This document shows positions 1 through 64,000 of a DNA stretch of 64,000 bases, piece by piece; within the stretch, counting starts at the first letter, position 1, and every line of letters starts with the position of its first letter. The notes under the pieces were generated by a model. The model was given only the letters and a program-made list of their open reading frames with translations. It had not been told where the DNA came from and did not search any database. The DNA comes from Ignavibacteriales bacterium (lineage in GTDB: Bacteria; Bacteroidota; Ignavibacteria; Ignavibacteriales; Ignavibacteriaceae): NCBI GenBank assembly GCA_020061465.1, contig JAGUYG010000037.1, positions 1 to 64,000 of the forward strand, given 5' to 3'. The translations under genes and the position numbers were made by a program.

Positions 1-45
1 ATAATACGAATTTTCTCGGAACGATCCTTCGGACAGGTTTATTTT

Positions 46-71
46 TCCCCCGATTTCATCGGGGCTTTTTT
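46..71 (+). terminator. Intrinsic terminator of a gene left of the window
   Basis: A perfect 7-bp stem (CCCCGAT at 48-54, ATCGGGG at 58-64) with a 3-base loop is followed by C and six T (66-71), the form expected for plus-strand transcription. On the minus strand there is no U tract. It overlaps the last codons of the minus-strand BNR-repeat gene. Confidence 0.6.
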
Positions 72-1390
72 CCCAAGCAACGTCTTGGGAAAAATTTAGT
101 ATCTTTAAAGCAAATTGTGTTTGCAACAGGCTCATACGGAAGAAACAACCTCACAAAATTATGTCCGGTTTCATCAGACACATAAACGGGTTTACCTATT
201 GCGTAGATTTTTCCCTTCGTATCAATTGCTAAGGAATTAATTCCATAACTACTTATATAAAGCAATAACTCCCATCCAGTACCTCCGGCTATCGACTTAA
301 AAATATTCTTAAAAGTAGCCAGAAGAATATTGTTGTGCTCATCAAACGTTACTGCTTTAACCTGTGCAATATTATCAAAACCGGTCTGATGCCAGGTTAA
401 ACCTTCGTCAGTTGACCGCCACAAACCAAATATTTTTGTCGGATGTACCGCACACGCTAAAATATGCCCTAAAGAATTTATTGTAATCGAATTAATATTA
501 ATGTATTCAGAACCTAAATTTAGCAAGTCCCAGGATTTACCGTTATCGGTTGATTTAGCTACACCTTGATCAACACCTGAATACATAAAATTATTTGATT
601 CAGAATAGAAACTATTAGGAATGAAAGTTTTATTCTTCTGATCGCAAGCTTCCCAAGTTACTCCGCTGTCGGTTGACCGATAAACTGCACTACTAAAGTC
701 ATGATAGTTTTTTATACCAACAAAAAGAATTCCGGTATGATTCGTTGCGGCGACATTGTAATGAGGAATTGAAATGCCCGGGAAATTTACTTCTAACCAG
801 GTATTGCCATTATCTGTAGACTTGAAAAAGTTTAAGTAATATGTACTAGAAATGTAATCATCTTTTGTAATAATAAATATAGCATCATCCTGCTGAAATG
901 CGATACTGCCTATATTTTGAGAAAATACAATTTCCCAAGCATTTCCCTCATCGGAAGATTTGAGCAAACCACCATTGAACCCTAGTTTAGCACCAAAAAT
1001 AATTCCCTGATTATTAGTAGCGATTTTTTTAAAGGTAAACGGATGTTCCCTTATAATCCAGTCCTGACCGTAATTAGTTGAGATTAAAAGTAGGTTATTT
1101 GAAGCAGCGAAGAGTTTTCCATTAAAAAAACAAATTGAATATACTATTTCATTATAAATTTTACTCCAGTTGTAACCATTATCGATTGATAAAAATAAAC
1201 CCCCGTACGAAATTGATGCAAAAATATAACCATTTGGTGTAGTAAGAATGTCTAAGATTTGGTCATCATAAGGTCCCCCTAATTTCTCCCAATAGTTCTC
1301 TTGACCGAATATGTTTCTGCTTAGAGTTAGGGTAGATACGAGAAATAACAAAACTAGATAAATTCTTAAACTATGGTATCTTCTTAACAT
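56..1390 (-). CDS. Secreted BNR/Asp-box repeat protein
   Basis: The protein (about 444 residues) has an N-terminal signal peptide (LVLLFLVSTLTL then ...IFGQEN) and repeated Asp-box-like units such as STDNGNTW, STDSGVTW, STDNGKSW and STDEGLTW, typical of sialidase/Ycf48-like beta-propellers. The fold is recognisable but no enzyme activity can be assigned. I chose the ATG at 1390 because a G-rich stretch (GGGGGGAACC) precedes it and the signal peptide starts there; an in-frame ATG at 1426 also exists. FCB-group proteins of this kind usually end in a type IX sorting domain. Here the chain ends in a basic tail (KKPR) encoded by two hairpins, so the C-terminus may be truncated. Confidence 0.75.
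   Translation of the reverse strand: MLRRYHSLRIYLVLLFLVSTLTLSRNIFGQENYWEKLGGPYDDQILDILTTPNGYIFASISYGGLFLSIDNGYNWSKIYNEIVYSICFFNGKLFAASNNLLLISTNYGQDWIIREHPFTFKKIATNNQGIIFGAKLGFNGGLLKSSDEGNAWEIVFSQNIGSIAFQQDDAIFIITKDDYISSTYYLNFFKSTDNGNTWLEVNFPGISIPHYNVAATNHTGILFVGIKNYHDFSSAVYRSTDSGVTWEACDQKNKTFIPNSFYSESNNFMYSGVDQGVAKSTDNGKSWDLLNLGSEYININSITINSLGHILACAVHPTKIFGLWRSTDEGLTWHQTGFDNIAQVKAVTFDEHNNILLATFKNIFKSIAGGTGWELLLYISSYGINSLAIDTKGKIYAIGKPVYVSDETGHNFVRLFLPYEPVANTICFKDTKFFPRRCLGKKPR
71..90. repeat. Second hairpin next to the terminator
   Basis: Inverted repeat TCCCAAG (71-77) and CTTGGGA (84-90) with a 6-base loop, flanked by T and A runs on both sides. It lies inside the 3' end of the minus-strand BNR-repeat reading frame, so its last residues are encoded by hairpin sequence. 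It may be a second terminator for minus-strand transcription or part of a repeat. Confidence 0.5.
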
Positions 1391-1490
1391 GGTTCCCCCC
1401 ATGTAATTTTCTAAAATGATTTTCAACTTTGATATAACTTATCTAATTCTTTTATTATTATCAATGAAAATTTTCTTGAACCTAATCGTT

Positions 1491-1691
1491 TTACCGCGTT
1501 CTGTTTACGTATTCAAATAATGCAATAGTTAGTTTGTAACTAAAAATTCCTACCGGTATTATCAGCAATGCACTCAAAAGATGCTCATCATTCCAAAAGG
1601 TTATTAACATTAAATATAAATGAGACAGCAGTGTTGCCGATATAAAATAGAAATAGGCACTTCTAAAAATATTTTTATGTTTCCACCTCAC
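1491..1691 (-). CDS. Small two-TM membrane protein
   Basis: 66 residues with two hydrophobic segments (about 10-30 and 38-58). I do not recognise a family. The start is GTG and overlaps the stop of the upstream 282-residue membrane protein by 4 bases (GTGA), so the two are translationally coupled and probably work together. The coding call rests on this overlap and on the membrane pattern. Confidence 0.55.
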   Translation of the reverse strand: MRWKHKNIFRSAYFYFISATLLSHLYLMLITFWNDEHLLSALLIIPVGIFSYKLTIALFEYVNRTR

Positions 1692-2536
1692 GGAGTCATC
1701 ACCTTTCCGAGGAATCTATCCACTTCGTAATCTTTCAATGCGGAAATGCAAAACGGAACGGCAAAGAAAAGCTGCGGCAAATAATCGCTGCCGCTGAGAA
1801 GCGAATTTACTAATCCGTTATCCGAATTGTATATAATGAAAAGCACAGCCAGGAGAAATGAAAATAATCCTGACGTAAAATATAGTTCTTGTTGGTCTGT
1901 TATCATCCAACCTGTATACAGAGTTACAATAATAAATATTACGATAAGCCAAATCGGAAATACGTTTAAAATGGTTGTTAGGTCTATCCCTAAATAGGAG
2001 ACGGGTATTAACAGAAAAAGAAGAGCTGTAAAAATGAGAGTGGTAATAAAAAACAAAGCAAGCTTAACCAACTCATTTCGATAACGAAAAAGAGCATAAA
2101 TAATAAATACCGCTCCACCAATTCCGTTTAATAAAAAAATAAATGAGAATAAAAGAGCAGCAGCGATGAGAGAGATATTTATTCTTTCTTTCCTTTTAAC
2201 CGGTGTAGTCAAGCTAATCAGCGAGATTAATAATACCGAACTGATTAGTGATTGACCGCTGTTTAATAATTCATCGGTAGTTTCGGCAATAGAGGAGAAA
2301 ATAACAGCCGAAATTGTTAGAACAAAAAATATTATTATCTGAACCGCTGGAAACCTTTTTTCGCTTGTTGAGGATTTTTTTACTATCTTATCAACAAGAA
2401 GCATTATCAAAAAAAAACCAACAAAAAAACCACCTGCGATGATAACCGAATCAAAATATTTTAGATAGAACAAACTGGTCACAATATCTATAATCAGCAG
2501 GCTGATGATATTGATATAATGTTTTATAGTGAACAT
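1688..2536 (-). CDS. Polytopic membrane protein of unknown function
   Basis: 282 residues that are almost entirely hydrophobic, with about eight membrane segments separated by short basic loops (for example KIVKKSSTSEKR near 50-60 and PVKRKER near 110). No catalytic or transporter signature is visible. It is divergently transcribed from the adjacent glutathione peroxidase gene and coupled to the small membrane protein downstream. The start is an ATG close to the intergenic region. Confidence 0.6.
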   Translation of the reverse strand: MFTIKHYINIISLLIIDIVTSLFYLKYFDSVIIAGGFFVGFFLIMLLVDKIVKKSSTSEKRFPAVQIIIFFVLTISAVIFSSIAETTDELLNSGQSLISSVLLISLISLTTPVKRKERINISLIAAALLFSFIFLLNGIGGAVFIIYALFRYRNELVKLALFFITTLIFTALLFLLIPVSYLGIDLTTILNVFPIWLIVIFIIVTLYTGWMITDQQELYFTSGLFSFLLAVLFIIYNSDNGLVNSLLSGSDYLPQLFFAVPFCISALKDYEVDRFLGKVMTP

Positions 2537-2570
2537 ATTTGTGCTGCAATTTATTAATCAGGAGAAATGA

Positions 2571-3185
2571 ATGAAAATTTATTTAACACTAATTTCAGTG
2601 TCAGCCATGCTTCTAGTTTTATCTGCTTGCGGCAGCAATCGTAATGAATCTGCTGCTTTAACCAATGAATCAAAAACGGGAGACGTAAAAATGAACAATA
2701 ATATTAGCGATATTGCAGTCAAAGATATGGAAGACAATGAAATAAATCTATCCGCTTATAAAGGAAAAGTTTTATTGATTGTAAATGTTGCAAGCGAATG
2801 CGGATATACACCTCAATACGAAGGACTGCAGAAAATTTATGAAGAATATAAAGACAAGGGCTTTGAGATACTGGCATTCCCCTGCAATCAGTTTGGAGGA
2901 CAGGAACCCGGTACAAACAAAGAGATAAAAGAATTTTGTTCGATCAACTACGGAGTAACATTTAAACTTTTTGATAAGATTGATGTAAACGGAACAAATC
3001 GCTCACCTCTTTACGAAAGATTGACTAATAATACCATGACTGAATCCGGCGATGTAAAATGGAATTTTGAAAAATTTCTTATAGCAAAGAACGGAGATAT
3101 TGTTAAAAGATTCCGTTCTAAAGTTAAACCGGAGAGTGAAGAGTTAATTCAAGCTATTGAAAAAGAAATAATGCACGAATTATAA
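2571..3185 (+). CDS. Lipoprotein glutathione peroxidase
   Basis: Thiol peroxidase of the glutathione peroxidase family, reducing peroxides with thioredoxin-type donors. The core shows the family motif NVASECGYTPQY with peroxidatic Cys77 in place of selenocysteine, then FPCNQFGGQEPG and the Trp motif KWNFEKF. The N-terminus carries a lipobox (LVLSACGSN), so the enzyme is expected to be anchored in the cell envelope facing the periplasm, which makes it longer (204 residues) than the roughly 160-residue cytoplasmic forms. The start has a good ribosome binding site (AGGAGAAATGA). It is likely monocistronic. Confidence 0.92.
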   Translation: MKIYLTLISVSAMLLVLSACGSNRNESAALTNESKTGDVKMNNNISDIAVKDMEDNEINLSAYKGKVLLIVNVASECGYTPQYEGLQKIYEEYKDKGFEILAFPCNQFGGQEPGTNKEIKEFCSINYGVTFKLFDKIDVNGTNRSPLYERLTNNTMTESGDVKWNFEKFLIAKNGDIVKRFRSKVKPESEELIQAIEKEIMHEL

Positions 3186-3249
3186 TTTCATCTTACACGG
3201 AAAAGTTTGGAGTATAAAGATGACATCTTTTAACAGTGCAAAATGTAAT

Positions 3250-3750
3250 TTATAGCTTTTGCTTCGATCGCTCTATTTCTTCTTTAACCAAAAGCTTTGC
3301 GCCAATAATTTTTTGATGCTCTAAGTTTAACGTACCTCCGATACGCTTTATCAGCACATCCTCGTACTTATGAAGTTGATCGTCAACATAAATCAAACGC
3401 CATAAATCTTTTAACAGCTCAAATTTCTCCTTTTCGGAAAAATGCTGATTTATAATCGAAGTAAATTCATAAATGCTTACGCTTTCATATACTTCCTGTT
3501 CGGCTAACTCAAGCAATTCGTTAACATAGTAATCCTCCAACTTAAACGCTTCTTTCATTATGGAAATAATTTTGTTTTTCTCTTCCGAAGTGAATTCGCT
3601 GTCGGCTTTAGCTATTTCTACAAACAATGCACATGTAGCCACATGCAGCTTCTTTTCTTCATCGGATTGGCTAAAAGTTGTTTTATCACCGTTTAATATT
3701 TTGCTTTCCGGTTTATCCGTAAGCAGCAATTTTTTTATTAATTCTAACAT
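3250..3750 (-). CDS. TerB-like domain protein
   Basis: 166-residue acidic helical protein matching the TerB (tellurite resistance B) fold: HVATCALFVEIAKADSEFTSEEK, with acidic residues that bind metal in TerB, then a second repeat DLWRLIYVDDQLHKYED. TerB-like proteins are found alone in many Bacteroidota and are not tied to tellurite there; the role is unknown. It lies 10 bases after malQ on the same strand and is probably co-transcribed with it. Confidence 0.8.
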   Translation of the reverse strand: MLELIKKLLLTDKPESKILNGDKTTFSQSDEEKKLHVATCALFVEIAKADSEFTSEEKNKIISIMKEAFKLEDYYVNELLELAEQEVYESVSIYEFTSIINQHFSEKEKFELLKDLWRLIYVDDQLHKYEDVLIKRIGGTLNLEHQKIIGAKLLVKEEIERSKQKL

Positions 3751-3759
3751 GGCAAAATA

Positions 3760-5298
3760 TTATAACTCTTCAGTAATAATTTCAGTTTTTGTTTTTTCGA
3801 TGATGGGTCTTTCATAAAGAACACTTAATTCTTTATATACATCCGGAATGTTTTTACTTACTTGATCCCAGGTAAACCGCCAGGTCCAATTACCGCCAAG
3901 TTTGCTCGGAAAGTTCATTCTTGCCTCACCGCCCAGATTAAGAATATCCTGCATAGGTATTATCACAATATCTGCAACAGAAGCGTAAGCGACGCGTATC
4001 AGTGCAAAGCTCATATCGTCACCATAATAGTTCAGATACTTTTGTGCATGTTGATAGATATCGTTCTTGTTGTTTTTTTCTTTTCCAAAGAAGCCTCTTG
4101 TTGTGTTGTTATCATGCGAGCCGGTAAATACCACACAGTTCTGCGGATAACGATGCGGAAGAAATTTCGATTCCATATCTTTTCCGAAAGCAAACTGCAA
4201 TATTTTCATTCCGGGGAATTCAAAGTAATCTCTCAACTCTTCAACTTCAGGAGTTATTACACCAAGATCTTCGGCAATTATCGGAAGTGTTCCAAGATGT
4301 TTTTTAATTGAATTAAATAATTCTTTTCCCGGTGCTTTTACCCATCTGCCCTTTATTGCAGTTTTAGCTCCCCCGGGAATTTCCCAGTAAGCTTCAAATC
4401 CGCGGAAATGATCAATTCTTATTATATCGACCATAGTTAAAGCTTGAGCCATTCTTTTGCGCCACCAGAGGAAATCGTCAGCTTTCATTTTATCCCACCG
4501 ATAGAGAGGATTTCCCCAAAGCTGCCCTGTTTCGCTAAAATAATCCGGTGGAACGCCGGCAACCGTTTCAAGTTTTCCGTCTTTATCAACCGTAAATAAT
4601 TCTTTGTTCGCCCACAGGTCGGCGCTGTCATAAGCAATGAATATTGGCATATCGCCTATAATTTTTATTCCTTTTTTGTTTGCATACTCTTTTAGGTTCG
4701 TCCACTGCTTCAGAAAGTTAAATTGAACAAACTTGTAATAGTAAATTCTGTCAGCTAACTTTTCTTTCCATTCATTCAACGCATTAGGCTCACGTCGAAC
4801 CAATGCTTTATCCCACTCTGTCCAAAGCTTGCCGTCATGGAAATCTTTTGCCGCCATAAAGAAGGCATAATCTTCAATCCAATCTTGATTATGATTAACG
4901 AAGTCATTTAATGCGGCTTCCATTCCGTTGTTGTTACGTTTGTAATTTTCAAAGGCTATGTTCAATAATTTTTTTTTGTAATGAATTATTTCGCCATAAT
5001 CTATTTGATGAGGGTTATGTGCCGGAATTTCATTTAGATCATCATCATGAAGAAAGCCATCTTGTTTTAATATTTCGGGACTTATAAGCAGCGGGTTACC
5101 TGCAAAAGCGGAGAAGCATTGGTAGGGTGAGTCGCCATAACCCGTAGGACCCAATGGCAGAACCTGCCAAAGCTTTTGTCCGGCAGATTCCAAAAAATCA
5201 ATAAAGTTATATGCTTCGGGACCCATGTCTCCGATTCCGAATTTTCCCGGTAATGAAGTAGGATGAAGCAATATTCCGGCTGATCTTTCAAATTCCAT
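3760..5298 (-). CDS. malQ: 4-alpha-glucanotransferase (amylomaltase)
   Basis: GH77 amylomaltase transferring alpha-1,4-glucan segments in glycogen or maltodextrin metabolism. The N-terminus (SAGILLHPTSLPGKFGIGD) and the three catalytic acids are typical: nucleophile Asp296 in IIRIDHFRGF, acid/base Glu343 in IIAEDLG, and Asp396 in FTGSHDNNTTRGFF. The 512-residue length matches the short bacterial form. The ATG has a suitable ribosome binding site (AAAGGAAT). The TerB-like gene follows 10 bases downstream. Confidence 0.96.
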   Translation of the reverse strand: MEFERSAGILLHPTSLPGKFGIGDMGPEAYNFIDFLESAGQKLWQVLPLGPTGYGDSPYQCFSAFAGNPLLISPEILKQDGFLHDDDLNEIPAHNPHQIDYGEIIHYKKKLLNIAFENYKRNNNGMEAALNDFVNHNQDWIEDYAFFMAAKDFHDGKLWTEWDKALVRREPNALNEWKEKLADRIYYYKFVQFNFLKQWTNLKEYANKKGIKIIGDMPIFIAYDSADLWANKELFTVDKDGKLETVAGVPPDYFSETGQLWGNPLYRWDKMKADDFLWWRKRMAQALTMVDIIRIDHFRGFEAYWEIPGGAKTAIKGRWVKAPGKELFNSIKKHLGTLPIIAEDLGVITPEVEELRDYFEFPGMKILQFAFGKDMESKFLPHRYPQNCVVFTGSHDNNTTRGFFGKEKNNKNDIYQHAQKYLNYYGDDMSFALIRVAYASVADIVIIPMQDILNLGGEARMNFPSKLGGNWTWRFTWDQVSKNIPDVYKELSVLYERPIIEKTKTEIITEEL

Positions 5299-5445
5299 AT
5301 AAATATTCCTTTAAAATTTTTTTGTGAAATATATGTAATGAGGATACGATTGCAAAATAGTAGGAGCGGATATTAAAATTGCATTCATAACCATATTAAG
5401 ATGGTTTGGGATGCAAGTAATTGCTCGAGTAGAAACAGAATTATT

Positions 5446-6567
5446 TTACACTTTAATAAATATCTTTTTAGCGTAAAGAATCCACATTAATCCCAGCCAG
5501 ATAATTATATAAGTGATTGCCCAAGCTAACGATGCATTTATCGGGTCGAGCCATGAAGTGAATAGAGATTCATATAAATAAGTTTTTAACGCAACCTCTG
5601 CACCTGATGAATCCGTAACTTTTATCATAATCATTAATCTTCCTACTATTCCCGATAGGAAGAAAACCGTTATCGCATTCAAGCCGTAAACAACAAACGG
5701 CTTAGTCCACCACTTATAACCTTTAACATCTATAATCCAATAACACATAGCTAAAAAGTGCAAGGCTAAACCTGCAGTATAAACTACATAGGAGCTTGTC
5801 CAAATATTTTTATTTAACGGGAACCATACATCCCAGATTATTCCCAAAACTAAACCGATGTTGCCAAAAACAAAAAGCCATACAACTTTTGTAGCTTCAT
5901 CTCTTTTGCTTCGCAGCCAATAGCCGGTTAGTACACCGAATAATGCAGTGGATATTGCGGGAATAGTGCTCAGGATACCTTCAGGGTCCCAAACTTTTGT
6001 TGATTTCCAAAGATGACCTTCTAACAGAGTTTTGTCCAGCCACGCGGCAAGATTGGTGGTCGGTTCAAGATTCGGATAACCAACACCGGGCACCGGAATA
6101 ACCGTCATCAAAAACCAATAGATTAGAAGAAAAGCTGTGGAGATATATACAATTGCTTTTATGTTTGCTTTAAGGAATATAAGCGATGCAAAAAAGTAAA
6201 CCACCGCAATTCGCTGCAGAACACCTGGGATTCGAATTTCACTAAAATTAAAATTTGGAAATCCGTGTAAAATAATTCCTAAACCGAAAAGAATAACTGT
6301 CCGCCTGAATATTTGCAGCAGCAGCTTCTTTTGATCGTCACCTCTCTCTTTTCTCTTTGAAAGCGAAAATGTTATTGCTACTCCCACAATGAAAAGGAAA
6401 AAAGGAAAAATTAAATCGGTTGGAGTGCAGCCGTGCCAAGGTGCATGTTGAAGCGCCGGGTAAATATTTGACCAGCTTCCGGGATTATTGACAAGGATCA
6501 TTCCTGCAATGGTGATTCCCCTAAAAACATCTAATGAAAGGAGGCGTCCTGATTTTTGTAATTCCAT
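5446..6567 (-). CDS. NagX-like acyltransferase/transporter (DUF5009, HGSNAT-like)
   Basis: 373-residue integral membrane protein with about ten helices. The start RLLSLDVFRGITIAGMILVNN, then HGCTPTDLIFPFFLFIVGV, is the signature of the heparan-alpha-glucosaminide N-acetyltransferase-like family, whose bacterial members (often called NagX) occur with N-acetylglucosamine genes. The amino-sugar kinase and AmpG/NagZ cluster lies 2 kb away on the opposite strand, which fits a role in moving or acetylating amino sugars. The exact activity is not settled by sequence. Confidence 0.85.
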   Translation of the reverse strand: MELQKSGRLLSLDVFRGITIAGMILVNNPGSWSNIYPALQHAPWHGCTPTDLIFPFFLFIVGVAITFSLSKRKERGDDQKKLLLQIFRRTVILFGLGIILHGFPNFNFSEIRIPGVLQRIAVVYFFASLIFLKANIKAIVYISTAFLLIYWFLMTVIPVPGVGYPNLEPTTNLAAWLDKTLLEGHLWKSTKVWDPEGILSTIPAISTALFGVLTGYWLRSKRDEATKVVWLFVFGNIGLVLGIIWDVWFPLNKNIWTSSYVVYTAGLALHFLAMCYWIIDVKGYKWWTKPFVVYGLNAITVFFLSGIVGRLMIMIKVTDSSGAEVALKTYLYESLFTSWLDPINASLAWAITYIIIWLGLMWILYAKKIFIKV

Positions 6568-6737
6568 AAAAAGCAGCTCAAATTTTGCCGGAAAAATTAA
6601 GGTATTCTTTTTACTTCTGCAAAATAAAGAAGGTTGTTGTTAGTTAAATGTCAGCCGGATAAACTATAGTTAAAGATTTTAGCGATAGTTGATTGGCGGC
6701 TTTATTCGGCTACAAAAGAAAACAAAGGAAACTTAGC

Positions 6738-6763
6738 CACGAATGAACACTAATTTCACGAAT
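6738..6763. repeat. Direct repeat CACGAAT in intergenic tract
   Basis: CACGAAT occurs at 6738-6744 and 6757-6763, within TTAGCCACGAATGAACAC followed by TAATTTCACGAATTTTTT. It looks like the dispersed intergenic repeat I recall from many environmental genomes rather than a protein-binding site. Nothing else is evident between the two minus-strand genes here. Confidence 0.35.
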
Positions 6764-6801
6764 TTTTTGTATGAATAGTGAATCCAAATGTGATCTGTTT
6801 C

Positions 6802-8304
6802 CTACGGCTCAATTTTTTCTAACTGCTCGATGGCTGATAAATTAAACCAGTTTTTTATCTGCTCTTTCTCATTGTTAAAGGAAAGAGTGTTAATAAATTC
6901 ATTTTTTGTTTTATCGTAACGATAGTCTCTTTGCCATTCATCTACATTACGAATTATTTCTTTAACAGCATTTATTATGTAATACAATTCGTCATTCGTT
7001 GTTGTTGGATGCAATGACATTCTAACCCAGCCAGGCTTTTCGGATAAATCGCCTTGATCGATTTTATCAGTAATTCTTTTTGAGCGGTTCGGATCAACAT
7101 GCAGCAAATAATGTCCGTATGTTCCTGCGCAGGAACATCCTCCTCTAACCTGCACACCGTATCGGTCATTCAGAAGCTTGACCATTAAATTGTAATGAAT
7201 ATCATCTATATAAAAGGAGATAGCGCCGAGACGATGTTCAATGTTTTGAGCAAGTATATGCACACAGGGGATTTGCCGGAGTCCGTTCAAAGCTATTTTA
7301 ACCAATTCCTCTTCCCTTCTAACCATATTTTCGCTGCCCATCTCTTCTTTCAACTTAATACACAAAGCTGCTTTAATACTTTGCAGGAATGCAGGCGTTC
7401 CACCGTCTTCCCTGGCTTCGATGCTGGATACGAACTTATGCTTTCCCCATGGATTTGTCCAATCCACCGTTCCGCCGCCGGGGTCATCAGGAACTTTGTT
7501 ATGATATAATTTTGAATCAAAGATTAATACACCTGATGAGCCGGGACCACCAAGGAATTTATGCGGAGAAAAAAATATTGCGTCCAATTTTTCTAACGGA
7601 TCTTCGGGATGCATGTCTATATCAACGTAAGGAGCAGAACAGGCAAAATCGATAAAACAAAAACCGCCGTGTTCGTGTATCATTTTTGCCATCTTAAAAT
7701 ATTGTGTTTCGATTCCGGTTACATTAGAACATGCAGTAAAAGAACCAATTTTTAATTTCCTGTCCTTATGATGATTTAACTGTTTTTCGAAATCATTTAA
7801 ATCAACCAGTCCGTCTTCATTTGGAGCTATAATAACAACATCGGCAATTGTTTCCAGCCATGAAGTTTGGTTTGAATGATGTTCCATGTGGGTAAGAAAC
7901 ACTACCGGTTTTAATTCTTCAGGAAGATGAAGATAATCTTTTAACTGCTCACATACTTTTAAGCCAAGTATTCTCTGAAATTTATTTACCATGCCTGTCA
8001 TTCCGGAACCGGCTGATATAATTACATCATCGGGTCCGGCATTGCAGTGTCTTTTAATGATATCCTGAGCATGGTGATAAGAGAGCGTCATCGATGTGCC
8101 GGTTACACTTGATTCTGAATGTGTGTTGCCGACAAAAGGAGCGAAGGTATCAAACAATTTCTTTTCGATCGGTGCGTACAATCTACCGCTGGCAATCCAA
8201 TCGGCATAAACAATTTTCTTTTCGCCGTAGGGAGAAATGAATGTCTGATCAATTCCGATGATGTTTTGCCTGAACTGATCGAAGTATTTTGATAAGTTTT
8301 CCAT
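6802..8304 (-). CDS. Class V aminotransferase, cysteine-desulfurase-like
   Basis: 500-residue PLP enzyme of the fold-type I class V family. The Schiff-base lysine is Lys249 in FSPHKFLGGPGSSG. Near the C-terminal third is RGGCSCAGTYGHYLL, placed where cysteine desulfurases carry their catalytic cysteine loop. The protein is about 100 residues longer than SufS/IscS, mostly at the C-terminus, so it belongs to a separate subfamily whose substrate is uncertain. No SufBCD or scaffold genes are nearby. Start ATG at 8304. Confidence 0.85.
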   Translation of the reverse strand: MENLSKYFDQFRQNIIGIDQTFISPYGEKKIVYADWIASGRLYAPIEKKLFDTFAPFVGNTHSESSVTGTSMTLSYHHAQDIIKRHCNAGPDDVIISAGSGMTGMVNKFQRILGLKVCEQLKDYLHLPEELKPVVFLTHMEHHSNQTSWLETIADVVIIAPNEDGLVDLNDFEKQLNHHKDRKLKIGSFTACSNVTGIETQYFKMAKMIHEHGGFCFIDFACSAPYVDIDMHPEDPLEKLDAIFFSPHKFLGGPGSSGVLIFDSKLYHNKVPDDPGGGTVDWTNPWGKHKFVSSIEAREDGGTPAFLQSIKAALCIKLKEEMGSENMVRREEELVKIALNGLRQIPCVHILAQNIEHRLGAISFYIDDIHYNLMVKLLNDRYGVQVRGGCSCAGTYGHYLLHVDPNRSKRITDKIDQGDLSEKPGWVRMSLHPTTTNDELYYIINAVKEIIRNVDEWQRDYRYDKTKNEFINTLSFNNEKEQIKNWFNLSAIEQLEKIEP

Positions 8305-8582
8305 ATCGATGCTCGGTTTTCATCTTAAATCATTATTACATCGATAAAATAATGATTTTATCCTAAAAGTAGAAACCATTTGTTTATGTCATGCTGATTA
8401 TTCGTCGTTACCGGGCAGGCTTACAAATTTTTTGAAATCGTAAACCTCAGAATCAGTTCGTCATATTTGTTCTCTTTTTTATTAACGGAGTAAAAACTAT
8501 TAAACATTTCTGTTTTCAACTTCAGCCGGATTTTTCTATTTTTAATTAGTTAATATCCAAATAAAAACAGCCGACTTTGTTT

Positions 8583-9509
8583 ATGAATTATCTAATCGGG
8601 ATGGATGGCGGGGGAACTAAAACACACTGCATATTGACCGACCTCAACGGAAAAATCATACATGAATGCACAGGCGATGCTTCTAATTTTTTAGTAAAAG
8701 GTGTCGATCCTGTTTGCCAAACTCTTTTTGATTTGATCACCGAAATAACTCATAACTCTAATATAAAATATTCCGACCTGGCTGCAGTAATGTTAGGCAC
8801 AACGGGTGCCGGAAGACGCAGAGATGCCGAAGCTTTGGAAACTGCTTTTAAGAATTTTTGCGCGACAAAAGGAGTAAAGATTAATCGCTTTTATGTCGAC
8901 AGCGATGCGCGAATTGCATTGGAGGGAGCTTTCTCCGGCAAGCCCGGAAGCATTCTGATAGCCGGAACAGGTTCTATTATGTTCGGCAAAGATGCAAAAG
9001 GAAATATTCACCGTGTTGGAGGCTTCGGTAGATTTCTTGGTGATGAAGGCAGCGGATTTGTAATCGGCAAAAAGGGATTAACTGCAGTATCAAAATATTT
9101 TGACGGTCGAGGCAGCAACACTTTGATTACTTCGCTGGTGAAAGAAAGATTTAATATAGCTTCATCCGAAGAACTGATAACTGAAATTTATAAGAATAAT
9201 TTTGACATCGCTTCGGCAGCACCGATTGTAATTGAAGCGGCAGAGAAAGGCGACGACATCGCATTAAAGCTCATTGACGAAGAGACGAACGAATTAATTC
9301 TTCACATTAAAGCTATGGATAAAAAAATAAACGAACAGGTGTTAAAAGTTTCGTTTATTGGAGGAATCATAAGCACGGATAATTTTTATTCCCGAACTTT
9401 TCGTAAAAAAATTAGCAGGCAACTGCCTAACGTGGTATTAAAAGAACCTGACTATCCTCCGGCAATGGGTGCCATTCTAATGGCAAAGGATTTATTAAAT
9501 AAAAAATAG
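8583..9509 (+). CDS. BadF/BadG-type ATPase, probable N-acetylglucosamine kinase
   Basis: Actin-fold (ASKHA) kinase of the BadF/BadG/BcrA/BcrD family, which includes bacterial and human N-acetylglucosamine kinases and MurK. It shows the phosphate-1 loop IGMDGGGTKTHC, the phosphate-2/adenosine region LIAGTGSIMFG, and GGFGRFLGDEGSG. With AmpG and two NagZ-type enzymes downstream, it likely phosphorylates GlcNAc or MurNAc released from muropeptides. An in-frame TTG lies two codons upstream at 8577, but the ATG at 8583 gives the usual short lead before the phosphate loop. No strong ribosome binding site is visible. Confidence 0.85.
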   Translation: MNYLIGMDGGGTKTHCILTDLNGKIIHECTGDASNFLVKGVDPVCQTLFDLITEITHNSNIKYSDLAAVMLGTTGAGRRRDAEALETAFKNFCATKGVKINRFYVDSDARIALEGAFSGKPGSILIAGTGSIMFGKDAKGNIHRVGGFGRFLGDEGSGFVIGKKGLTAVSKYFDGRGSNTLITSLVKERFNIASSEELITEIYKNNFDIASAAPIVIEAAEKGDDIALKLIDEETNELILHIKAMDKKINEQVLKVSFIGGIISTDNFYSRTFRKKISRQLPNVVLKEPDYPPAMGAILMAKDLLNKK

Positions 9510-9620
9510 AATAATAATTCTTAATCTTGTTTTTACTCTTTTCTCTCTTATTGTGTGAAGGATATTTTTACGCTCTATAAAAAAATAAATACACTACTAA
9601 TTTTTTAGCGGAGACTTGAC

Positions 9621-11504
9621 GTGCCGAAAACCAAACGTACCTTTCGAAATCCCTGGACATGGGTACCCTCACTTTATTTTGCCGAAGGCATTCCCTACAT
9701 AGTCGTTATGACCGTTTCGGTAATTATGTATAAAAGATTGGGAATCTCGAACACCGATATTGCACTTTATACAAGCTGGCTTTACCTGCCATGGGTAATA
9801 AAAGCGTTGTGGAGTCCCATTGTTGATTTACTTAGAACTAAGCGGCTTTGGATAATTGTAATGCAATTATTCGTCGGTGCAGGACTTGCGGGTGTGGCTT
9901 TCACAATTCCCGTCTCAAACTTTTTTCAATATACGTTAGCATTTTTCTGGCTGCTGGCATTCAGCTCTGCAACGCATGATATTGCAGCAGACGGATTTTA
10001 TATGCTTGGTCTTTCAAAACATGATCAGGCTTGGTTCGTCGGCATTCGAAGCACTTTTTATCGCTTTGCAATGATTTTCGGACAGGGTATTCTCATTATT
10101 CTTGCTGGCTACATCGAAAGTAACAGCGGCTTGCCGCCGGTGGATTTAGCGGTTAATTCAAAGCCATCTCTACAGCAAATTCAATTTGTTTCTCCGGAGG
10201 AAATTTCTTTCCCCGAAGGAACTGACGAACTAATAATTTTGTTACATAAAAGTGAATTAGAAATTAGTACCGAACCTATCCTCAAATCAAAAGTTGATTC
10301 AATAATCAATTTAGTTAAAGAATGGAATTCCTCTAATGGATTTTATAGGGCAGGAAATGAACCAAAAAAGGAATTGAAAGCTGAAAAGGATGAGCCATCA
10401 TGGTGGAGCAGAAACGTTGCACAACCATTAGAATCATTAATAAGAAAATATTTTGCACCGGCTGAAGTAAAAACAGCTAAAACCGATTTAACCGGAAACA
10501 TAGCATTAGTCTATTTCAAACTGTCGGGCTCACCGCCGGAAAATGAAGATGTTGTAATGAATTTCGGAAGGGAGTCCGGCGATAACAGTATCTCTCTGAT
10601 TGAAGGAACACGATTTGTTTTTAGCAAAGCTAATTGGGAAATACCGGCAATTGCAGTAATTCAATTAGACCCGAAGTTGAAAACCGAAACAACCACTTAC
10701 TTCAAAGGTTATGCGGGAAATATTCCTTTGGCTTGGATGATAACTTTTTTAATACTTGCAGGACTTTTTGTTCTCTTCTTCGTTTATCACAAATTTATCC
10801 TCCCCTATCCAACAGCAGATAAACCGGCTGTAAGAAATGAATCTGCGAATCTATTTTCAGAATTTTTTAAGACATTTATCCTTTTCTTCAAGAAAAAACA
10901 AATCGGTCTTATTCTTGCATTTATATTATTATACAGATTAGGCGAAGCACAACTTGTAAAACTTGCAACACCCTTTTTGTTAGATGCTCAGGAAGTTGGC
11001 GGGTTGGCATTAACCACCGGACAAGTAGGATTTGTTTATGGTACAGTCGGCATTTTGTTTTTAACGCTCGGTGGAATAGTGGGTGGTATACTTGCAGCAA
11101 AATACGGATTGAAATACTGGATATGGTGGATGATTGTTGCAATAAATGTACCCGACATTGTTTACATTTATCTTTCCCATACGCAGACCACTAATTTCTT
11201 GATCATAAATTTAATGGTAGCAATAGAACAATTCGGATATGGCTTCGGATTTACAGCTTATATGTTATACCTGATTTATATTTCCGAAGGCGATCACAAA
11301 ACTTCCCACTATGCAATTGCAACAGGCTTTATGGCGTTAGGAATGATGATACCCGGTATGTTCAGCGGCTGGATACAAGAGATAATTGGTTACCAGCATT
11401 TCTTTGTTTGGGTAATTATCTCCACCATACCCGGATTTATCATCGTTAAATTTTTAAATATCGATCCCGAATTCGGGAAAAAAACTGAGGAGAGCAAAGC
11501 ATAA
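9621..11504 (+). CDS. ampG: AmpG-like muropeptide permease with extra periplasmic domain
   Basis: Major-facilitator permease of the AmpG type (WTWVPSLYFAEGIPYIVVMTV; THDIAADGFYML in TM4), importing GlcNAc-anhydroMurNAc muropeptides for recycling. Five N-terminal helices (to about residue 165) are followed by a soluble insert of about 200 residues (about 165-370), then the remaining helices. By the usual topology the insert is periplasmic. Its second half looks beta-rich (VVMNFGRESGDNSIS...YFKGYAGNIP). The gene starts with GTG, is 627 residues long, and its stop overlaps the start of the next gene by one base (TAATG), tying it to the glucosaminidase fusion. Confidence 0.88.
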   Translation: MPKTKRTFRNPWTWVPSLYFAEGIPYIVVMTVSVIMYKRLGISNTDIALYTSWLYLPWVIKALWSPIVDLLRTKRLWIIVMQLFVGAGLAGVAFTIPVSNFFQYTLAFFWLLAFSSATHDIAADGFYMLGLSKHDQAWFVGIRSTFYRFAMIFGQGILIILAGYIESNSGLPPVDLAVNSKPSLQQIQFVSPEEISFPEGTDELIILLHKSELEISTEPILKSKVDSIINLVKEWNSSNGFYRAGNEPKKELKAEKDEPSWWSRNVAQPLESLIRKYFAPAEVKTAKTDLTGNIALVYFKLSGSPPENEDVVMNFGRESGDNSISLIEGTRFVFSKANWEIPAIAVIQLDPKLKTETTTYFKGYAGNIPLAWMITFLILAGLFVLFFVYHKFILPYPTADKPAVRNESANLFSEFFKTFILFFKKKQIGLILAFILLYRLGEAQLVKLATPFLLDAQEVGGLALTTGQVGFVYGTVGILFLTLGGIVGGILAAKYGLKYWIWWMIVAINVPDIVYIYLSHTQTTNFLIINLMVAIEQFGYGFGFTAYMLYLIYISEGDHKTSHYAIATGFMALGMMIPGMFSGWIQEIIGYQHFFVWVIISTIPGFIIVKFLNIDPEFGKKTEESKA

Positions 11505-14380
11505 TGAAAAAGACGTTCATCTCTACAATTGTTCTTTCATTACTCCTATCAAATTTTTTATTCGAAGGATTCTCTAAATATCAAGACAAACCGATAAGCA
11601 AAGCTGCTTTCACGGAAATCTTTACAAAAAAAGATGATCCATGGGTTGAAAATATAATTTCTAAAATGACCCTTGAAGAGAAAGCCGGACAGGTCGTTTT
11701 TCCTCATGCTTACGGCAGATACATGAGCGCTGATAGTCCCGATTATCAACGACTTGTTAAGCTTGTTAAAGAAAGAAAAGTAGGCGGACTAATTTTCTTT
11801 CTGAGTAACATTTACGATCAAGCGATACTTACAAATAAAATGCAGGAATTGGCTGACGTTCCCTTATTGATTTCGGCAGATTTTGAGCGCGGCGTTGCAC
11901 AGCGCGCAGTTGATGCAACGTTATTTCCTTACAACATGGGCATTGGTGCGGCAGATGATGCTGAATTAACTTATCAAATGGGAAAAATAATAGCCGAAGA
12001 AGGAAGAGCTTTAGGCGTGCACCAAAATTATGCGCCTGTTGCAGATGTGAATAACAATCCTTTCAATCCTATCATCAACGTGCGGTCATTTGGAGAAGAT
12101 GTTAGTCTTGTTCAACGATTGAGCAATGCATTCCTGAAAGGTATTCAAGAAGGCGGAATGTTAGCTACATCAAAACATTTCCCGGGACATGGCAATACAG
12201 ATACGGATTCACACCGCAGCCTGCCTACAATCAGCGGCTCGAAACAGGATTTGTGGAAGACTGAATTAGCTCCCTTCAAATCAAATATAGAAAACGGAGT
12301 GATGTCCTTCATGATCGGTCATCTCGATGTGCCGGCTTTTGAGCAGAAATCCGGTTTACCTTCTACTCTCTCAAAAAGCATTGTTACCGAACTTCTTCAA
12401 TATGAAATGAGATTTAAAGGACTTATAGTTACAGATGCAATGGGCATGCGGGCAATAACTAATTCTTTTACAACTGCGGAAGCAACTGTTCTAGCACTGA
12501 AGGCAGGCAATGATGCAATTCTTTTTCCTAATAATCCTGAAGAATCAATCGGTGCAATCATTGAAGCAGTTAAAAAAGGCGAATTGACAGAGGAGAGACT
12601 TGATCACTCAATAAGGAAAATACTGCTCGCAAAAAAATGGGCGGGGCTTGATAAAAATAAATTTATTGATTTGAATGACATTGCAAATAAAGTCGGCACA
12701 AATTCGCATTGGGAAACTGCAAAAAAGTTAGCGCGAAAATCAATTACGCTTGTAAAGAACGATGATTCAATAATTCCGCTAACATCAGATTCTAAAAGAA
12801 ATTTTCTTAATATCAGTTTGTTAGACAGCCGTATTCCGGGAGCAGAAAGATATTTCAATTCTCTGCTGTCACAGCGGCTAACTAAATTTAATTCGAGAAC
12901 ATTATTAATAAACGGCACCGATGAGGATTATAAGGCAGCTCTTGAAGCCGCTAAAAATTCAGATGTGATTTTTCTCTCGGTTTACCTGAAAGTAAGAGCT
13001 TACGAGGGTAATCTTGGATTAACGGATAGACAGGCACAACTTGTTAATGATTTATTAAAGCTTAATAAGACTGTCGTATTCACATCGCACGGAAATCCTT
13101 ATATACTTTCACTTTTTCCTGATGCAAGCACATACTTATGCAATTACGGTGATACGGAAGTATCCGAACAAGCCTTAGCCGAAGCAATTTTCGGAGAGAT
13201 TGATATACGGGGTAACCTGCCTGTTTCAATTCCCAATTCATCATACGCTTTTGGTTCAGGAATTAAATTAAATCAATCAGCTTTACGAAATGAATACTTT
13301 CCTCTTCCCGGTGATAGAAATAAATTTAAAGAGGCAGATAACTTAGTTGAGCATGCAATTTCAGATACCGCTTTCCCGGGAGCGGTTTTGCTTATCGCTA
13401 AAGACGGTAAAGTGATTTACGAAAAAGCATACGGAAAATATACTTACGATTATACTTCAAAACGGATGAGCACAAACACGATTTTCGATTTGGCTTCCCT
13501 TTCTAAAGTGATTGCAACTACAACTGCAGCTATGATTTGTTATGACCGAAAACTTATCGATCTTGACGATAAAGTAGCAAAGCATATTCCCGAGTTTGGA
13601 CAAAATGAAAAGGAAAATATTACAATAAGAAATCTGCTTGTTCATAACAGCGGCTTAGTTGCATGGAAAAAATTCTACGAGCATTACAATAACCCCGAGG
13701 ACGTGTTGAAGGATATTTATGCTTCACCGTTAGAATACCCTACGGGCACAAAAATGGTTTATTCTGATTTGGGCATGATAACCTTAGCCAAGATTATCGA
13801 AAAAGTTACAGGCAAAACGCTTGATGTTTTCTGTAAAGATGAAATTTTCGACACGCTTGGAATGTCAAACACAATGTATAATCCGCCGGCATCATTAAAA
13901 GATAGGATTGCACCTACAGAATTTGATAACTATTGGAGAATGAGACAATTAGTAGGTGAAGTTCATGACGAAGCGGCATCGTTACTAAATGGTGTTGCAG
14001 GTCATGCAGGATTGTTTTCCACAGCAAGCGATCTTTCAAAGATACTTCAAATGTTAATGCGGAAAGGAAACTATCAAGGCAAGCAGTTTATTAAACCTGA
14101 AACAATTGAGTTGTTTACTAAAAAACAATCAGACCAAAGCTCCAGAGCATTGGGCTGGGATACAAAATCTCCGGAGGGATCTTCGGCAGGAAATTTATTC
14201 AGCAATTTATCTTATGGTCATACCGGATATACGGGAACTTCAGTTTGGAACGATCCTACCCGAAATTTGTTTGTTGTTTTTTTGACTAACAGAGTTTATC
14301 CTACAAGAAACAATACTAAATTACTTAGGCTTAGACCAATACTTCACGATGCAGTTATTAAAGCGATTGAAAATAATTAA
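11504..14380 (+). CDS. NagZ-type beta-N-acetylglucosaminidase fused to serine beta-lactamase-like domain (copy 1)
   Basis: A 958-residue exported protein: signal peptide, GH3 domain (about 55-400), GH3 C-terminal domain (to about 590) and a class C beta-lactamase/penicillin-binding-like domain (about 615-955). The GH3 part has the NagZ His-Asp loop KHFPGHGNTDTDSH (His225, His229) and nucleophile Asp311 in VTDAMGM. The hydrolase has Ser665-x-x-Lys668 (SLSK), YSD and HTG motifs. It probably trims sugar and peptide from wall fragments, feeding the coupled AmpG permease. The start ATG overlaps the ampG stop by one base. Confidence 0.93.
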   Translation: MKKTFISTIVLSLLLSNFLFEGFSKYQDKPISKAAFTEIFTKKDDPWVENIISKMTLEEKAGQVVFPHAYGRYMSADSPDYQRLVKLVKERKVGGLIFFLSNIYDQAILTNKMQELADVPLLISADFERGVAQRAVDATLFPYNMGIGAADDAELTYQMGKIIAEEGRALGVHQNYAPVADVNNNPFNPIINVRSFGEDVSLVQRLSNAFLKGIQEGGMLATSKHFPGHGNTDTDSHRSLPTISGSKQDLWKTELAPFKSNIENGVMSFMIGHLDVPAFEQKSGLPSTLSKSIVTELLQYEMRFKGLIVTDAMGMRAITNSFTTAEATVLALKAGNDAILFPNNPEESIGAIIEAVKKGELTEERLDHSIRKILLAKKWAGLDKNKFIDLNDIANKVGTNSHWETAKKLARKSITLVKNDDSIIPLTSDSKRNFLNISLLDSRIPGAERYFNSLLSQRLTKFNSRTLLINGTDEDYKAALEAAKNSDVIFLSVYLKVRAYEGNLGLTDRQAQLVNDLLKLNKTVVFTSHGNPYILSLFPDASTYLCNYGDTEVSEQALAEAIFGEIDIRGNLPVSIPNSSYAFGSGIKLNQSALRNEYFPLPGDRNKFKEADNLVEHAISDTAFPGAVLLIAKDGKVIYEKAYGKYTYDYTSKRMSTNTIFDLASLSKVIATTTAAMICYDRKLIDLDDKVAKHIPEFGQNEKENITIRNLLVHNSGLVAWKKFYEHYNNPEDVLKDIYASPLEYPTGTKMVYSDLGMITLAKIIEKVTGKTLDVFCKDEIFDTLGMSNTMYNPPASLKDRIAPTEFDNYWRMRQLVGEVHDEAASLLNGVAGHAGLFSTASDLSKILQMLMRKGNYQGKQFIKPETIELFTKKQSDQSSRALGWDTKSPEGSSAGNLFSNLSYGHTGYTGTSVWNDPTRNLFVVFLTNRVYPTRNNTKLLRLRPILHDAVIKAIENN

Positions 14381-14390
14381 TAGATTTTAT

Positions 14391-14427
14391 GCCCCGACAT
14401 TCAGCCGGGGCTTCACTTCGCTTTTTT
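14391..14427 (+). terminator. Terminator between the two NagZ fusions
   Basis: Stem GCCCCG (14391-14396) and CGGGGC (14406-14411), then a T run (14422-14427) ten bases further on. It separates the two paralogues, so copy 2 may be transcribed less or from its own promoter. Confidence 0.5.
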
Positions 14428-14457
14428 ATGATCAAACAATACATTCCGGATTGGTGA

Positions 14458-17400
14458 ATGAATCCCAAATTGATTAAAACGACAATTGTCTTATGGATTT
14501 TACTGCTGCCGATATGTGCGCTTGCACCGACGGACATTACTCTTTCAACAATTTATTACAGCGGGAGCTATATGAAAGAAACTAATGAATCAGTATTTAA
14601 TTATCCATCTGTCTTCCCACTTACCGATGACGATAAAAATTGGATTGAGCAAACGCTAAACGGTATGAGTGTTCTGGAAAAATGCGGACAGATGATAATG
14701 CCTTGGGCACTTGGAAATTATATCTCGGATGACTCAAAAGAGTTTAAAAGACTTTCTTCCCTCGTAAGAGATCTTAAAGTAGGCGGAATAATTTTCTTCA
14801 AAGGGGATATTATGAATGAAGCCTTGATAATAAATAAGCTTCAGGATTTGGCTAATGTTTCGCTTTTAATGGCGTCTGATTTCGAGCGCGGTTTAGGAAT
14901 GAGGCTTACCGATGGATTGGAGTTTCCTTACAACATGGCTGTTGCAGCCACCGGTAAACCCGAGCTTTCTTACAAAATGGCTCGAGCTGTTTCAGCAGAA
15001 TGCAGAGCTATGGGTGTTCATCAAAATTATGCCCCTGTTGCCGATGTAAATAATAATGCGGAAAATCCGATAATCAATATTCGTGCATATTCTGAAGATA
15101 AAGATATCGTATCTGAATTTTCGAACGCATACATAGCCGGTGCAGCAGAGGAAATAGTATTAACTACTGTTAAACATTTTCCCGGACACGGCGATACAAA
15201 AATTGATTCACACCAGGATTTGCCGGTTATTAATATCGACCGTTTGAATTTAGCAGCCAATGAGCTTGTTCCGTTTGCCGAAGCAATTCGGGCGGGAGTT
15301 CACTCTGTTATGGTTGGGCATTTGGCTGTTCCGGCAATTGAACCGGAACCTCGTTTGCCGGCAACTCTATCCAAAGTTATAATTTCAGATTTGCTTAAAG
15401 GTGAAATGGGATTTGAAGGACTCGTAGTTACCGATGCAATGAACATGAGTGCAATTACAAAGTACTATTCCACCGCCGAAGCAACTATACTTGCCATTAA
15501 AGCAGGCGTAGATATTTTACTTATGCCGCCGGATGAAGAAGTTGCCGTGTATGCAATAAAAAGTGCGGTTGAAACCGGAGACATCGACATCAAACAAATT
15601 GATAACAGCGTTAGAAAAATTTTAGCTGCAAAAAGATGGCTTAGAATTACAAACAATAAATTTTCAAATATTGAAGAATTGAATAAAGTAATAGGTAAAA
15701 AATCTCACTATAGACTGGCAGAAGAAATAGCAGAAAAATCTATTACACTTGTTCGTGATGAAAAAAGCATTCTGCCTCTTGATCCTAAAAAAATTTACCG
15801 CACTTCCTGTATTACGCTTACCGATGGGAGCGGCAGCGATGGCATAATGGTCTTCCAAAATGAAGTAGAAAATAATTTTGGATATGTTGCAAAAACTGTT
15901 CTCACGAAACGAAGCAGAGCAATAGATTATTCAAATGCACTTCAAATTGCTAAGCAGTCGGATCTTATATTAGTACCGGCATTCGTTAAAGTAAAGGCAT
16001 ATCAAGGTACCGTAAGCCTTCCCGATGAGCACGTAAAGTTTATCAATAATCTTCTGAAATTAAAAACTCCGGTTGTGCTTATCAGCTTTGGCAATCCCTA
16101 TCTTTTATCTCTATTTCCGAAAGCTAAAATTTATTTAACTGCCTACGGCGATCCAGCCGTTTCGCAAAGAGCGATGGTTAATGCACTAATCGGAGAGAAC
16201 AGCATAACAGGCAGACTTCCAATTTCGATTCCGAACACAGAGCATAAAATTGGTGACGGAATCATCGTCGAAAATTCCTTTTTGAAATTTAGTGCCGCTG
16301 AAAATGATACTAATTATGATTTTAGAAGCATAGATCAATTGATGACTAAAGCAGTCGAAGAAAAAATTTTCCCGGGCGGCGTGTTGTTAATCGGTCATAA
16401 AAGCAAAGTAATCTATGAAAAAGCCTTCGGAAAATTTACGTACGAAGAAAATTCAAATCCGTTTACTATCGACGCAATTTTTGATCTTGCATCGCTTTCA
16501 AAAGTAGTAGGGACCACTTCGGCAGCGATGTTTCTCTTTGATGAGAAGAAATTAAATTTAGACGAAAAAGTATCCGCGTATATACCTGAATTTGGCACTA
16601 ACGAAAAAGAAAATATTACAGTTAGAAATTTACTGCTTCACAATTCGGGATTAATTGCTTACAGAAATTTTACAAATTTATATCCCGGCAGAGATGAAGT
16701 CCTCTCGGCAATTATGAATGAAAAGTTAGAATATCCAACTGGAAATAAAGCAGTCTACAGCGATTTGAACATGATAGTGCTCCAACAAGTTATTGAAAAA
16801 TTGAGCGGTAAAAAGTTAGATGAGTTTCTTGCAGAAAAATTATTTAAACCATTAAAGATGAATCGCACTATGTACAATCCGCCCAAGGAATTGTGGTACT
16901 ACTGCCCTCCTACAAGCGACTCTAACGATCCATTAAAAAGAAACAAAGGAGTAGTTCATGACGGAAATGCTTTCATTCTGGAGGGTGTTGCAGGACATGC
17001 TGGACTTTTCTCTACAGCAGGTGATTTGGCAATCTTTATGCGATTGATGCTTCAACACGGGAAATACGGAAATAAACAATACATAAAGCCTTCTACTATT
17101 ACAGCCTGGTTAAAGAATCAATCGAAAGAAAGTTCACGAGCACTTGGGTGGGATACTAATTTCGAAAAGAACTCTGCGGCAGGGGAATTATTTTCAGAAA
17201 AGTCTTTTGGACATACAGGTTTTACCGGTACTTCCATGTGGGCGGATGATGAGAAAGATTTATTTGTAATATTATTAACAAACAGAGTTTATCCCGACGG
17301 AACTAACACAGGCATAATAAATTTCCGTCCGCTTCTTCATACTGAAGTAATAAAAGTATTAATGGAATGGTTTTCAAATGTAAGTTGGTTTTTACATTAG
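14458..17400 (+). CDS. NagZ-type glucosaminidase/serine beta-lactamase-like fusion (copy 2)
   Basis: A 980-residue paralogue of the preceding gene with the same domain order. The signal peptide (TTIVLWILLLPICAL) is followed by GH3 with KHFPGHGDTKIDSH (His240, His244) and Asp326 in VTDAMNM, then the serine hydrolase with Ser679-Leu-Ser-Lys682, YSDLNM and HTGFTG. All catalytic residues are kept, so both copies should be active; divergence is spread along the whole length, indicating an old tandem duplication rather than a recent one. The difference in substrate cannot be read from sequence. Confidence 0.92.
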   Translation: MNPKLIKTTIVLWILLLPICALAPTDITLSTIYYSGSYMKETNESVFNYPSVFPLTDDDKNWIEQTLNGMSVLEKCGQMIMPWALGNYISDDSKEFKRLSSLVRDLKVGGIIFFKGDIMNEALIINKLQDLANVSLLMASDFERGLGMRLTDGLEFPYNMAVAATGKPELSYKMARAVSAECRAMGVHQNYAPVADVNNNAENPIINIRAYSEDKDIVSEFSNAYIAGAAEEIVLTTVKHFPGHGDTKIDSHQDLPVINIDRLNLAANELVPFAEAIRAGVHSVMVGHLAVPAIEPEPRLPATLSKVIISDLLKGEMGFEGLVVTDAMNMSAITKYYSTAEATILAIKAGVDILLMPPDEEVAVYAIKSAVETGDIDIKQIDNSVRKILAAKRWLRITNNKFSNIEELNKVIGKKSHYRLAEEIAEKSITLVRDEKSILPLDPKKIYRTSCITLTDGSGSDGIMVFQNEVENNFGYVAKTVLTKRSRAIDYSNALQIAKQSDLILVPAFVKVKAYQGTVSLPDEHVKFINNLLKLKTPVVLISFGNPYLLSLFPKAKIYLTAYGDPAVSQRAMVNALIGENSITGRLPISIPNTEHKIGDGIIVENSFLKFSAAENDTNYDFRSIDQLMTKAVEEKIFPGGVLLIGHKSKVIYEKAFGKFTYEENSNPFTIDAIFDLASLSKVVGTTSAAMFLFDEKKLNLDEKVSAYIPEFGTNEKENITVRNLLLHNSGLIAYRNFTNLYPGRDEVLSAIMNEKLEYPTGNKAVYSDLNMIVLQQVIEKLSGKKLDEFLAEKLFKPLKMNRTMYNPPKELWYYCPPTSDSNDPLKRNKGVVHDGNAFILEGVAGHAGLFSTAGDLAIFMRLMLQHGKYGNKQYIKPSTITAWLKNQSKESSRALGWDTNFEKNSAAGELFSEKSFGHTGFTGTSMWADDEKDLFVILLTNRVYPDGTNTGIINFRPLLHTEVIKVLMEWFSNVSWFLH

Positions 17401-17747
17401 ATTAAATTATCTAAACATTCAGGATGACTTTAGTAATAAGATTAAAAATCTAACCTACGGTTTAAACTTGGTTGACAAATTAATATTAAAAAATTTTTAT
17501 GACAACGTATAAAACCTGTCAATAGCGTTACTTATCGTTAGTTATTAACCTGTCTCAATTTTAGATGGCTCACACACAAATCTCAAAATAAAATATTCGC
17601 TAATCAATCATCTAATATTAACATCACTAAATCTTACAAATCGGGTTCAATTAGCCGATTTTAGCGATTCATTTTTTATCAATTGCTGGTACAACATTTG
17701 AGTTTTCTTTGTGGTAAAGATAATGTACTATTAAAAAGGATCGTTTA
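17401..17747. other. Intergenic region upstream of the LytTR regulator
   Basis: 347 AT-rich bases without a credible gene. It holds a possible -35 TTGACA (17472-17477) with a weak -10 TTTTAT 17 bases on, and a 7-bp inverted repeat listed separately. Confidence 0.5.
17638..17661. promoter_or_regulatory. Inverted repeat, possible operator
   Basis: AAATCGG (17638-17644) and CCGATTT (17655-17661) form a 7-bp perfect dyad with a 10-base spacer, 87 bases before the response-regulator start. LytTR proteins usually bind direct repeats, so this may be the site of another factor. No T run follows, so a terminator is less likely. Confidence 0.3.
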
Positions 17748-18548
17748 ATGAACGATAATTCAAAACTCAAAGCCTTGATTGTAGATGATGATTTACAATT
17801 CAGAAAACTTCTTAATATTTTATTAAAGAAGTTTCCGGAAATTAACGTCGTCGGTGAAGCTGCAAGTCTGCGTGCTGCGGTTGATTTAATAAACAGTAAA
17901 AAACCAGACAGTATATTTCTGGATGTGTGCTTAAAAAATGAGAGTGGATTTGATTTAATTAATAAAATTAATAAAGACACAAAAATTGTTTTTGTAAGCG
18001 CTTATGATGAGTATGCTCTTAAGGCTTTTGAAATTGATGCGCTTGATTATCTAAAAAAACCCCTTGAAAAAGATCGTCTTGCTTTAACTGTTAAGAGATT
18101 ATTAAAAGAAAAACCCGGAAACGGGGACGATGCAGATTTAAAGACACCAAAATCGAAAGGGGACTCGCAGCATCCCGAGATGAAAAATCGTAACGGCTCG
18201 AACAAGCGTTTCAGTTTTGACGACCGAATATTAATTAGCGGCGATGGAATTTCACGCTTTATAAAAATCAGCTCCATTCTCTGCATAACCGCAGAAAAGG
18301 ATTATTCGTACATCTACGCTGTGGGTGAGAAAAAACATATCGTTCTCAAATCAATGGTTGAGTGGGAGGAAAGACTGCCTTCAAAATATTTTGTGCGCAT
18401 ACACCGTTCAACTATTATCAATCTTGAATACGTTGAAAGAGTTGAGAAATGGTTCAACTATTCATATCATGTATATTCGCAGGGATTGGCTCAGCCTTTA
18501 ACAATGAGTAGAAGATACGCGGCTAAGCTTAAACAACGTTTTAAATAA
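17748..18548 (+). CDS. LytTR-family response regulator
   Basis: 266 residues: receiver domain (1-120) with acidic pocket IVDDD, phosphoacceptor Asp59 in SIFLDVCLKNESG and the conserved KKP loop, a variable polar linker (about 125-150), and a C-terminal LytTR DNA-binding domain (YFVRIHRSTIINLEYVERVE). It regulates transcription after phosphorylation. No histidine kinase is adjacent, so it is an orphan regulator here. The ATG follows an AAAAGGA ribosome binding site. Confidence 0.93.
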   Translation: MNDNSKLKALIVDDDLQFRKLLNILLKKFPEINVVGEAASLRAAVDLINSKKPDSIFLDVCLKNESGFDLINKINKDTKIVFVSAYDEYALKAFEIDALDYLKKPLEKDRLALTVKRLLKEKPGNGDDADLKTPKSKGDSQHPEMKNRNGSNKRFSFDDRILISGDGISRFIKISSILCITAEKDYSYIYAVGEKKHIVLKSMVEWEERLPSKYFVRIHRSTIINLEYVERVEKWFNYSYHVYSQGLAQPLTMSRRYAAKLKQRFK

Positions 18549-18759
18549 AATTTTTCCAGCCTAATATATATCCTCGATTAACTCATCAAAGGTTCTATTA
18601 TCAAAATCTAACCATGTATTATAATTCCAAATGATTTGTCTGATGGAAATACCCTCTCCTTAGCATTCGCTTAACAAAAAGTTTTTATTTAAAATCTACA
18701 ACCATTTTCCATTTAAGCCTCAAATTCTTAAATTACTTCTGAAATAAAAGGATAATAAA

Positions 18760-18954
18760 ATGCCATTAAAAAGATCGCGTAATTCAATTATTGCAGGTGT
18801 ATGCGGCGGAATTGCTGAATGGCTTGGCTGGGATCCAACTGTAGTACGCATAGGTTACGTACTTCTTTCAATCCTTTCTGCAGCTTTTCCCGGTATTTTG
18901 GTATATATAATTCTTTGGGTAATAATGCCGGCACCCGATTCTAACAATTATTAA
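18760..18954 (+). CDS. PspC-domain membrane protein
   Basis: 64 residues: the PspC signature SRNSIIAGVCGGIAEWLGWD followed by one strongly hydrophobic segment (about 28-55) and PAPDSN. This is the stand-alone PspC form common in Bacteroidota, an inner-membrane protein linked in other bacteria to envelope stress. No pspA or pspB is present in the window. Ribosome binding site AAAAGGATAA. Confidence 0.9.
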   Translation: MPLKRSRNSIIAGVCGGIAEWLGWDPTVVRIGYVLLSILSAAFPGILVYIILWVIMPAPDSNNY

Positions 18955-18980
18955 AAGCGTATTAATATTTTGGTATTAGC

Positions 18981-20108
18981 ATGAGGATATTAAAAAGATT
19001 TTTTATCATGGTAATTCCTTCATTTTTTATCTTAACACTTTTCTGTAACATAAATCAAGAAAAAATTGTAATCGAACAAAACGGGTTTCGGCTGCCGCAA
19101 GGATTCAAAATTGAATTGTACGCAGATAGTATAGAAAACGCCAGATCGATGACATTAAGCCCGGGAGGAATTTTATTTATCGGTTCGCGCTCCGCCGGAA
19201 AAGTTTATGCGGTGCTTGATAAGAATAAAGATTACAAAGCTGATGAGATAATTGTAATAGCCAGCGGTCTAAGATCACCTAATGGAGTAGCAGTTAGAGA
19301 CGGAGATCTTTACGTAGCAGAAATAAACCGCGTTCTCCGCTTTAAGAATATTGAAGATAACCTTCAAAATGTTCCGCAGCCGGAAATAATAAACGATTCA
19401 TTCCCGAACGATGCTCATCATGGGTGGAAATTTATCAGATTTGGACCGGATGGTAAACTATATGTACCCGTTGGTGGACCATGTAACGTTTGTTTGAAGG
19501 ATGATAAAAGATATGCCTCAATTATGCGAATGAATCCCGACGGTTCAGAATTGGAAATTTTTGCAGAAGGTGTCCGCAATACTGTCGGTTTTGATTGGCA
19601 TCCGTTCACTAAGGAACTCTGGTTTACCGATAACGGCAGAGATCTGATGGGCGATGATATTCCGCCGGATGAACTTAACCACGCAACAGTAAAAGGTCTT
19701 CACTTTGGTTTTCCTTTTATTCATGGAAATGACGTCATCGATCCCGAATTCGGAGATGAAAGCGACAAGATTAAATATACAAAACCTGTTAGGGAACTTG
19801 GTCCCCATGTCGCAGCTTTAGGTATGAGGTTTTACACAGGAAAAATGTTTCCCGAAGAATACCATAATCAGATTTTTATTGCGGAACACGGTTCATGGAA
19901 CAGAAGCTCTAAGATTGGATATAGAATTACTTTAGTCCGGCTTCAAGATAACACCGCCGTCAGTTATGAACCGTTTATTGAGGGATGGCTAAAAGATGAA
20001 AAAGTTTTTGGCAGACCGGTGGATTTAGAAATTATGCCGGATGGGTCAATGCTGGTTTCAGATGACTTTGGAGGAAGAATCTACAGAATAACTTATTCCG
20101 AAGATTAA
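18981..20108 (+). CDS. Sorbosone/glucose dehydrogenase-like beta-propeller protein
   Basis: 375 residues with an N-terminal hydrophobic export signal (FIMVIPSFFILTLFC). The body is the six-bladed propeller of PQQ-dependent soluble aldose/sorbosone dehydrogenases: GFKIELYAD, GSRSAGKVYAV, FGPDGKLYVPVGGPCNVC, ELWFTDNGRD and IAEHGSWNRS. The family oxidises sugars in the periplasm, but many members lack proven activity, so the substrate is open. It follows PspC by 26 bases and precedes cydA, suggesting periplasmic electron-donating metabolism, but this is only suggested by position. Confidence 0.82.
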   Translation: MRILKRFFIMVIPSFFILTLFCNINQEKIVIEQNGFRLPQGFKIELYADSIENARSMTLSPGGILFIGSRSAGKVYAVLDKNKDYKADEIIVIASGLRSPNGVAVRDGDLYVAEINRVLRFKNIEDNLQNVPQPEIINDSFPNDAHHGWKFIRFGPDGKLYVPVGGPCNVCLKDDKRYASIMRMNPDGSELEIFAEGVRNTVGFDWHPFTKELWFTDNGRDLMGDDIPPDELNHATVKGLHFGFPFIHGNDVIDPEFGDESDKIKYTKPVRELGPHVAALGMRFYTGKMFPEEYHNQIFIAEHGSWNRSSKIGYRITLVRLQDNTAVSYEPFIEGWLKDEKVFGRPVDLEIMPDGSMLVSDDFGGRIYRITYSED

Positions 20109-20188
20109 TTTTTATAACTTCTTAATAGCCTCTGATAAAATGTATTTGTAATTTTGACGCAACAATTTCTTACTTAGAGGGAGCTGAA

Positions 20189-21520
20189 TTGGATAATTTT
20201 CTTGCCGCACGATTAACAATGGCTCTATCGCTTGCCTTCCACATTATATTCGCTTGCATTGGAATGACGATGCCTTTTCTGATGGTAGTTTCCCATTGGT
20301 TATGGTTAAAGAGAAAAGACGAAATATATTTGCGTTTAACAAAAGCTTGGTCGAAAGGGGTTGCAATATTTTTTGCGATCGGCGCTGTCTCCGGCACTGC
20401 GCTTTCATTCGAGCTTGGCATACTTTGGCCCGGCTTTATGGAACACGCAGGCGCAATAATCGGAATGCCTTTTAGCTGGGAAGGCACTGCTTTTTTTGTA
20501 GAAGCTATTTGCTTAGGACTGTTTTTATACGGATGGAAGCGATTAAATCCTTATGTTCATTGGGCATCGGGTTTAATGGTTGGAATTTCGGGTGTTGCAG
20601 CAGGAGTGTTTGTGGTAACGGCAAATGCCTGGATGAACTCACCTGCCGGATTCGATTGGGTAGATGGTCGGGCAATAAACATCAATCCGTTCGCTGCTAT
20701 GTTTAACGATGCGTGGATTAGTCAAACATTGCACATGACTATTGCGGCATTTGAAGCGACTGCTTTTGCCGTAGCAGGATTACACGCTCTGCTGTTAATT
20801 AAGAACCGGCAAAATGTTCTTCATAAAAGAGCAATGATAATAGCGCTTACAATCGGAAGCTTTGCTGCAATTTTGCAGCCGCTTAGCGGTGATTTTTCTG
20901 CAAAAGACGTTGCTACACGACAGCCGATAAAATTAGCCGCAATGGAAGGTCTTTTTGAAACTCAACAAGGTGCACCGCTTACTATCGGCGGAATCCCGAA
21001 TGAAAAAACCCGGGAAATGAAATACGGAATTGAGATTCCCAAAGCTTTAAGCTTTTTAGCTTTTAATGATTTTGATGCCGAAGTAAAAGGACTGAATGAT
21101 TTTCCTGAAGAAGAATGGCCGCCTGTGCTTATAGTGCATATCGCATTTCAAATAATGGTGGGCTGCGGAGTATTATTAGCTTTGCTTGGCATACTTTTTT
21201 GGATTTTAAGGCTTAAGAAAAAAGAGGCTCTTCTCAGCACAAAATTTTTAATAGCAGTTGCCGTTTGTACTCCGCTCGGTTTTATAGCAGTTGAAACAGG
21301 CTGGATAGTTACAGAAGTAGGCAGGCAGCCATGGATAATTTACGGAATAATGAAAACCATTGATTCCGTAACGCCGGTACCCGGTCAAGTGTTTCACTTT
21401 TTAATTTTCACTATTCTGTACTTGTTCTTATCTGTAGTTGCTGTTTGGTTGATGAAACGGCAAATCAAAGCCCTTCACGAATTTGGCAATAACTATTATA
21501 AAAATGAAACGGTAACCTGA
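20189..21520 (+). CDS. cydA: Cytochrome bd ubiquinol oxidase subunit I
   Basis: 443-residue membrane subunit carrying the haems and quinol site. The N-terminal haem-ligand His18 (SLAFHIIFACIGM) and the conserved GWIVTEVGRQPW near residue 370 are present. It is about 80 residues shorter than the E. coli protein, as expected for the short Q-loop type. The start is TTG with ribosome binding site AGAGGGAG. The stop overlaps cydB by one base (TGATG), forming a cydAB operon. No CydX or CydCD was found nearby. Confidence 0.96.
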   Translation: MDNFLAARLTMALSLAFHIIFACIGMTMPFLMVVSHWLWLKRKDEIYLRLTKAWSKGVAIFFAIGAVSGTALSFELGILWPGFMEHAGAIIGMPFSWEGTAFFVEAICLGLFLYGWKRLNPYVHWASGLMVGISGVAAGVFVVTANAWMNSPAGFDWVDGRAININPFAAMFNDAWISQTLHMTIAAFEATAFAVAGLHALLLIKNRQNVLHKRAMIIALTIGSFAAILQPLSGDFSAKDVATRQPIKLAAMEGLFETQQGAPLTIGGIPNEKTREMKYGIEIPKALSFLAFNDFDAEVKGLNDFPEEEWPPVLIVHIAFQIMVGCGVLLALLGILFWILRLKKKEALLSTKFLIAVAVCTPLGFIAVETGWIVTEVGRQPWIIYGIMKTIDSVTPVPGQVFHFLIFTILYLFLSVVAVWLMKRQIKALHEFGNNYYKNETVT

Positions 21521-22536
21521 TGCTATACATTGTAATATTTTTTTTCATGGTATCAATTTTTCTATACTGTCTTTTAGGCGGTGCAGATTTTGGAGCAGGA
21601 ATTGTTGAACTGACTGCAAGGGGCAGCAGCAAGGAACGAGCACGAAAGCTAATCAGTAAAGCAATGGCTCCAATTTGGGAAGCTAATCACATGTGGTTAA
21701 TCATAGCTGTTGTTATTCTGTTTAATGCCTTTCCTAAAATCTACAGCCAGGTATCTATTTCTTTATATATCCCATTAATTTTACTACTGGTTGGAATTGT
21801 GCTTCGCGGAACAGCATTTACATTCAGACACTATGACGCAGTTAAAGATTTTTCTCAAGAAGTATATTCGAAAGCTTTTTCTTACTCAAGCATTATGGTC
21901 AGCTTCTTTTTTGGATTAGTAGTGGGCGCACTGGTTTCAGGTAAGATACCTGTTTATCCGGCTAATTTTTTAGATGGCTATATTTTTCCGTGGTTCAATT
22001 TATTCTCTATTTCAGTGGGAATTTTTATTTGCTCTTTATTTGCCTTCATTGCATCTGTCTTTTTATTAGGCGATACAGCAGACCAGGAATTAATAAAAGA
22101 CTTCATTATCAAATCTAAAATAGCGATCATTGTGATGGTTATAAGCGGCGGATTGGTATTTGTTTCTTCACTTATAGAGGGAGTGGGATTTACAAAAAAA
22201 TTTATCAGCAACCCGATAAGCATAACTTTGATTGCTGCAGCTACTGCTCTATTGCCGCTGTTATGGAAAGTTTTAAGCAAAGGCTGGAAGTGGCTATCCA
22301 GATTTTTAGTCGGAGTTCAATTAAGTTTTATAATCGGGGCATTTTATTCGGTATATTTCCCTGCAATTGTAAAACTAAGAGATGCGGAAGATCTTACTCT
22401 TTACAACTCTGCCGCTCCTGAAATCACTCTTACTCTTCTTGCATGGGCATTGATGGTAGGTTCTGTAATTATATTTCCTTCTCTTTTCTTCCTCTTTAAA
22501 GTATTTAAATTGGGAAGAAAAGAAGAGCCGACTTAA
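21520..22536 (+). CDS. cydB: Cytochrome bd ubiquinol oxidase subunit II
   Basis: 338-residue, about eight-helix subunit of the bd oxidase. The GGADFGAGIVEL motif in helix 1 and WEANHMWLI motif in helix 2 are typical. Its start codon shares one base with the cydA stop. Together they give a high-affinity terminal oxidase, consistent with growth at low oxygen. Confidence 0.95.
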   Translation: MLYIVIFFFMVSIFLYCLLGGADFGAGIVELTARGSSKERARKLISKAMAPIWEANHMWLIIAVVILFNAFPKIYSQVSISLYIPLILLLVGIVLRGTAFTFRHYDAVKDFSQEVYSKAFSYSSIMVSFFFGLVVGALVSGKIPVYPANFLDGYIFPWFNLFSISVGIFICSLFAFIASVFLLGDTADQELIKDFIIKSKIAIIVMVISGGLVFVSSLIEGVGFTKKFISNPISITLIAAATALLPLLWKVLSKGWKWLSRFLVGVQLSFIIGAFYSVYFPAIVKLRDAEDLTLYNSAAPEITLTLLAWALMVGSVIIFPSLFFLFKVFKLGRKEEPT

Positions 22537-22624
22537 GCAACGGCAATTGAGTTCCTGCAGTATTTTATAATAATAAATTTAATTAGTGGAATGATAATAT
22601 CGTGGATTCATCTCTAATATTACC

Positions 22625-22963
22625 TTACCCATTTTTTAATAAATTTAATTTTTCTGCAAAGGCTGCGCTGCAATTTTCTATTAATTTTGCGGCTTCGGAA
22701 TTCTTGGTTGCTCTTAAATAAGTATCGGTAAGTTTAACCAAAGTTTGATGTACGTGGATATTCATATCGTCTATCGTCATTTCTTTAGTCCAAAGGTCTA
22801 TTCCCATGGTAACTTTTTCCTGTTTAGCCCAAACCGATAACATCATCGACAAACATTCTGATGGTTGTTTCGCCTCGCTGTCTTCTGCCTGCCAGAAGAT
22901 TTTTTCCGGGACACGATTGGAATCGAGATCTACAATTAATTTTATTTCTGATTTTTTAGTCAT
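22625..22963 (-). CDS. gldC: Gliding-motility-associated protein GldC
   Basis: 112 residues matching GldC throughout: KSEIKLIVDLDSNRVPEKIFWQ, MMLSVWAKQEKVTMGIDLWTKEM and a C-terminal helix beginning HQTLVKLTDTYLRAT. GldC is a cytoplasmic protein of unknown biochemistry conserved across Bacteroidota and relatives, including non-gliding species. No other gld or spr genes are in the window. It supports placement in the FCB group. Confidence 0.93.
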   Translation of the reverse strand: MTKKSEIKLIVDLDSNRVPEKIFWQAEDSEAKQPSECLSMMLSVWAKQEKVTMGIDLWTKEMTIDDMNIHVHQTLVKLTDTYLRATKNSEAAKLIENCSAAFAEKLNLLKNG

Positions 22964-23039
22964 TTTGATTTCCGTTCATTATAATGATTTGAGAAAATTT
23001 ATCTTAATATGTAGTAAATATTCTTGAAAAGTAATTTAG

Positions 23040-23159
23040 TAACTCATCTTACGCAAAAAACTCTAACTCATCCCCCTCACCCCCTTCTCTTGCTAAGAGA
23101 AGGGGGTAATGGGGGTTGAGTTTTTCGTATATTCGATAACTTCTGCATAACGTGAGTTA
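23040..23159. repeat. MITE-like 120-bp imperfect palindrome
   Basis: The ends are TAACTCATCTTACGCA and the complement of TGCATAACGTGAGTTA. The centre is a perfect 12-bp stem CCCCCTTCTCTT (23080-23091) and AAGAGAAGGGGG (23095-23106) with a 3-base loop, extended by CTCATCCCCCTCA against CTCAACCCCCATTA. It lies in a 347-base gap between gldC and the nuclease gene, which otherwise holds nothing I can identify. Such whole-element palindromes are typical of non-autonomous mobile repeats; no target-site duplication is certain. Confidence 0.65.
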
Positions 23160-23310
23160 TTAAGTCATGTTAAGCACGGTTGAGAGATGACATCTTTTTG
23201 CAATAAATATCAATCATCAACATTTGAGTTTACATGCTATTTTAGTGCAAATTTCTTTTATCAGAAAAAGATGTGATCTCTAAGCTCCTCACCTTTCTGT
23301 GTAAGGTTAG

Positions 23311-23664
23311 CTAATAAGCTTTATATTCAGCAAATCCTTCTTTAACTATGAGATCATTAATGTTAACATATTTATCAGTTTTTTGCTTTAACCAGATTTC
23401 GCCAAGGTAACGACCATATTTCCCCTTCTTGTCTTTAATCGTTTGAATAACCACTTCTTTATCGCTGATTAGATTTCTAAGAAAATCTCTCGATTCGATA
23501 CCGCGAGGTCTATCTTTACCGCGTAGTTCCGGTGCATCAATTCTGTTCAATCTAATCTTTTCGCCCTTAATCCATGTATGCAATCCAAGATCGATATCCA
23601 CTGTGACGGTATCACCATCATATATAGAAGTTATTATTGCTATATAAGTATAAAGCTGTTTCAT
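23311..23664 (-). CDS. Staphylococcal-nuclease-like protein (TNase family)
   Basis: 117 residues covering the SNase (OB-fold) core: YDGDTVTVDIDLG, IRLNRIDAPELRG, GIESRDFLRN and GKYGRYLGEI, which supply the calcium-binding Asp, the two catalytic arginines and probably the catalytic Glu. There is no signal peptide, unlike secreted thermonucleases, so it is likely cytoplasmic or phage/plasmid-like in origin. No phage genes are nearby. It sits beside the palindromic element. Confidence 0.85.
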   Translation of the reverse strand: MKQLYTYIAIITSIYDGDTVTVDIDLGLHTWIKGEKIRLNRIDAPELRGKDRPRGIESRDFLRNLISDKEVVIQTIKDKKGKYGRYLGEIWLKQKTDKYVNINDLIVKEGFAEYKAY

Positions 23665-23754
23665 TTTTTCACCTTTATTTTAGATTTTTGAAAAAGTATT
23701 TTTATAATCAAAAGGAAGTTTACAAATTACCGATGAGTTTGAGTGTCAAATTAA

Positions 23755-24309
23755 ATGAAAAAAGTTTTATTGACAATAAAAATTTTATTTCTGATTATTT
23801 TATTTCTGCCGGTTACTAATTTATCAAGCCAGGCTAAATTAAGTGTAGGATTTTATATTGGCGGCGGAATAATTAATAGCAATTCACCTGATCTTGGCAG
23901 CTTTACATCATCAATCTTTATTGAAGGCGCTCCCCTTTGCTCAGAATATTTTAATACACGCTTAAGCTTTATTTATGCAGGAGACTTCGATATTATCATT
24001 CCCGGAAGCAGACAAAACTATTTCCCGTTCATAAAAGGTTTTTCAGTAAAAGGAATTCTATCACAAGTAATAAATGAACCGTATTACTTAGAAGAAGGTG
24101 CGGGAATTTTGATCATTAACAATAGAACTTTTAGTTCATTAAGTGAATGGAACTATGGAATAACTTTCTCTCTGCTTGCCGGAATTAATTTAAGAAGACT
24201 AAATGCTTCGGGAGTAAAATTAGGTGTAGGAACCGAGTTCGGATTAACCTTTAACGAATCTCTGCCAAGGTTTTTTTCTCTTCATCTACAGTTTCAGTAT
24301 CTGTTCTGA
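23755..24309 (+). CDS. Outer-membrane beta-barrel protein
   Basis: 184 residues with a signal peptide (LTIKILFLIILFLPVTNLSSQAK) and alternating hydrophobic/polar strands beginning KLSVGFYIGGGI and ending LHLQFQYLF, the aromatic C-terminus typical of outer-membrane barrels. It resembles small OmpW/OmpA-like porin-family barrels only in pattern; no named family is recognised. Transcribed convergently with the peptidase gene. Confidence 0.65.
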   Translation: MKKVLLTIKILFLIILFLPVTNLSSQAKLSVGFYIGGGIINSNSPDLGSFTSSIFIEGAPLCSEYFNTRLSFIYAGDFDIIIPGSRQNYFPFIKGFSVKGILSQVINEPYYLEEGAGILIINNRTFSSLSEWNYGITFSLLAGINLRRLNASGVKLGVGTEFGLTFNESLPRFFSLHLQFQYLF

Positions 24310-24426
24310 TTTTTCAAAAGATAAAAAGTGTACGCTGTATATTTTTACAGATGAACAACTGGATTGTTAAATAAATAAGACAGCAAAGATTTGCGGCATA
24401 ATTATAAGATTAGGTTAATAATTGAA

Positions 24427-24492
24427 CCGGCTTTGAAACAAACACATTCGTCTATTTTACAGGTAAGATTTATGTTTATGCTTCAAAGCCGG
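24427..24492. repeat. Long inverted repeat between convergent genes
   Basis: Perfect 11-bp arms CCGGCTTTGAA (24427-24437) and TTCAAAGCCGG (24482-24492) with weaker complementarity continuing inward (AAACAAACACA against TATGTTTATG). It lies between the 3' ends of the barrel gene and the S46 peptidase gene. It may be a bidirectional terminator, although the large loop and lack of T run argue for a repeat element. Confidence 0.5.
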
Positions 24493-24506
24493 ATACTCTA
24501 ACAATT

Positions 24507-26684
24507 TTAATGAACAATTTTACCGTTTATAATCTCTTCGGCTATTCTTTTTGCTTTATACAAATCCTTTATTGTTTCAAGAATACCCTGTGAGGCGACG
24601 GAAATCATTCTATTTTCCGTAGTATCGAATATGAAATAACCCGAGTTACTTTCGATGTTGCCGTCAAAAGCTAATCCGATAATTTCTTTATTCTTATTGA
24701 TAACAGGACTTCCGGAACTGCCCCCAACTATATCATGCGTGCTTATGAAATTAAACGGAGTTTCTAGATCGAACTCCTGAGGGGGAGTTTGCCATCGCGT
24801 CGGAAGACTCCAAGGATATTTTTTATTGAATGAATAATAACGATCGTACATTCCGTAAAAAGTTGTAATTTCCGGGGCAATAGTTCCATTATAATCATAA
24901 CTCTGAAGGACTCCATCGCTTATTCTCAAGGTGAATGATCCATCGGGCGGAATTGAAGTTCCGTATACTGCGTAAATTGCATGCCCTAAAAGCTCCTCAA
25001 AATTTGCTTCTGTTGCATTTATTTCTTTGGCTAACTTTTGAATTTCTTCATAACGGTCCTGAGTCTTCACAACAAACGAAATGAAAGGATCATCAGAACT
25101 TAATATTGCTTTTGGTCCCGCTTCTATTAAACCCTTTACATATTCGGATGAGTTTAACTTGGAATTAGCGAGTAAGTAATTTACGGCTTCATCCCTTTTT
25201 CTTCCCCCAATTAAACTTTTCACAAGAGGATGTTCTTCACCTAAAAATGTTCTCAATAACCCAACATGGATTCTCAATTTTTTATCATTCAATGGTTTAT
25301 CGAATTTCAAAGGAAATACCTTATCGATAGTGCTGCTCAGGTTATCACTCTTGTATGCATCGCTTCTCTCATCCTCGGGAATTTGTAATTCATTAGCAAG
25401 ATTAACAATCTTATAGGCGATATTAAAATACTCTGAAGTCATAGGAGGGGTTCTTAGCATGGTGTAATATTCATCTGCAATTTTTCTCATTTCGTTTCTA
25501 GTACTTGCAATATTATCCCAAACATTGCCGTATTGCCTTTTCAATTGGGAGTTGGATTCAACTGCATCTCTAAGATTATTTTCGAAATCTTTTTTTCTTG
25601 CCATGTAATAAGGATTACTCAAGCCGCTAAGAATTCCTTGATACCGTTTAGCTCCGTTTGCAGCACCGGATAATCTATCTATCAACTCGTCGTATCTCTC
25701 GGGGTACTCATCAATTAGCTCTGTATAAATATTTTGCAGTTCGGTGGCAATAAAAGCACTGCTTCGTGTAGAATAATCTCTCATAAATTCTAGCTGTGAA
25801 AAAGTTTTTAACTTGCTGGTATTGCCGGGATTTCCGACAACAAAAAGAGGCTCGTTCGGTTGTGCTCCGTTTTTACTCCACTTAAAATAATTATTTATCT
25901 TGAGCGGGTTACCATCTTCGTCGTAAGCTCTCCAGAGCGTAAAGTCGAGGCAGTAACGCGGATAGGTGTAATTATCGTAATCGCCTCCAAAAAGCCCGAC
26001 TTCGGATTCGGGCATTAAAACTAAGCGTACGTCGGTATATCTTTTGTAGCCATATAAAGAATATCTTCCTCCCTGGTATAGAGAAACCACATTATAATTA
26101 AGGTCTGTATCCGGATACTTGTTCTTAAGCTGTCTGATTATTTTGCTTTTATTTTCTCTTTTTTCTTCATCCGTTTTACCTGCGGCAATTGCTGCATGAA
26201 CTTCCTCGGTAACATCTTCAATAAAAACGAGCTGATCAACGAAGACACCTTCGTCTCTCCTTTCATCATCAAGTGCTTCTGCTATGAACCCATTTTTTCT
26301 AACACTTTCATCTTCTTTTTCGACTTTTGGTATTCGAAAATCGGAACAATGATAGTTAGTTAAAATTAATCCGTCTTCAGAAATAAATGAAGCAGAACAC
26401 CAGTTTGCAAATTTAAGCGAAGCCATTCTTACATCTGTAAGCCATTCATCAGAAGGATGGAAATTATAATTTTCGGCAAAGTAATCGAGCGGCGGAAAGT
26501 CGAAAGTCCACATTTTGCCGGTATCAAATTCTTGTGCCTTAACCGTATCGAGCAGTATCCCTTTATAAATCGCTGCAGTTTCTATTCTGTAGCTGCCGGT
26601 TTGCTGTGTAACCGAACAGCCGGCTAAAAATATAAATATGCCGGTAACGGAAAGCTTAATTTTATACATAGTTAAGAAGTTCAT
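24507..26684 (-). CDS. S46 dipeptidyl-peptidase, DPP7-type
   Basis: 725-residue lipoprotein (LAGCSVTQQ) of peptidase family S46, which removes dipeptides from the N-termini of peptides in the periplasm or at the outer membrane. His112 in TNYHCSDF and Ser657 in GGSSGSPVIN are the catalytic pair visible directly. The residue that sets specificity, in LAFDGNIES, is Gly675, as in DPP7 (hydrophobic P1), rather than the Arg of DPP11 (Asp/Glu P1). This implies growth on proteins or peptides. Family members occur chiefly in Bacteroidota and some Proteobacteria. Confidence 0.94.
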   Translation of the reverse strand: MNFLTMYKIKLSVTGIFIFLAGCSVTQQTGSYRIETAAIYKGILLDTVKAQEFDTGKMWTFDFPPLDYFAENYNFHPSDEWLTDVRMASLKFANWCSASFISEDGLILTNYHCSDFRIPKVEKEDESVRKNGFIAEALDDERRDEGVFVDQLVFIEDVTEEVHAAIAAGKTDEEKRENKSKIIRQLKNKYPDTDLNYNVVSLYQGGRYSLYGYKRYTDVRLVLMPESEVGLFGGDYDNYTYPRYCLDFTLWRAYDEDGNPLKINNYFKWSKNGAQPNEPLFVVGNPGNTSKLKTFSQLEFMRDYSTRSSAFIATELQNIYTELIDEYPERYDELIDRLSGAANGAKRYQGILSGLSNPYYMARKKDFENNLRDAVESNSQLKRQYGNVWDNIASTRNEMRKIADEYYTMLRTPPMTSEYFNIAYKIVNLANELQIPEDERSDAYKSDNLSSTIDKVFPLKFDKPLNDKKLRIHVGLLRTFLGEEHPLVKSLIGGRKRDEAVNYLLANSKLNSSEYVKGLIEAGPKAILSSDDPFISFVVKTQDRYEEIQKLAKEINATEANFEELLGHAIYAVYGTSIPPDGSFTLRISDGVLQSYDYNGTIAPEITTFYGMYDRYYSFNKKYPWSLPTRWQTPPQEFDLETPFNFISTHDIVGGSSGSPVINKNKEIIGLAFDGNIESNSGYFIFDTTENRMISVASQGILETIKDLYKAKRIAEEIINGKIVH

Positions 26685-26933
26685 TTTATTACCGTAAAGA
26701 TTTAAATGTTAATAAATATTATAAGATTGTTTTTAATTAATAAACCCAAATAGCGAAATCATTTATTTGTTAAAGCGGGAATTAGCCGCAGGTATGCATG
26801 CTTATTCTGGAAGGAAATAATCACAGGATTCTACTAATTAAAGCACTGGCGTTGATTACTACAAAGCTCAGAATCAAAATTAGGCATCCCACAAATTCCA
26901 CAACTTAAACACCCCGGAATAACTGCCGCGATT

Positions 26934-27245
26934 CTATATATAAGAATCCGGTTGGTACAAGGGTTCTACTTCCCACTCATCTTCAATAGTTCCGACGCAA
27001 TGCGAACATTTCGGAACAGTGAATACAACCTTCTCCTCGTTAGGGGCAGCCCTAACAAAATTTAGTATCGTTCTACAGCTTGAACACTGAACAATATGAG
27101 AAGTAATTGTTTTTGCGCTGCATTCAGGACAAATAAATCCCAACTCTCCGGGTGTTTCTTCAGGATTCACCAGAAATATTGAGTTACATTTAGAATTGTT
27201 GCATTTAGCGAAGTGCCATTTAACAGTATCTATAGTAGCGATAAT
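26934..27245 (-). CDS. Zinc-ribbon protein, probable non-AUG start
   Basis: Small protein with CNNSKC, CPEC, CSSC and CSHC pairs, suggesting two zinc ribbons. An in-frame GTG at 27170 gives 78 residues but loses the first cysteine pair and has no ribosome binding site. The frame stays open upstream and encodes TIDTVKWHFAKCNNSKCNS. A strong Shine-Dalgarno (AGAGGGAG, 27250-27257) sits 4 bases before ATT (27245) and 7 before ATC (27242), so initiation at an ATT/ATC codon is proposed. Function unknown. The C-terminal half is acidic (IEDEWEVEPLYQPDSYI). Confidence 0.7.
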   Translation of the reverse strand: MIATIDTVKWHFAKCNNSKCNSIFLVNPEETPGELGFICPECSAKTITSHIVQCSSCRTILNFVRAAPNEEKVVFTVPKCSHCVGTIEDEWEVEPLYQPDSYI

Positions 27246-27433
27246 CCTACTCCCTCTGATATTTGTGACGAAACATAAATACTTAGGTATAAAAAGTAAA
27301 TTGAAAAAAAATTCTCTTATAAATTTTTACATTGCCCTCCAATCGGCTGACAAAATTTATAAATAAATTTGTTATCTTAAAAGGGAATAATAAAACTTAA
27401 ATTACTTTTTTAATTTTCAGAGGAGTCATACGG

Positions 27434-27574
27434 ATGGATAAAATTAACTGCTTTAAAGCCTACGATATACGCGGAAAAGTTCCCGAAGAATTGAACTCCG
27501 GACTAGATATAAATGAACAAATAGATAGAGTATTTAAGCAAAAAATTTATATATTTATTCACAAAAAATTTTAG
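27434..27574 (+). pseudogene. 5' remnant of a phosphomannomutase/phosphoglucomutase gene
   Basis: An ATG preceded by AGAGGAG encodes MDKINCFKAYDIRGKVPEEL, the typical N-terminus of bacterial phosphomannomutase/phosphoglucomutase (KAYDIRG motif). After about residue 21 (27496) similarity stops and the frame ends at 27574 (46 codons). The remaining 430 or so residues of a normal enzyme are not found downstream, on either side of the adjacent gene cassette. I infer a gene cut by insertion or recombination. The retained translation start, and presumably its promoter, may now drive the cassette. Confidence 0.75.
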
Positions 27575-27612
27575 GAATTGTAATTATCTTAACAATGTAG
27601 AAAGTATAAAAT

Positions 27613-27915
27613 ATGGGATATGTGGGAAATATTAATGGTCCGAGAAAGTCAGAAATTGTACGCAAATTAGGGGCATCCTATTTTGGCATAAGTGATGAGG
27701 AACTAGATAAAGAAATTCAGATTTATCTTGACGAAGAATATTCCGGAGAAATCGATCCAATTCAATTAGATGAAAACAAAAAGCCATATTTACTTTTTTA
27801 TGGGCCAGAAAAAATAATACAAAAATTCTATCTAGATAGTGCTGGTTATAAACTAACTGGAAAAGTAAAAGCATCGATTAACAATGAAGAAAGGGAGATA
27901 ACTCTTGAAGACTAA
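27613..27915 (+). CDS. Small unknown protein of the AT-rich cassette
   Basis: 100 residues, acidic, no signal peptide or membrane segment. The first half resembles a mixed helical domain (PRKSEIVRKLGASYFGISDEELDKEI), the second half looks beta-rich (KPYLLFYGPEKIIQKFYL). No family is recognised. Its 3' end overlaps the phosphohexomutase start by 11 bases and includes that gene's ribosome binding site, so the two are translationally coupled. Confidence 0.65.
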   Translation: MGYVGNINGPRKSEIVRKLGASYFGISDEELDKEIQIYLDEEYSGEIDPIQLDENKKPYLLFYGPEKIIQKFYLDSAGYKLTGKVKASINNEEREITLED

Positions 27916-30199
27916 TAAATTTAAGTCCATCACTGATGAGTGGAACGAAATTAAAAAGGAAGTTGAAAATTCTATTAATAAATATCTAAAAAATGCTCCT
28001 TTAGATGATTTAATTAGACAAAAATCTTTATCAGATAATGGTGTATTAGCCAATCTTACTAAATGGATGGAAAACCCTTATATTGGTAAATTATCGCCAA
28101 AAGCGAAACAGGGTATTTTATTAGCAATCAAGAGTAATAATAGATGGGGGGATATCGCAGAAGCATTTTACACTGATATTGAGTTTGGTACTGGAGGAAT
28201 TAGAGGTAGAGCGGTAATTCAAGATCAAGAACTTGAAATGTTAAGGGATGAAGGTATTCACGCACCATTTCTTCGTGGTCCAAATACAATTAACGATTTG
28301 GTGTTTGCAAAAATTTCAGCTGCAATAGCAAAATTTGCTATGGATCGAAAATATAAAAGCCTAGTTATTGGATATGATAGTAGATTAAGAGGCAAAGATT
28401 TTGCACACCTTATTGCAAGTGTTTTTATTTCTTATGGAATTAAAGTTTATTTATTTGATGATGTTGTTCCATATCCAGAAGTTACATTTGCAATACCTTT
28501 TTTAAAAGCTGACATGGGAATTCTGATTTCAGCTAGTCATAATGATAGAAGGTACAACGGCTATAAACTGTCGAGTGCAAACGGTTCCCAGTTTTCAATT
28601 GAAGATCGAGCAATTATATTAAATGATTATATAGGAACAATTGGATTCGATAAAGTAAAATTCGCAAACTTGAAAGTTGCTGGTAAAGAAAAATTAGTAT
28701 TCCTTGGTGGTTCTGTCCGTTTTCCACATTTGGAATACTATTCATATAAGGGAAATCCTATTGATGTGCACTCTGCACATTGTAACCACATATTAGGCTT
28801 TGTGTTAGACCGAAATCAAATAAGAAATAATGAAGATAAAATACACCTTGTGTATTCAGCTTACAACGGAGCTGGAGGACCAACAATAAAGCGATTAGTT
28901 GATTCCTTAGGAGTCACAAAAATGGATATTATTTCTTCCTTATATAAAGTGGATGGAATGTTTCCCGCGTTTGAAGATTTAAAAAGTCCAAATGGTTATA
29001 AGGTTTACCAACAACCTGATCCTGGAGAGGAAAGGGCTGCAGATATAGCATTAGATAAGTATATTGATGAATTCGGATTAGAGAGGGCTAAAAAACTTGA
29101 TGCTTTGATCGGAACTGACCCAGATGCTGACAGAGCTGGCATAACCATACCTGTACCTAATGAATACAAAGAGATATTTGACGGAAGAGACTTTAAACTT
29201 TTGGACGCAGACACAGCATGGTCTTTAATACTTTGGCACCGTATAAATAATTGGAGAGAAATTAAAGGACTTGTTAAACTTAAGCTAAATTTAGAAGATT
29301 GTTTTATAGTCCAATCGCATACTACCACAGACATAATGCCACTTCTCGCAGAGAAATTTCAAATTGGTTGGGTTAAAACATGGGTTGGATTTGCACAGCT
29401 GGCAACAGGCGTTGAAAAGGTGTGGAATAGGTCGCTTTATGAAGACTATTTTACTAATAACAATAATAGCCAAGATTTTAAATCCATATTTAAATTCAAA
29501 GGTGTTTCGCAGAGATCATTATATAACTTTGCTGCATTAGAACAATCTAATGGGTTTAGTATTTTAGGTGCAAAACCAAGAAAAAAATATGAATTGGGAA
29601 GATATGGACATGTCAGAGATAAAGATGGCACGTTTGCGGCAATTCTCTTTCTTGACATACTTGCATATTCTAAGCAAATAAGAAAAACTATATGGGAAAT
29701 AATAGATGAAAATATATATCTTGATTCAATTATAGGCTTAATTCGCACTGGATATAGAGCTGCACCACAATATGGACAATATGAAGGATTAGAAGGACGC
29801 TCTTTCAAAATAAAAATACTTAAAGAATCTCTAAAACTTATTGAGTTAATTCCGTCTGGTCTTAATATAGGCAGTCGTAAAGTATCAAGAGCAGAGATAT
29901 ATAAAACTGGCAAATACGATATTCAACATGGGCATACTAAAGAAACAGGATTTGATCCTAAAAGAAGGGAAACATTTTGGTTCCCAGATGAGGGAATAAG
30001 ATTTTATTTCGACGATGAGTTTAACCATCTGACGATAAGACCTTCGGGAACCTCACAAAGTTTAAGGTTTCACATTCAATTACGTGATAAAAATGTTAAT
30101 CAAAATAACTTATTAAGAAAAAGAATTTCATTAGAGTCTGAGATTCTATTAATATTTGAAGATATTGGAAAGAAGGTAGGTATAGACTGGAAAATCTAA
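27905..30199 (+). CDS. Divergent alpha-D-phosphohexomutase (phosphoglucomutase-like)
   Basis: 764-residue member of the phosphohexomutase superfamily, converting a sugar 1-phosphate and 6-phosphate (or 5-phosphate). Motifs in order: TGGIRGR, catalytic Ser211 in ISASHN, magnesium site Asp405-Asp407-Asp409-Arg410 (DPDADR), a sugar loop LEQSNGF where EES is usual, RDKDGTFAA, and the phosphate loop RPSGT starting at Arg712. It is far longer than the 450-residue PMM/PGM type, with about 100 extra N-terminal residues and an insertion at 225-330. TTG start with strong AAGGGAG. It stands where a normal phosphomannomutase gene was interrupted. Confidence 0.85.
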   Translation: MKTNKFKSITDEWNEIKKEVENSINKYLKNAPLDDLIRQKSLSDNGVLANLTKWMENPYIGKLSPKAKQGILLAIKSNNRWGDIAEAFYTDIEFGTGGIRGRAVIQDQELEMLRDEGIHAPFLRGPNTINDLVFAKISAAIAKFAMDRKYKSLVIGYDSRLRGKDFAHLIASVFISYGIKVYLFDDVVPYPEVTFAIPFLKADMGILISASHNDRRYNGYKLSSANGSQFSIEDRAIILNDYIGTIGFDKVKFANLKVAGKEKLVFLGGSVRFPHLEYYSYKGNPIDVHSAHCNHILGFVLDRNQIRNNEDKIHLVYSAYNGAGGPTIKRLVDSLGVTKMDIISSLYKVDGMFPAFEDLKSPNGYKVYQQPDPGEERAADIALDKYIDEFGLERAKKLDALIGTDPDADRAGITIPVPNEYKEIFDGRDFKLLDADTAWSLILWHRINNWREIKGLVKLKLNLEDCFIVQSHTTTDIMPLLAEKFQIGWVKTWVGFAQLATGVEKVWNRSLYEDYFTNNNNSQDFKSIFKFKGVSQRSLYNFAALEQSNGFSILGAKPRKKYELGRYGHVRDKDGTFAAILFLDILAYSKQIRKTIWEIIDENIYLDSIIGLIRTGYRAAPQYGQYEGLEGRSFKIKILKESLKLIELIPSGLNIGSRKVSRAEIYKTGKYDIQHGHTKETGFDPKRRETFWFPDEGIRFYFDDEFNHLTIRPSGTSQSLRFHIQLRDKNVNQNNLLRKRISLESEILLIFEDIGKKVGIDWKI

Positions 30200-30228
30200 T
30201 AATAAATGATCCCTTTAACTATTCGCTA

Positions 30229-31287
30229 TTGCCCTCTGATTCCATTGTCATAGTTATAGGAGGGGCAAACAATGAAAAAATTCTCATATATTCGGGGAAA
30301 GAGCTACAGCTTGGAATAAAAGTCCCTGTATCTTATTCATATTCATACGGAGGTAGTGGATTAAATTATACTTCTAGATTAATTAATGTTGGTAGAAAGG
30401 TTTATCCCATTCTAGGAATTGGTGATGATGAATATGGGATAAATATAAGAAATAATCTAATAAGGATGCTCGCAAATACTGACTTAGTAGCAGAGGTTGA
30501 GGAATTACTTTTACAGAAGAGTTTTCTTTGCCCAGGGTTTATGACCCCTTGGACTACAATCATAGTAGAACAATCACCTCCTCGAAGAACTATTTTTAGA
30601 GAAAATACTAATAATCACCTTTTGCGTGACTTTTTCGAAAATAGGTTGAATAATTTAAGAGTAAATAAAGTAGGGGCCTTGATGATTGGACACATCCCCT
30701 TCTCTGAAGGGGTTTCGGAGTTTGTTTCGAAGGCAATTCAGAAATTCAATGAAGAAGCTGTTATATTTATGAATTTTGGGTTTACTCAATTTTCACTTGG
30801 ATTTTATTTTTGGGAAAAAATTTTAAATCGTACTGATATATTACAAATCAATCTAACGGAGGCACAACAATTCTTTTTTACAAATACTAAACATAAACTT
30901 AGAATTAAAAGAATTATTAAGAAACTGAGATCTTTTCCATTTACTTCTGTGCTAACATTAGGTAAGAGAGGGGCAATAGTATTGAGTAAATTTACAGATG
31001 CTGCTATTTGGGTTAAACCATTCCCTAGCCTGAAAATATTAGACTATACTGGAGCGGGGGACGCATTTGGTGCTGGATTGATAAATGGCCTTGCAGGAAA
31101 GAAAAATTTTACTCAGAATGATTTATCTCACAGCCTACTTTTAGCTAGATTATTCGCAGCCTATGCTTGTACTACTTTTGGTGGTGCTTTAAACTGTCCT
31201 ACAATTCCAGAATTGATAAAATTCTCATCAACTGATACTGAAGATATTCCTATAGAATATATAAAAGATCTTGATTTCTTTGAATAA
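30229..31287 (+). CDS. PfkB-family carbohydrate kinase
   Basis: 352 residues of ribokinase fold. The N-terminal GG motif (SYGGSGLNYTSRLINVG) and the C-terminal signature DYTGAGDAFGAGL (Asp272 to Asp278, with Asp278 as catalytic base and the anion hole in GAGD) are clear. The substrate is a sugar, nucleoside or sugar phosphate that cannot be named from sequence. The start is uncertain: TTG at 30229 lacks a ribosome binding site, and the frame is open back to about 30160 without an ATG. It follows the mutase by 29 bases. Confidence 0.85.
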   Translation: MPSDSIVIVIGGANNEKILIYSGKELQLGIKVPVSYSYSYGGSGLNYTSRLINVGRKVYPILGIGDDEYGINIRNNLIRMLANTDLVAEVEELLLQKSFLCPGFMTPWTTIIVEQSPPRRTIFRENTNNHLLRDFFENRLNNLRVNKVGALMIGHIPFSEGVSEFVSKAIQKFNEEAVIFMNFGFTQFSLGFYFWEKILNRTDILQINLTEAQQFFFTNTKHKLRIKRIIKKLRSFPFTSVLTLGKRGAIVLSKFTDAAIWVKPFPSLKILDYTGAGDAFGAGLINGLAGKKNFTQNDLSHSLLLARLFAAYACTTFGGALNCPTIPELIKFSSTDTEDIPIEYIKDLDFFE

Positions 31288-31325
31288 ATTGAAATTGATT
31301 AATTTTATGAAAGAGGATTTACTGT

Positions 31326-32450
31326 ATGGATAAGAAAGTTGATATAGAATTAGTCCAATTAATATTGATTGGAGCTGTTATTCTAATATTTTCAGTTGCT
31401 TTCATATTAGTGAGGAATTATAATCTTTTATGGGGTATAATACCCTCAGGTCTTTTTACTATGCTTGTAATCCTAATTCCTTATTTACACCAAAAAAAGG
31501 GAAGAGATATTAAAGGTATTATAGTTTTTAAGAAGAGAAAGGGGGATATGGTTAAGTATATTCAAAGCTCTATTAAAACATCCTCTTCAATATCGATGTT
31601 GGGGATTAATCTTCAAGACATTCTTGGTGATTACACTTTCAGACAAGCTCTCCAAGAAAATACCAAAAAACCGCACAAAAAACTCAGAGTATGTGTTTTG
31701 AGACCTGTGAAAAGCGAAATATTTAGTAAGCGAATACTTGATGAAGTATTTGGTGAGTATTTTATAAATCAGAAGGAGTCTGTTAAAGTAGAGAATAGAA
31801 AGATGGAATATTCTACTGATATGGCCGATTATAAACATAGAGTTCAATATACAATTGATAAAATTGAAGCCGCATCCAGACTACTTATGGAGCTTGAAAG
31901 GAAGAAGCAAGAGTTTAAACAATGGGATATCGAATTAAGATATATTGACAAATCCTATATATTGAACTCAATAATTATTATGGATAATAAAATGCTTGTA
32001 GTCGATTACCTTCATAGAAGAGGTAGTGAGTGTCCATTAATAGTTCTAGACAGAAGGAATGAAACTTGGCAAGCTTATGTTAATGAATTTGAGATAATGT
32101 GGAATTTGGCTGAACCTGTTGATTTGTCATCAAATGATGGGAAATTAGTCGAAATCACAAAAAAGACAATTGAAAAGCAAATATTAAATAGACAAACTGG
32201 GTGGATAAGATGGCGCAGAGTGAGAGTATCTCTTGAAAATCAGAATAAATTAATTTGTGAAGCTGATGTGGAAAATATGACTGATCACTATGCTGAATGT
32301 ATAATATATATTCAATTGCAGAATGATTATCCTGAAAGAATTGAAATGAGATTTCACCTAACACCTCAGAAATCAGAAACCCTTGTTCTTAAAAAAGACC
32401 TTGTCTCTAAATATAGCGGAATCTATGCTATTGAAGTTGATGAAGAATAG
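31326..32450 (+). CDS. Two-TM protein with phospholipase-D-like (DUF5919-like) domain
   Basis: 374 residues: two N-terminal helices (about 8-30 and 34-53), then a cytoplasmic domain (about 65-265) that begins SISMLGINLQDILGDYTFRQAL, continues KLRVCVLRPV, and has IIIMDNKMLVVDYLHRRGSECPLIVLDRR ending FEIMWNLAEP. That pattern recalls the PLD-like DUF5919 domains attached to some Xre regulators, but no HKD catalytic motif is seen. A C-terminal beta-rich segment (about 295-370) is unassigned. It is probably a membrane sensor or effector. Good ribosome binding site (GAAAGAGGA). Confidence 0.65.
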   Translation: MDKKVDIELVQLILIGAVILIFSVAFILVRNYNLLWGIIPSGLFTMLVILIPYLHQKKGRDIKGIIVFKKRKGDMVKYIQSSIKTSSSISMLGINLQDILGDYTFRQALQENTKKPHKKLRVCVLRPVKSEIFSKRILDEVFGEYFINQKESVKVENRKMEYSTDMADYKHRVQYTIDKIEAASRLLMELERKKQEFKQWDIELRYIDKSYILNSIIIMDNKMLVVDYLHRRGSECPLIVLDRRNETWQAYVNEFEIMWNLAEPVDLSSNDGKLVEITKKTIEKQILNRQTGWIRWRRVRVSLENQNKLICEADVENMTDHYAECIIYIQLQNDYPERIEMRFHLTPQKSETLVLKKDLVSKYSGIYAIEVDEE

Positions 32451-32480
32451 GAATTAGAAACAAAATTTCTATTAAATAAA

Positions 32481-33326
32481 ATGTGTATAGATAAATATAA
32501 GGACGAAGTATATTTGGCTATAGAAGCAATAAAAAAATCTTCAGCAATGGTCAAAGTTTTATCTAAACGTTATTCTGTAGAATGGAAAATATCAAAATCA
32601 TTAGAACTTGAAAAAGTAACTAATGTAGATTTTGAAATAAATAAATTGATTGCAAAAATCATATCAGAAAATTTTTCTTCAGATAAAATAATAGGAGAAG
32701 AATACTCAATTGAACCTAAAGTTACTAATTCTAAACGGTTTTGGCTTATTGATCCAATTGATGGAACAAAATCATTTATTAAAAACCTTAGGTATTATTC
32801 TATTATAGTCTCATTTATTGTGGAAGAAAGACCAGAATTTGGGATTATATTTGATGTCCTAAATAACGAAATTTTCCTGGCGCAAAAAGGTAAAGGTATA
32901 TTAATTTTAAAACAAGGCAACTTTCAGAAATATAAATACCCTATTCATTATTCTAAAAAATTATTGTGGAATCCATTTAGTTCTCATAGTTTCAAACATA
33001 ACCGTCTTAAAAACTATATTATAAAGGAAATTGGATTAAAAGGTATCTTAGAGATTGAGAGTCTAGGACTTAGAGCAATTAATATGGTTAAAGGAAAGGG
33101 TACCGTTTTTTTATCTATGCCCAATACTGCGAAAATATGGGATACAGCAGCGGCTTATGTAATGGTCTCTGAATTGGGAGGAAAATATACTGATTTCCGT
33201 GGCAATGATTTAGAATATTCATGTGAAAATGTGCTTCATAATTACGGAGCGGTTGCAACTATTAATCACGATCATGACCATGTTATAGAAATTATTAAGC
33301 GTAATTTTTACGATTGGGGTAATTAG
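32481..33326 (+). CDS. Inositol-monophosphatase/CysQ-family phosphatase
   Basis: 281-residue lithium-sensitive phosphatase fold. Metal ligands: Glu73/Glu74 in IIGEEYS, Asp91 and Asp94 in DPIDGTKSF, and Asp221 in WDTAAAYVMV. Family members dephosphorylate inositol phosphates, 3'-phosphoadenosine 5'-phosphate, histidinol phosphate or sugar bisphosphates. The last position in the cassette with a mutase and a kinase favours a phosphorylated sugar substrate, but this is inference from context. The ATG lacks a strong ribosome binding site. Confidence 0.88.
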   Translation: MCIDKYKDEVYLAIEAIKKSSAMVKVLSKRYSVEWKISKSLELEKVTNVDFEINKLIAKIISENFSSDKIIGEEYSIEPKVTNSKRFWLIDPIDGTKSFIKNLRYYSIIVSFIVEERPEFGIIFDVLNNEIFLAQKGKGILILKQGNFQKYKYPIHYSKKLLWNPFSSHSFKHNRLKNYIIKEIGLKGILEIESLGLRAINMVKGKGTVFLSMPNTAKIWDTAAAYVMVSELGGKYTDFRGNDLEYSCENVLHNYGAVATINHDHDHVIEIIKRNFYDWGN

Positions 33327-33412
33327 ATTAATATTAAGGGGAATGCCTTACATCCCTCTGCATTCACTAAAAGTCTATTAAAAAATATCGTAGTCATAGC
33401 CCGCTCTCGTTT

Positions 33413-33961
33413 TTATTTTGTGACACCTTCAACTTTAAAAGGAATTTTTAATTTTTCCCATTCTAACTTAACAACTGCGGAAGAGTCTGATGTTTTAGTT
33501 ATTGAATATCTTAACCACTCTTCATGTTCGTTCTTTTCCGGTTTTACGGCAACTCTTAGCGCATCCTCTGCTTCGTTGTATTCAAAGGCGCCCCACTGAT
33601 CTGATACCTTGTTAAATATTAATGTCCAGTCTTTTTCTGTAGGAATGGCAAAGAAGCTGTACGCTCCGGCAAGCAGTTTTTTACCTTCGATCATAATATC
33701 CGTACTGAAAGTAATTTTTGTCGCTTCGTTTGCACCTGCGCGCCAAACTTTATTATAAGGAACCAACCCACCCCAAATCTGCCGAGATTTTACTCCGGGT
33801 CTGCTGTAGCTGATCCTTACTTCTGTAAAGCCCACAACTTGCATTACTTCGGCTTTGGGGCTAATTCGTACCTTATCGTTTTGTGCCTTAAGTTCATTTT
33901 CCGAGGCGAGATTCAACAAAAAGAAAAGGGACAATGATGTTAATAAAATTTTCATTCGCAT
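33413..33961 (-). CDS. DUF2911 secreted protein
   Basis: 182 residues with a signal peptide (LLTSLSLFFLLNLASENELKAQ). The body has the DUF2911 hallmarks RPGVKSRQIWGGLVPYNKVWRAGANEAT, LAGAYSFFAIP and WTLIFNK. The family is common in Bacteroidota and Ignavibacteria, located in the periplasm, function unknown. It is the first gene on the right of the AT-rich cassette and its codon use matches the rest of the window. Confidence 0.9.
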   Translation of the reverse strand: MRMKILLTSLSLFFLLNLASENELKAQNDKVRISPKAEVMQVVGFTEVRISYSRPGVKSRQIWGGLVPYNKVWRAGANEATKITFSTDIMIEGKKLLAGAYSFFAIPTEKDWTLIFNKVSDQWGAFEYNEAEDALRVAVKPEKNEHEEWLRYSITKTSDSSAVVKLEWEKLKIPFKVEGVTK

Positions 33962-34423
33962 GTATTAACTCCTTAGTTTTTGTTAGTGTAAAAATTTTTT
34001 ATTTATCTTCTTGTTTCACTCTTCTGCTATAAGCTGATTTTTACCGGCTTGATTACAGGTAAATCATTCCGTATTAAATTGAAGTAGTTTTTAACTTAAA
34101 AAGTAATGTTGCCATGTGCAATTTATTAAGCGTAGTCCGAGTATGCAAGAATTAAATTTATCCTATTTAAAGTTTTAGCTCCCTCTCACAGGGATGAGTT
34201 AAAAACAATATTCCATTTAATTTTACAACTTGATTAGGGGAATTTGGTAATTCTCTCTGCTGGGTCAATTATTAATAACATTACGGAAATTCATTGTATT
34301 ATTAAAATTGAAAAATAATTTTTCGAACCTGCTTTGGCATGAGGTTGATTATTTGGATGGAATAGTTACTTTGCAGTAAGATGATAACGGAAAATATTTT
34401 CAGCCGAGATGTTAAAAAAAATC
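33962..34423. other. Intergenic region without recognisable features
   Basis: 462 AT-rich bases. I see no gene, RNA or strong hairpin. A short stretch near 34175-34202 (CCCTCTCACAGGGATGAGTTA) vaguely resembles half of the palindrome at 23040, but not enough to call a copy. Confidence 0.5.
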
Positions 34424-35560
34424 TTAACTGTTTAAAATTTTCTTGAGTTCATGAACCACAATGTCAACATCTTCATTTGTGTTATAAAAATGAGGCGACA
34501 ACCTTATCATTTTTCCCCGGAGCGAACAGCTAATCTTTCTTTTTGATAACTCTTCGAATATCCGCTCATTATCCGGATGATAAAAACTTACTATGCCGGA
34601 TAAAAATTCTTTTTGACATTTTGATAGTATAGAATTGATGCCGATACTTTCTAATCGTTTCATTATATAAATAGAATTATTTATTACGGTTTCTTCAACT
34701 TTATCATAACCGTAAGCATCAAATAATTTTATTGCTTCCTCTAATGCGTAAATACCCAAAGCATTCAAAGTCCCGTTTTCGAAAGCCGATGCGGACTTTT
34801 TTAACTTCAAATCATAATTCAAAAAGTCCCAGGCGTTTTCTACCGAAGTCCATCCGACAAACTTTTGCTCGAGCTTAGACTGTAAATCTTCTGAAAGATA
34901 AATAAAAGAAAGCCCGAGAAGCCCCATCATCCACTTCTGTGTTCCGCAAGAGACAAAACCAATATTGAGCTCATTAACATTTAATTTAAGTGCACCAACT
35001 CCTTGAATTGCATCAACGGCAAGAATAATTCCTTTATCCTTACAATAATCCCCTAAGATTTTTAAATCAATTCTATAACCGGACAAAAATTGAACCTGAC
35101 TTACTGAAATTAATTTAGTGCGTGGTTTAACCGCTTCAATTATATCTTCAGCCCGAACAATACCATTTCTGGATTTAACCATGTCGATTTTCACACCCAT
35201 CTTTCCAAGATTAAGAAATGGATAAACATTTGCGGGAAATTCTACATCATTCAATATTATCCGGTCACCCTCGGACCAACTTATTCCCTGTGCTAATACA
35301 TTTAACCCGTTCGAAGTGTTGTCTAGAAATGCTATTCTATCTTTATCCGCACCAATTAAGTCTGCAACTTCCTGTTTTGTGCCATCCAAGGTTTTGAGAT
35401 AATCCATGTAGTTATCTATGCTGCCTTCGCTTTTTTCAAACACATAATTGTTAATTGCATCAATTACGGGCTGGGAAAAGGGACTTGTGGCAGCATGATT
35501 GAAGTATATTCTACCCGTTTTTAGGTGAGGGAATAAATTTCTTAAAGTTTCGATATCCAT
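34424..35560 (-). CDS. Class V aminotransferase-family PLP enzyme
   Basis: 378-residue fold-type I PLP enzyme. The start IYFNHAATSPFS, the phosphate-binding TSNGLN, and the Schiff-base Lys209 in SCGTQKWMMGL identify class V. The C-terminal region reads CSLRGKMIRLSPHFYNT with no cysteine in the desulfurase position, so it is closer to isopenicillin-N-epimerase-like or kynureninase-like enzymes than to SufS. The substrate is not known. It stands alone, divergent from the Lon-like protease gene. Confidence 0.85.
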   Translation of the reverse strand: MDIETLRNLFPHLKTGRIYFNHAATSPFSQPVIDAINNYVFEKSEGSIDNYMDYLKTLDGTKQEVADLIGADKDRIAFLDNTSNGLNVLAQGISWSEGDRIILNDVEFPANVYPFLNLGKMGVKIDMVKSRNGIVRAEDIIEAVKPRTKLISVSQVQFLSGYRIDLKILGDYCKDKGIILAVDAIQGVGALKLNVNELNIGFVSCGTQKWMMGLLGLSFIYLSEDLQSKLEQKFVGWTSVENAWDFLNYDLKLKKSASAFENGTLNALGIYALEEAIKLFDAYGYDKVEETVINNSIYIMKRLESIGINSILSKCQKEFLSGIVSFYHPDNERIFEELSKRKISCSLRGKMIRLSPHFYNTNEDVDIVVHELKKILNS

Positions 35561-35918
35561 ACTTCACAACTCATTAAATTATTTCTTCCACTAAAATAAA
35601 TTATTTCTATATTTAACTAATCATTTGTTTAAGGATTATTTAGTTTACAATCTGAAGTCTATCCAATCATTCAATCAGCCAATAAGAGTTTTAGTTTAAC
35701 AAAACATTTTCAAATCTCCGCTCTTACCTTTACTGGATGAATTAGGTAAAGATATATCTTTTGATATTCAGTTGAATAATAATTAGATTTTGTTATCAAA
35801 ATTGATAATTGGTTCAGCCTGGCTGAAACAATTGTAAAAGTAATCCGGGTTTTTTAATAAAAATGTTCACTGCCGCGGATTACAAATCTCAATTCATAAA
35901 CAGCACCGCAGGATAAAA
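35561..35918. other. Intergenic region between divergent genes
   Basis: 358 AT-rich bases between the aminotransferase and the Lon-like protease gene. It must hold the promoters of both, but no motif stands out. No gene or strong hairpin seen. Confidence 0.45.
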
Positions 35919-38378
35919 ATGAAAAAACCTCTCAAAAAAAAGCCGCAAGAACTGACCTCAGAAGAATTAAGATGGAAATGCAACCCGGATGTATTTGAAT
36001 TCGACTCAACAAGCGAGTTGGAACCAATTGAAGGGATACTAGGGCAGGAAAGGGCATTAAAGGCAATTAAGCTCGGTGTGGATTTACGCAGCCCGGGTTA
36101 TAATATTTATATAGCCGGTCTTTCCGGTACCGGTAAAGCAACAACTGTTAAAAAGATGCTCGAAGCGATCCGGTCTGACAGCGCAAGCTTAAACGATTAT
36201 GGATATGTAAATAATTTTAGAGATCCCGATCGCCCTATACTTCTCGTTTTTCCTGCAGGAAGTGCAAAAGTATTTAAGCAGGGAATTAACTCTGCTATTA
36301 ATCTCTTAAAAGAAAAAATTCCACAGGTATTAGACAGCGAATCATACAATGCACGCAAAAGTAAAATTATTGAGCTGTATAACGAGAAAGAACAACAATT
36401 ACTTCTTTCGTTCGACGAAAAACTCCGTAAAGAAAAGTTCTCATTAGGGCAGCTAAAGGTAGGGGATGCTACCCGCCCCGATATATTCCCCATTATTGAC
36501 GAAAAGCCTGTCCCCATTCATCAGCTCGAAGAATTACTGAAGCAGCAAAAGATAACCAAAGAAGATGCGAAACAGATTATTAAAAAGTATAATAATTATC
36601 AGCAGGAGATGCATACTTTATTTAAGAAGGGATTAAAACTTACCCAGGAATTTCAAAGCAAATTGCAGGAGCTTGAGAGGGAAATTGCGGTAAACGTTGT
36701 AAAAGGTGTAATAGATTACCTCCGGGAAAATTTTGAAGATACAAAAATACTCGAATATCTCAATCATGTTGAAGAAAACATTCTACAGAATATTCAAGTA
36801 TTTAAGGGGGTAAAACCGCAAGGAGAAACAGCTTCGGAAGGTTTTACTATTGATTATTTTAAGGAGTACGATGTAAATATAATTTTGGATAATTCTGAAA
36901 CTAAAGAATGCCCGGTTATTATTGAAACTTCACCTAATTATGTAAATCTTTTCGGCACAATAGAAAAGGTGAGCGACGGAAGAGGCGGATGGTACAGCGA
37001 TTTCACTAAAATAAAAGCCGGCTCGCTTCTCAGAGCCAACGGCGGTTATCTTGTATTAAATGTTAATCATCTCTTCGAAGAACCCGGAGTATGGAGAACC
37101 ATGAAGCGGGTATTGATTTATCGAAAGCTTGAATTTCAGGATACTTACAGTTTCTTCCAGATTTCACCTTCAACCTTAAAGCCCGAACCGATTCCAATGG
37201 ACACAAAAGTAATTCTCACCGGAAGCAATACTCTTTATTCTTTGTTATCTATGTATGAATACGACTTCAAAAAAATTTTCAAGATAAAAGCAGACTTCGA
37301 CTATGAAATAAAAAGAACCGATAAAGTACTTGTACAATACGCGAGAGTGATAAAGAAGCTAATTAAAGAAGAAGAATTATTGGAATTCGATAAGAGCGCT
37401 ATTGCTGCTTTAATCGAAATTTCAGCGCGAATTGCCGGACAGAAATACAAACTGTCAACACAATTTTCCCGAATTGCTGATATTGCCCGCGAAGCAAATT
37501 TTTGGGCTAAAGACGACGGGTTCGATGTTGTTAGTGCAGCCCATGTTATTAAAGCTTATAATTTAGCAAAAGAACGACACGGAATGCTTGAATCAAAAAT
37601 GGATGACATGATTCAAGAGCACGATCTTTTAATCGATACACAGGGAAAAAGAATCGGACAGATAAACGGTCTTGCAGTTTACAGCGCTGATTTTTATTCG
37701 TTCGGAAGACCGACAAGAATTACGGCTACTGTTTCGTTAGGCAGCGGAAGCATCATCAATGTGGAAAGAGAAGCCGGAATGAGCGGCAGGCATTATAACA
37801 AAGGAGTATTAATTATTTCCGGTTATTTTAAAGAAACTTTCGGACAAGATCAGCCTTTGTCTTTCAATGCCAACCTTGTGTTTGAACAGTCCTACGGAAC
37901 AGTTGACGGAGATAGTGCATCGTGCACTGAGATATTTGCTTTGCTGTCTACTCTTTCGGGCTTACCCATAGACCAATCCATAGCTGTAACAGGTTCGCTT
38001 AACCAAAAGGGAGATGTGCAGCCTATCGGAGGAGTTAATGAAAAAATTGAAGGCTTTTATGATGTATGTCTCAAGCAGGGCTTAAATAAAAGACAGGGAG
38101 TAACAATTCCTATTCAGAATGTAAAGGACTTAATGTTAAGAGAAGATATTGTCGAAGCGGTTCATCAGGGAAACTTCCATATTTATCCCATCTCACGCGT
38201 TGAGGAAGGAATAGAAATTTTAACAGGCGTAAAAGCAGGTAAAAAAACCGCTAAGGGTTATGAAGCCGGATCGGTTTTTGCGTTGGTCGATCAAAAAATA
38301 AAAGACCTTTACGCAAAATCGAAAGCCGCAAAAACTTCTAATAATAACGAAAAACCAAAAAAGAAAAGCAGAAAATGA
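35919..38378 (+). CDS. Lon-like ATP-dependent protease (AAA_32/LonB-like)
   Basis: 819-residue single-chain AAA+ protease. ATPase with Walker A GLSGTGKATT (about residue 70), a helical insertion with coiled-coil character (about 150-270), and a C-terminal Lon proteolytic domain with the Ser666/Lys709 dyad (DGDSASCTE and VNEKIEG). It is the predicted LonB-like group, distinct from housekeeping Lon by lacking the LAN domain. A lysine-rich tail ends the protein. Its stop overlaps the pyruvate kinase start by 4 bases. Confidence 0.93.
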   Translation: MKKPLKKKPQELTSEELRWKCNPDVFEFDSTSELEPIEGILGQERALKAIKLGVDLRSPGYNIYIAGLSGTGKATTVKKMLEAIRSDSASLNDYGYVNNFRDPDRPILLVFPAGSAKVFKQGINSAINLLKEKIPQVLDSESYNARKSKIIELYNEKEQQLLLSFDEKLRKEKFSLGQLKVGDATRPDIFPIIDEKPVPIHQLEELLKQQKITKEDAKQIIKKYNNYQQEMHTLFKKGLKLTQEFQSKLQELEREIAVNVVKGVIDYLRENFEDTKILEYLNHVEENILQNIQVFKGVKPQGETASEGFTIDYFKEYDVNIILDNSETKECPVIIETSPNYVNLFGTIEKVSDGRGGWYSDFTKIKAGSLLRANGGYLVLNVNHLFEEPGVWRTMKRVLIYRKLEFQDTYSFFQISPSTLKPEPIPMDTKVILTGSNTLYSLLSMYEYDFKKIFKIKADFDYEIKRTDKVLVQYARVIKKLIKEEELLEFDKSAIAALIEISARIAGQKYKLSTQFSRIADIAREANFWAKDDGFDVVSAAHVIKAYNLAKERHGMLESKMDDMIQEHDLLIDTQGKRIGQINGLAVYSADFYSFGRPTRITATVSLGSGSIINVEREAGMSGRHYNKGVLIISGYFKETFGQDQPLSFNANLVFEQSYGTVDGDSASCTEIFALLSTLSGLPIDQSIAVTGSLNQKGDVQPIGGVNEKIEGFYDVCLKQGLNKRQGVTIPIQNVKDLMLREDIVEAVHQGNFHIYPISRVEEGIEILTGVKAGKKTAKGYEAGSVFALVDQKIKDLYAKSKAAKTSNNNEKPKKKSRK

Positions 38379-39814
38379 TTCCTAAGCTGGTAGAGGTATT
38401 TGCCAAAACTAAAATTCTTTGCACAATAGGTCCGGCAGCTTCAACATGTGAAGATATTAAAAAGCTCATGCTTGCCGGGATGGATGGAATTAGATTGAAC
38501 TTCTCTCACGGCGATTATAATTTCTATTCAAAACTTTTTGATGATATTCATTCTGCTTGCGTTGATGAAAATTCACCTCTTGCAATTCTGGTTGATTTAC
38601 AAGGGCCTAAAATAAGAGTCGGTGAATTATCCGAACCCGAAATAGAATTAGTAACCGGACAGAATATTGAAATTACAATCGATGACATGCCCGGTAATAG
38701 AAATATCATCTCTACATCATACAAGCAATTAGTTAAAAATGCCCAAATCGGTGATCCGGTATTTATTGATGATGGATTAATCAAATTGAGAACTATCGGT
38801 AAAAAGGATAAATCGATAATATGTCTAATCGAGAACGGTGGAATACTAAAACCGCGTAAAGGTATGAATCTTCCGGGAATGCAGTTATCTACTCCTTCTG
38901 TAACTGAAAAAGATTACCGTGATCTGGAATTTTTATTAAACTACCGTGTTGATTATATCGCTTTGTCATTTGTTCGAAGTTCCAATGATATCATTACTCT
39001 AAGAGAATGGTTAAAGATAAAAAACAAATCGGTTCCGATAATTGCCAAAATAGAAAAGAAAGAAGCAGTTGATGATTTCGACGCGATTCTTAGAGAGTCT
39101 GACGGTATAATGATTGCGCGTGGTGACCTTGGCGTTGAGCTGCCTGCTCCGGAAGTGCCGGTAATTCAAAAGAAAATTATAAAACGCTGCAATGCCGTTG
39201 GCAAACTTGTAATTACGGCAACTCAAATGCTTGAATCGATGATTAATAATCCGATTCCTACGCGTGCCGAAGCTTCCGATGTTGCAAATGCAGTGTGGGA
39301 TGGGACAGATGTTGTTATGTTGAGCGGTGAAACCTCGATCGGAAAATATCCTCTCCGTGCAGTTGAATATATGAATAACATAGTTAGAAAAGCTGAAGAA
39401 CACTTAACTCCGGTACTGGATACAGAATTTGAGATTCCTCAGAATGTTGAAGAAAATCTGTTTGACTCTGTTGGAAAAGCCATAGTAAACATAAGCAGCC
39501 GAATTAATGCTGCAGCAATAGTAGTGTTTACGTTTAAAGGAAGGACTGCAAAAAATCTTGCAAAGTTTCGACCTAAAGCCAAAATCATTGCTCTATCAAA
39601 CAGCTTTGATACAATAAACAATCTTTGTTTGCGCTGGGGGGTAACATCGGTGTACCTTGAAGAAATAGTTAAAGAGCATATAGTAATCGACAAGGCAAAA
39701 AAAATGATTTTAGATTCCGGTCATGTCAAAGAAGGAGATATAGTAGTTTTTACTGCCGGGGCACCTTACTCGGAGAAGAGCCGTGCAAACTGGTTAAGGT
39801 TTGAAATAATGTAA
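38375..39814 (+). CDS. pyk: Pyruvate kinase
   Basis: 479-residue glycolytic enzyme making pyruvate and ATP from PEP and ADP. Motifs: TKILCTIGPA, GIRLNFSHG, ILVDLQGPKIRVG, IIAKIEKKEAVDDFD, IMIARGDLGVELP and ATQMLESMI. Normal length for the bacterial enzyme with a C-terminal allosteric domain. The ATGA overlap with the protease gene shows translational coupling, an unusual partnership. Confidence 0.97.
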   Translation: MIPKLVEVFAKTKILCTIGPAASTCEDIKKLMLAGMDGIRLNFSHGDYNFYSKLFDDIHSACVDENSPLAILVDLQGPKIRVGELSEPEIELVTGQNIEITIDDMPGNRNIISTSYKQLVKNAQIGDPVFIDDGLIKLRTIGKKDKSIICLIENGGILKPRKGMNLPGMQLSTPSVTEKDYRDLEFLLNYRVDYIALSFVRSSNDIITLREWLKIKNKSVPIIAKIEKKEAVDDFDAILRESDGIMIARGDLGVELPAPEVPVIQKKIIKRCNAVGKLVITATQMLESMINNPIPTRAEASDVANAVWDGTDVVMLSGETSIGKYPLRAVEYMNNIVRKAEEHLTPVLDTEFEIPQNVEENLFDSVGKAIVNISSRINAAAIVVFTFKGRTAKNLAKFRPKAKIIALSNSFDTINNLCLRWGVTSVYLEEIVKEHIVIDKAKKMILDSGHVKEGDIVVFTAGAPYSEKSRANWLRFEIM

Positions 39815-39866
39815 TAGAATTGTTTATACATTTTATTTTAATAGACGATATTTTAATTTGTTAAAC

Positions 39867-40892
39867 ATGGTAGCTGAAGAATTAAAAATAGCAAAATGGT
39901 GGGAAACGGTTGAGAATGGAAAAATTCTTTGCACTCTCTGCCCGCGTTATTGCAAGATAGGCGAAGGACAGCCGGGTTTCTGCTATATAAGACAAAACCA
40001 CGGCGGTAAGCTTTATACGATAGGTTATGGAAAGCCCACCGGCTTTGCAATTGATCCTATCGAAAAAAAACCGTTGAATCATTTCCTGCCCGGCACTGCA
40101 ATTCTTAGTTTCGGTACGGCAGGTTGTAATCTCGGATGCAAATTCTGTCAAAATTGGTCCATCAGCAAAGCAAAGCTTGACGATCTAAACGCCCTATATG
40201 CTTCGCCGGAAGATGTTGTTTCACTTGCAAAAAAATATTCCGCCCCTTCAATAGCTTACACGTACAACGATCCAACTATTTTCGGTGAGTATGTAATTGA
40301 TATTTCGAAAATTGCGCGGGAGGAAGGTATTAAATCTGTTATGGTAACCGCAGGTTATATAGATAAAAATGCACGTAAAGATGTATATAAATATATTGAT
40401 GCGGCAAATGTGGATTTAAAAGCTTTTACGGAAAGATTTTATCATAAAATAACTTTCTCACACTTAAATGATGTGCTCGATACTCTAATCTGGTTAAAAA
40501 ATGAAACAGATATTTGGTTTGAAATTACCACATTATTAATCCCCGGTGAAAACGACTCGCAAGATGAAATCAAACAAGAATGCGATTGGATACTAAAAAA
40601 TTTGGGCGATTCTGTGCCGCTGCACTTCACTGCTTTTCATCCCGATTTTAAGATGACGGATAAAGAACGAACACCGGAAAAGACGCTTACAACCGCCAGA
40701 AATATTGCACTCGACGCCGGCATTAAATTTTGTTACGTAGGAAACGTTCATAATCTCGAAGGTCAAACTACTTACTGCCCCAATTGCAAAGCCCCTTTGA
40801 TAAAAAGAAATTGGCATTCGGTTTTGATTAATAATCTTTCTAACGGGCATTGCAATAAATGCAATACACACATTCCCGGAGTTTTTTATTAA
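39867..40892 (+). CDS. amrS: AmmeMemoRadiSam-system radical SAM enzyme
   Basis: Radical SAM protein of 341 residues. The cluster motif CNLGCKFC is at Cys87, Cys91 and Cys94; the N-terminal CTLCPRYC and C-terminal CPNCKAPLIK with CNKC may hold a second metal site. It matches the AmrS/PflA-like subgroup that pairs with Memo and AMMECR1 proteins, neither of which is in this window. Its target is unproven. An in-frame TTG at 39858 exists; I prefer the ATG at 39867. Confidence 0.92.
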   Translation: MVAEELKIAKWWETVENGKILCTLCPRYCKIGEGQPGFCYIRQNHGGKLYTIGYGKPTGFAIDPIEKKPLNHFLPGTAILSFGTAGCNLGCKFCQNWSISKAKLDDLNALYASPEDVVSLAKKYSAPSIAYTYNDPTIFGEYVIDISKIAREEGIKSVMVTAGYIDKNARKDVYKYIDAANVDLKAFTERFYHKITFSHLNDVLDTLIWLKNETDIWFEITTLLIPGENDSQDEIKQECDWILKNLGDSVPLHFTAFHPDFKMTDKERTPEKTLTTARNIALDAGIKFCYVGNVHNLEGQTTYCPNCKAPLIKRNWHSVLINNLSNGHCNKCNTHIPGVFY

Positions 40893-41056
40893 ATCTTTAT
40901 TTACACATTTCGGATAAGCTACAAAATAATTTTGAGAAAAAATCCTTATAAAAATTATTGTAAATTGATTTAATCGAACATATTCCACTGCTTTTTCAAA
41001 TAAATTATCATTAAATTTGTTTTAGAAATGAATCACCTATAGAGAATTGTAATCAA

Positions 41057-41587
41057 TTGAAAAAAACATTAAGTATAATTTTAGGCATACTAATCGGACT
41101 TTTTTCGAGTTTATATTTAACGGAATTATTTAAGGGATTAACAGCTTTAATTTTAAAGGGGGAAAAAATTACTATCATATTTGAAGGACTTCTTATCACT
41201 TCAATTAGCCAAGGCGAGACAAATAATTTTTTAATTGATTTTATCGCTTTTGTTTCCCCCCTCATCGCAGTTTTAATACTTCTTGAAATTTCTTTGTATG
41301 CAATGACAAAAACGAGCAAAGATAGTTTCCGGATGATCTATCTGATTTCGCAAATAGTGTTGATAGGATTTTTTCTGTTGAACATTATTACCGGCGTTGC
41401 TGCTGTTCTGCTAAAGAATTCTTCTTACTCCGGCTGGTATTTACTTTTAGATAGTGCCGGTTATACACACAATCAAAAATTGATTTTTATGTTTTTTATT
41501 CTTCTAATATCATTTGCCTATCTAAACTTTATTTCTAAAAGGATTAGAAGATACACACCAATGATTCACCAAAATAAACCACATTAA
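41057..41587 (+). CDS. Membrane protein of unknown function
   Basis: 176 residues with about four hydrophobic helices (5-28, 57-78, 92-117, 142-162) and a basic tail (SKRIRRYTPMIHQNKPH). No family recognised. The start is TTG with only a weak upstream purine stretch. It precedes the SDR gene by 12 bases and is probably in one operon with it. Confidence 0.6.
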   Translation: MKKTLSIILGILIGLFSSLYLTELFKGLTALILKGEKITIIFEGLLITSISQGETNNFLIDFIAFVSPLIAVLILLEISLYAMTKTSKDSFRMIYLISQIVLIGFFLLNIITGVAAVLLKNSSYSGWYLLLDSAGYTHNQKLIFMFFILLISFAYLNFISKRIRRYTPMIHQNKPH

Positions 41588-41599
41588 AAAGGATGTCGA

Positions 41600-42370
41600 A
41601 TGGGGCTGCTTCAAAACAAAACTGCATTAATAACCGGAGCTACATCAGGTATAGGGTATGCATGTACCGTAACCTTTGCTGAAGAAGGTGCAAATTTGAT
41701 TATTACCGGCAGGCGTCGACAGAAATTACTGCAATTAGAAAAATTGTTGATTGAAAATTATAAAGTCAAAGTTTTATCCTTCGAATTAGATGTAAGACGA
41801 AGAGAGAAAGTTGAAGAAGTAGTAGCTAGTCTGCCTGCAAAGTGGAAGGAAATAGATATACTGGTAAACAATGCGGGATTAGCCCGTGGTTTTAGCAAAG
41901 TGCATGAATCAAACGTTGACGATTGGGAAGAGATGATTGATACTAATGTTAAGGGTTTATTGTACGTTACACGGCAGGTGCTTCCATTGATGGTTAAAAG
42001 GGAGAAGGGTCATATTATAAACATAGGTTCAATAGCCGGTGGGGAAGTATATTTAAATGGTAATGTTTATTGTGCAACTAAATCCGCAGTTAACGCACTG
42101 ACTAAAGCGATAAGAATCGATATTCTTGACAAGAAGATTAAAGTTAGTTCCATAGATCCCGGATTGGTGGAAACCGAGTTTAGCATGGTTAGATTTCACG
42201 GGGATGTTGAACGCGCCAAAAAAGTTTATGAGAACATACAACCATTAACAGCAGACGATATTGCAGACGCTGTATTATATTGTGTAACACGTCCCGCTCA
42301 TGTAAATATTAATGAGATCGTGCTTACTCCGCTTGCTCAAGCGTCAACTACATACATTGTTAGAGAATAA
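41600..42370 (+). CDS. Short-chain dehydrogenase/reductase
   Basis: 256-residue classical SDR of the YdfG/serine-3-dehydrogenase type. NADP-binding TGATSGIG, structural NNAG, catalytic Tyr157-x-x-x-Lys161 (VYCATK) with serine in INIGSIAGG, and the C-terminal VNINEIVLTPLAQ seen in YdfG relatives. YdfG oxidises 3-hydroxy acids such as serine or 3-hydroxypropionate, so a hydroxy-acid substrate is plausible. The ribosome binding site AAAGGATG precedes the ATG. Confidence 0.92.
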   Translation: MGLLQNKTALITGATSGIGYACTVTFAEEGANLIITGRRRQKLLQLEKLLIENYKVKVLSFELDVRRREKVEEVVASLPAKWKEIDILVNNAGLARGFSKVHESNVDDWEEMIDTNVKGLLYVTRQVLPLMVKREKGHIINIGSIAGGEVYLNGNVYCATKSAVNALTKAIRIDILDKKIKVSSIDPGLVETEFSMVRFHGDVERAKKVYENIQPLTADDIADAVLYCVTRPAHVNINEIVLTPLAQASTTYIVRE

Positions 42371-42474
42371 AATATTTGTTAGTTTGATATGAGCTAGTAG
42401 TGATTTTTTATTGAATAGGATTTGAGAATAGTTAATAACACAAGACCACATTAATTCATTTTCCGGTTTATGCC

Positions 42475-45400
42475 ATGAATTTGGCAAACGAAAATATATC
42501 TAACGTTAACTCACCGGATGAACCTTCTGCTTTAGATTCAATCCTTCAAACTCTTATACACAAATTACAAAATATTCCTCCCAAAACTGATGAAATAACA
42601 ATTGAATGTGACAAACTTTGGAAATACTTCTCGTCTTTATCTACTACAATTGAACCGGAGAGAATTAAATGTTTGCTTCCATTTTTACGGAAGAGTAAAG
42701 GCGAAATTACGGCTCAGCTTTTTTCAGTTTGCGAAGATATAGCAAGAAAATTAACCGACCCGTGGATATTCATGGAAAGTCTTTTAGACTCATGGAATGA
42801 AGATTTAATATTTAGAGCGCTTGACCTGTTAGAGAAACTTGCAATTGAAGGTTTAATTAAAGTTGATTTAAGAGTTATTAATTTCATTGCAGATAAATTA
42901 GATATTGAGAACTCGATACTAAGCACTCAAAAAGCTCTCGAAAAAATTTCGGCTATTGTAAGTCTTATACCGGTGGAATCTCCTGAACCAGAAAGCGATC
43001 CTTTGCTTAAAATTTATTTGGAAAATAAAGATAGAAAATCTCGTGTTCTTGCAGCCAAACTTTTAGATTTACGAAGTGCTCCGGCTCCTGAAGAAACAAT
43101 AAAAAAATTATTAGGATCCGAAGCTGCTAAAATTCTTACACCATATCTTGCGTATACCCGCGCAGCTTATCTTGATTTGCTTTATTTAGTCCCTGCATTC
43201 AATAAGCCCCAGCCAATCCTTGAATCGTTACAGCATTGTGAAAGAGTTTGCGGAGAGAATATCCTAAGGGAAGTAATAGCAAAGCTTGGATGGAAGTACG
43301 TAAACTATGGTTTATCAGTAAGGCATTATGTGGGTATATCTTTTGAAGGATCGCTTCCACTATTTCTTTCTGAAAATGAAGCCAAACTTTTTGAAAAATC
43401 TGTCAATGCTCGAAGAGTTTCTGAATTTTTTCTTTTCTCCGCACATGGGGGCTTACCTTTTGAAAGCGAAACATCAGTGGACAGCGACAAACCCGTTACA
43501 CTTTTTCGTACCTATAATTTAGCTCACGCCGATTTACTTCAGGAGATTCTTGATATTGCTCCTCTCACACCTCAAAAGATTAGAAAAATAATTGAACTAA
43601 CAGACAGAATAGTTGATGATTTTATAATGCTCTTCAAATCATACTCAGAGGAATGTTCAATTCTTCATGATGTATATGAAAAAATTAAATATAAAATACT
43701 CGACGAACTGAATCGCGATCCGTCGAAGACACAATTATCTGCCAATATAACCCGTCTTGTTCAAATGTTTGAAGATCCGCATACAATCGGTGAGGTTCAC
43801 ACTTTACACGGACTAAAAAGATATTTACACCAGAAAGGTCTTCAATTAGGATTTAAGCTGGTTGATCAATCCAAATCACCAAACCAAAGTGTAAGCATTG
43901 TTCTTGCATCAAGGACAAAAGTCTTATCGGTTATTCAAAAAATTAACTATGCAGATTTTGAATCGGGAATCGAAAAAGAATTTTCGTTCAACAAAATTCC
44001 TTACCCGGTTAAAGATGTAATTGACGGATTTGAGCGACAACTCTTGCATGGACAGGAAAGTTTTCCTAACATAAATATTTTTTGTTACGGGAATGAAGTG
44101 CATTATTTTGTTTGGTTTCGCAATCACCCGGTATTTATCAGGATTGATTTCTCGCCACCTTTACAGGGCGGAATGATTGACCTTCAATACTTTGCTATTA
44201 GTAACTACGAAATTGCTGATCATCCCAACATAAATCTCGATGCAATTAAAATTTTCTTTCAATCACTGGAATTCGATGTCCAGTTGGACGGTACCCATTT
44301 ACATGCGAGGTATGATAAAGAACGTGCTCTCGATTTAAGCCAGCTTTGTGAGAGAGTTGAATATCTTTTCTGTCTTGTTCCTTACTTGATGGATTTAGAT
44401 TGGGTGATTGGTTCATTAAAGCTTAGATCAGAGGCAAAATTAAAAATTGCTAAAGTATGGGCAGAGATGTTTAACAGGTGGGGAGCGCTCCCTGTGAACA
44501 AACTTCTGACAAAAGACAAACTCGGAATATTACAAGATATATTAACTACTACGGATGGTGAGCACGAATTAGTTTGGCCCGGTGAAGATAATTATCAAGA
44601 TCGATGTTCAATACAGATCCCGCGTGGATTTTTTAAACAAATTTTTTATTCGATTGATAATCTCGGTTTGAACATTCCAAAATTTTCTGAGGAGAACTTC
44701 AATCGGCTTGGTCAAATTTATTTGGAAAAAAAGCTGCTTAATTATTTGCGTGAAGCTTTGACTGACGGTGAAATTGTTGAAACGCCAGAAGGATTGAATA
44801 AAACTCCGGAAGATTTATTTCAAATAATTCACGAAGCATATTGGTTTGCAATAATCCTAAGCAGTGGAGGGAAGGATTTAGAATCATCAACAGCTCTTGC
44901 TAAAGTGATAATTCCCTTAGAGCAAACCTTGAAATTTCAAACTACAGGTACTTTGGAGAGTTTTAAAGTACAAACATCAATTATTCCACTCAGAGGAAAG
45001 AACTTACGAATTTATGTTTTACGTGATTATAACGGAATTATTAGAATGGCATTTTATATTCACGGAAACTCACTCTATCAAAAGAGAAAAGTTGCGGGTG
45101 AGCCCTGGGAAACGAACGCAGTTCTATCTCCTATTGAGCTTATGTCATTACTCCGGAGTAATAACTACATTGTCACAGGATCAGAACCATCTGTTGAATC
45201 AATAAAAGAAGAAATTCAAAAAATTCAAGATGAATTGCTCCTGCACCCAAAACCTGTATTACAGATTCAAACTCCCGGTGAAAAAGTTGTTATGGGATTA
45301 AGCGCTTCACCCGGCAGATCTGCCGGCAGAGTTCTGCTTGGTGTTAGAGGAAGATTACCGGAAGAATTTATCGATCACATTTTTGTTGCTCCTTCTGTAT

Positions 45401-47565
45401 CACCTGATGAAAACACTATTATTTTTAATTCTGCTGGTGTTGTTGCAACAGGCGGCGGCATTCTCAGTCATGCAGGGCTGATAGCAACGCAATTCAATAA
45501 AGCGGCATTAATAATATCGGGAAAATGGAAGCAGGAATCAGATGGTTCGTTAATTCTGCATTATCAAACCTCTGAATTCCAGGTTGAGCATAAAAAAGTA
45601 AAAGGATTTAATATCACTCTTCATTATGATTTGCAGGAACGAGAGCATCAGATGCATGATGGTGATTTGGTTGTTCTCAATGCAAATGAAGGAAACTTGC
45701 AGGTTCTCGGTCAAGAAAGAGATACGATTGCATTGTTTGAAGGTTTAAAATCATTAGGAAAAACAAATGAAGATATTTCTAAAGTTAGTAATGATAAAGA
45801 GCTGTTAGTTTTACGCGGAAAGAAGCTGCACATCAGGCACCAGGTTGAGAAATTTCTTAAACGAATTTCCGAGACAGTAATGGCGCGATTTGCGATCAAG
45901 GAAATTTTAATCGGAAATTTTCTTGATGGAAATAAAAGTACACCTGAAGAAAGAGCATATCTTTTAAAATTAATTTTAGAAAATGACAAAATCGGACACA
46001 TTGCAAAAAATTTTCTATCACAGACAGCAGTTGAAATCGAAAATAAATTCATAAGTGCTTATACGAAAGCTGAAAAGGATATTCCTCTTGCCAAGTATCC
46101 GTTTGAAGTGGTAATGGCGCGGTTAGAAGTCTTTCGGATTTATGAAGCTATAAGAAGTGTTACTGCTTCTCTTAGCGACAGTTTGCTGCAAAAGATTAAA
46201 ATTGAAACAAAGAGTATAAACGATATAAATAAAATCAGTATACATCGCCTGGAGAAAATTCGCAGCAAACTCTTAGATAAAATTCAAAGATTAGCCGGCA
46301 GCACTGAAAAAAGAGAATTCCTCCGGCATCTTTTTAGACAATTAGGAAGAATAGATTTATTGCTCAACACACAGGAAAGAGAACAAACCAGAATTAAAGA
46401 GCTTCATAAGGAATTTGAGAATGAAGATGATATCCTTCGTGAGAAGCTGGCAGATAAATTTATTCTGAAACCGGTTGACGGTTCACTTGAACTATTTCCA
46501 TTAATCGGTTGGAAAGCCGCTAATCTTGCTGAACTTGAAAAGCTTGGGGGTAAAGGATTAGTTCCTCCTTGGTTCGTTATTACCGATAAAGCATTTCAAA
46601 CTGTTCTTGAAACAAACATCAAAGAAAATGTTTTTATTTCCGGGGATAATTTACTCGGTGGAATTTCATTACGTCAAGCTATTGATAAAATCCTATCCAG
46701 AAATGATATCAATAACAGAGAAAAATCTTTGCACATAAGAAATTTGTGGAACATGATTTCACTGCCGGAAGAAATAAAAAATGAAGTACTTAAAGCATAT
46801 CGGGAAATTGAAAAAGAGTTTGATTCAAATTCATCTAAGAAAAAAAACGAATCAAAATTTTATGTTGCCCTTCGATCTTCATCTTGCGAGGAAGATGCAG
46901 AGATAGCCGCAAGAGCCGGAGAATTCGAAACTTACCTGTTCATAACAGGTGAAGAACTTTTAATTGAATATTTGAAACGAACATGGAGCGGGCTGTGGAC
47001 TGAAAGAGCAATTCACAACCGTACGGCTTTAGGTACCCAGCAGGTTCGGGCAAAAGGAGGAGTGGTTATCCAGCATATTGTTTGGTCGCGTATATCCGGA
47101 GTGCTGCAAACCTTAAATGCCGGCAAAGGTAATTTAAGAGAAATTGTTATTAATGCAGGTTTAGGTCTCGGCGAAGGTGTAGTTTCCGGTACTGTTGCAG
47201 CTGATCAAATTATAGTTTCGAAAGAAGGTGACTTGGAAAAAGGTTCTCCCCATTTCAATTATGTTACCGCTGATAAAATGGAGCATGTTGTATTTAATAA
47301 AAAAGCAGGTTTTGGTACGGTTCTCACATCAACTCTTTATCACCAAAGATTCCGCCCTGCTTTGGAATATGTCGAACTATGTGAACTTGTTTCTGCGGCT
47401 TCGCGTTTAGAATCTGCTTACGGCTATCCACTCGATATTGAATTCGGCATTGAAAAAAATAAATTATGGCTTTTGCAGGTTAGACCGGTTGCAACATTTC
47501 TGCCGGCATTCAGAGAAACAATAACTAATTATCCCTTAGTGAATAAAAATAACAGAATTACTTAG
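42475..47565 (+). CDS. Dikinase-like protein with central phospho-His domain and C-terminal ATP-grasp
   Basis: A 1696-residue protein. Residues 1 to about 940 match nothing I recognise (helical first third; beta-containing parts near 530-640 and 820-900). A PEP-utiliser swivelling domain follows, with His999 in GGGILSHAGLIATQF, then a coiled-coil stretch (1080-1330) and a PPDK-type ATP-binding domain (about 1340-1690: LIGWKAANLAELEKLGG, VALRSSSCEEDAEI, DIEFGIEKNKLWLLQVRP). No PEP-binding TIM barrel is present. The order is that of glucan/phosphoglucan water dikinases, so it may phosphorylate an unknown acceptor held by the N-terminal region. It lies 11 bases before maeB. Confidence 0.85.
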   Translation: MNLANENISNVNSPDEPSALDSILQTLIHKLQNIPPKTDEITIECDKLWKYFSSLSTTIEPERIKCLLPFLRKSKGEITAQLFSVCEDIARKLTDPWIFMESLLDSWNEDLIFRALDLLEKLAIEGLIKVDLRVINFIADKLDIENSILSTQKALEKISAIVSLIPVESPEPESDPLLKIYLENKDRKSRVLAAKLLDLRSAPAPEETIKKLLGSEAAKILTPYLAYTRAAYLDLLYLVPAFNKPQPILESLQHCERVCGENILREVIAKLGWKYVNYGLSVRHYVGISFEGSLPLFLSENEAKLFEKSVNARRVSEFFLFSAHGGLPFESETSVDSDKPVTLFRTYNLAHADLLQEILDIAPLTPQKIRKIIELTDRIVDDFIMLFKSYSEECSILHDVYEKIKYKILDELNRDPSKTQLSANITRLVQMFEDPHTIGEVHTLHGLKRYLHQKGLQLGFKLVDQSKSPNQSVSIVLASRTKVLSVIQKINYADFESGIEKEFSFNKIPYPVKDVIDGFERQLLHGQESFPNINIFCYGNEVHYFVWFRNHPVFIRIDFSPPLQGGMIDLQYFAISNYEIADHPNINLDAIKIFFQSLEFDVQLDGTHLHARYDKERALDLSQLCERVEYLFCLVPYLMDLDWVIGSLKLRSEAKLKIAKVWAEMFNRWGALPVNKLLTKDKLGILQDILTTTDGEHELVWPGEDNYQDRCSIQIPRGFFKQIFYSIDNLGLNIPKFSEENFNRLGQIYLEKKLLNYLREALTDGEIVETPEGLNKTPEDLFQIIHEAYWFAIILSSGGKDLESSTALAKVIIPLEQTLKFQTTGTLESFKVQTSIIPLRGKNLRIYVLRDYNGIIRMAFYIHGNSLYQKRKVAGEPWETNAVLSPIELMSLLRSNNYIVTGSEPSVESIKEEIQKIQDELLLHPKPVLQIQTPGEKVVMGLSASPGRSAGRVLLGVRGRLPEEFIDHIFVAPSVSPDENTIIFNSAGVVATGGGILSHAGLIATQFNKAALIISGKWKQESDGSLILHYQTSEFQVEHKKVKGFNITLHYDLQEREHQMHDGDLVVLNANEGNLQVLGQERDTIALFEGLKSLGKTNEDISKVSNDKELLVLRGKKLHIRHQVEKFLKRISETVMARFAIKEILIGNFLDGNKSTPEERAYLLKLILENDKIGHIAKNFLSQTAVEIENKFISAYTKAEKDIPLAKYPFEVVMARLEVFRIYEAIRSVTASLSDSLLQKIKIETKSINDINKISIHRLEKIRSKLLDKIQRLAGSTEKREFLRHLFRQLGRIDLLLNTQEREQTRIKELHKEFENEDDILREKLADKFILKPVDGSLELFPLIGWKAANLAELEKLGGKGLVPPWFVITDKAFQTVLETNIKENVFISGDNLLGGISLRQAIDKILSRNDINNREKSLHIRNLWNMISLPEEIKNEVLKAYREIEKEFDSNSSKKKNESKFYVALRSSSCEEDAEIAARAGEFETYLFITGEELLIEYLKRTWSGLWTERAIHNRTALGTQQVRAKGGVVIQHIVWSRISGVLQTLNAGKGNLREIVINAGLGLGEGVVSGTVAADQIIVSKEGDLEKGSPHFNYVTADKMEHVVFNKKAGFGTVLTSTLYHQRFRPALEYVELCELVSAASRLESAYGYPLDIEFGIEKNKLWLLQVRPVATFLPAFRETITNYPLVNKNNRIT

Positions 47566-47576
47566 GAGAAATTGAA

Positions 47577-49832
47577 ATGATAAAGCGAGAAGATTCTTTA
47601 AGATATCATTCGGTAGATCGGCGCGGTAAAATAGAAATTCATCCTACAAAAGCTTGCTTAACCCCGAGAGAAATGCGGCTTTGTTATCTACCGGGGGCAT
47701 CCTTTCCTTCATCAGAAATTGTAAAAGATAGCGCCAACGTATTTCAATACACTTCAAAAGGAAATCTTGTTGGAGTAATTACTGATGGTTCAGCAGTTCC
47801 CGGGCTGGGTGATGTGGGTCCTCTTGCCGCTAAACCGATGCAGGAAGGAATAGCAATTTTATTTAAGCGTCTTGCAGATATAGATGTTTTTGATCTCGAA
47901 CTTAGTACCAAAGATCCCGACCTATTTATAGAAACCGTAAAAATTCTTGAACCAACATTTGGTGGAATAAATCTTAAAGACATCAAAGCACCCGAAGGTT
48001 TAAAAATATACGACTGCTTATGTGAGAGCTTAAACATTCCTGTTTTTCATGAGAATCTTTATAGTACTGCTGTGGTAGCAGTTGCTGCATTAATAAACGC
48101 TCTTGATTTAATTGACAAGCGTGTTGAAGAAATTCGAGTTGTTCTGTGCGGTGCAGGTACAGTTGGCATTGGATGTGCAAGATTATTAATTCAATTGGGT
48201 GTCAAACCAGAAAATCTGCTAGTTTATGATATAAAAGGTTTGCTCCATCCGGATCGTGATGATCTCTCAGATTATCAGCGACCGTTTGCTGTTAATCATC
48301 CGGCGCTAAGCATGGAAAAAGGGCTTGAGGAAGCAGATGTATTTATTGGTGCATCTGCAGGCGGAATACTGAATCTGAAAATGATTCATAAAATGAACAG
48401 GTTCCCGATTGTTTTTGCCTTGGCTACTCCTGAACCTGAAATTGATTATGAAGCAGCTAAAGGTAGCAGGCACGATATTATTGTTGCTACAAGTTCGGCA
48501 ACATATCCAAATTCAATTTTAGATCTATTAAGTTTCCCATATATTTTCCGCGGTGCATTAGATGTTCAAGCTACGCGTATCACTGAAGGAATGCTGTTAG
48601 CTGCGGCTCGTGCTTTATCTGAACTTGCTCGCGATGAGGTAATAGAAGAAGTAGTACGAGCTTATGGTTTCGAGCATTTCAGCTTTGGACCTGAATACTT
48701 ATTGCCTAAACCGATTGATCCACGAATTTTGGTAAGAGAGTCAACTGCAGTTGCTTTACAAGCGATAAAAGACAATGTAGCAAAGAGTAAAATTAAAGCC
48801 GAAAATTATCATGAAAGCCTGACTGTACGCTTAGGTACCGGCAGAGAAACATTACGAAGACTTATTTTAAGAGCAAGACAGGAAAAATTTCGCGTTGTAT
48901 TTTCTGAGGGAACCAGCGAGACAATACTACGATCATGCAGTGTTTTACTTGATGAAGGAATTGCTAAACCAATTCTTCTCGGATCAGAAGATGAGATCGG
49001 AAAAATTATTGATAGACTTGGATTAGAATTAAGAGGGATACAGATCATTGATCCAAATCGCAGTTTACGTTTTAATGCTTATGTAGATGAATATTTCGGA
49101 ATGCGGCATCGCCGCGGAGTTATTCGTGCTGCGGCAGTTGACCGACTTCGACTAAGAGACTATTTTGCCGCAATGATGGTTCACAGCGGTGATGCTGATA
49201 TGATGATCGCCGGATTTTCAACTCATTATGTAGATACCCTCAGAACATTACTTGAAGTTGTCGGTCCTGAAAAAGGTGTTAAACGAATCTCCAGTTTTTA
49301 TCTCGTTCTTCTTCCAAAAGATGTAGTTCTTTTAGCTGATTGTGCGGTTAATATTGATCCCTCAGCAGAGGAGCTTGCCGAAATTGCTCTGCTGACTGCT
49401 AGAACAAGTCGTGCACTTGGAATTGAACCGGTAGTAGCAATGCTTTCATTTTCAAATTTCGGAAGCGTCGACTCGCTTTCAGTAGTCAAAGTTCGAAATG
49501 CTGCAGAAATTGTTAAGCAAAAATCCCCGAAATTTGTAATAGATGGCGAAATGCAGCTTGCAACTGCACGTGATGAAAATATAAGAAGAGATTACTTCCC
49601 TTTTACGAAACTGAAAACCGATGCTAATATTTTAATTTTCCCTGATCTTCAATCAGCTAATTTAACTTTACAATCACTCCAATATATGGGAGATGCAGTA
49701 ACCGTTGGTCCGATACTTATGGGAACGAGATTACCTGTGCATTTGCTTCAATACGGTGCTACGGTTGAAGAAGTGGTTAACTTGACAACTGTAGCCGTAG
49801 TCCAAGCCGCAGATGTGAAAAAATTTGAATGA
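47577..49832 (+). CDS. maeB: NADP-type malic enzyme fused to phosphotransacetylase-like domain
   Basis: 751-residue MaeB-type enzyme: decarboxylating malate dehydrogenase (residues 1 to about 420; TDGSAVPGLGDVGPLAAKPMQEG, VVLCGAGTVGIGCARLL) and a phosphotransacetylase-like C-terminal half (about 430-751), usually regulatory. It converts malate to pyruvate with NAD(P)H. Immediate proximity to the dikinase-like gene and the pyruvate kinase 8 kb upstream suggests a pyruvate/PEP node. Ribosome binding site TAGGAGAAATTGAA. Confidence 0.95.
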   Translation: MIKREDSLRYHSVDRRGKIEIHPTKACLTPREMRLCYLPGASFPSSEIVKDSANVFQYTSKGNLVGVITDGSAVPGLGDVGPLAAKPMQEGIAILFKRLADIDVFDLELSTKDPDLFIETVKILEPTFGGINLKDIKAPEGLKIYDCLCESLNIPVFHENLYSTAVVAVAALINALDLIDKRVEEIRVVLCGAGTVGIGCARLLIQLGVKPENLLVYDIKGLLHPDRDDLSDYQRPFAVNHPALSMEKGLEEADVFIGASAGGILNLKMIHKMNRFPIVFALATPEPEIDYEAAKGSRHDIIVATSSATYPNSILDLLSFPYIFRGALDVQATRITEGMLLAAARALSELARDEVIEEVVRAYGFEHFSFGPEYLLPKPIDPRILVRESTAVALQAIKDNVAKSKIKAENYHESLTVRLGTGRETLRRLILRARQEKFRVVFSEGTSETILRSCSVLLDEGIAKPILLGSEDEIGKIIDRLGLELRGIQIIDPNRSLRFNAYVDEYFGMRHRRGVIRAAAVDRLRLRDYFAAMMVHSGDADMMIAGFSTHYVDTLRTLLEVVGPEKGVKRISSFYLVLLPKDVVLLADCAVNIDPSAEELAEIALLTARTSRALGIEPVVAMLSFSNFGSVDSLSVVKVRNAAEIVKQKSPKFVIDGEMQLATARDENIRRDYFPFTKLKTDANILIFPDLQSANLTLQSLQYMGDAVTVGPILMGTRLPVHLLQYGATVEEVVNLTTVAVVQAADVKKFE

Positions 49833-50007
49833 GAATAGAAATAGCTTTAACAAATAGGGATTTATTTTACTTTTTCCTGAAAGAAAAAATTTTAGAATTT
49901 TTGCAAATGTAATTCCCCCGGTTGTGCTGATAATAAAAGCAAATGCCTAATGAGATGTTTGTTTTGCGATAGTTTAATTAGAATAAGAACGGTTTAAGTA
50001 AAAGAAC

Positions 50008-50072
50008 GGGGCTGATCCGAAACAAATTAAATCGATAGACATGTAGAATCTATGTTACTTTTGGTCAGCCCC
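50008..50072. terminator. Long stem-loop after maeB
   Basis: GGGGCTGA (50008-50015) pairs perfectly with TCAGCCCC (50065-50072), and the loop holds a smaller stem (ATAGA/TCTAT). It lies between convergent maeB and yciO. No clear T run follows on either strand, so terminator is a positional guess; a repeat unit is also possible. Confidence 0.4.
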
Positions 50073-50099
50073 TATTTATCTGAACAAATAAAACCATTT

Positions 50100-50714
50100 T
50101 TAATAAACAAATAAGCTTACATCGCCTGCACCAACTCGAACTACCTCGGGGACTTCCTCACTTAGGTCAATTACCGTAGATGGCTGTCCATTAATATTTC
50201 CCGAAGCGAGCATTAAGTCAACTTGCGAGTTGAATACATTTCTTATTTCGAATGGATCGTAAAGTATTTCTCCTTTTCTACTAGTAGTGCTGGTACTAAT
50301 TATCGGATTTCCCAATTCCTCAGCAAGTTTAAGAGTTATAGGATGATTCGGGACTCTGATTCCGACGGTCTTTCTTTTACTCCATAACTTTTTGGGCACG
50401 AGCTTTGCCGCGGGAAGAATAAAAGTATACGGACCCGGCAGAAGATGTTTCATGGTTCTATACGCATAATCCGAAACTTTTGCATATTTTGAAATATCCT
50501 TCAAATCTGCGCAAACAAAGCTGAAAAGTTTATTTGAACTATCGTTTTTTATATGAAATATTCTTTCGAGCGCTTCTCTATTAAAAATGTCACATCCAAT
50601 TCCATAAACCGTATCGGTAGGGTAAATAATTACCCCTCCGTTTTTTAATACTTCCACAGCTTTATTTATGAATCTTTGCTGAGGATTTTCCGGGTGAAGT
50701 TCATAGTACTCCAT
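50100..50714 (-). CDS. yciO: YciO-type Sua5/YrdC-family protein
   Basis: 204-residue member of the Sua5/YciO/YrdC family. The start YYELHPENPQQRFINKAVE, then GGVIIYPTDTVYGIGCD, LLPGPYTFIL, KTVGIRVPNHPI and ISTSTTSRKGE follow E. coli YciO closely rather than TsaC. The TsaC motif for threonylcarbamoyl-adenylate (KRPxxxPL and STSAN) is changed here. True TsaC makes the tRNA t6A precursor; YciO activity is weaker and debated. The start is the ATG at 50714 with AAAGGAGC; a longer upstream ORF to 50840 has no support. Confidence 0.88.
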   Translation of the reverse strand: MEYYELHPENPQQRFINKAVEVLKNGGVIIYPTDTVYGIGCDIFNREALERIFHIKNDSSNKLFSFVCADLKDISKYAKVSDYAYRTMKHLLPGPYTFILPAAKLVPKKLWSKRKTVGIRVPNHPITLKLAEELGNPIISTSTTSRKGEILYDPFEIRNVFNSQVDLMLASGNINGQPSTVIDLSEEVPEVVRVGAGDVSLFVY

Positions 50715-50997
50715 GATAGCTCCTTTCAGTTTAGTATTTTTACAGCTGCAATGATATTTGATAAAAGGGATTGGAATTTTATGAAGATGTGGACTCCTAA
50801 TGTTTATGATTAATTTGTAGCTTATGGTAAAAATAATCACTTAATAATCAATGTCAACAGCATCATTAAAATATTTTATAAAATTTTTGCTTAAAAAAAA
50901 TTACACTAAAATTTCTAACCATAATGTGTATTTTTTGAGCAAAAATTTACTATATTAGCACTCAAAATTTTAAGATATAGAGTTAAAGGAGCCTTTT

Positions 50998-51237
50998 ATG
51001 TCAAGAAGATGCCAGGTAAGCGGAATAGGACCGATTACAGGGAATAACGTTTCTCATGCTCATAATAGAACGAAAAGAAGATTTTTGCCCAATCTTCAGA
51101 AAAAACGAATTTGGGTTCAGGAATTAAATAGATTTGTTACCTTAAAACTTTCGGCTAAAGCTCTTAAAGGAATTTCAAAAAATGGTACTGCAGGTGTTGC
51201 GAAATTAATCCGGGAGAAAAAAATAAAGATAAGATAA
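50998..51237 (+). CDS. rpmB: Ribosomal protein L28
   Basis: 79-residue large-subunit protein with the typical start [27 protein letters not shown]. It has no CxxC zinc pairs, only one N-terminal Cys. Strong ribosome binding site AAAGGAGCC. It is monocistronic, closed by a good terminator shared with the convergent ribosomal operon. The 160 upstream bases are very AT-rich and probably carry a strong promoter, but no clean -35/-10 pair is seen. Confidence 0.97.
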
Positions 51238-51251
51238 GTTTTTATTCTAAC

Positions 51252-51283
51252 AAAAAAGGGAAGCTTTCACTTCCCTTTTTTTG
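51252..51283. terminator. Bidirectional terminator between rpmB and rplI
   Basis: Stem GGGAAG (51258-51263) and CTTCCC (51269-51274) with flanking A run before and seven or more T after. The A/T runs on both sides make it a terminator for rpmB on the plus strand and for rplI on the minus strand. Confidence 0.85.
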
Positions 51284-51294
51284 TCTTTAAATAG

Positions 51295-51741
51295 CTACTC
51301 TCTAACTACCCACACTTTAATTTTTGAACTTACATTTGAGTGTAATTTTATATTAATACCATAGATGCCTAAAGATTTTATCGGCTCCTCAATTTCAATT
51401 TTTCTTTTATCAATTTCGTAACCCTTTTCCTTTAGTGCATCAGCAATCATTTGTGTGGTAACTGTTCCAAATATTTTATCCTCTTCGCCAACCTGAACCG
51501 GGATAGTAACCGAGACTTTCTCCAGTTCTACGGCAAGATTTTCTGCAGCATGCAGTTCTTGCTTTACCTTTTTTGCAAACGCTCGCTTTTCTTCTTCCAA
51601 TGATGCAATGTTTCCTTTAAGGGCTGTATAGGCAATCTTTCGGGGGATTAAATAATTTCGGGCATATCCCTCCTTAACTTCTACTACATCTCCCACTTGC
51701 CCTAAAGTTTCAAAATTCTGTCTAAGTATTACTTTCATCAT
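51295..51741 (-). CDS. rplI: Ribosomal protein L9
   Basis: 148 residues: N-terminal RNA-binding domain (MKVILRQNFETLGQVGDVVEVKEGYARNYL, given here as the standard L9 signature region 2-31), connecting helix and C-terminal domain. Two consecutive ATG codons follow a GGGAG ribosome binding site; either may be used. Last gene of the rpsF-ssb-rpsR-rplI operon. Confidence 0.96.
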   Translation of the reverse strand: MMKVILRQNFETLGQVGDVVEVKEGYARNYLIPRKIAYTALKGNIASLEEEKRAFAKKVKQELHAAENLAVELEKVSVTIPVQVGEEDKIFGTVTTQMIADALKEKGYEIDKRKIEIEEPIKSLGIYGINIKLHSNVSSKIKVWVVRE

Positions 51742-51757
51742 TCACTCCCGTTATTAA

Positions 51758-51988
51758 CTATCGAACCGTATCGGAAACATAGGGCAAAAGAGCCATATGC
51801 CTTGCACGTTTGATAGCAATTGCTAATTGTCTTTGATATTTAGAGCTTGTGCCGGTTATTCGCTTAGGAATAATTTTACCTTGCTCAGTAATGAATTTTT
51901 GCAGCAGCTTAACATCTTTATAATCAATATATTTGATTTTATTTTGAGTAAATCTGCAGATTTTTTTTGTTTTAATTTCTTTTCTCAT
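51758..51988 (-). CDS. rpsR: Ribosomal protein S18
   Basis: 76 residues with the family signature [20 protein letters not shown] and RRI(T)[18 protein letters not shown]. It binds 16S rRNA as a heterodimer with S6, whose gene is two positions upstream. Ribosome binding site GGTGG before the ATG. Nine bases separate it from ssb. Confidence 0.96.
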
Positions 51989-51997
51989 AAGCCACCA

Positions 51998-52483
51998 TTA
52001 TTCTTTTATTAAATCCGATTCTTCACTTGATAAAAATTTATCAAAAGAATCTTCTGTATAACCGATACTATTATCTTCCTCGCTAATTAAATCAACTTCT
52101 TCTTCAATACCCAAACCATTTTCTCCGTTAATTTTAGATCTTTTATTCAGGAACTGAATTCTTCTTGCTTTAATCTCTACGATGCTTCTGTTGTGTCCTT
52201 CGTCCGATTTCCAGCTTCTGCTTTGAAGTTCGCCGTCGACCAGAACAGCAGAGCCTTTTTTTAATCTATCGCGGCAGCTTTCTGCCAGCTTATTCCATGC
52301 AACAATGCCGACATAACATACATCCTCCTGCCATTGGTTAGAACTGTCTTTATATTTTCTGTTAGAAGCAATTGAAAAGTTTACAACAGGAGTATTGTTA
52401 GTAGTTTGCCGAAAGATTGGGTCTTTTGTTAAATTACCGGCAACTATTACGTAGTTAATTTCAGGCATCTTCAAATCGGCCAT
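51998..52483 (-). CDS. ssb: Single-stranded DNA-binding protein
   Basis: 161-residue SSB: OB-fold (about 1-110; NYVIVAGNLTKDP, FSIASNR, WNKLAE, LVDGELQSRSW) and an acidic tail. The tail ends DLIKE rather than the usual DDDIPF, so the last aromatic that binds partner proteins is missing. It may be a variant whose partners differ, or the canonical SSB may lie elsewhere. Good ribosome binding site GGAGGA. Operon position between rpsF and rpsR is conserved. Confidence 0.94.
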   Translation of the reverse strand: MADLKMPEINYVIVAGNLTKDPIFRQTTNNTPVVNFSIASNRKYKDSSNQWQEDVCYVGIVAWNKLAESCRDRLKKGSAVLVDGELQSRSWKSDEGHNRSIVEIKARRIQFLNKRSKINGENGLGIEEEVDLISEEDNSIGYTEDSFDKFLSSEESDLIKE

Positions 52484-52520
52484 GGTATTCCTCCGTACTT
52501 AATCTAATATTGTTAATTAA

Positions 52521-52958
52521 TTACTCACTATCTTTTGAATCTTCAACTATTTCAGTTATTTCTTCAATAATTTGATCCTCAACATCCATCAATGGTTCTT
52601 TTACGAGCAGGTTGTCGTTTTCAATGATGGAGCTATTTTTATGCTTCTCAAGGTGTTCAATGGCATCCTCATCCAGAATAATAGAAAGGAAACGAAGCAC
52701 ATTGTCATCTAATGTATAAAATCGTTCTAACTTGGATATTAAAGCAGGCGGGGCATCAAATCTGAAAATGGCATAGTAACCGATCTTGCTCTTTTTAACC
52801 ATATACGCTAATCTTTTTCTTCCCCAGTTTTCAACTTCTCTAATAGTACCGCCGTTGTTGATGATGGTATCTTTGATGCGGGTAACTATCGCCTCAATTT
52901 GTTCATCTTCAAGAGCAGCATTTATTAGAACAGCGCTTTCATAGACATTTGTCTTCAA
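52521..52958 (-). CDS. rpsF: Ribosomal protein S6
   Basis: 145 residues: S6 domain (YESAVLINAALEDEQIEAIV, GGTIREVENWGRKRLAYMVKKSKIG...FRFDAPP) and an acidic tail (VEDQIIEEITEIVEDSKDSE, within 125-145). The start is TTG, supported by a near-perfect ribosome binding site (AAGGGAGGTGA). First gene of the ribosomal operon; see the leader hairpin upstream. Confidence 0.96.
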   Translation of the reverse strand: MKTNVYESAVLINAALEDEQIEAIVTRIKDTIINNGGTIREVENWGRKRLAYMVKKSKIGYYAIFRFDAPPALISKLERFYTLDDNVLRFLSIILDEDAIEHLEKHKNSSIIENDNLLVKEPLMDVEDQIIEEITEIVEDSKDSE

Positions 52959-52980
52959 GTAGTCACCTCCCTTTGGACTT

Positions 52981-53020
52981 TTAATTAGGCCCTCATTCTT
53001 TGATGAGAGCAGGGATTAAT
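52981..53020 (-). promoter_or_regulatory. Hairpin in the rpsF leader
   Basis: On the minus strand GCTCTCAT and ATGAGGGC (53010-53003 and 52996-52989) form an 8-bp stem with one G-U pair and a 6-base loop, flanked by AT-rich complementary ends (ATTAAT and TTAATTA). It lies between hppA and rpsF, 30 bases from the start codon. S6:S18 leaders autoregulate this operon in many bacteria, but I cannot show the conserved CCG bulge, so the match is only positional. Confidence 0.35.
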
Positions 53021-53049
53021 AAATAATTTGTTTAAAAACGAGGTTAAAT

Positions 53050-55236
53050 TTATTTAATTAAAGGTGCAATTACAAGGGCAACCACTGCCATTAATTTTAA
53101 AAGAATATTCAGTGAAGGTCCTGAGGTATCCTTAAAAGGATCACCAACCGTATCGCCTACAACAGCAGCTTTATGAGCATCTGATCCTTTTAAATATTTC
53201 TCTCCGTTTATTTCAACTCCTTCTTCAAACATTTTTTTTGCATTATCCCACGATCCGCCGGCATTTGCTTGAAAAATTGCCATAAGAACTCCGGTAACTG
53301 TTACACCTGCCAGCAGTCCTCCTAACATTTCTGTTCCTCCTGTAAAACCGATGAAGACGGGAGCTGCAACTGCTAACAAACCCGGAATAACCATTTGTCT
53401 TATTGCCGCTTTAGTTGAAATTTCTACACATTTTCCATATTCTGCCGCACCATCTGCATTTTCAAAAACAGTTCTGTCTTCCTCATTCCATTCGTTAATA
53501 GATTTACCTTCATTTTTCTGCAGCACTTTGAGAGCAGCTGATAAATTAGGAATGGTTTTAAATTGTCTTCTTACTTCCTCAATCATCGACATAGCAGCTT
53601 TTCCAACAGCCTTTAATGCAAGGGCAGAAAATAAAAACGGAAGCATGCCTCCGATAAACAAACCTGCCATTACATCTGCTTTTGAAATATCGATGCTTGT
53701 TATTCGAGTTGCAGACATGTAAGCACCGAATAATGCTAACGCCGTTAATGCAGCCGAGCCTATTGCAAAACCTTTCCCAATAGCGGCAGTTGTATTCCCC
53801 ACAGCATCTAATCTATCCGTTCGTTGTCTAACTTCTTTAGGAAGTTCGGACATTTCAGCTATTCCTCCGGCATTATCCGAAATAGGACCATAAGCATCAA
53901 CTGCCAATTGAATACCTGTATTAGATAACATTCCTACTGCGGCAATAGCAATTCCATAAAGCCCGCCGAAGTAGAAAGCGGCAATAATAGAAACAGCAAT
54001 AATTAGAATAGGGAGTGCCGTGGAGAACATACCGTTTCCCAAGCCGGCGATAATGTTAGTTGCACTACCGGTTAACGATTGACGCACAATCTTTATAACC
54101 GGTTTTTTATGAATGCCTGTATAATATTCTGTGATAATTCCAATTAATACCCCTGCTATTAACCCGATTACGGTTGCAAAGAAAATACCAAGCGAGGTTA
54201 TTGTATAAGTTTTTCCGTAAAGCGGATCATTGTAAGTCCACTCTTCCGGAAGCACCCAATGGATGATAAAATACAAAGCAACTATCATTACAGCTGAAGA
54301 ACCAAATTCACCATTGTTCAATGCTTTTTGAGGATCGCCGCCTTCTTTAACTCTAACGAAGAAAGTACCGACTATCGACACGATTATTCCGATGCCGGCG
54401 ATGATAAGCGGCAATACAACCGCCCCTAAGCCGTTAAAACTATTGGCAAATTCCGGCAGCCCAAAAAATGCCGCACCAAGCACCATTGTTCCTATAATCG
54501 AACCTACATAAGATTCAAAAAGGTCGGCACCCATTCCGGCTACATCGCCTACGTTATCGCCGACGTTGTCGGCAATAGTTGCTGGATTAAGCGGATGGTC
54601 CTCGGGAATCCCGGCTTCAACTTTACCCACGAGATCTGCACCCACATCGGCTGCCTTTGTATATATACCTCCTCCGACACGCGCAAACAAAGCAATAGAC
54701 GATGCACCGAATGAAAAGCCTGTAATTATAGTTATAACTCTATTTAAGTCTTCAACGGTATTTATACCGAATGTATTTCCATATATCAAAAAAAGCGAAC
54801 TCAGCCCTAGTACTCCTAATCCTACAACACCAAGCCCCATAACTGAACCACCGGCGAAAGCAATTTCTAAGGCTTTATTTAAACTTTCTCTTGCCGCGTT
54901 AGTAGTTCTTACATTGGCTTTGGTTGCTACTTTCATTCCGATGAAACCTGCTAAAGCCGAACAGAATGCGCCTATCAGAAATGAAACTGCAATTAATGGC
55001 GAAGAAGTTTGCGGGTCGGCTACTATACCTAAAAGGATTGCTACCGAGATAACGAAGATGGAAAGAACCTTATACTCGGCTTTTAGGAATGCCATGGCAC
55101 CTTCTGCAATATGTCCGGAAATTTTTATCATCTTCTCAGTGCCGGCTTCCTGCTTTGCGACCCAAGAGGATTTCCAAAATGTATATAGTAGGGCTAACAA
55201 GCCGAATAATGGAATTAAATAGAAAATGTTACTCAT
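53050..55236 (-). CDS. hppA: Membrane-bound cation-pumping pyrophosphatase
   Basis: 728-residue, about 16-helix enzyme that couples pyrophosphate hydrolysis to ion transport. Conserved loops [29 protein letters not shown] and [11 protein letters not shown] carry the Mg-PPi ligands. [12 protein letters not shown] has Ala where K-independent enzymes have Lys, so it should be K-dependent. [12 protein letters not shown] places the TM6 glutamate as in sodium pumps, pointing to Na or Na/H transport. I start at the ATG at 55236 (ribosome binding site TTGGAGT), not the upstream in-frame codon. Confidence 0.95.
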
Positions 55237-55252
55237 AATAACTCCAATCAAA

Positions 55253-55879
55253 TTAGTCTAGATTGATAGAATTTTCTGTTTGATTTGAATTTGATATCCT
55301 GCTGTTCGCATCCATCATCCCCTGTATCCCCGAAGAAATAAATTCTGTTACTAAATTCGTTACGGTATCAAAGGATTTTAACATTTGCATCATTTCTTCT
55401 GCCGTAAAATCACCAAGCACATAATCGACTAAATCGCCATCAAAACTTTTTGAACCAACACCGAACCTTATACGCGGAAAGTCTTCCGATTGTACGTGAA
55501 AGATAATAGATCTTAAACCGTTATGACCTCCATCTCCGCCGGATTTTCTAACTCTGAAAGCCGCATTACTTAAGTTTATATCATCTAATACAACAAGAAA
55601 ATCCTTCAGCTCCAAATTGTAACGGGAGATAACTTGCATAGCTGCGATTCCGCTGTTATTAACATAAGTAGTAGGTTTTACCAGGCAGAACTCAGTATTG
55701 TTGAACTTTCCTTCGGCGAAACAATAGTCTTCCCTAGAAGGACTAAATGAAACCGAATATTTTTTTGAAAGGTAGTCTAAGAAGAGAAACCCGGCATTGT
55801 GCCTATTAAACCTATAACGGGTGCCGGGATTTCCAATTCCAAATATTGCTCGCACTTCCGACAAATCAATTTTCTTCAT
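55253..55879 (-). CDS. pth: Peptidyl-tRNA hydrolase
   Basis: 208-residue Pth that frees tRNA from stalled peptides. [19 protein letters not shown] includes the catalytic His, VLDDINL the Asp, and [12 protein letters not shown] the tRNA-binding loop. ATG 55879 is preferred; a TTG at 55903 would add eight residues. The start overlaps the rplY stop by 14 bases, an adjacency conserved in many bacteria. The C-terminus is about 15-20 residues longer than usual and polar. Confidence 0.94.
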
Positions 55880-56510
55880 CTTCAGAAGCTTTACCCTTTC
55901 CAATCACCTCAGGCTCAGCAGGTTCTGCTTTAACACCTTCTTCAACGATAACCTCCTTAACTTGCTTTGGATGGGTAATGGCTACAACTACTGAATCTTT
56001 CGGATTTAAAATCTTGATATTTTCAAAATTCAAATCCGCTACATGCACCGAATCGCCTATCTTTAACTGTGCAATATTTACTTCAAGATGCTGGGGAATA
56101 TCTTTCGGCAGGCACTCTATTTCTAACTTATGCATTATGTGCTGAATTAAACCGCCCTCTTTAACACCTATCGGACTTCCGACAAGCTGAACAGGAACTT
56201 CAAGCTGAAATGTTTCGTCTTTAATCAAACCAATAAGATCAAAGTGAACTACCTTATCGTTTACGGGGTCGAATTGAATATCCTTAATAACACATTCATA
56301 CTCTTCGTGTCCGTTTACTTGCAATGAAATAAGATGTGTTTCTGCAGTAAACACAATAGGATTTATTTCTTTTTCGGATACATCAATCGAAAGTGTTTCT
56401 GAAACTTTGGAATAGAACACACCGGGAACCCTTCCTGCAGTTCGTAACTGGTTTAATTCCGATTTTGTACCGGTTTTTCTCAGATTTGCTTTTAATACTG
56501 TTTTTTCCAT
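55866..56510 (-). CDS. rplY: Ribosomal protein L25 (CTC type)
   Basis: 214-residue long form of L25: N-terminal 5S rRNA-binding domain (KANLRKTGTKSELNQLRTAGRVPGVFY, residues 7-33) and a C-terminal TL5/CTC domain (PVQLVGSPIGVKEGGLIQ). An acidic tail ends SEDEEN. It is co-transcribed with prs upstream and pth downstream. Ribosome binding site TTGGAGAT. Confidence 0.95.
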   Translation of the reverse strand: MEKTVLKANLRKTGTKSELNQLRTAGRVPGVFYSKVSETLSIDVSEKEINPIVFTAETHLISLQVNGHEEYECVIKDIQFDPVNDKVVHFDLIGLIKDETFQLEVPVQLVGSPIGVKEGGLIQHIMHKLEIECLPKDIPQHLEVNIAQLKIGDSVHVADLNFENIKILNPKDSVVVAITHPKQVKEVIVEEGVKAEPAEPEVIGKGKASEDEEN

Positions 56511-56531
56511 TTTATCTCCAATAAACTAAAA

Positions 56532-57473
56532 TTAACCTTTATCAACATCAAATAGTGAGCTGATAGATTCATTATTAAACGTTCTTAAGATAGCTTCGGC
56601 AAAAATATCCGAAGCTGAAATGATCGATATCTTTTTTGATGTAGTTTCAAATTTAATTGTATCCGATACATATAATTTTATTATATCGGAATTTTCTATT
56701 CTTTCTTTTGCAGAACCTGAAAGCAATGGATGCGTAACCGCACCGTAGATATTACGCGCTCCGTTTTTCTTTAAGGCTTCAATGGCTGCCACAAAGGTTC
56801 CGGCAGTATCAATTAAGTCGTCAACTATTAGAACATCTTTGTCTTCAACACTGCCTATAATTTGAACTATTTCTGCAAGGTTTTGCGTTGGTCTTCGTTT
56901 ATCGATTACCACTAAATTTGCATGTAAACGCTTGGCGTATGACCTTGCCATTTTGATGCCCCCGACATCGGGAGAAACAACCACCAGGTTATCTTTAATA
57001 TCATGAAAAAGGCTGCTAAAAATTGACGAACCGTAAAGGTGGTCAAACGGGATATCAAAGAAACCTTGTATTTGGGCTGCGTGCAAGTCCATCGTCATTA
57101 CCCGATCGGCACCGGCAGTCGTAATTAGATTGGCAATTAATTTTGCCGTGATCGAAACCCGCGGCTGGTCTTTCCTATCCTGCCTTGAATAACCAAAATA
57201 AGGTATTACAGCCGTAATTCTGCTGGCAGAAGCTCTCTTTGCCGCATCAACCATTATTAATAGTTCTAAAAGGTTATCCGATGGTGGATTAGTAGGCTGG
57301 ATAATAAAAATATCGGAACCGCGTATATTTTCACCGTACTTAACCCAAATCTCGCCGTCACTAAATCGTTTTAACTCTAATAAACCTAAGGACATTTCAA
57401 GCTTTTTTGCGATTTTTTCAGCCAGGGGTTTATTAGAACTACCTGAAAAAATCTTGAATTCCTTAGAAGCCAT
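56532..57473 (-). CDS. prs: Ribose-phosphate pyrophosphokinase
   Basis: 313-residue PRPP synthase: SGSSNKPLAEKIAKKL, FSDGEIWVKYGENIRG, pyrophosphate loop FGYSRQDRKDQPR, and ribose-5-phosphate loop VDDLIDTAGT. Catalyses ribose-5-phosphate plus ATP to PRPP for nucleotide and amino-acid synthesis. First of the prs-rplY-pth cluster. Confidence 0.97.
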   Translation of the reverse strand: MASKEFKIFSGSSNKPLAEKIAKKLEMSLGLLELKRFSDGEIWVKYGENIRGSDIFIIQPTNPPSDNLLELLIMVDAAKRASASRITAVIPYFGYSRQDRKDQPRVSITAKLIANLITTAGADRVMTMDLHAAQIQGFFDIPFDHLYGSSIFSSLFHDIKDNLVVVSPDVGGIKMARSYAKRLHANLVVIDKRRPTQNLAEIVQIIGSVEDKDVLIVDDLIDTAGTFVAAIEALKKNGARNIYGAVTHPLLSGSAKERIENSDIIKLYVSDTIKFETTSKKISIISASDIFAEAILRTFNNESISSLFDVDKG

Positions 57474-57734
57474 ACAGATAAGGTGCCTTATAAAATCTTT
57501 AAAAATTGACGCTAAATATATACAAAACCATTAGGGATGTCAATAAAATCGAGGGTCGAACAATCCACTCAATACTTCTATAATTCAGCTTTCGAATGGT
57601 TTTATTATGAAATCTTAAGCAGTGAGAATAATTCTAAATACCTGATAAAAAGCGCAATTATGATGTAAACCCGCCTATTAGATAAAAGATAACCTCTCTC
57701 CATTCCGAACTTTTCTGCATGACATGATTAAATA

Positions 57735-58394
57735 CTAATCTTTTTTCTTCTTAAAAAGGAAAATTATAACTATTAGCAAAACAAGCCCCGACAAAACATA
57801 AACCCAATACGGTGTTTCTTTCAGCTTATATGGTCTAAATGTTACCGAAATCGTTTTTCCGCTTCCGATTTCAGCTAGTGTATAATCCCATCTTAAAGTG
57901 CGCCCTTCCTTCGATGTAGCATTGTGAGTGATGATATCCCCGCTAAAAATATATCTGTAGGATACACTAAATGCCGAGCCGTCTATTCCAAATCCTGTAG
58001 CAATAGGGGGAATGAACTGCGAAAAAATTAACTGTCCGGATGCACCTTCCTTTAGAGAAAACCTTGAATCGGCAAATGCTTTTGTTTTATTCAGGGAATC
58101 AATATGAATAAAGGATAGTGAAATTACTGCATGTGTTGTAGTATCTGTGGTATCGGTTATAATTTCAACGTTTTCGATAGTGCTGTATTCTGAAGAAAAT
58201 TCTTTTCGAATGGAATCCGGATCGAATATACCTATTTTTTCCAATATTTTATAGCTTTCGACGTCGGGTAATTTCATCCAATACCTTATAGTCATCTTTC
58301 CCGAACCGTCAGGATAAACAGTAACTTCTTGAATATAATTAAGGCAGCCGGCAAACACAGTTGATATTAGCATCAGTAAGAATAAATTTTTCAC
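57735..58394 (-). CDS. Lipoprotein with C-terminal membrane helix
   Basis: 219 residues. Lipobox STVFAGC at the N-terminus, beta-rich middle (EVTVYPDGSGKMTIRYWMKLP; TTHAVISLSFIHIDS), and a C-terminal helix (YVLSGLVLLIVIIFLF) with lysine tail. No family is recognised. The combination of lipid anchor and C-terminal helix suggests an inner-membrane protein with a periplasmic body. The 260 bases on its 3' side hold no gene. Confidence 0.7.
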   Translation of the reverse strand: MKNLFLLMLISTVFAGCLNYIQEVTVYPDGSGKMTIRYWMKLPDVESYKILEKIGIFDPDSIRKEFSSEYSTIENVEIITDTTDTTTHAVISLSFIHIDSLNKTKAFADSRFSLKEGASGQLIFSQFIPPIATGFGIDGSAFSVSYRYIFSGDIITHNATSKEGRTLRWDYTLAEIGSGKTISVTFRPYKLKETPYWVYVLSGLVLLIVIIFLFKKKKD

Positions 58395-58504
58395 AGTTCC
58401 ATCCGGATTTCTTCAAGAAGTAAGTTTTTAGCTTAGTTAAATTATAGAAAAAAAAAACAATTTTTCATTAAGTTTGGAGTTAAAATTTTAATTGGAGAAA
58501 ATAT

Positions 58505-58771
58505 ATGCCGACTTATGATTATAGATGTACTAAATGCGGTTATCAATTTGAATTGTTTCAAGCTATGAGTGCAGAACCTTTACAAATATGCCCGCAATGC
58601 AACGGAGAATTAAAGCGGTTAATCGGCACCGGTGCCGGACCTATTTTTAAGGGTACAGGTTTTTATCAAACCGACTATAAGAACAAGACTGCGAACTCCA
58701 ATTCTAAGATTAGTGGAACGGAAAAGAAATCGAGTGAATCGTTAAAAAAAGCTTCTGACTCCGAAAAGTGA
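58505..58771 (+). CDS. FmdB-type zinc-ribbon protein
   Basis: 88 residues: the FmdB regulatory-protein zinc ribbon (PTYDYRCTKCGYQFELFQ, CPQCNGELKRLIGTG) and a Ser/Lys-rich tail (about 60-88). It has four zinc ligands in two CxxC pairs. The family is small, widespread and of uncertain function. Ribosome binding site TTGGAGAAAAT. Confidence 0.93.
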   Translation: MPTYDYRCTKCGYQFELFQAMSAEPLQICPQCNGELKRLIGTGAGPIFKGTGFYQTDYKNKTANSNSKISGTEKKSSESLKKASDSEK

Positions 58772-58794
58772 TATTCATCAGGAATAATTATATC

Positions 58795-58824
58795 TAAGCC
58801 CGCCCAAATTTTGAGACGGGCTTA
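58795..58824. terminator. Bidirectional stem-loop at a convergent junction
   Basis: TAAGCCCG (58795-58802) and CGGGCTTA (58817-58824), perfect 8-bp arms, 14-base loop, between the convergent FmdB and propeller/barrel genes. No long T run on either side. Confidence 0.55.
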
Positions 58825-58836
58825 TTAAGATCCTCC

Positions 58837-61800
58837 CTAAAAATCGGCTCCTAATGAAAAATAAAATTTAGGTTTAGAAAAACTATCCACATTGTACGCC
58901 CACGCAACATCAAACCTCATCAAAAAGTAAAGGAAAAATATTCTGGCGCCAAAGCCTGTTCCCATTAATAAATCCCTGCTTACTATGTCTCCGTATTCAT
59001 TCCTCTGGAAGAAGCGCAGATCCCGGCTGTTGTTCCATGCAGACCCGACATCTATGAATGCAACACCGTGAATGTTGCTGAATAAAATAGGAAGTGCCCC
59101 TGTAACCAAATATTTAATAAGCGGAAATCGCAGCTCAAGATTCATTAACGCATATTTAGTTCCTATTTGTTCGGCATAATTATATCCTCTCAACGGTAAA
59201 GCGGCAGTTAAGAAAGCAAAATCGGTAGCGCTTTCCAGCGGTATATCTATTGTAGCAAAGCTTCGATTTATCCAATTTTCAATACCGCCTATAAAAAATC
59301 TTTGAGGATTGTTGCCACCGGAGTAACCACCCGATAAACGGAACCCGAATGAGTAATCGGTCCATAAATGATAATACCTGCGATAGTCTCCAAGGAAGGA
59401 GTAAAAACTTAATTTCTTATTTCCTAAGCCCGGATTGCCAAGTACATCGAATCTATATCTGGAACCGTCAAACGGTGAAGTATAACCCCAAAGGACATTA
59501 TCTTTTACTAAACTAAGAGTGGGTATTATAAAGCTTGCTTTGTCAGATGGTTCGAAAATATTATCTAAATTTTCCTGCGAAACATTTAACCAGCTTAAGC
59601 CTGCATCAATTCTGTAGAAGCGATTAATCGGGTAGCTTGCAGATAAAGAAGCGCCGAAATTTCTAAATCTAAAAAGATTAGCTCGATCGCCTCTTGATAA
59701 AAATACGAAGCGTGCGGTATGAAATGCCTCAATTCCATAGTTGATTCTTTCAGGAAGATAATAATAAGCTAATCCATAATCGCTGTTCTTTAAATCTATT
59801 TGAAGGCTGGTTACTCCTATTAATCTATGATTTCCAAGAACATCGCTAAAAGAGATTATGGTTGTGCCAAGTAAACCATATAACGAACTGTAACCGGCGT
59901 TAGCATAAATAATATCGGGAGAGAAAGTAGTTTTATATTTATTAACTCTGTAATCTCCCTGAGCATCGAGATTATCGGTTAAGTTAAATTTTTCATCCGC
60001 AATTATTGAACTATCAGAACTCGGTACAATTCTGGTACCAAATACATAATTGTGGAAATCTATTTGGACAGAATCGCCGTATACTTTTGTTGAATCGATA
60101 AAATTACCCGTATAAAAATCGAGATTCACCGAAGTACTGCCGGTATCCTTAATACTTACTTCATTCTCTATGACAGGACTTTCATTTAAGCTTCCGCTTT
60201 TTAGTTGTGAAATATATAGAGTCGGCTGCAGTTCCGATAAGTCCGTTTTGGATTCGAAAGGATTATTCATTAAGAATATATTGTATGCAGCCTGATATAA
60301 ACTTGTGAAAGCTAATTTCTTACCATCGTTAGATACGGATAATTGATAGAGACCGTTTAGTGAGTTCGTTACAGGAATTGGTGAATTCTGATTTGATTCT
60401 ATATTATCGTCTTCAGAATTTGCCTGCAGACTTAATTTAAAAATGTTATTAATGCCATTTACATCGGATATAAAAAGAATTTCATTCCCGTTATGTCCTA
60501 CAACCGGCGAGGTTTGATCGCTTTCGGGCATGTTAGTAATTCTATCAATCGTACGACTCTCGATGCTTAGTCGATAAATATCGAAGCTGCCGTAATTAAA
60601 ATTATAAATCTTAAAATCATCCCGTATTTGATTAGAGCTTAAATAATCTCCCCGATCGGAAGAAAAATAAATCATTTTCCCGTCCAGCGACCAAGCCGGA
60701 TCAGTATCGGTAAATACGTCGTAAGTCAGATTAGTTAACTCTTTTGTTTCCAGATTAAATAAATAAACATCCGACTGCCGGGCGGTGTGCCCGATAAAAG
60801 CAATATGTTTTCCGTCAGGGGACCAATTCACACTTTTAATTCCTTCCAACTGAATGGGAAGAGTTTCTTTGTCTTTTGTATCTATGTCGATTAAATAAAT
60901 AACATCATAACCGCTGCTCTTTGCCGATAAGGCAATTCTTTTTCCGTCTGGCGACCATGATAATCCCGGGGTTAAAATGTTTAATTCCTCAAAGTCTGCA
61001 GTGCGGTTCCCTTCAACTAATTTCTTTATTATTTTCCCATCAATTGCACTCATCAGATATAAATCAAAATAATAATTTCTATTAGTTAGAAAGGCGATTT
61101 TATCGCCCTGAGGTGACAGCGCGGGACTCATATTATAAGATCCATCGCCTTCCCTGTTATCTGTAAGCCTCTTAGAAAATTCATCAGGGTCCTTTCTTAT
61201 CGCAATATCGGGCCAGTATTTTTGCTTAACATCTTTCTTCCACCTTTCGTTAAATTCCTTAAGATTTAATCCGATAGATGATTTGAGCGCTTCTTCTACA
61301 TTGCCGGTGCTTTTTACTTTATTAATGAGTTCGCCAATTTTTTCCTTCCCGTATTTTTCTGCTATGTAATAGAAAACGGATTGCCCCCCTCTGTAAGCAA
61401 AATAACCATCAAGTCTTTGAACATCGGGCAGGTATTCGCTGATGGCAGCATCTCTAATAAACATGTCTGTATCAACATCCCATTCGAGAGCCTGGTACTC
61501 TGCCATACCTTCACTAAACCAAAGAGGTACGTTGATCGAAATATTATTGGCTATAATATTTTGAACCGACCCGCCGTAAAACATATCGTTCATAACTGCA
61601 TGAACAAGCTCATGGTGAATGAGATGCCGTAATTTTTTATATGACCCCATGAATTGAATAACAACCCGATTTTTGAATAACTCGGTAAAACCTTCTATCC
61701 CTTCGCTTAAATATTGATCGGTGATGTTGGTTTCCTGAAAATCATTTTGCGAATTATAAACAATAATAGCAATACGGTTATTAATCCTATAATTAAAACT

Positions 61801-62013
61801 TTTTTGAATCGATACTAATGCTTCCTCTGCAGCTTGTGAGGTAAACTCTGCTAAGTTTGCGCCGTTCTGAGAGAAATAAATATCAAAATGTTTTGTTTGA
61901 ATATAATACCACTTAAACTCTTTATACTGAACTTTATTCTTTCCGAATTGGGCATAACTTACGCCTGGAATCAGAAGCCCTAAAGCAAACAATATTATTA
62001 TTAACTTTTTCAT
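58837..62013 (-). CDS. Metallopeptidase/WD40-like propeller/Omp85-barrel fusion
   Basis: 1058 residues in three parts after a signal peptide (LIIILFALGLLIPGVSYAQ). First, a peptidase-MA-like domain (about 30-280) with zinc motif His134-Glu135-x-x-His138 (HELVH). Second, TolB-like WD40 repeats (about 290-590) such as PALSPQGDKIAFLTNR, SWSPDGKRIAL and WSPDGKHIAFIGH. Third, a BamA/Omp85-like surface barrel (about 695-1058) with the ending KFYFSLGADF. The protein probably sits in the outer membrane with the protease domain on the periplasmic or outer face. Function is unknown. Confidence 0.85.
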   Translation of the reverse strand: MKKLIIILFALGLLIPGVSYAQFGKNKVQYKEFKWYYIQTKHFDIYFSQNGANLAEFTSQAAEEALVSIQKSFNYRINNRIAIIVYNSQNDFQETNITDQYLSEGIEGFTELFKNRVVIQFMGSYKKLRHLIHHELVHAVMNDMFYGGSVQNIIANNISINVPLWFSEGMAEYQALEWDVDTDMFIRDAAISEYLPDVQRLDGYFAYRGGQSVFYYIAEKYGKEKIGELINKVKSTGNVEEALKSSIGLNLKEFNERWKKDVKQKYWPDIAIRKDPDEFSKRLTDNREGDGSYNMSPALSPQGDKIAFLTNRNYYFDLYLMSAIDGKIIKKLVEGNRTADFEELNILTPGLSWSPDGKRIALSAKSSGYDVIYLIDIDTKDKETLPIQLEGIKSVNWSPDGKHIAFIGHTARQSDVYLFNLETKELTNLTYDVFTDTDPAWSLDGKMIYFSSDRGDYLSSNQIRDDFKIYNFNYGSFDIYRLSIESRTIDRITNMPESDQTSPVVGHNGNEILFISDVNGINNIFKLSLQANSEDDNIESNQNSPIPVTNSLNGLYQLSVSNDGKKLAFTSLYQAAYNIFLMNNPFESKTDLSELQPTLYISQLKSGSLNESPVIENEVSIKDTGSTSVNLDFYTGNFIDSTKVYGDSVQIDFHNYVFGTRIVPSSDSSIIADEKFNLTDNLDAQGDYRVNKYKTTFSPDIIYANAGYSSLYGLLGTTIISFSDVLGNHRLIGVTSLQIDLKNSDYGLAYYYLPERINYGIEAFHTARFVFLSRGDRANLFRFRNFGASLSASYPINRFYRIDAGLSWLNVSQENLDNIFEPSDKASFIIPTLSLVKDNVLWGYTSPFDGSRYRFDVLGNPGLGNKKLSFYSFLGDYRRYYHLWTDYSFGFRLSGGYSGGNNPQRFFIGGIENWINRSFATIDIPLESATDFAFLTAALPLRGYNYAEQIGTKYALMNLELRFPLIKYLVTGALPILFSNIHGVAFIDVGSAWNNSRDLRFFQRNEYGDIVSRDLLMGTGFGARIFFLYFLMRFDVAWAYNVDSFSKPKFYFSLGADF

Positions 62014-62027
62014 AGTTGAACTCTTGT

Positions 62028-64000
62028 TTATTGTGTTATAATAAAATCCAATTCCGACTTTTCATAATCGACGCGGACTAATTTTACCCTTACCTTATCG
62101 CCAAGCCGGAATTGTTTTTTTGATGCTCTGCCAATTAAAGAATATTTTTTCTCATCGTAAATGAAAAAATCTCCCTCTATATCGCGCATCCGGATAAGTC
62201 CCTCTGCAAGGATCTCGGTTATTTTAACAAACATACCAAAATTCGTAATACCTGATATAATTGCATTAAATTCCTCACCGAGGTGGTCTTTGAGGTATTC
62301 AATTTGTTTCAATTTAATCGATAATCTTTCAGCTTCGATTGCATTTCTTTCGCATTGCGATATATGATCGGAAATCTCCTCAAGTTCAGGTAACGAATAT
62401 TTAGCCTGACCGTTATGATTAAGATAACTATTTAATAATCGGTGTACAATCAAATCAGCATATCTTCTAATCGGCGAAGTAAAGTGAGCGTAATACTTAA
62501 AGCCTAATCCGTAGTGACCAATATTATTTATATCATATATTGCTTTAGCCATGGAACGAATAGCCAATTCGTTAATTAATGTTTCCTCTTCGGTTCCTCT
62601 TACCCGAAGCATTAACATTTGAAATTGATTTGATCTTGAACCTGCATTCGGATCGAATGAATAGCCTAAAGATTTAACAAATTTTGCAAATTCATTTATT
62701 TTTTCCTTATCCGGCAAATCGTGTACGCGATAAACAAACGGCTTTATATTCCCCCTTACAGGTGCTGCAATATGTTTTGCAACGATCTTGTTGGCAAGCA
62801 GCATAAACTCTTCAACAAGCATATTGCTTTGCTTTATTTCTTTCTTATAGATAGCAAGAGGTTTTCCGTTTTTATCTAAGTTAAATTTTATTTCGGGAGT
62901 AAAGAAGTCGATGCTTCCTTCACGCATTCTTTTTTTTCTGAGGGTTTGTGCAAGGGAATTCAACTGTAAAATTTCCTCTGTAAAATCCCCCTCTTGTTTT
63001 TCAATTATCTGCTGAACCTCATCATAAGTAAATCGTCGCTTGCTGTTAATTACCGTTTTGGCTATTTCGTACTTAACAATTTTAGCGCGGGGTGTTAATT
63101 CTGCAACAACAGAGTAGGTCAGTCTATCTTCGTTCGGAACTAATGAGCAGATTCCGTTCGAAAGCCTTTCGGGAAGCATTGGTATAACGGTGCCGACAAG
63201 ATAAACACTGTTGCCGCGCCTTAATGCTTCCTTATCTAAATTAGAGTTTCTTTTTACATAGTGAGATACATCAGCTATATGAATACCCACGCGATAATTT
63301 CCGTTATCAAGCAAGTCAAACGACAATGCATCGTCAAAATCTTTTGCATCTTCAGGATCGATAGTAAAAACTGTTCTATCGCGAAAATCTATTCTTTGTT
63401 TTAAATCACCTGCGGTTATTTTGAGTTCTATTTTTTCTGATTCCTCGAATGCTTTTGAGTTAAATACGGATGGCAAATTGAATTCTTTAGCTATCGAAAG
63501 AATTTCAGTTTCGTAGTTTCCGGTTTCTCCTAAAATCTCTATTACCTCTCCTTCCGGATTTTGCTTTGATGAATTCCAAACGATATTGCCAACAATTACT
63601 TTTTCATCTTTTTTCGCACCGTTCAATCTATCTCTATTAACATAAATATCCCTATGTATTGCAGGGTCATCCGGTCTTACGTAGAAAAAAGAATTGGATT
63701 TTTTCAACGTACCTATTATTTCGGAGCGTTTTCTTTTTATCACGCTTACAATTTGTCCTTCAATATTTTTCCTTTTTTGAGATGCGAACAGCACAGCTTC
63801 TACTATATCGCCGCTGAAGGCGGTACCTAAATTTCTTGCGGCAATAAAAACATCCCCATTTCGCGAATTTTTCATAATGACAAATCCATAACCGCCTTGA
63901 GTAATTTGAAGTTCGCCCTGGATACGATTGGAATTTGGTACCGGTATTAATTTATATCGCTTGCCTGTTCTATTCAAAACTCCTTCTGAGGACAGCTTAT
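62028..64000 (-). CDS. rnr: Ribonuclease R (5' end beyond the window)
   Basis: 3'-to-5' exoribonuclease of the RNB family: cold-shock domains (about 20-160), catalytic domain with TIDPEDAKDFDDALSF, and a C-terminal S1 domain (about 560-645; GISNFGMFVKI type). A TTG at 63977 gives 649 residues, but the frame stays open to 64000 (residues ...KLSSEGVL before it), so the real start and N-terminal helix-turn-helix lie outside. RNase R is normally over 700 residues. It ends 15 bases before the metallopeptidase fusion gene. Confidence 0.94.
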   Translation of the reverse strand, partial: KLSSEGVLNRTGKRYKLIPVPNSNRIQGELQITQGGYGFVIMKNSRNGDVFIAARNLGTAFSGDIVEAVLFASQKRKNIEGQIVSVIKRKRSEIIGTLKKSNSFFYVRPDDPAIHRDIYVNRDRLNGAKKDEKVIVGNIVWNSSKQNPEGEVIEILGETGNYETEILSIAKEFNLPSVFNSKAFEESEKIELKITAGDLKQRIDFRDRTVFTIDPEDAKDFDDALSFDLLDNGNYRVGIHIADVSHYVKRNSNLDKEALRRGNSVYLVGTVIPMLPERLSNGICSLVPNEDRLTYSVVAELTPRAKIVKYEIAKTVINSKRRFTYDEVQQIIEKQEGDFTEEILQLNSLAQTLRKKRMREGSIDFFTPEIKFNLDKNGKPLAIYKKEIKQSNMLVEEFMLLANKIVAKHIAAPVRGNIKPFVYRVHDLPDKEKINEFAKFVKSLGYSFDPNAGSRSNQFQMLMLRVRGTEEETLINELAIRSMAKAIYDINNIGHYGLGFKYYAHFTSPIRRYADLIVHRLLNSYLNHNGQAKYSLPELEEISDHISQCERNAIEAERLSIKLKQIEYLKDHLGEEFNAIISGITNFGMFVKITEILAEGLIRMRDIEGDFFIYDEKKYSLIGRASKKQFRLGDKVRVKLVRVDYEKSELDFIITQ

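Follow-up and report, generated by a model that had tools for sequence, protein, structure and literature searches.

Evidence for an AUC start codon, retained across the order Ignavibacteriales, on the gene of an eight-cysteine zinc-ribbon protein

The window (the whole stretch of DNA that was analysed, 64,000 nucleotides from an Ignavibacteriales bacterium) carries on its minus strand a reading frame that is open from stop to stop at 26934-27326. The first ATG, GTG or TTG codon within this frame is a GTG at 27170 (27168-27170, minus strand), which leaves 78 codons. Read from the ATC codon at 27242 (27240-27242, minus strand), the frame provides a gene of 102 codons plus a TAG stop (26934-27242, minus strand), whose product of 102 residues contains eight cysteines and is termed here the zinc-ribbon protein. 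A Shine-Dalgarno (SD) sequence, AGAGGGAG, occupies positions 27257-27250 of the same strand; an ATT codon (27245-27243) follows 4 bases on and the ATC (27242-27240) 7 bases on, in agreement with the spacing given in the original prediction, which had been made from the letters of the window. Downstream and on the same strand lies the gene of an S46-family peptidase (24507-26684, minus strand; Pfam PF10459, E 1.1e-166), a neighbour that is conserved in 81 of 99 distinct loci. On the other side, positions 27434-27505 (plus strand) hold a 24-codon remnant of a divergent phosphomannomutase-like gene, matching the first 24 residues of a relative 448 residues long (locus L032) at 88% identity; the rest of the gene is missing in the window, where unrelated sequence follows the 24 codons (region 27434-27574). 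A phosphomannomutase-like gene is the divergent neighbour in 85 of the 99 distinct loci, and no full orthologue was found elsewhere in the window's own genome, the best other match having 33% identity. The conserved synteny gives no function for the zinc-ribbon gene.

A search of 97 genomes, comprising the window's own and others from its family and order, detected relatives of the zinc-ribbon protein in 87, the window's own among them, and further matches occur at 37 loci of contigs labelled Ignavibacteriales, Ignavibacteriaceae, Ignavibacterium, Ignavibacteria, "Bacteroidetes bacterium" or similar. The start region was read in 86 of the 87 positive genomes, the fragmentary one (G055) being left out. 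A phylum-wide sample of 395 genomes yielded a match in 38, namely 37 from the same order and a marginal one (G187; E 3.8e-4, within an 811-residue frame), and at the search sensitivity used the family looks order-specific. Altogether, the 124 zinc-ribbon loci represent 99 distinct sequences, 97 of which have a residue at the column aligned with the ATC of the window. The cysteines C14, C19, C38, C41, C53, C56, C79 and C82 are invariant in an alignment of 40 rows.

Database comparisons of the protein gave just weak zinc-ribbon or zinc-finger echoes in Pfam and NCBIfam, from which no function follows. All 13 Pfam matches of the window protein were below their cut-offs; the Double zinc ribbon (DZR, PF12773) matched 17 of 40 family members with a best E of 0.00047. 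The NCBIfam model TIGR01053 (LSD1-type zinc finger domain) scored 17.2 bits against a cut-off of 15.5 (E 0.0029), over just positions 2-17 of its 31, and matched 11 of the 40 members at E up to 1. Matches to solved structures were likewise weak (best E 0.0094) and point to no function, and an AlphaFold2 model built on a 14-row alignment was of no use (mean pLDDT 35, pTM 0.20). Our guess is that a small zinc-ribbon regulator, or a nucleic-acid or ribosome binder, is the likeliest identity of the protein.

The coding boundary was assessed by pN/pS in 69 loci that were picked for an ATC and exactly 102 codons, using pairs of at least 75% identity; the pairs lack independence, and, since having the ATC was a condition for inclusion, its zero changes are uninformative. 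The ratio is 1.18 over the 14 codons upstream of the ATC; within the gene it falls to 0.41 in codons 2-9 and 0.06 in codons 10-25, with 0.13 in codons 26-102. Constraint at the protein level therefore starts at or just after the ATC. The segment that a start at GTG 27170 would discard is, by these values, the most constrained part of the protein. It includes C14 and C19, the first Cys-x4-Cys pair, and no SD-like stretch could be seen by eye ahead of the GTG; the original prediction was right on both counts, having argued that a GTG start loses one CxxxxC pair and lacks a ribosome binding site. Among the homologues, the column of this GTG is a valine column of mixed codons (GTT 33, GTA 20, GTG 11) preceded by strongly constrained sequence, and not the place where they begin. 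The occurrence of relatives in 87 of 97 genomes, the invariance of C14 and C19 and the preservation of the ATC in 77 of 97 sequences together show that this is not a chance frame.

At the column aligned with the ATC of the window, the 97 distinct sequences have ATC in 77 cases, ATA in 9, ATT in 3, ATG in one and other codons in 7, so that ATH (ATC, ATA or ATT) accounts for 89 of the 97. Isoleucine codons elsewhere in the family are distributed as ATT 387, ATA 166 and ATC 141, ATC thus making up 20% (141 of 694). The preceding codon varies (GTT, GAT, ATT, AAT, ACT and others), as does the following one (GCT, GAA, GTA, GGA and others), and neither flanking codon is therefore a fixed point. At the level of single bases, T occupies position -1 in 80 of the 89 ATH rows and G position +4 in 80 of the 97 distinct sequences. 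The alignment with homologues that had been proposed as a check places the N-terminus at the ATC. Of the two starts originally offered, ATT or ATC, the second stands on its conserved column; the ATT at 27245 was rejected, since its column varies among the homologues. A sequencing error in place of an ATG, which had also been envisaged, is excluded, because ATG occurs at this column in just one of the 97 sequences (L121). On this comparative evidence the zinc-ribbon gene almost certainly begins at AUC (27242).

The AUH start is kept across at least three families of the one order, and a poorly resolved tree of the start-codon states requires at least 13 changes. In a few lineages the start has changed to ATG, or from it, with the ATG lying at the start column in L121, upstream of it in L120 and two codons downstream in L090 and L091. 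In the latter two (genomes G032 and G007), an out-of-frame ATC GAA TGA, spaced from GGAG in the usual way, overlaps the in-frame ATG two codons past the usual start site; this could reflect either a naturally occurring change to ATG or a very short upstream reading frame. Some of the seven rows with other codons look shifted by one codon (in L084 an ATA is adjacent), and L123 is disrupted; in L113, L122 and L100 the start has no clear position. Three sequences from a single genus, g21 (L074, L075 and L076), have other codons at the start column and no clear AUH start. After GGAG they read ATTATAAAGACG, ATTACAAAAACG and AATACAGAAACG, respectively, and in L076 the stretch from TAG to the conserved His-Phe contains no in-frame ATN codon. 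The sole near-cognate codon common to the three is ACG, and an ACG start is possible in them.

A good SD at the proper spacing characterizes the family. The median energy of the duplex with the anti-SD is -7.4 kcal/mol in 87 homologues, and 86 of the 87 reach -4 kcal/mol or below. In 33 of the 89 ATH rows, that of the window included, the stretch from the upstream stop to the ATH holds no in-frame canonical codon. A further 36 rows have one at most 21 bases upstream, usually overlapping the SD (GTGGAG, ATGGAG), and 20 rows have one only beyond -21; many of the far upstream ATGs are the ATG inside a TATGTTT element. The family thus combines an AUH start across species (89 of 97) with no conserved canonical start.

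The TATGTTT element, near -34, resembles the -7 box of Bacteroidetes promoters, for which the consensus TAnnTTTG is described (PMC7366714). In the window the candidate -7 box is TATGTTTC (27270-27277, minus strand). TA plus three of the four letters of TTTG occurs at -40 to -26 in 67 of 88 homologues, as against 15.6 in shuffled sequences (maximum 23 in 100 runs). The TAnnTTTG score by itself is weak (5 or 6 matches in 85 of 88 stretches versus 68 of 88 in shuffles), and only the fixed position sets the box apart from the shuffles. A second candidate box, TTTTTTCAATT (27299-27309, minus strand), with the pattern TTTTTnCATnG, lies at about -65, some 32 bases upstream of the first, and is conserved across the order: within two mismatches it is present at -72 to -57 in 82 of 88 homologues, compared with 6.3 in shuffles (maximum 14). 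Neither the window nor the genome contains it as a recurring motif, and it could represent a regulator site or the -33 element of a strong promoter. If the two boxes do form the promoter, the leader would be only about 20 bases long and the far upstream ATGs would be untranscribed.

The original prediction had noted that non-AUG starts of this type are documented mainly for infC, the gene of initiation factor IF3, and the parallel proved stronger than claimed, as the infC genes of these same genomes start alike. In 41 genomes of the order, infC begins with ATC in 34, ATT in 5 and ATA in one, with one unclear case (G009), and in 40 of the 41 no canonical codon is in frame upstream. The infC of G009 (L139) is alone in having no ATH at the aligned start column; it reads AAA there and has an in-frame TTG 27 bases upstream. 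The genes behind infC, rpmI and rplT, have an ATG start in 41 of 41 genomes each, the S46 peptidase neighbours an in-frame ATG in 81 of 81 and the divergent phosphomannomutase-like neighbours an ATG within ten codons in 79 of 79; non-AUG initiation is therefore gene-specific and not general in these bacteria. Median SD energies are -7.1 kcal/mol for infC (40 genes), -4.1 for rpmI (41) and -6.4 for rplT (41). T at -1 occurs in just 20 of 41 infC genes, versus 80 of the 89 zinc-ribbon rows. The start codons of infC and of the zinc-ribbon gene do not change together, which speaks neither for nor against joint control.

Two further surveys concerned the window's own genome. The initiator-tRNA pattern GGGCTNATNACCC occurs at two places, of which ARAGORN calls one as tRNA-Met(cat) and leaves the other uncalled; both carry the anticodon CAT, and an exotic initiator tRNA was accordingly rejected. 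Two motif shapes, which do not exhaust the possible contexts, were used to scan for other SD-preceded ATC starts, with candidates judged independently of homologue comparison: GAGG N3-8 ATCGC gave 63 matches versus 32 with a reversed-pattern control, and GGAG N5-8 TATCGM gave 50 versus 24. A stop close upstream (within 150 and 180 bases, respectively) together with at least 30 codons was present in 12 of 64 and 9 of 50 contexts, and the two scans revealed no convincing ATC genes besides infC and the zinc-ribbon gene. Matches to these SD-spaced ATCG patterns outnumber those of the controls about two to one; most lie inside or outside genes and are not start-like.

This kind of start is already known from infC, pcnB, sigR, cvfC1 and ccpN. 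Like the zinc-ribbon gene, infC of the same genomes combines an AUC, AUU or AUA start with a strong SD and no in-frame canonical start; the zinc-ribbon protein is unrelated to IF3, so that IF3, if it controls the gene, would do so in trans. In Streptomyces, sigR is described as having a GTC start that is repressed by IF3 and conserved within the genus (GTC 32 of 34, GTT 2; PMC5472188). It is likewise a non-infC gene with a conserved non-canonical start, and in that account its annotated canonical codon overlapped the SD, as do the GTG or ATG of many zinc-ribbon relatives; the two differ in codon (GTC versus ATC) and in breadth (Streptomyces-wide versus order-wide), and an IF3 effect is reported for sigR only. 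By its description, the nearest known system in flavour is staphylococcal cvfC1, which encodes a putative zinc-finger protein of 61 residues and has an AUU start conserved in staphylococci (PMC13009471). Both have a small zinc-finger-type product, a conserved AUH start and a strong SD; cvfC1 differs in size and phylum, and in having a measured output, AUU and AUA starts being reported to give about 10% of AUG expression in Staphylococcus aureus (PMC13009471). The same source gives an AUA start for ccpN in S. aureus and Bacillus subtilis, again a conserved AUH start with an extended SD on a non-infC gene, which encodes a transcription factor of another family. The Escherichia coli pcnB gene (AUU start, as cited in PMC9410913 and PMC1780047) is also a non-infC gene limited by its start; it encodes a poly(A) polymerase, with no zinc ribbon. 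No report of an AUC start in Ignavibacteria or in the zinc-ribbon family was found in the open-licence literature. The novelty lies in one more member of the kind, belonging to an unnamed protein family and retaining its AUH start order-wide.

Sequence comparison shows the N-terminus, the SD, the infC parallel and the conservation of an AUH start codon, mostly AUC; control of the zinc-ribbon gene by IF3 is inferred. In E. coli infC, IF3 represses non-AUG starts of this type. The strict infC-type autoregulation mentioned in the original prediction would not apply, because the eight-cysteine protein is not IF3; the window's genome carries its own infC (G000:C122). Repression by IF3 is the natural reading. 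Ordinary fMet-tRNA(CAU) would initiate at the AUC with a mismatch at the third base. A U at -1 is able to pair with A37 of the initiator tRNA, and the strong SD and the T just ahead of the AUC might partly compensate for the weak codon. IF3 would reject the mismatched complexes, keeping the zinc-ribbon protein low, and the level would rise whenever 30S subunits outstrip the supply of IF3. Selection would have preserved the weak start because the protein is needed at a low dose, or at one that tracks translation capacity. We consider this whole explanation, an AUC start with low-yield initiation, IF3 repression and retention for a low or capacity-linked dose, to be probably correct.

The AUC could alternatively be a fixed low-expression setting only, as in pcnB, with the level of IF3 playing no regulatory part. 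The roughly 10% expression from non-canonical starts in S. aureus and the absence of a medium effect on the cvfC1 AUU, both as reported in PMC13009471, agree with such a setting, as does the failure of the zinc-ribbon start to co-vary with that of infC; the resemblance to infC in start codon, SD and retention across the order, and the IF3 repression reported for the sigR GTC (PMC5472188), speak against it, and we regard it as rather unlikely. It is very improbable that the conserved ATC is part of an overlapping DNA or RNA binding site, initiation occurring on whatever weak codon is there: the T before and the G after it are also common, yet ATA or ATT replaces it in several lineages, as in infC, and its flanks vary. 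A start upstream of the ATC, at the in-frame ATG, GTG or TTG of many relatives, would reduce the ATC to an ordinary isoleucine codon. Some such codon is present in 56 of the 89 ATH rows, within 21 bases in 36 of these, but the 33 rows that lack any include the window, the near ones overlap the SD and the far ones sit in the candidate promoter; with a pN/pS of 1.18 upstream, and ATC held in 77 of 97 sequences while only 20% of isoleucine codons elsewhere are ATC, this reading is scarcely credible. A start at GTG 27170, the earliest canonical codon in frame and the place where a gene caller limited to ATG, GTG and TTG would put it, can practically be dismissed, given the pN/pS of 0.06 in the lost codons 10-25, the invariant C14 and C19, the mixed valine codons and the missing SD.

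Returning to an AUC start repressed by IF3, a wider and distinctly speculative extension, which we think improbable, is a two-gene IF3 circuit in Ignavibacteriales, wherein their shared AUC-type starts would let infC and the order-specific zinc-ribbon gene rise together when IF3 is short. The zinc-ribbon protein would then be a lineage-specific initiation or ribosome factor dosed by IF3, whose eight cysteines might also respond to zinc or redox state.

Very few bacterial genes other than infC are documented to have non-canonical start codons, and gene callers limited to ATG, GTG and TTG truncate or miss such genes. Comparison of the start column with internal codon use, together with the pN/pS boundary, offers a cheap way to find more of them. 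In the present family, retention across at least three families makes the question of why a bad start codon is kept directly testable, with infC available in the same genomes as a natural comparison. Retention across the order points to the start codon itself as a means of limiting or controlling production of the zinc-ribbon protein.

Follow-up and report, generated by a model that had tools for sequence, protein, structure and literature searches.

What does the giant dikinase-like protein encoded in this DNA phosphorylate, and is it a bacterial counterpart of the plant starch dikinases? The window, that is, the whole stretch that was analysed, comprises 64,000 nucleotides of a contig from an Ignavibacteriales bacterium. 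An earlier note had proposed from the domain order of the protein that it might add phosphate to glycogen or another polymer. Dikinases with swapped acceptor domains have been a repeated source of new chemistry, acting on rifampin, phenols and starch or serving as regulatory kinases. We consider the domains of the protein together with the gene that accompanies it.

Architecture of the dikinase

The features of the dikinase gene are as follows.

42475..47565, + strand: giant dikinase, 1,696 amino acids (open reading frame and full-length relatives; the limits first assigned to it are correct)
42475..43299, + strand: residues 1-275, mostly helical, HEAT/ARM-like (AlphaFold, pLDDT mostly 75-90)
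43747..44424, + strand: residues 425-650, conserved core of the N-terminal module (alignment of 7 relatives)
45280..45744, + strand: phospho-His swivel domain, about residues 936-1090 (PF00391 in 7/7 relatives)
45721..46455, + strand: unrecognised helical linker, about residues 1083-1327 (predicted structure, pLDDT about 85)
46501..47496, + strand: ATP-grasp domain (PPDK_N), residues 1343-1674 (Pfam and structure comparison)

The reading frame is uninterrupted, and conservation spans its entire length among relatives, which are 55-65% identical within the same family and 37-42% identical in a second family of that order. dS is saturated but exceeds dN by a wide margin. Pfam matched PF00391 at residues 968-1019 and PF01326 (PPDK_N) at residues 1343-1674 (E 1e-56), and no other family at E<=1; the C-terminal ATP-grasp domain with a His domain before it, as the earlier note had described, was thus confirmed. 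NCBIfam gave only sub-threshold matches (PEP synthases, prodigiosin ligase and rifampin phosphotransferase), nearly all of which fall in the His and ATP-grasp domains. The best family for the swivel domain is the classical PEP-utiliser, PF00391. Its catalytic H999 (codon 45469-45471, motif TGGGILSHAG) is invariant across all complete relatives and lines up with the corresponding His of 8a8e, a PEP synthase. The same is true of K1347, R1467, E1656, Q1668 and R1670 at the ATP site, each of which is invariant in these relatives and aligns to its counterpart in 8a8e. Thus, the machinery that passes phosphate from ATP to the phospho-His looks intact. Between the His and ATP-grasp domains lie about 245 residues that belong to no family and are predicted to be all-helical.

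Two parts of the dikinase, the N-terminal module and residues 920-1696, were predicted by AlphaFold from shallow alignments. In the model of residues 920-1696, the C-terminal domain matched PEP synthase 2ols with a VIA Z of 22.1 over 278 residues, and the ATP-grasp model matched HpeI 9goj (Z 21.8) and RPH 5hv1 (Z 20.7). In both sequence and structure comparison, the closest ATP-grasp domains are those of PEP synthase, RPH and HpeI. The dikinase is therefore predicted, from its conserved residues, to be an active non-barrel member of the PEP synthase/RPH superfamily.

The domain order of PPDK (ATP-grasp, His, barrel) is not matched, as the His domain of the dikinase precedes the ATP-grasp domain. 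No Pfam or NCBIfam family of the PEP barrel matched the protein. The profile of the N-terminus was compared with eight PPDK barrels by hhalign (probability 0.2%, E 0.3), and the predicted secondary structure of residues 1-935 has no eight-fold beta/alpha alternation. The barrel had earlier been called absent, with the caveat that a divergent copy in the N-terminus would make the protein a PEP synthase variant; the absence holds, and a hidden divergent barrel was dropped since profile-profile comparison and predicted strand/helix order were both negative.

Residues 1-934 of the window's dikinase gave zero Pfam matches at E<=10, the N-terminal profile matched no PDB sequence at E<=10, and the core of this region was without a match in Pfam, NCBIfam, PHROG and PDB-sequence comparisons. 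The view that the N-terminus is unrecognised and a candidate acceptor region therefore stands, no domain being recognised in residues 1-935. The AlphaFold model of this module (mean pLDDT 76, pTM 0.70, built on seven sequences) consists of helical repeats over roughly the first 275 residues, followed by a mixed alpha/beta part. Foldseek and VIA retrieved helical-repeat proteins only, matching about residues 5-200, with a VIA Z of about 10 over about 150 residues, and this arrangement is common. The fold prediction that had been suggested for the N-terminus thus gave an overall layout, of which only the helical part matched structures, so the fold of the rest of the module is not claimed as new. 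The helical residues 1-275 are partly deletable, as about 75 of them or more are missing in L038 and L039.

The conserved core is different from its surroundings. Within residues 425-650, 87 of the 226 positions (38.5%) are invariant in 7/7 relatives, compared with 9.9% in the remainder of residues 1-935, and 32 of these 87 are R, K, D, E, H, N or Q. Because the core stands out by its invariance and its charged and polar residues, we propose it as the best candidate for the acceptor-binding or active site.

The dikinase was found by a search with the N-terminal profile in 7 of the 164 genomes of its order (three of them are G444, G446 and G005), in two families. Profile searches covered only the window's own phylum: the 391 genomes examined in the class yielded no additional case, and the 395 of the phylum none outside the order. 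Relatives were also sought in viral contigs, plasmids and phages, with none found. All GTDB species were scanned by exact 8-mer matching alone, and so distant relatives may exist in other phyla. The genome to which the window belongs (G000) also carries two paralogous proteins of about 1,000 amino acids (L003:961-4128 on G000:C48 and L002:946-3984 on G000:C95) with a response-regulator-like N-terminus and PPDK_N, in which Pfam detects no phospho-His domain or PEP barrel.

The analogy with plant starch dikinases holds for the domain order and fails for glucan. As in plant GWD and PWD, the His domain is followed by a C-terminal ATP-grasp domain, there is no PEP barrel, and the N-terminal region is large. 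Unlike in these enzymes, neither a carbohydrate-binding module (CBM) nor PF22973 was detected, and the conserved context is malic enzyme-like. A search for carbohydrate-binding modules, which the earlier note had suggested, returned none from Pfam in the N-termini of five relatives at E<=10, a result at the sequence level that is compatible with a divergent CBM fold; the GWD phospho-His family PF22973 had no match at E<=10 in the dikinase or in the whole genome. Membership of the dikinase in GWD was dropped on these two grounds. In L011:1-2601 (G048:C81), an unrelated protein of the order, PPDK_N at the C-terminus comes after a His motif, VSHVQLLAR, that was recognised by eye, so that this protein appears to have a GWD-like order too. 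This means that domain order alone says little. malQ does lie in the window about 37 kb away (3760-5298), as had been stated, and no glucan neighbour is conserved. Phosphorylation of glycogen or another polysaccharide is thus not supported, the only conserved neighbour being a degenerate malic enzyme, and we regard a bacterial glucan dikinase as very improbable. Elsewhere in the window, a 764-aa ORF (27905-30196, + strand) matches phosphoglucosamine mutase over about 110 residues (129-242) only.

The linked MaeB-type gene

The features of the neighbouring gene and its flanks are as follows.

41600..42370, + strand: left flank, SDR oxidoreductase, outside the unit (adjoins the right-flank gene in relatives without the pair)
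47577..49832, + strand: partner, MaeB-type protein with malic enzyme and PTA domains, 751 amino acids (Pfam, NCBIfam)
47850..47852, + strand: partner I92 at the catalytic K107 position, BbMaeB numbering (alignment)
47976..47978, + strand: partner K134 at the catalytic E149 position (alignment)
48051..48059, + strand: partner E159-N160-L161 at D174-D175-Q176, HENLYSTA versus HDDQHGTA (alignment)
50100..50840, - strand: right flank, Sua5/YrdC-family gene, outside the unit (Pfam and relatives)

The partner contains PF00390, PF03949 and PF01515, the malic N-terminal, NAD-binding and PTA domains. A MaeB-type gene lies immediately downstream of the dikinase gene on the same strand, with a gap of -14 to +21 nt, at 6/6 loci with sufficient flank (the window, L038/L083, L040, L071, L081 and L082). 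Neighbours other than this gene mostly differ between dikinase loci. L038 (L038:15131-18121) and L040 (L040:15359-17785) are an exception: immediately beyond the downstream end of the pair, both have two opposite-strand genes that, on reading, resemble oxaloacetate decarboxylase beta and alpha, and the window has none of these.

Ordinary MaeB is present in nearly all genomes of the order and is 44-49% identical to the window's linked copy. The linked copies are 51-83% identical to the window's and occur only in the seven dikinase genomes among the 164. The probability of this exact 7/164 coincidence between dikinase and MaeB paralogue by chance is about 2e-12, a value that ignores relatedness. 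A tree groups the linked copies in a single clade (support 1.0) whose stem is long, at 0.68 substitutions per site. By these comparisons, the linked MaeB is a distinct paralogue and, as far as the genomes of the order indicate, the exclusive partner of the dikinase. Genome G488 (estimated 100% complete) carries the linked paralogue and lacks ordinary MaeB. The idea that the partner regulates ordinary MaeB is weakened by this genome, and controlling ordinary MaeB is not a general role of the paralogue.

The SDR and Sua5/YrdC genes that flank the pair lie 1.1 kb or less apart in 26 of the 38 other relatives having both, and within 200 bp in 18 of these 26. In the window, 7.7 kb separates the two, and the dikinase and MaeB-like genes are all that lies in this interval. 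Since the flanking genes are adjacent in most relatives, the pair behaves as a discrete module that was gained or moved together. Neither target-site repeats nor odd base composition was found as an insertion scar around it. In the window (51295-52958) and in G465 (L081:364-1320), which belong to different families, the pair has rpsF/ssb-type ribosomal genes, identified by reading, a few kb away; this may hint at an old shared location.

The structure of the hybrid malic enzyme BbMaeB places catalytic Y52, K107, E149 and D174 around the Mg site, and its PTA domain is a hexameric acetyl-CoA sensor with assigned residue roles (PMC7902834). We mapped these positions onto the linked copies through the 9kru sequence. 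The partner resembles a hybrid MaeB in its domains, their order and its length, and it differs in its catalytic residues and acetyl pocket. In 7/7 linked copies, K107 is replaced by I, M or T, E149 by K or Q, D174 by E or L, and Q176 by L, and D175 is replaced by N in 6/7; Y52 is the sole one of the four catalytic residues retained in all seven. K107, E149 and D174 are retained in 23/23 ordinary MaeBs examined. The PTA contacts with acetyl-CoA are mostly preserved. R535, Y576, R581, N616, Q683, N718 and P735 are retained in 7/7 linked copies, Q748 in 6/7, and R or K stands at 538 in 6/7. The acetyl pocket is changed in 7/7 (T614 to A or V, Y721 to L or M, K722 to Q or H). Judged by these residues, the partner is a degenerate malic enzyme that has lost its catalytic residues and kept most of its CoA contacts.

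The partner gene is nonetheless under constraint. The window and L038 copies are 82% identical with a dN of 0.11 and a dS of about 1.5, which argues against a decaying pseudogene. The replacements are nearly identical in six of the seven copies, and the same six retain the Rossmann GAG nucleotide motif; hence the malic enzyme domain may have acquired another activity instead of being inactive. This shared pattern and the strong constraint speak for a paralogue re-tooled to catalyse something different, with a C4-type acid or a CoA ester as its substrate, in a two-step pathway in which the dikinase would phosphorylate its substrate or product. K149, E174, N175 and L176 would then form the pocket, with the GAG motif intact in 6/7 copies. 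The seventh copy, L082 of G488, has lost the GAG motif too, and its dikinase is intact. The pair can thus do without nucleotide-dependent catalysis, and we consider the re-tooled enzyme rather unlikely.

The malic-enzyme ancestry of the neighbour also bears on a PEP synthase-like enzyme, in which pyruvate would be the acceptor on a non-barrel domain. Such an enzyme would fit the nearest ATP-grasp domains, which come from PEP synthases, and a pyruvate kinase gene 3 kb upstream (38375-39814). However, no barrel is detected, an ordinary PPDK is already encoded in the genome on C96, and the partner lacks the residues for converting malate to pyruvate. The pyruvate kinase gene is not a conserved neighbour at the other dikinase loci and was dropped as a functional neighbour. 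A PEP-forming role is therefore improbable, given the normal PPDK and a partner that is not expected to make pyruvate. Together, the two genes point away from a starch-type phosphorylating enzyme and towards a metabolic enzyme or switch that has not been described.

A proposed two-gene module and its possible acceptors

We propose that an ATP-dependent dikinase with a different acceptor module and a pseudo-malic-enzyme work together as a two-gene module, a model for which we see about an even chance. Architecture, pairing and residue loss are read from sequence; activity, acceptor, CoA sensing and interaction are predictions built on them. ATP would bind the C-terminal ATP-grasp domain, and H999 of the swivel would take the phosphate with release of AMP and Pi or PPi, as the conserved residues suggest. 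The swivel domain would then move over to the N-terminal module, where a non-pyruvate acceptor at the core (residues 425-650) would receive the phosphate. The MaeB paralogue, which would have no malic enzyme chemistry, would most likely bind a CoA ester via its PTA domain and dock on or gate the dikinase, coupling its activity to carbon status. Alternatively, the MaeB-like protein may present the substrate to the dikinase. The two genes are tied to each other by operon adjacency and co-occurrence; binding between their products is a prediction. More specifically, the pseudo-malic-enzyme could be an acyl-CoA sensor that gates a giant dikinase with a new acceptor domain, forming a new metabolic control unit; we advance this tentatively. 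Because the acetyl pocket is altered in all seven copies, the ligand is perhaps an acyl-CoA other than acetyl-CoA.

Precedents make both non-barrel transfer and control by a partner plausible. RPH and HpeHI combine ATP-grasp and swivel parts with non-barrel acceptor domains (PMC4844700, PMC12167813), and VadK, a PPDK derivative that no longer has the PEP domain, phosphorylates itself and interacts with enzymes of the methylcitrate cycle (PMC13400623). Like HpeHI/CreHI/PpsAB and RPH, the dikinase has a PEP synthase-type ATP-grasp domain and a swivel, and a different acceptor domain takes the place of the barrel. Two positions ahead of the His, both have a residue other than Thr (Leu in the dikinase, Met in RPH and HpeH). 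Unlike HpeHI and RPH, the dikinase has the His domain before the ATP-grasp domain in one chain with a helical linker, a 935-aa N-terminal module without a recognisable relation to the RIF-binding domain or HpeH, and a pseudo-malic-enzyme partner. The sequence match of RPH is confined to the ATP-grasp domain, and the N-terminal structure search was dominated by helical repeats.

The strongest rival to the two-gene model is a protein acceptor, possibly the partner itself. The dikinase would then be a regulatory protein kinase like VadK (Rv1127c of Mycobacterium tuberculosis), with H999 handing its phosphate to a protein, for which the MaeB paralogue or another enzyme of central carbon metabolism is the likeliest choice. 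In that case the N-terminus would act as a docking scaffold, and the module would switch metabolism by phosphorylation. The modelled helical, HEAT/ARM-like N-terminus is consistent with such a scaffold, the obligate neighbour resembles a non-catalytic sensor, and the barrel-less, PPDK-derived VadK interacts with and regulates methylcitrate enzymes (PMC13400623). VadK is also alike in lacking the PEP domain and in its place near central-carbon enzymes. On the other hand, the 32 invariant polar or charged residues of the core suit a small-molecule active site better than a scaffold, and VadK itself has an N-terminal ATP-grasp domain and a His domain only, no large acceptor or scaffold module, and catalytic partner enzymes. 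We regard a protein acceptor as possible, if doubtful.

A literature search on inactive malic enzymes, mostly outside subscription papers, found nothing that matches the pairing of a dikinase with a pseudo-malic-enzyme. In the proposed two-gene module, the dikinase adds an unrecognised, highly conserved candidate acceptor module of about 935 residues. The partner is a strong clue, since it is predicted to be a malic enzyme with most CoA-sensor contacts and without the chemistry. The pair is compact and conserved, and thus hunting for the acceptor is directly feasible. If the model is true, this would be, to our knowledge, the first dikinase directly controlled by a dead enzyme of central metabolism, and the pair would connect acyl-CoA levels to a new phosphorylation event.
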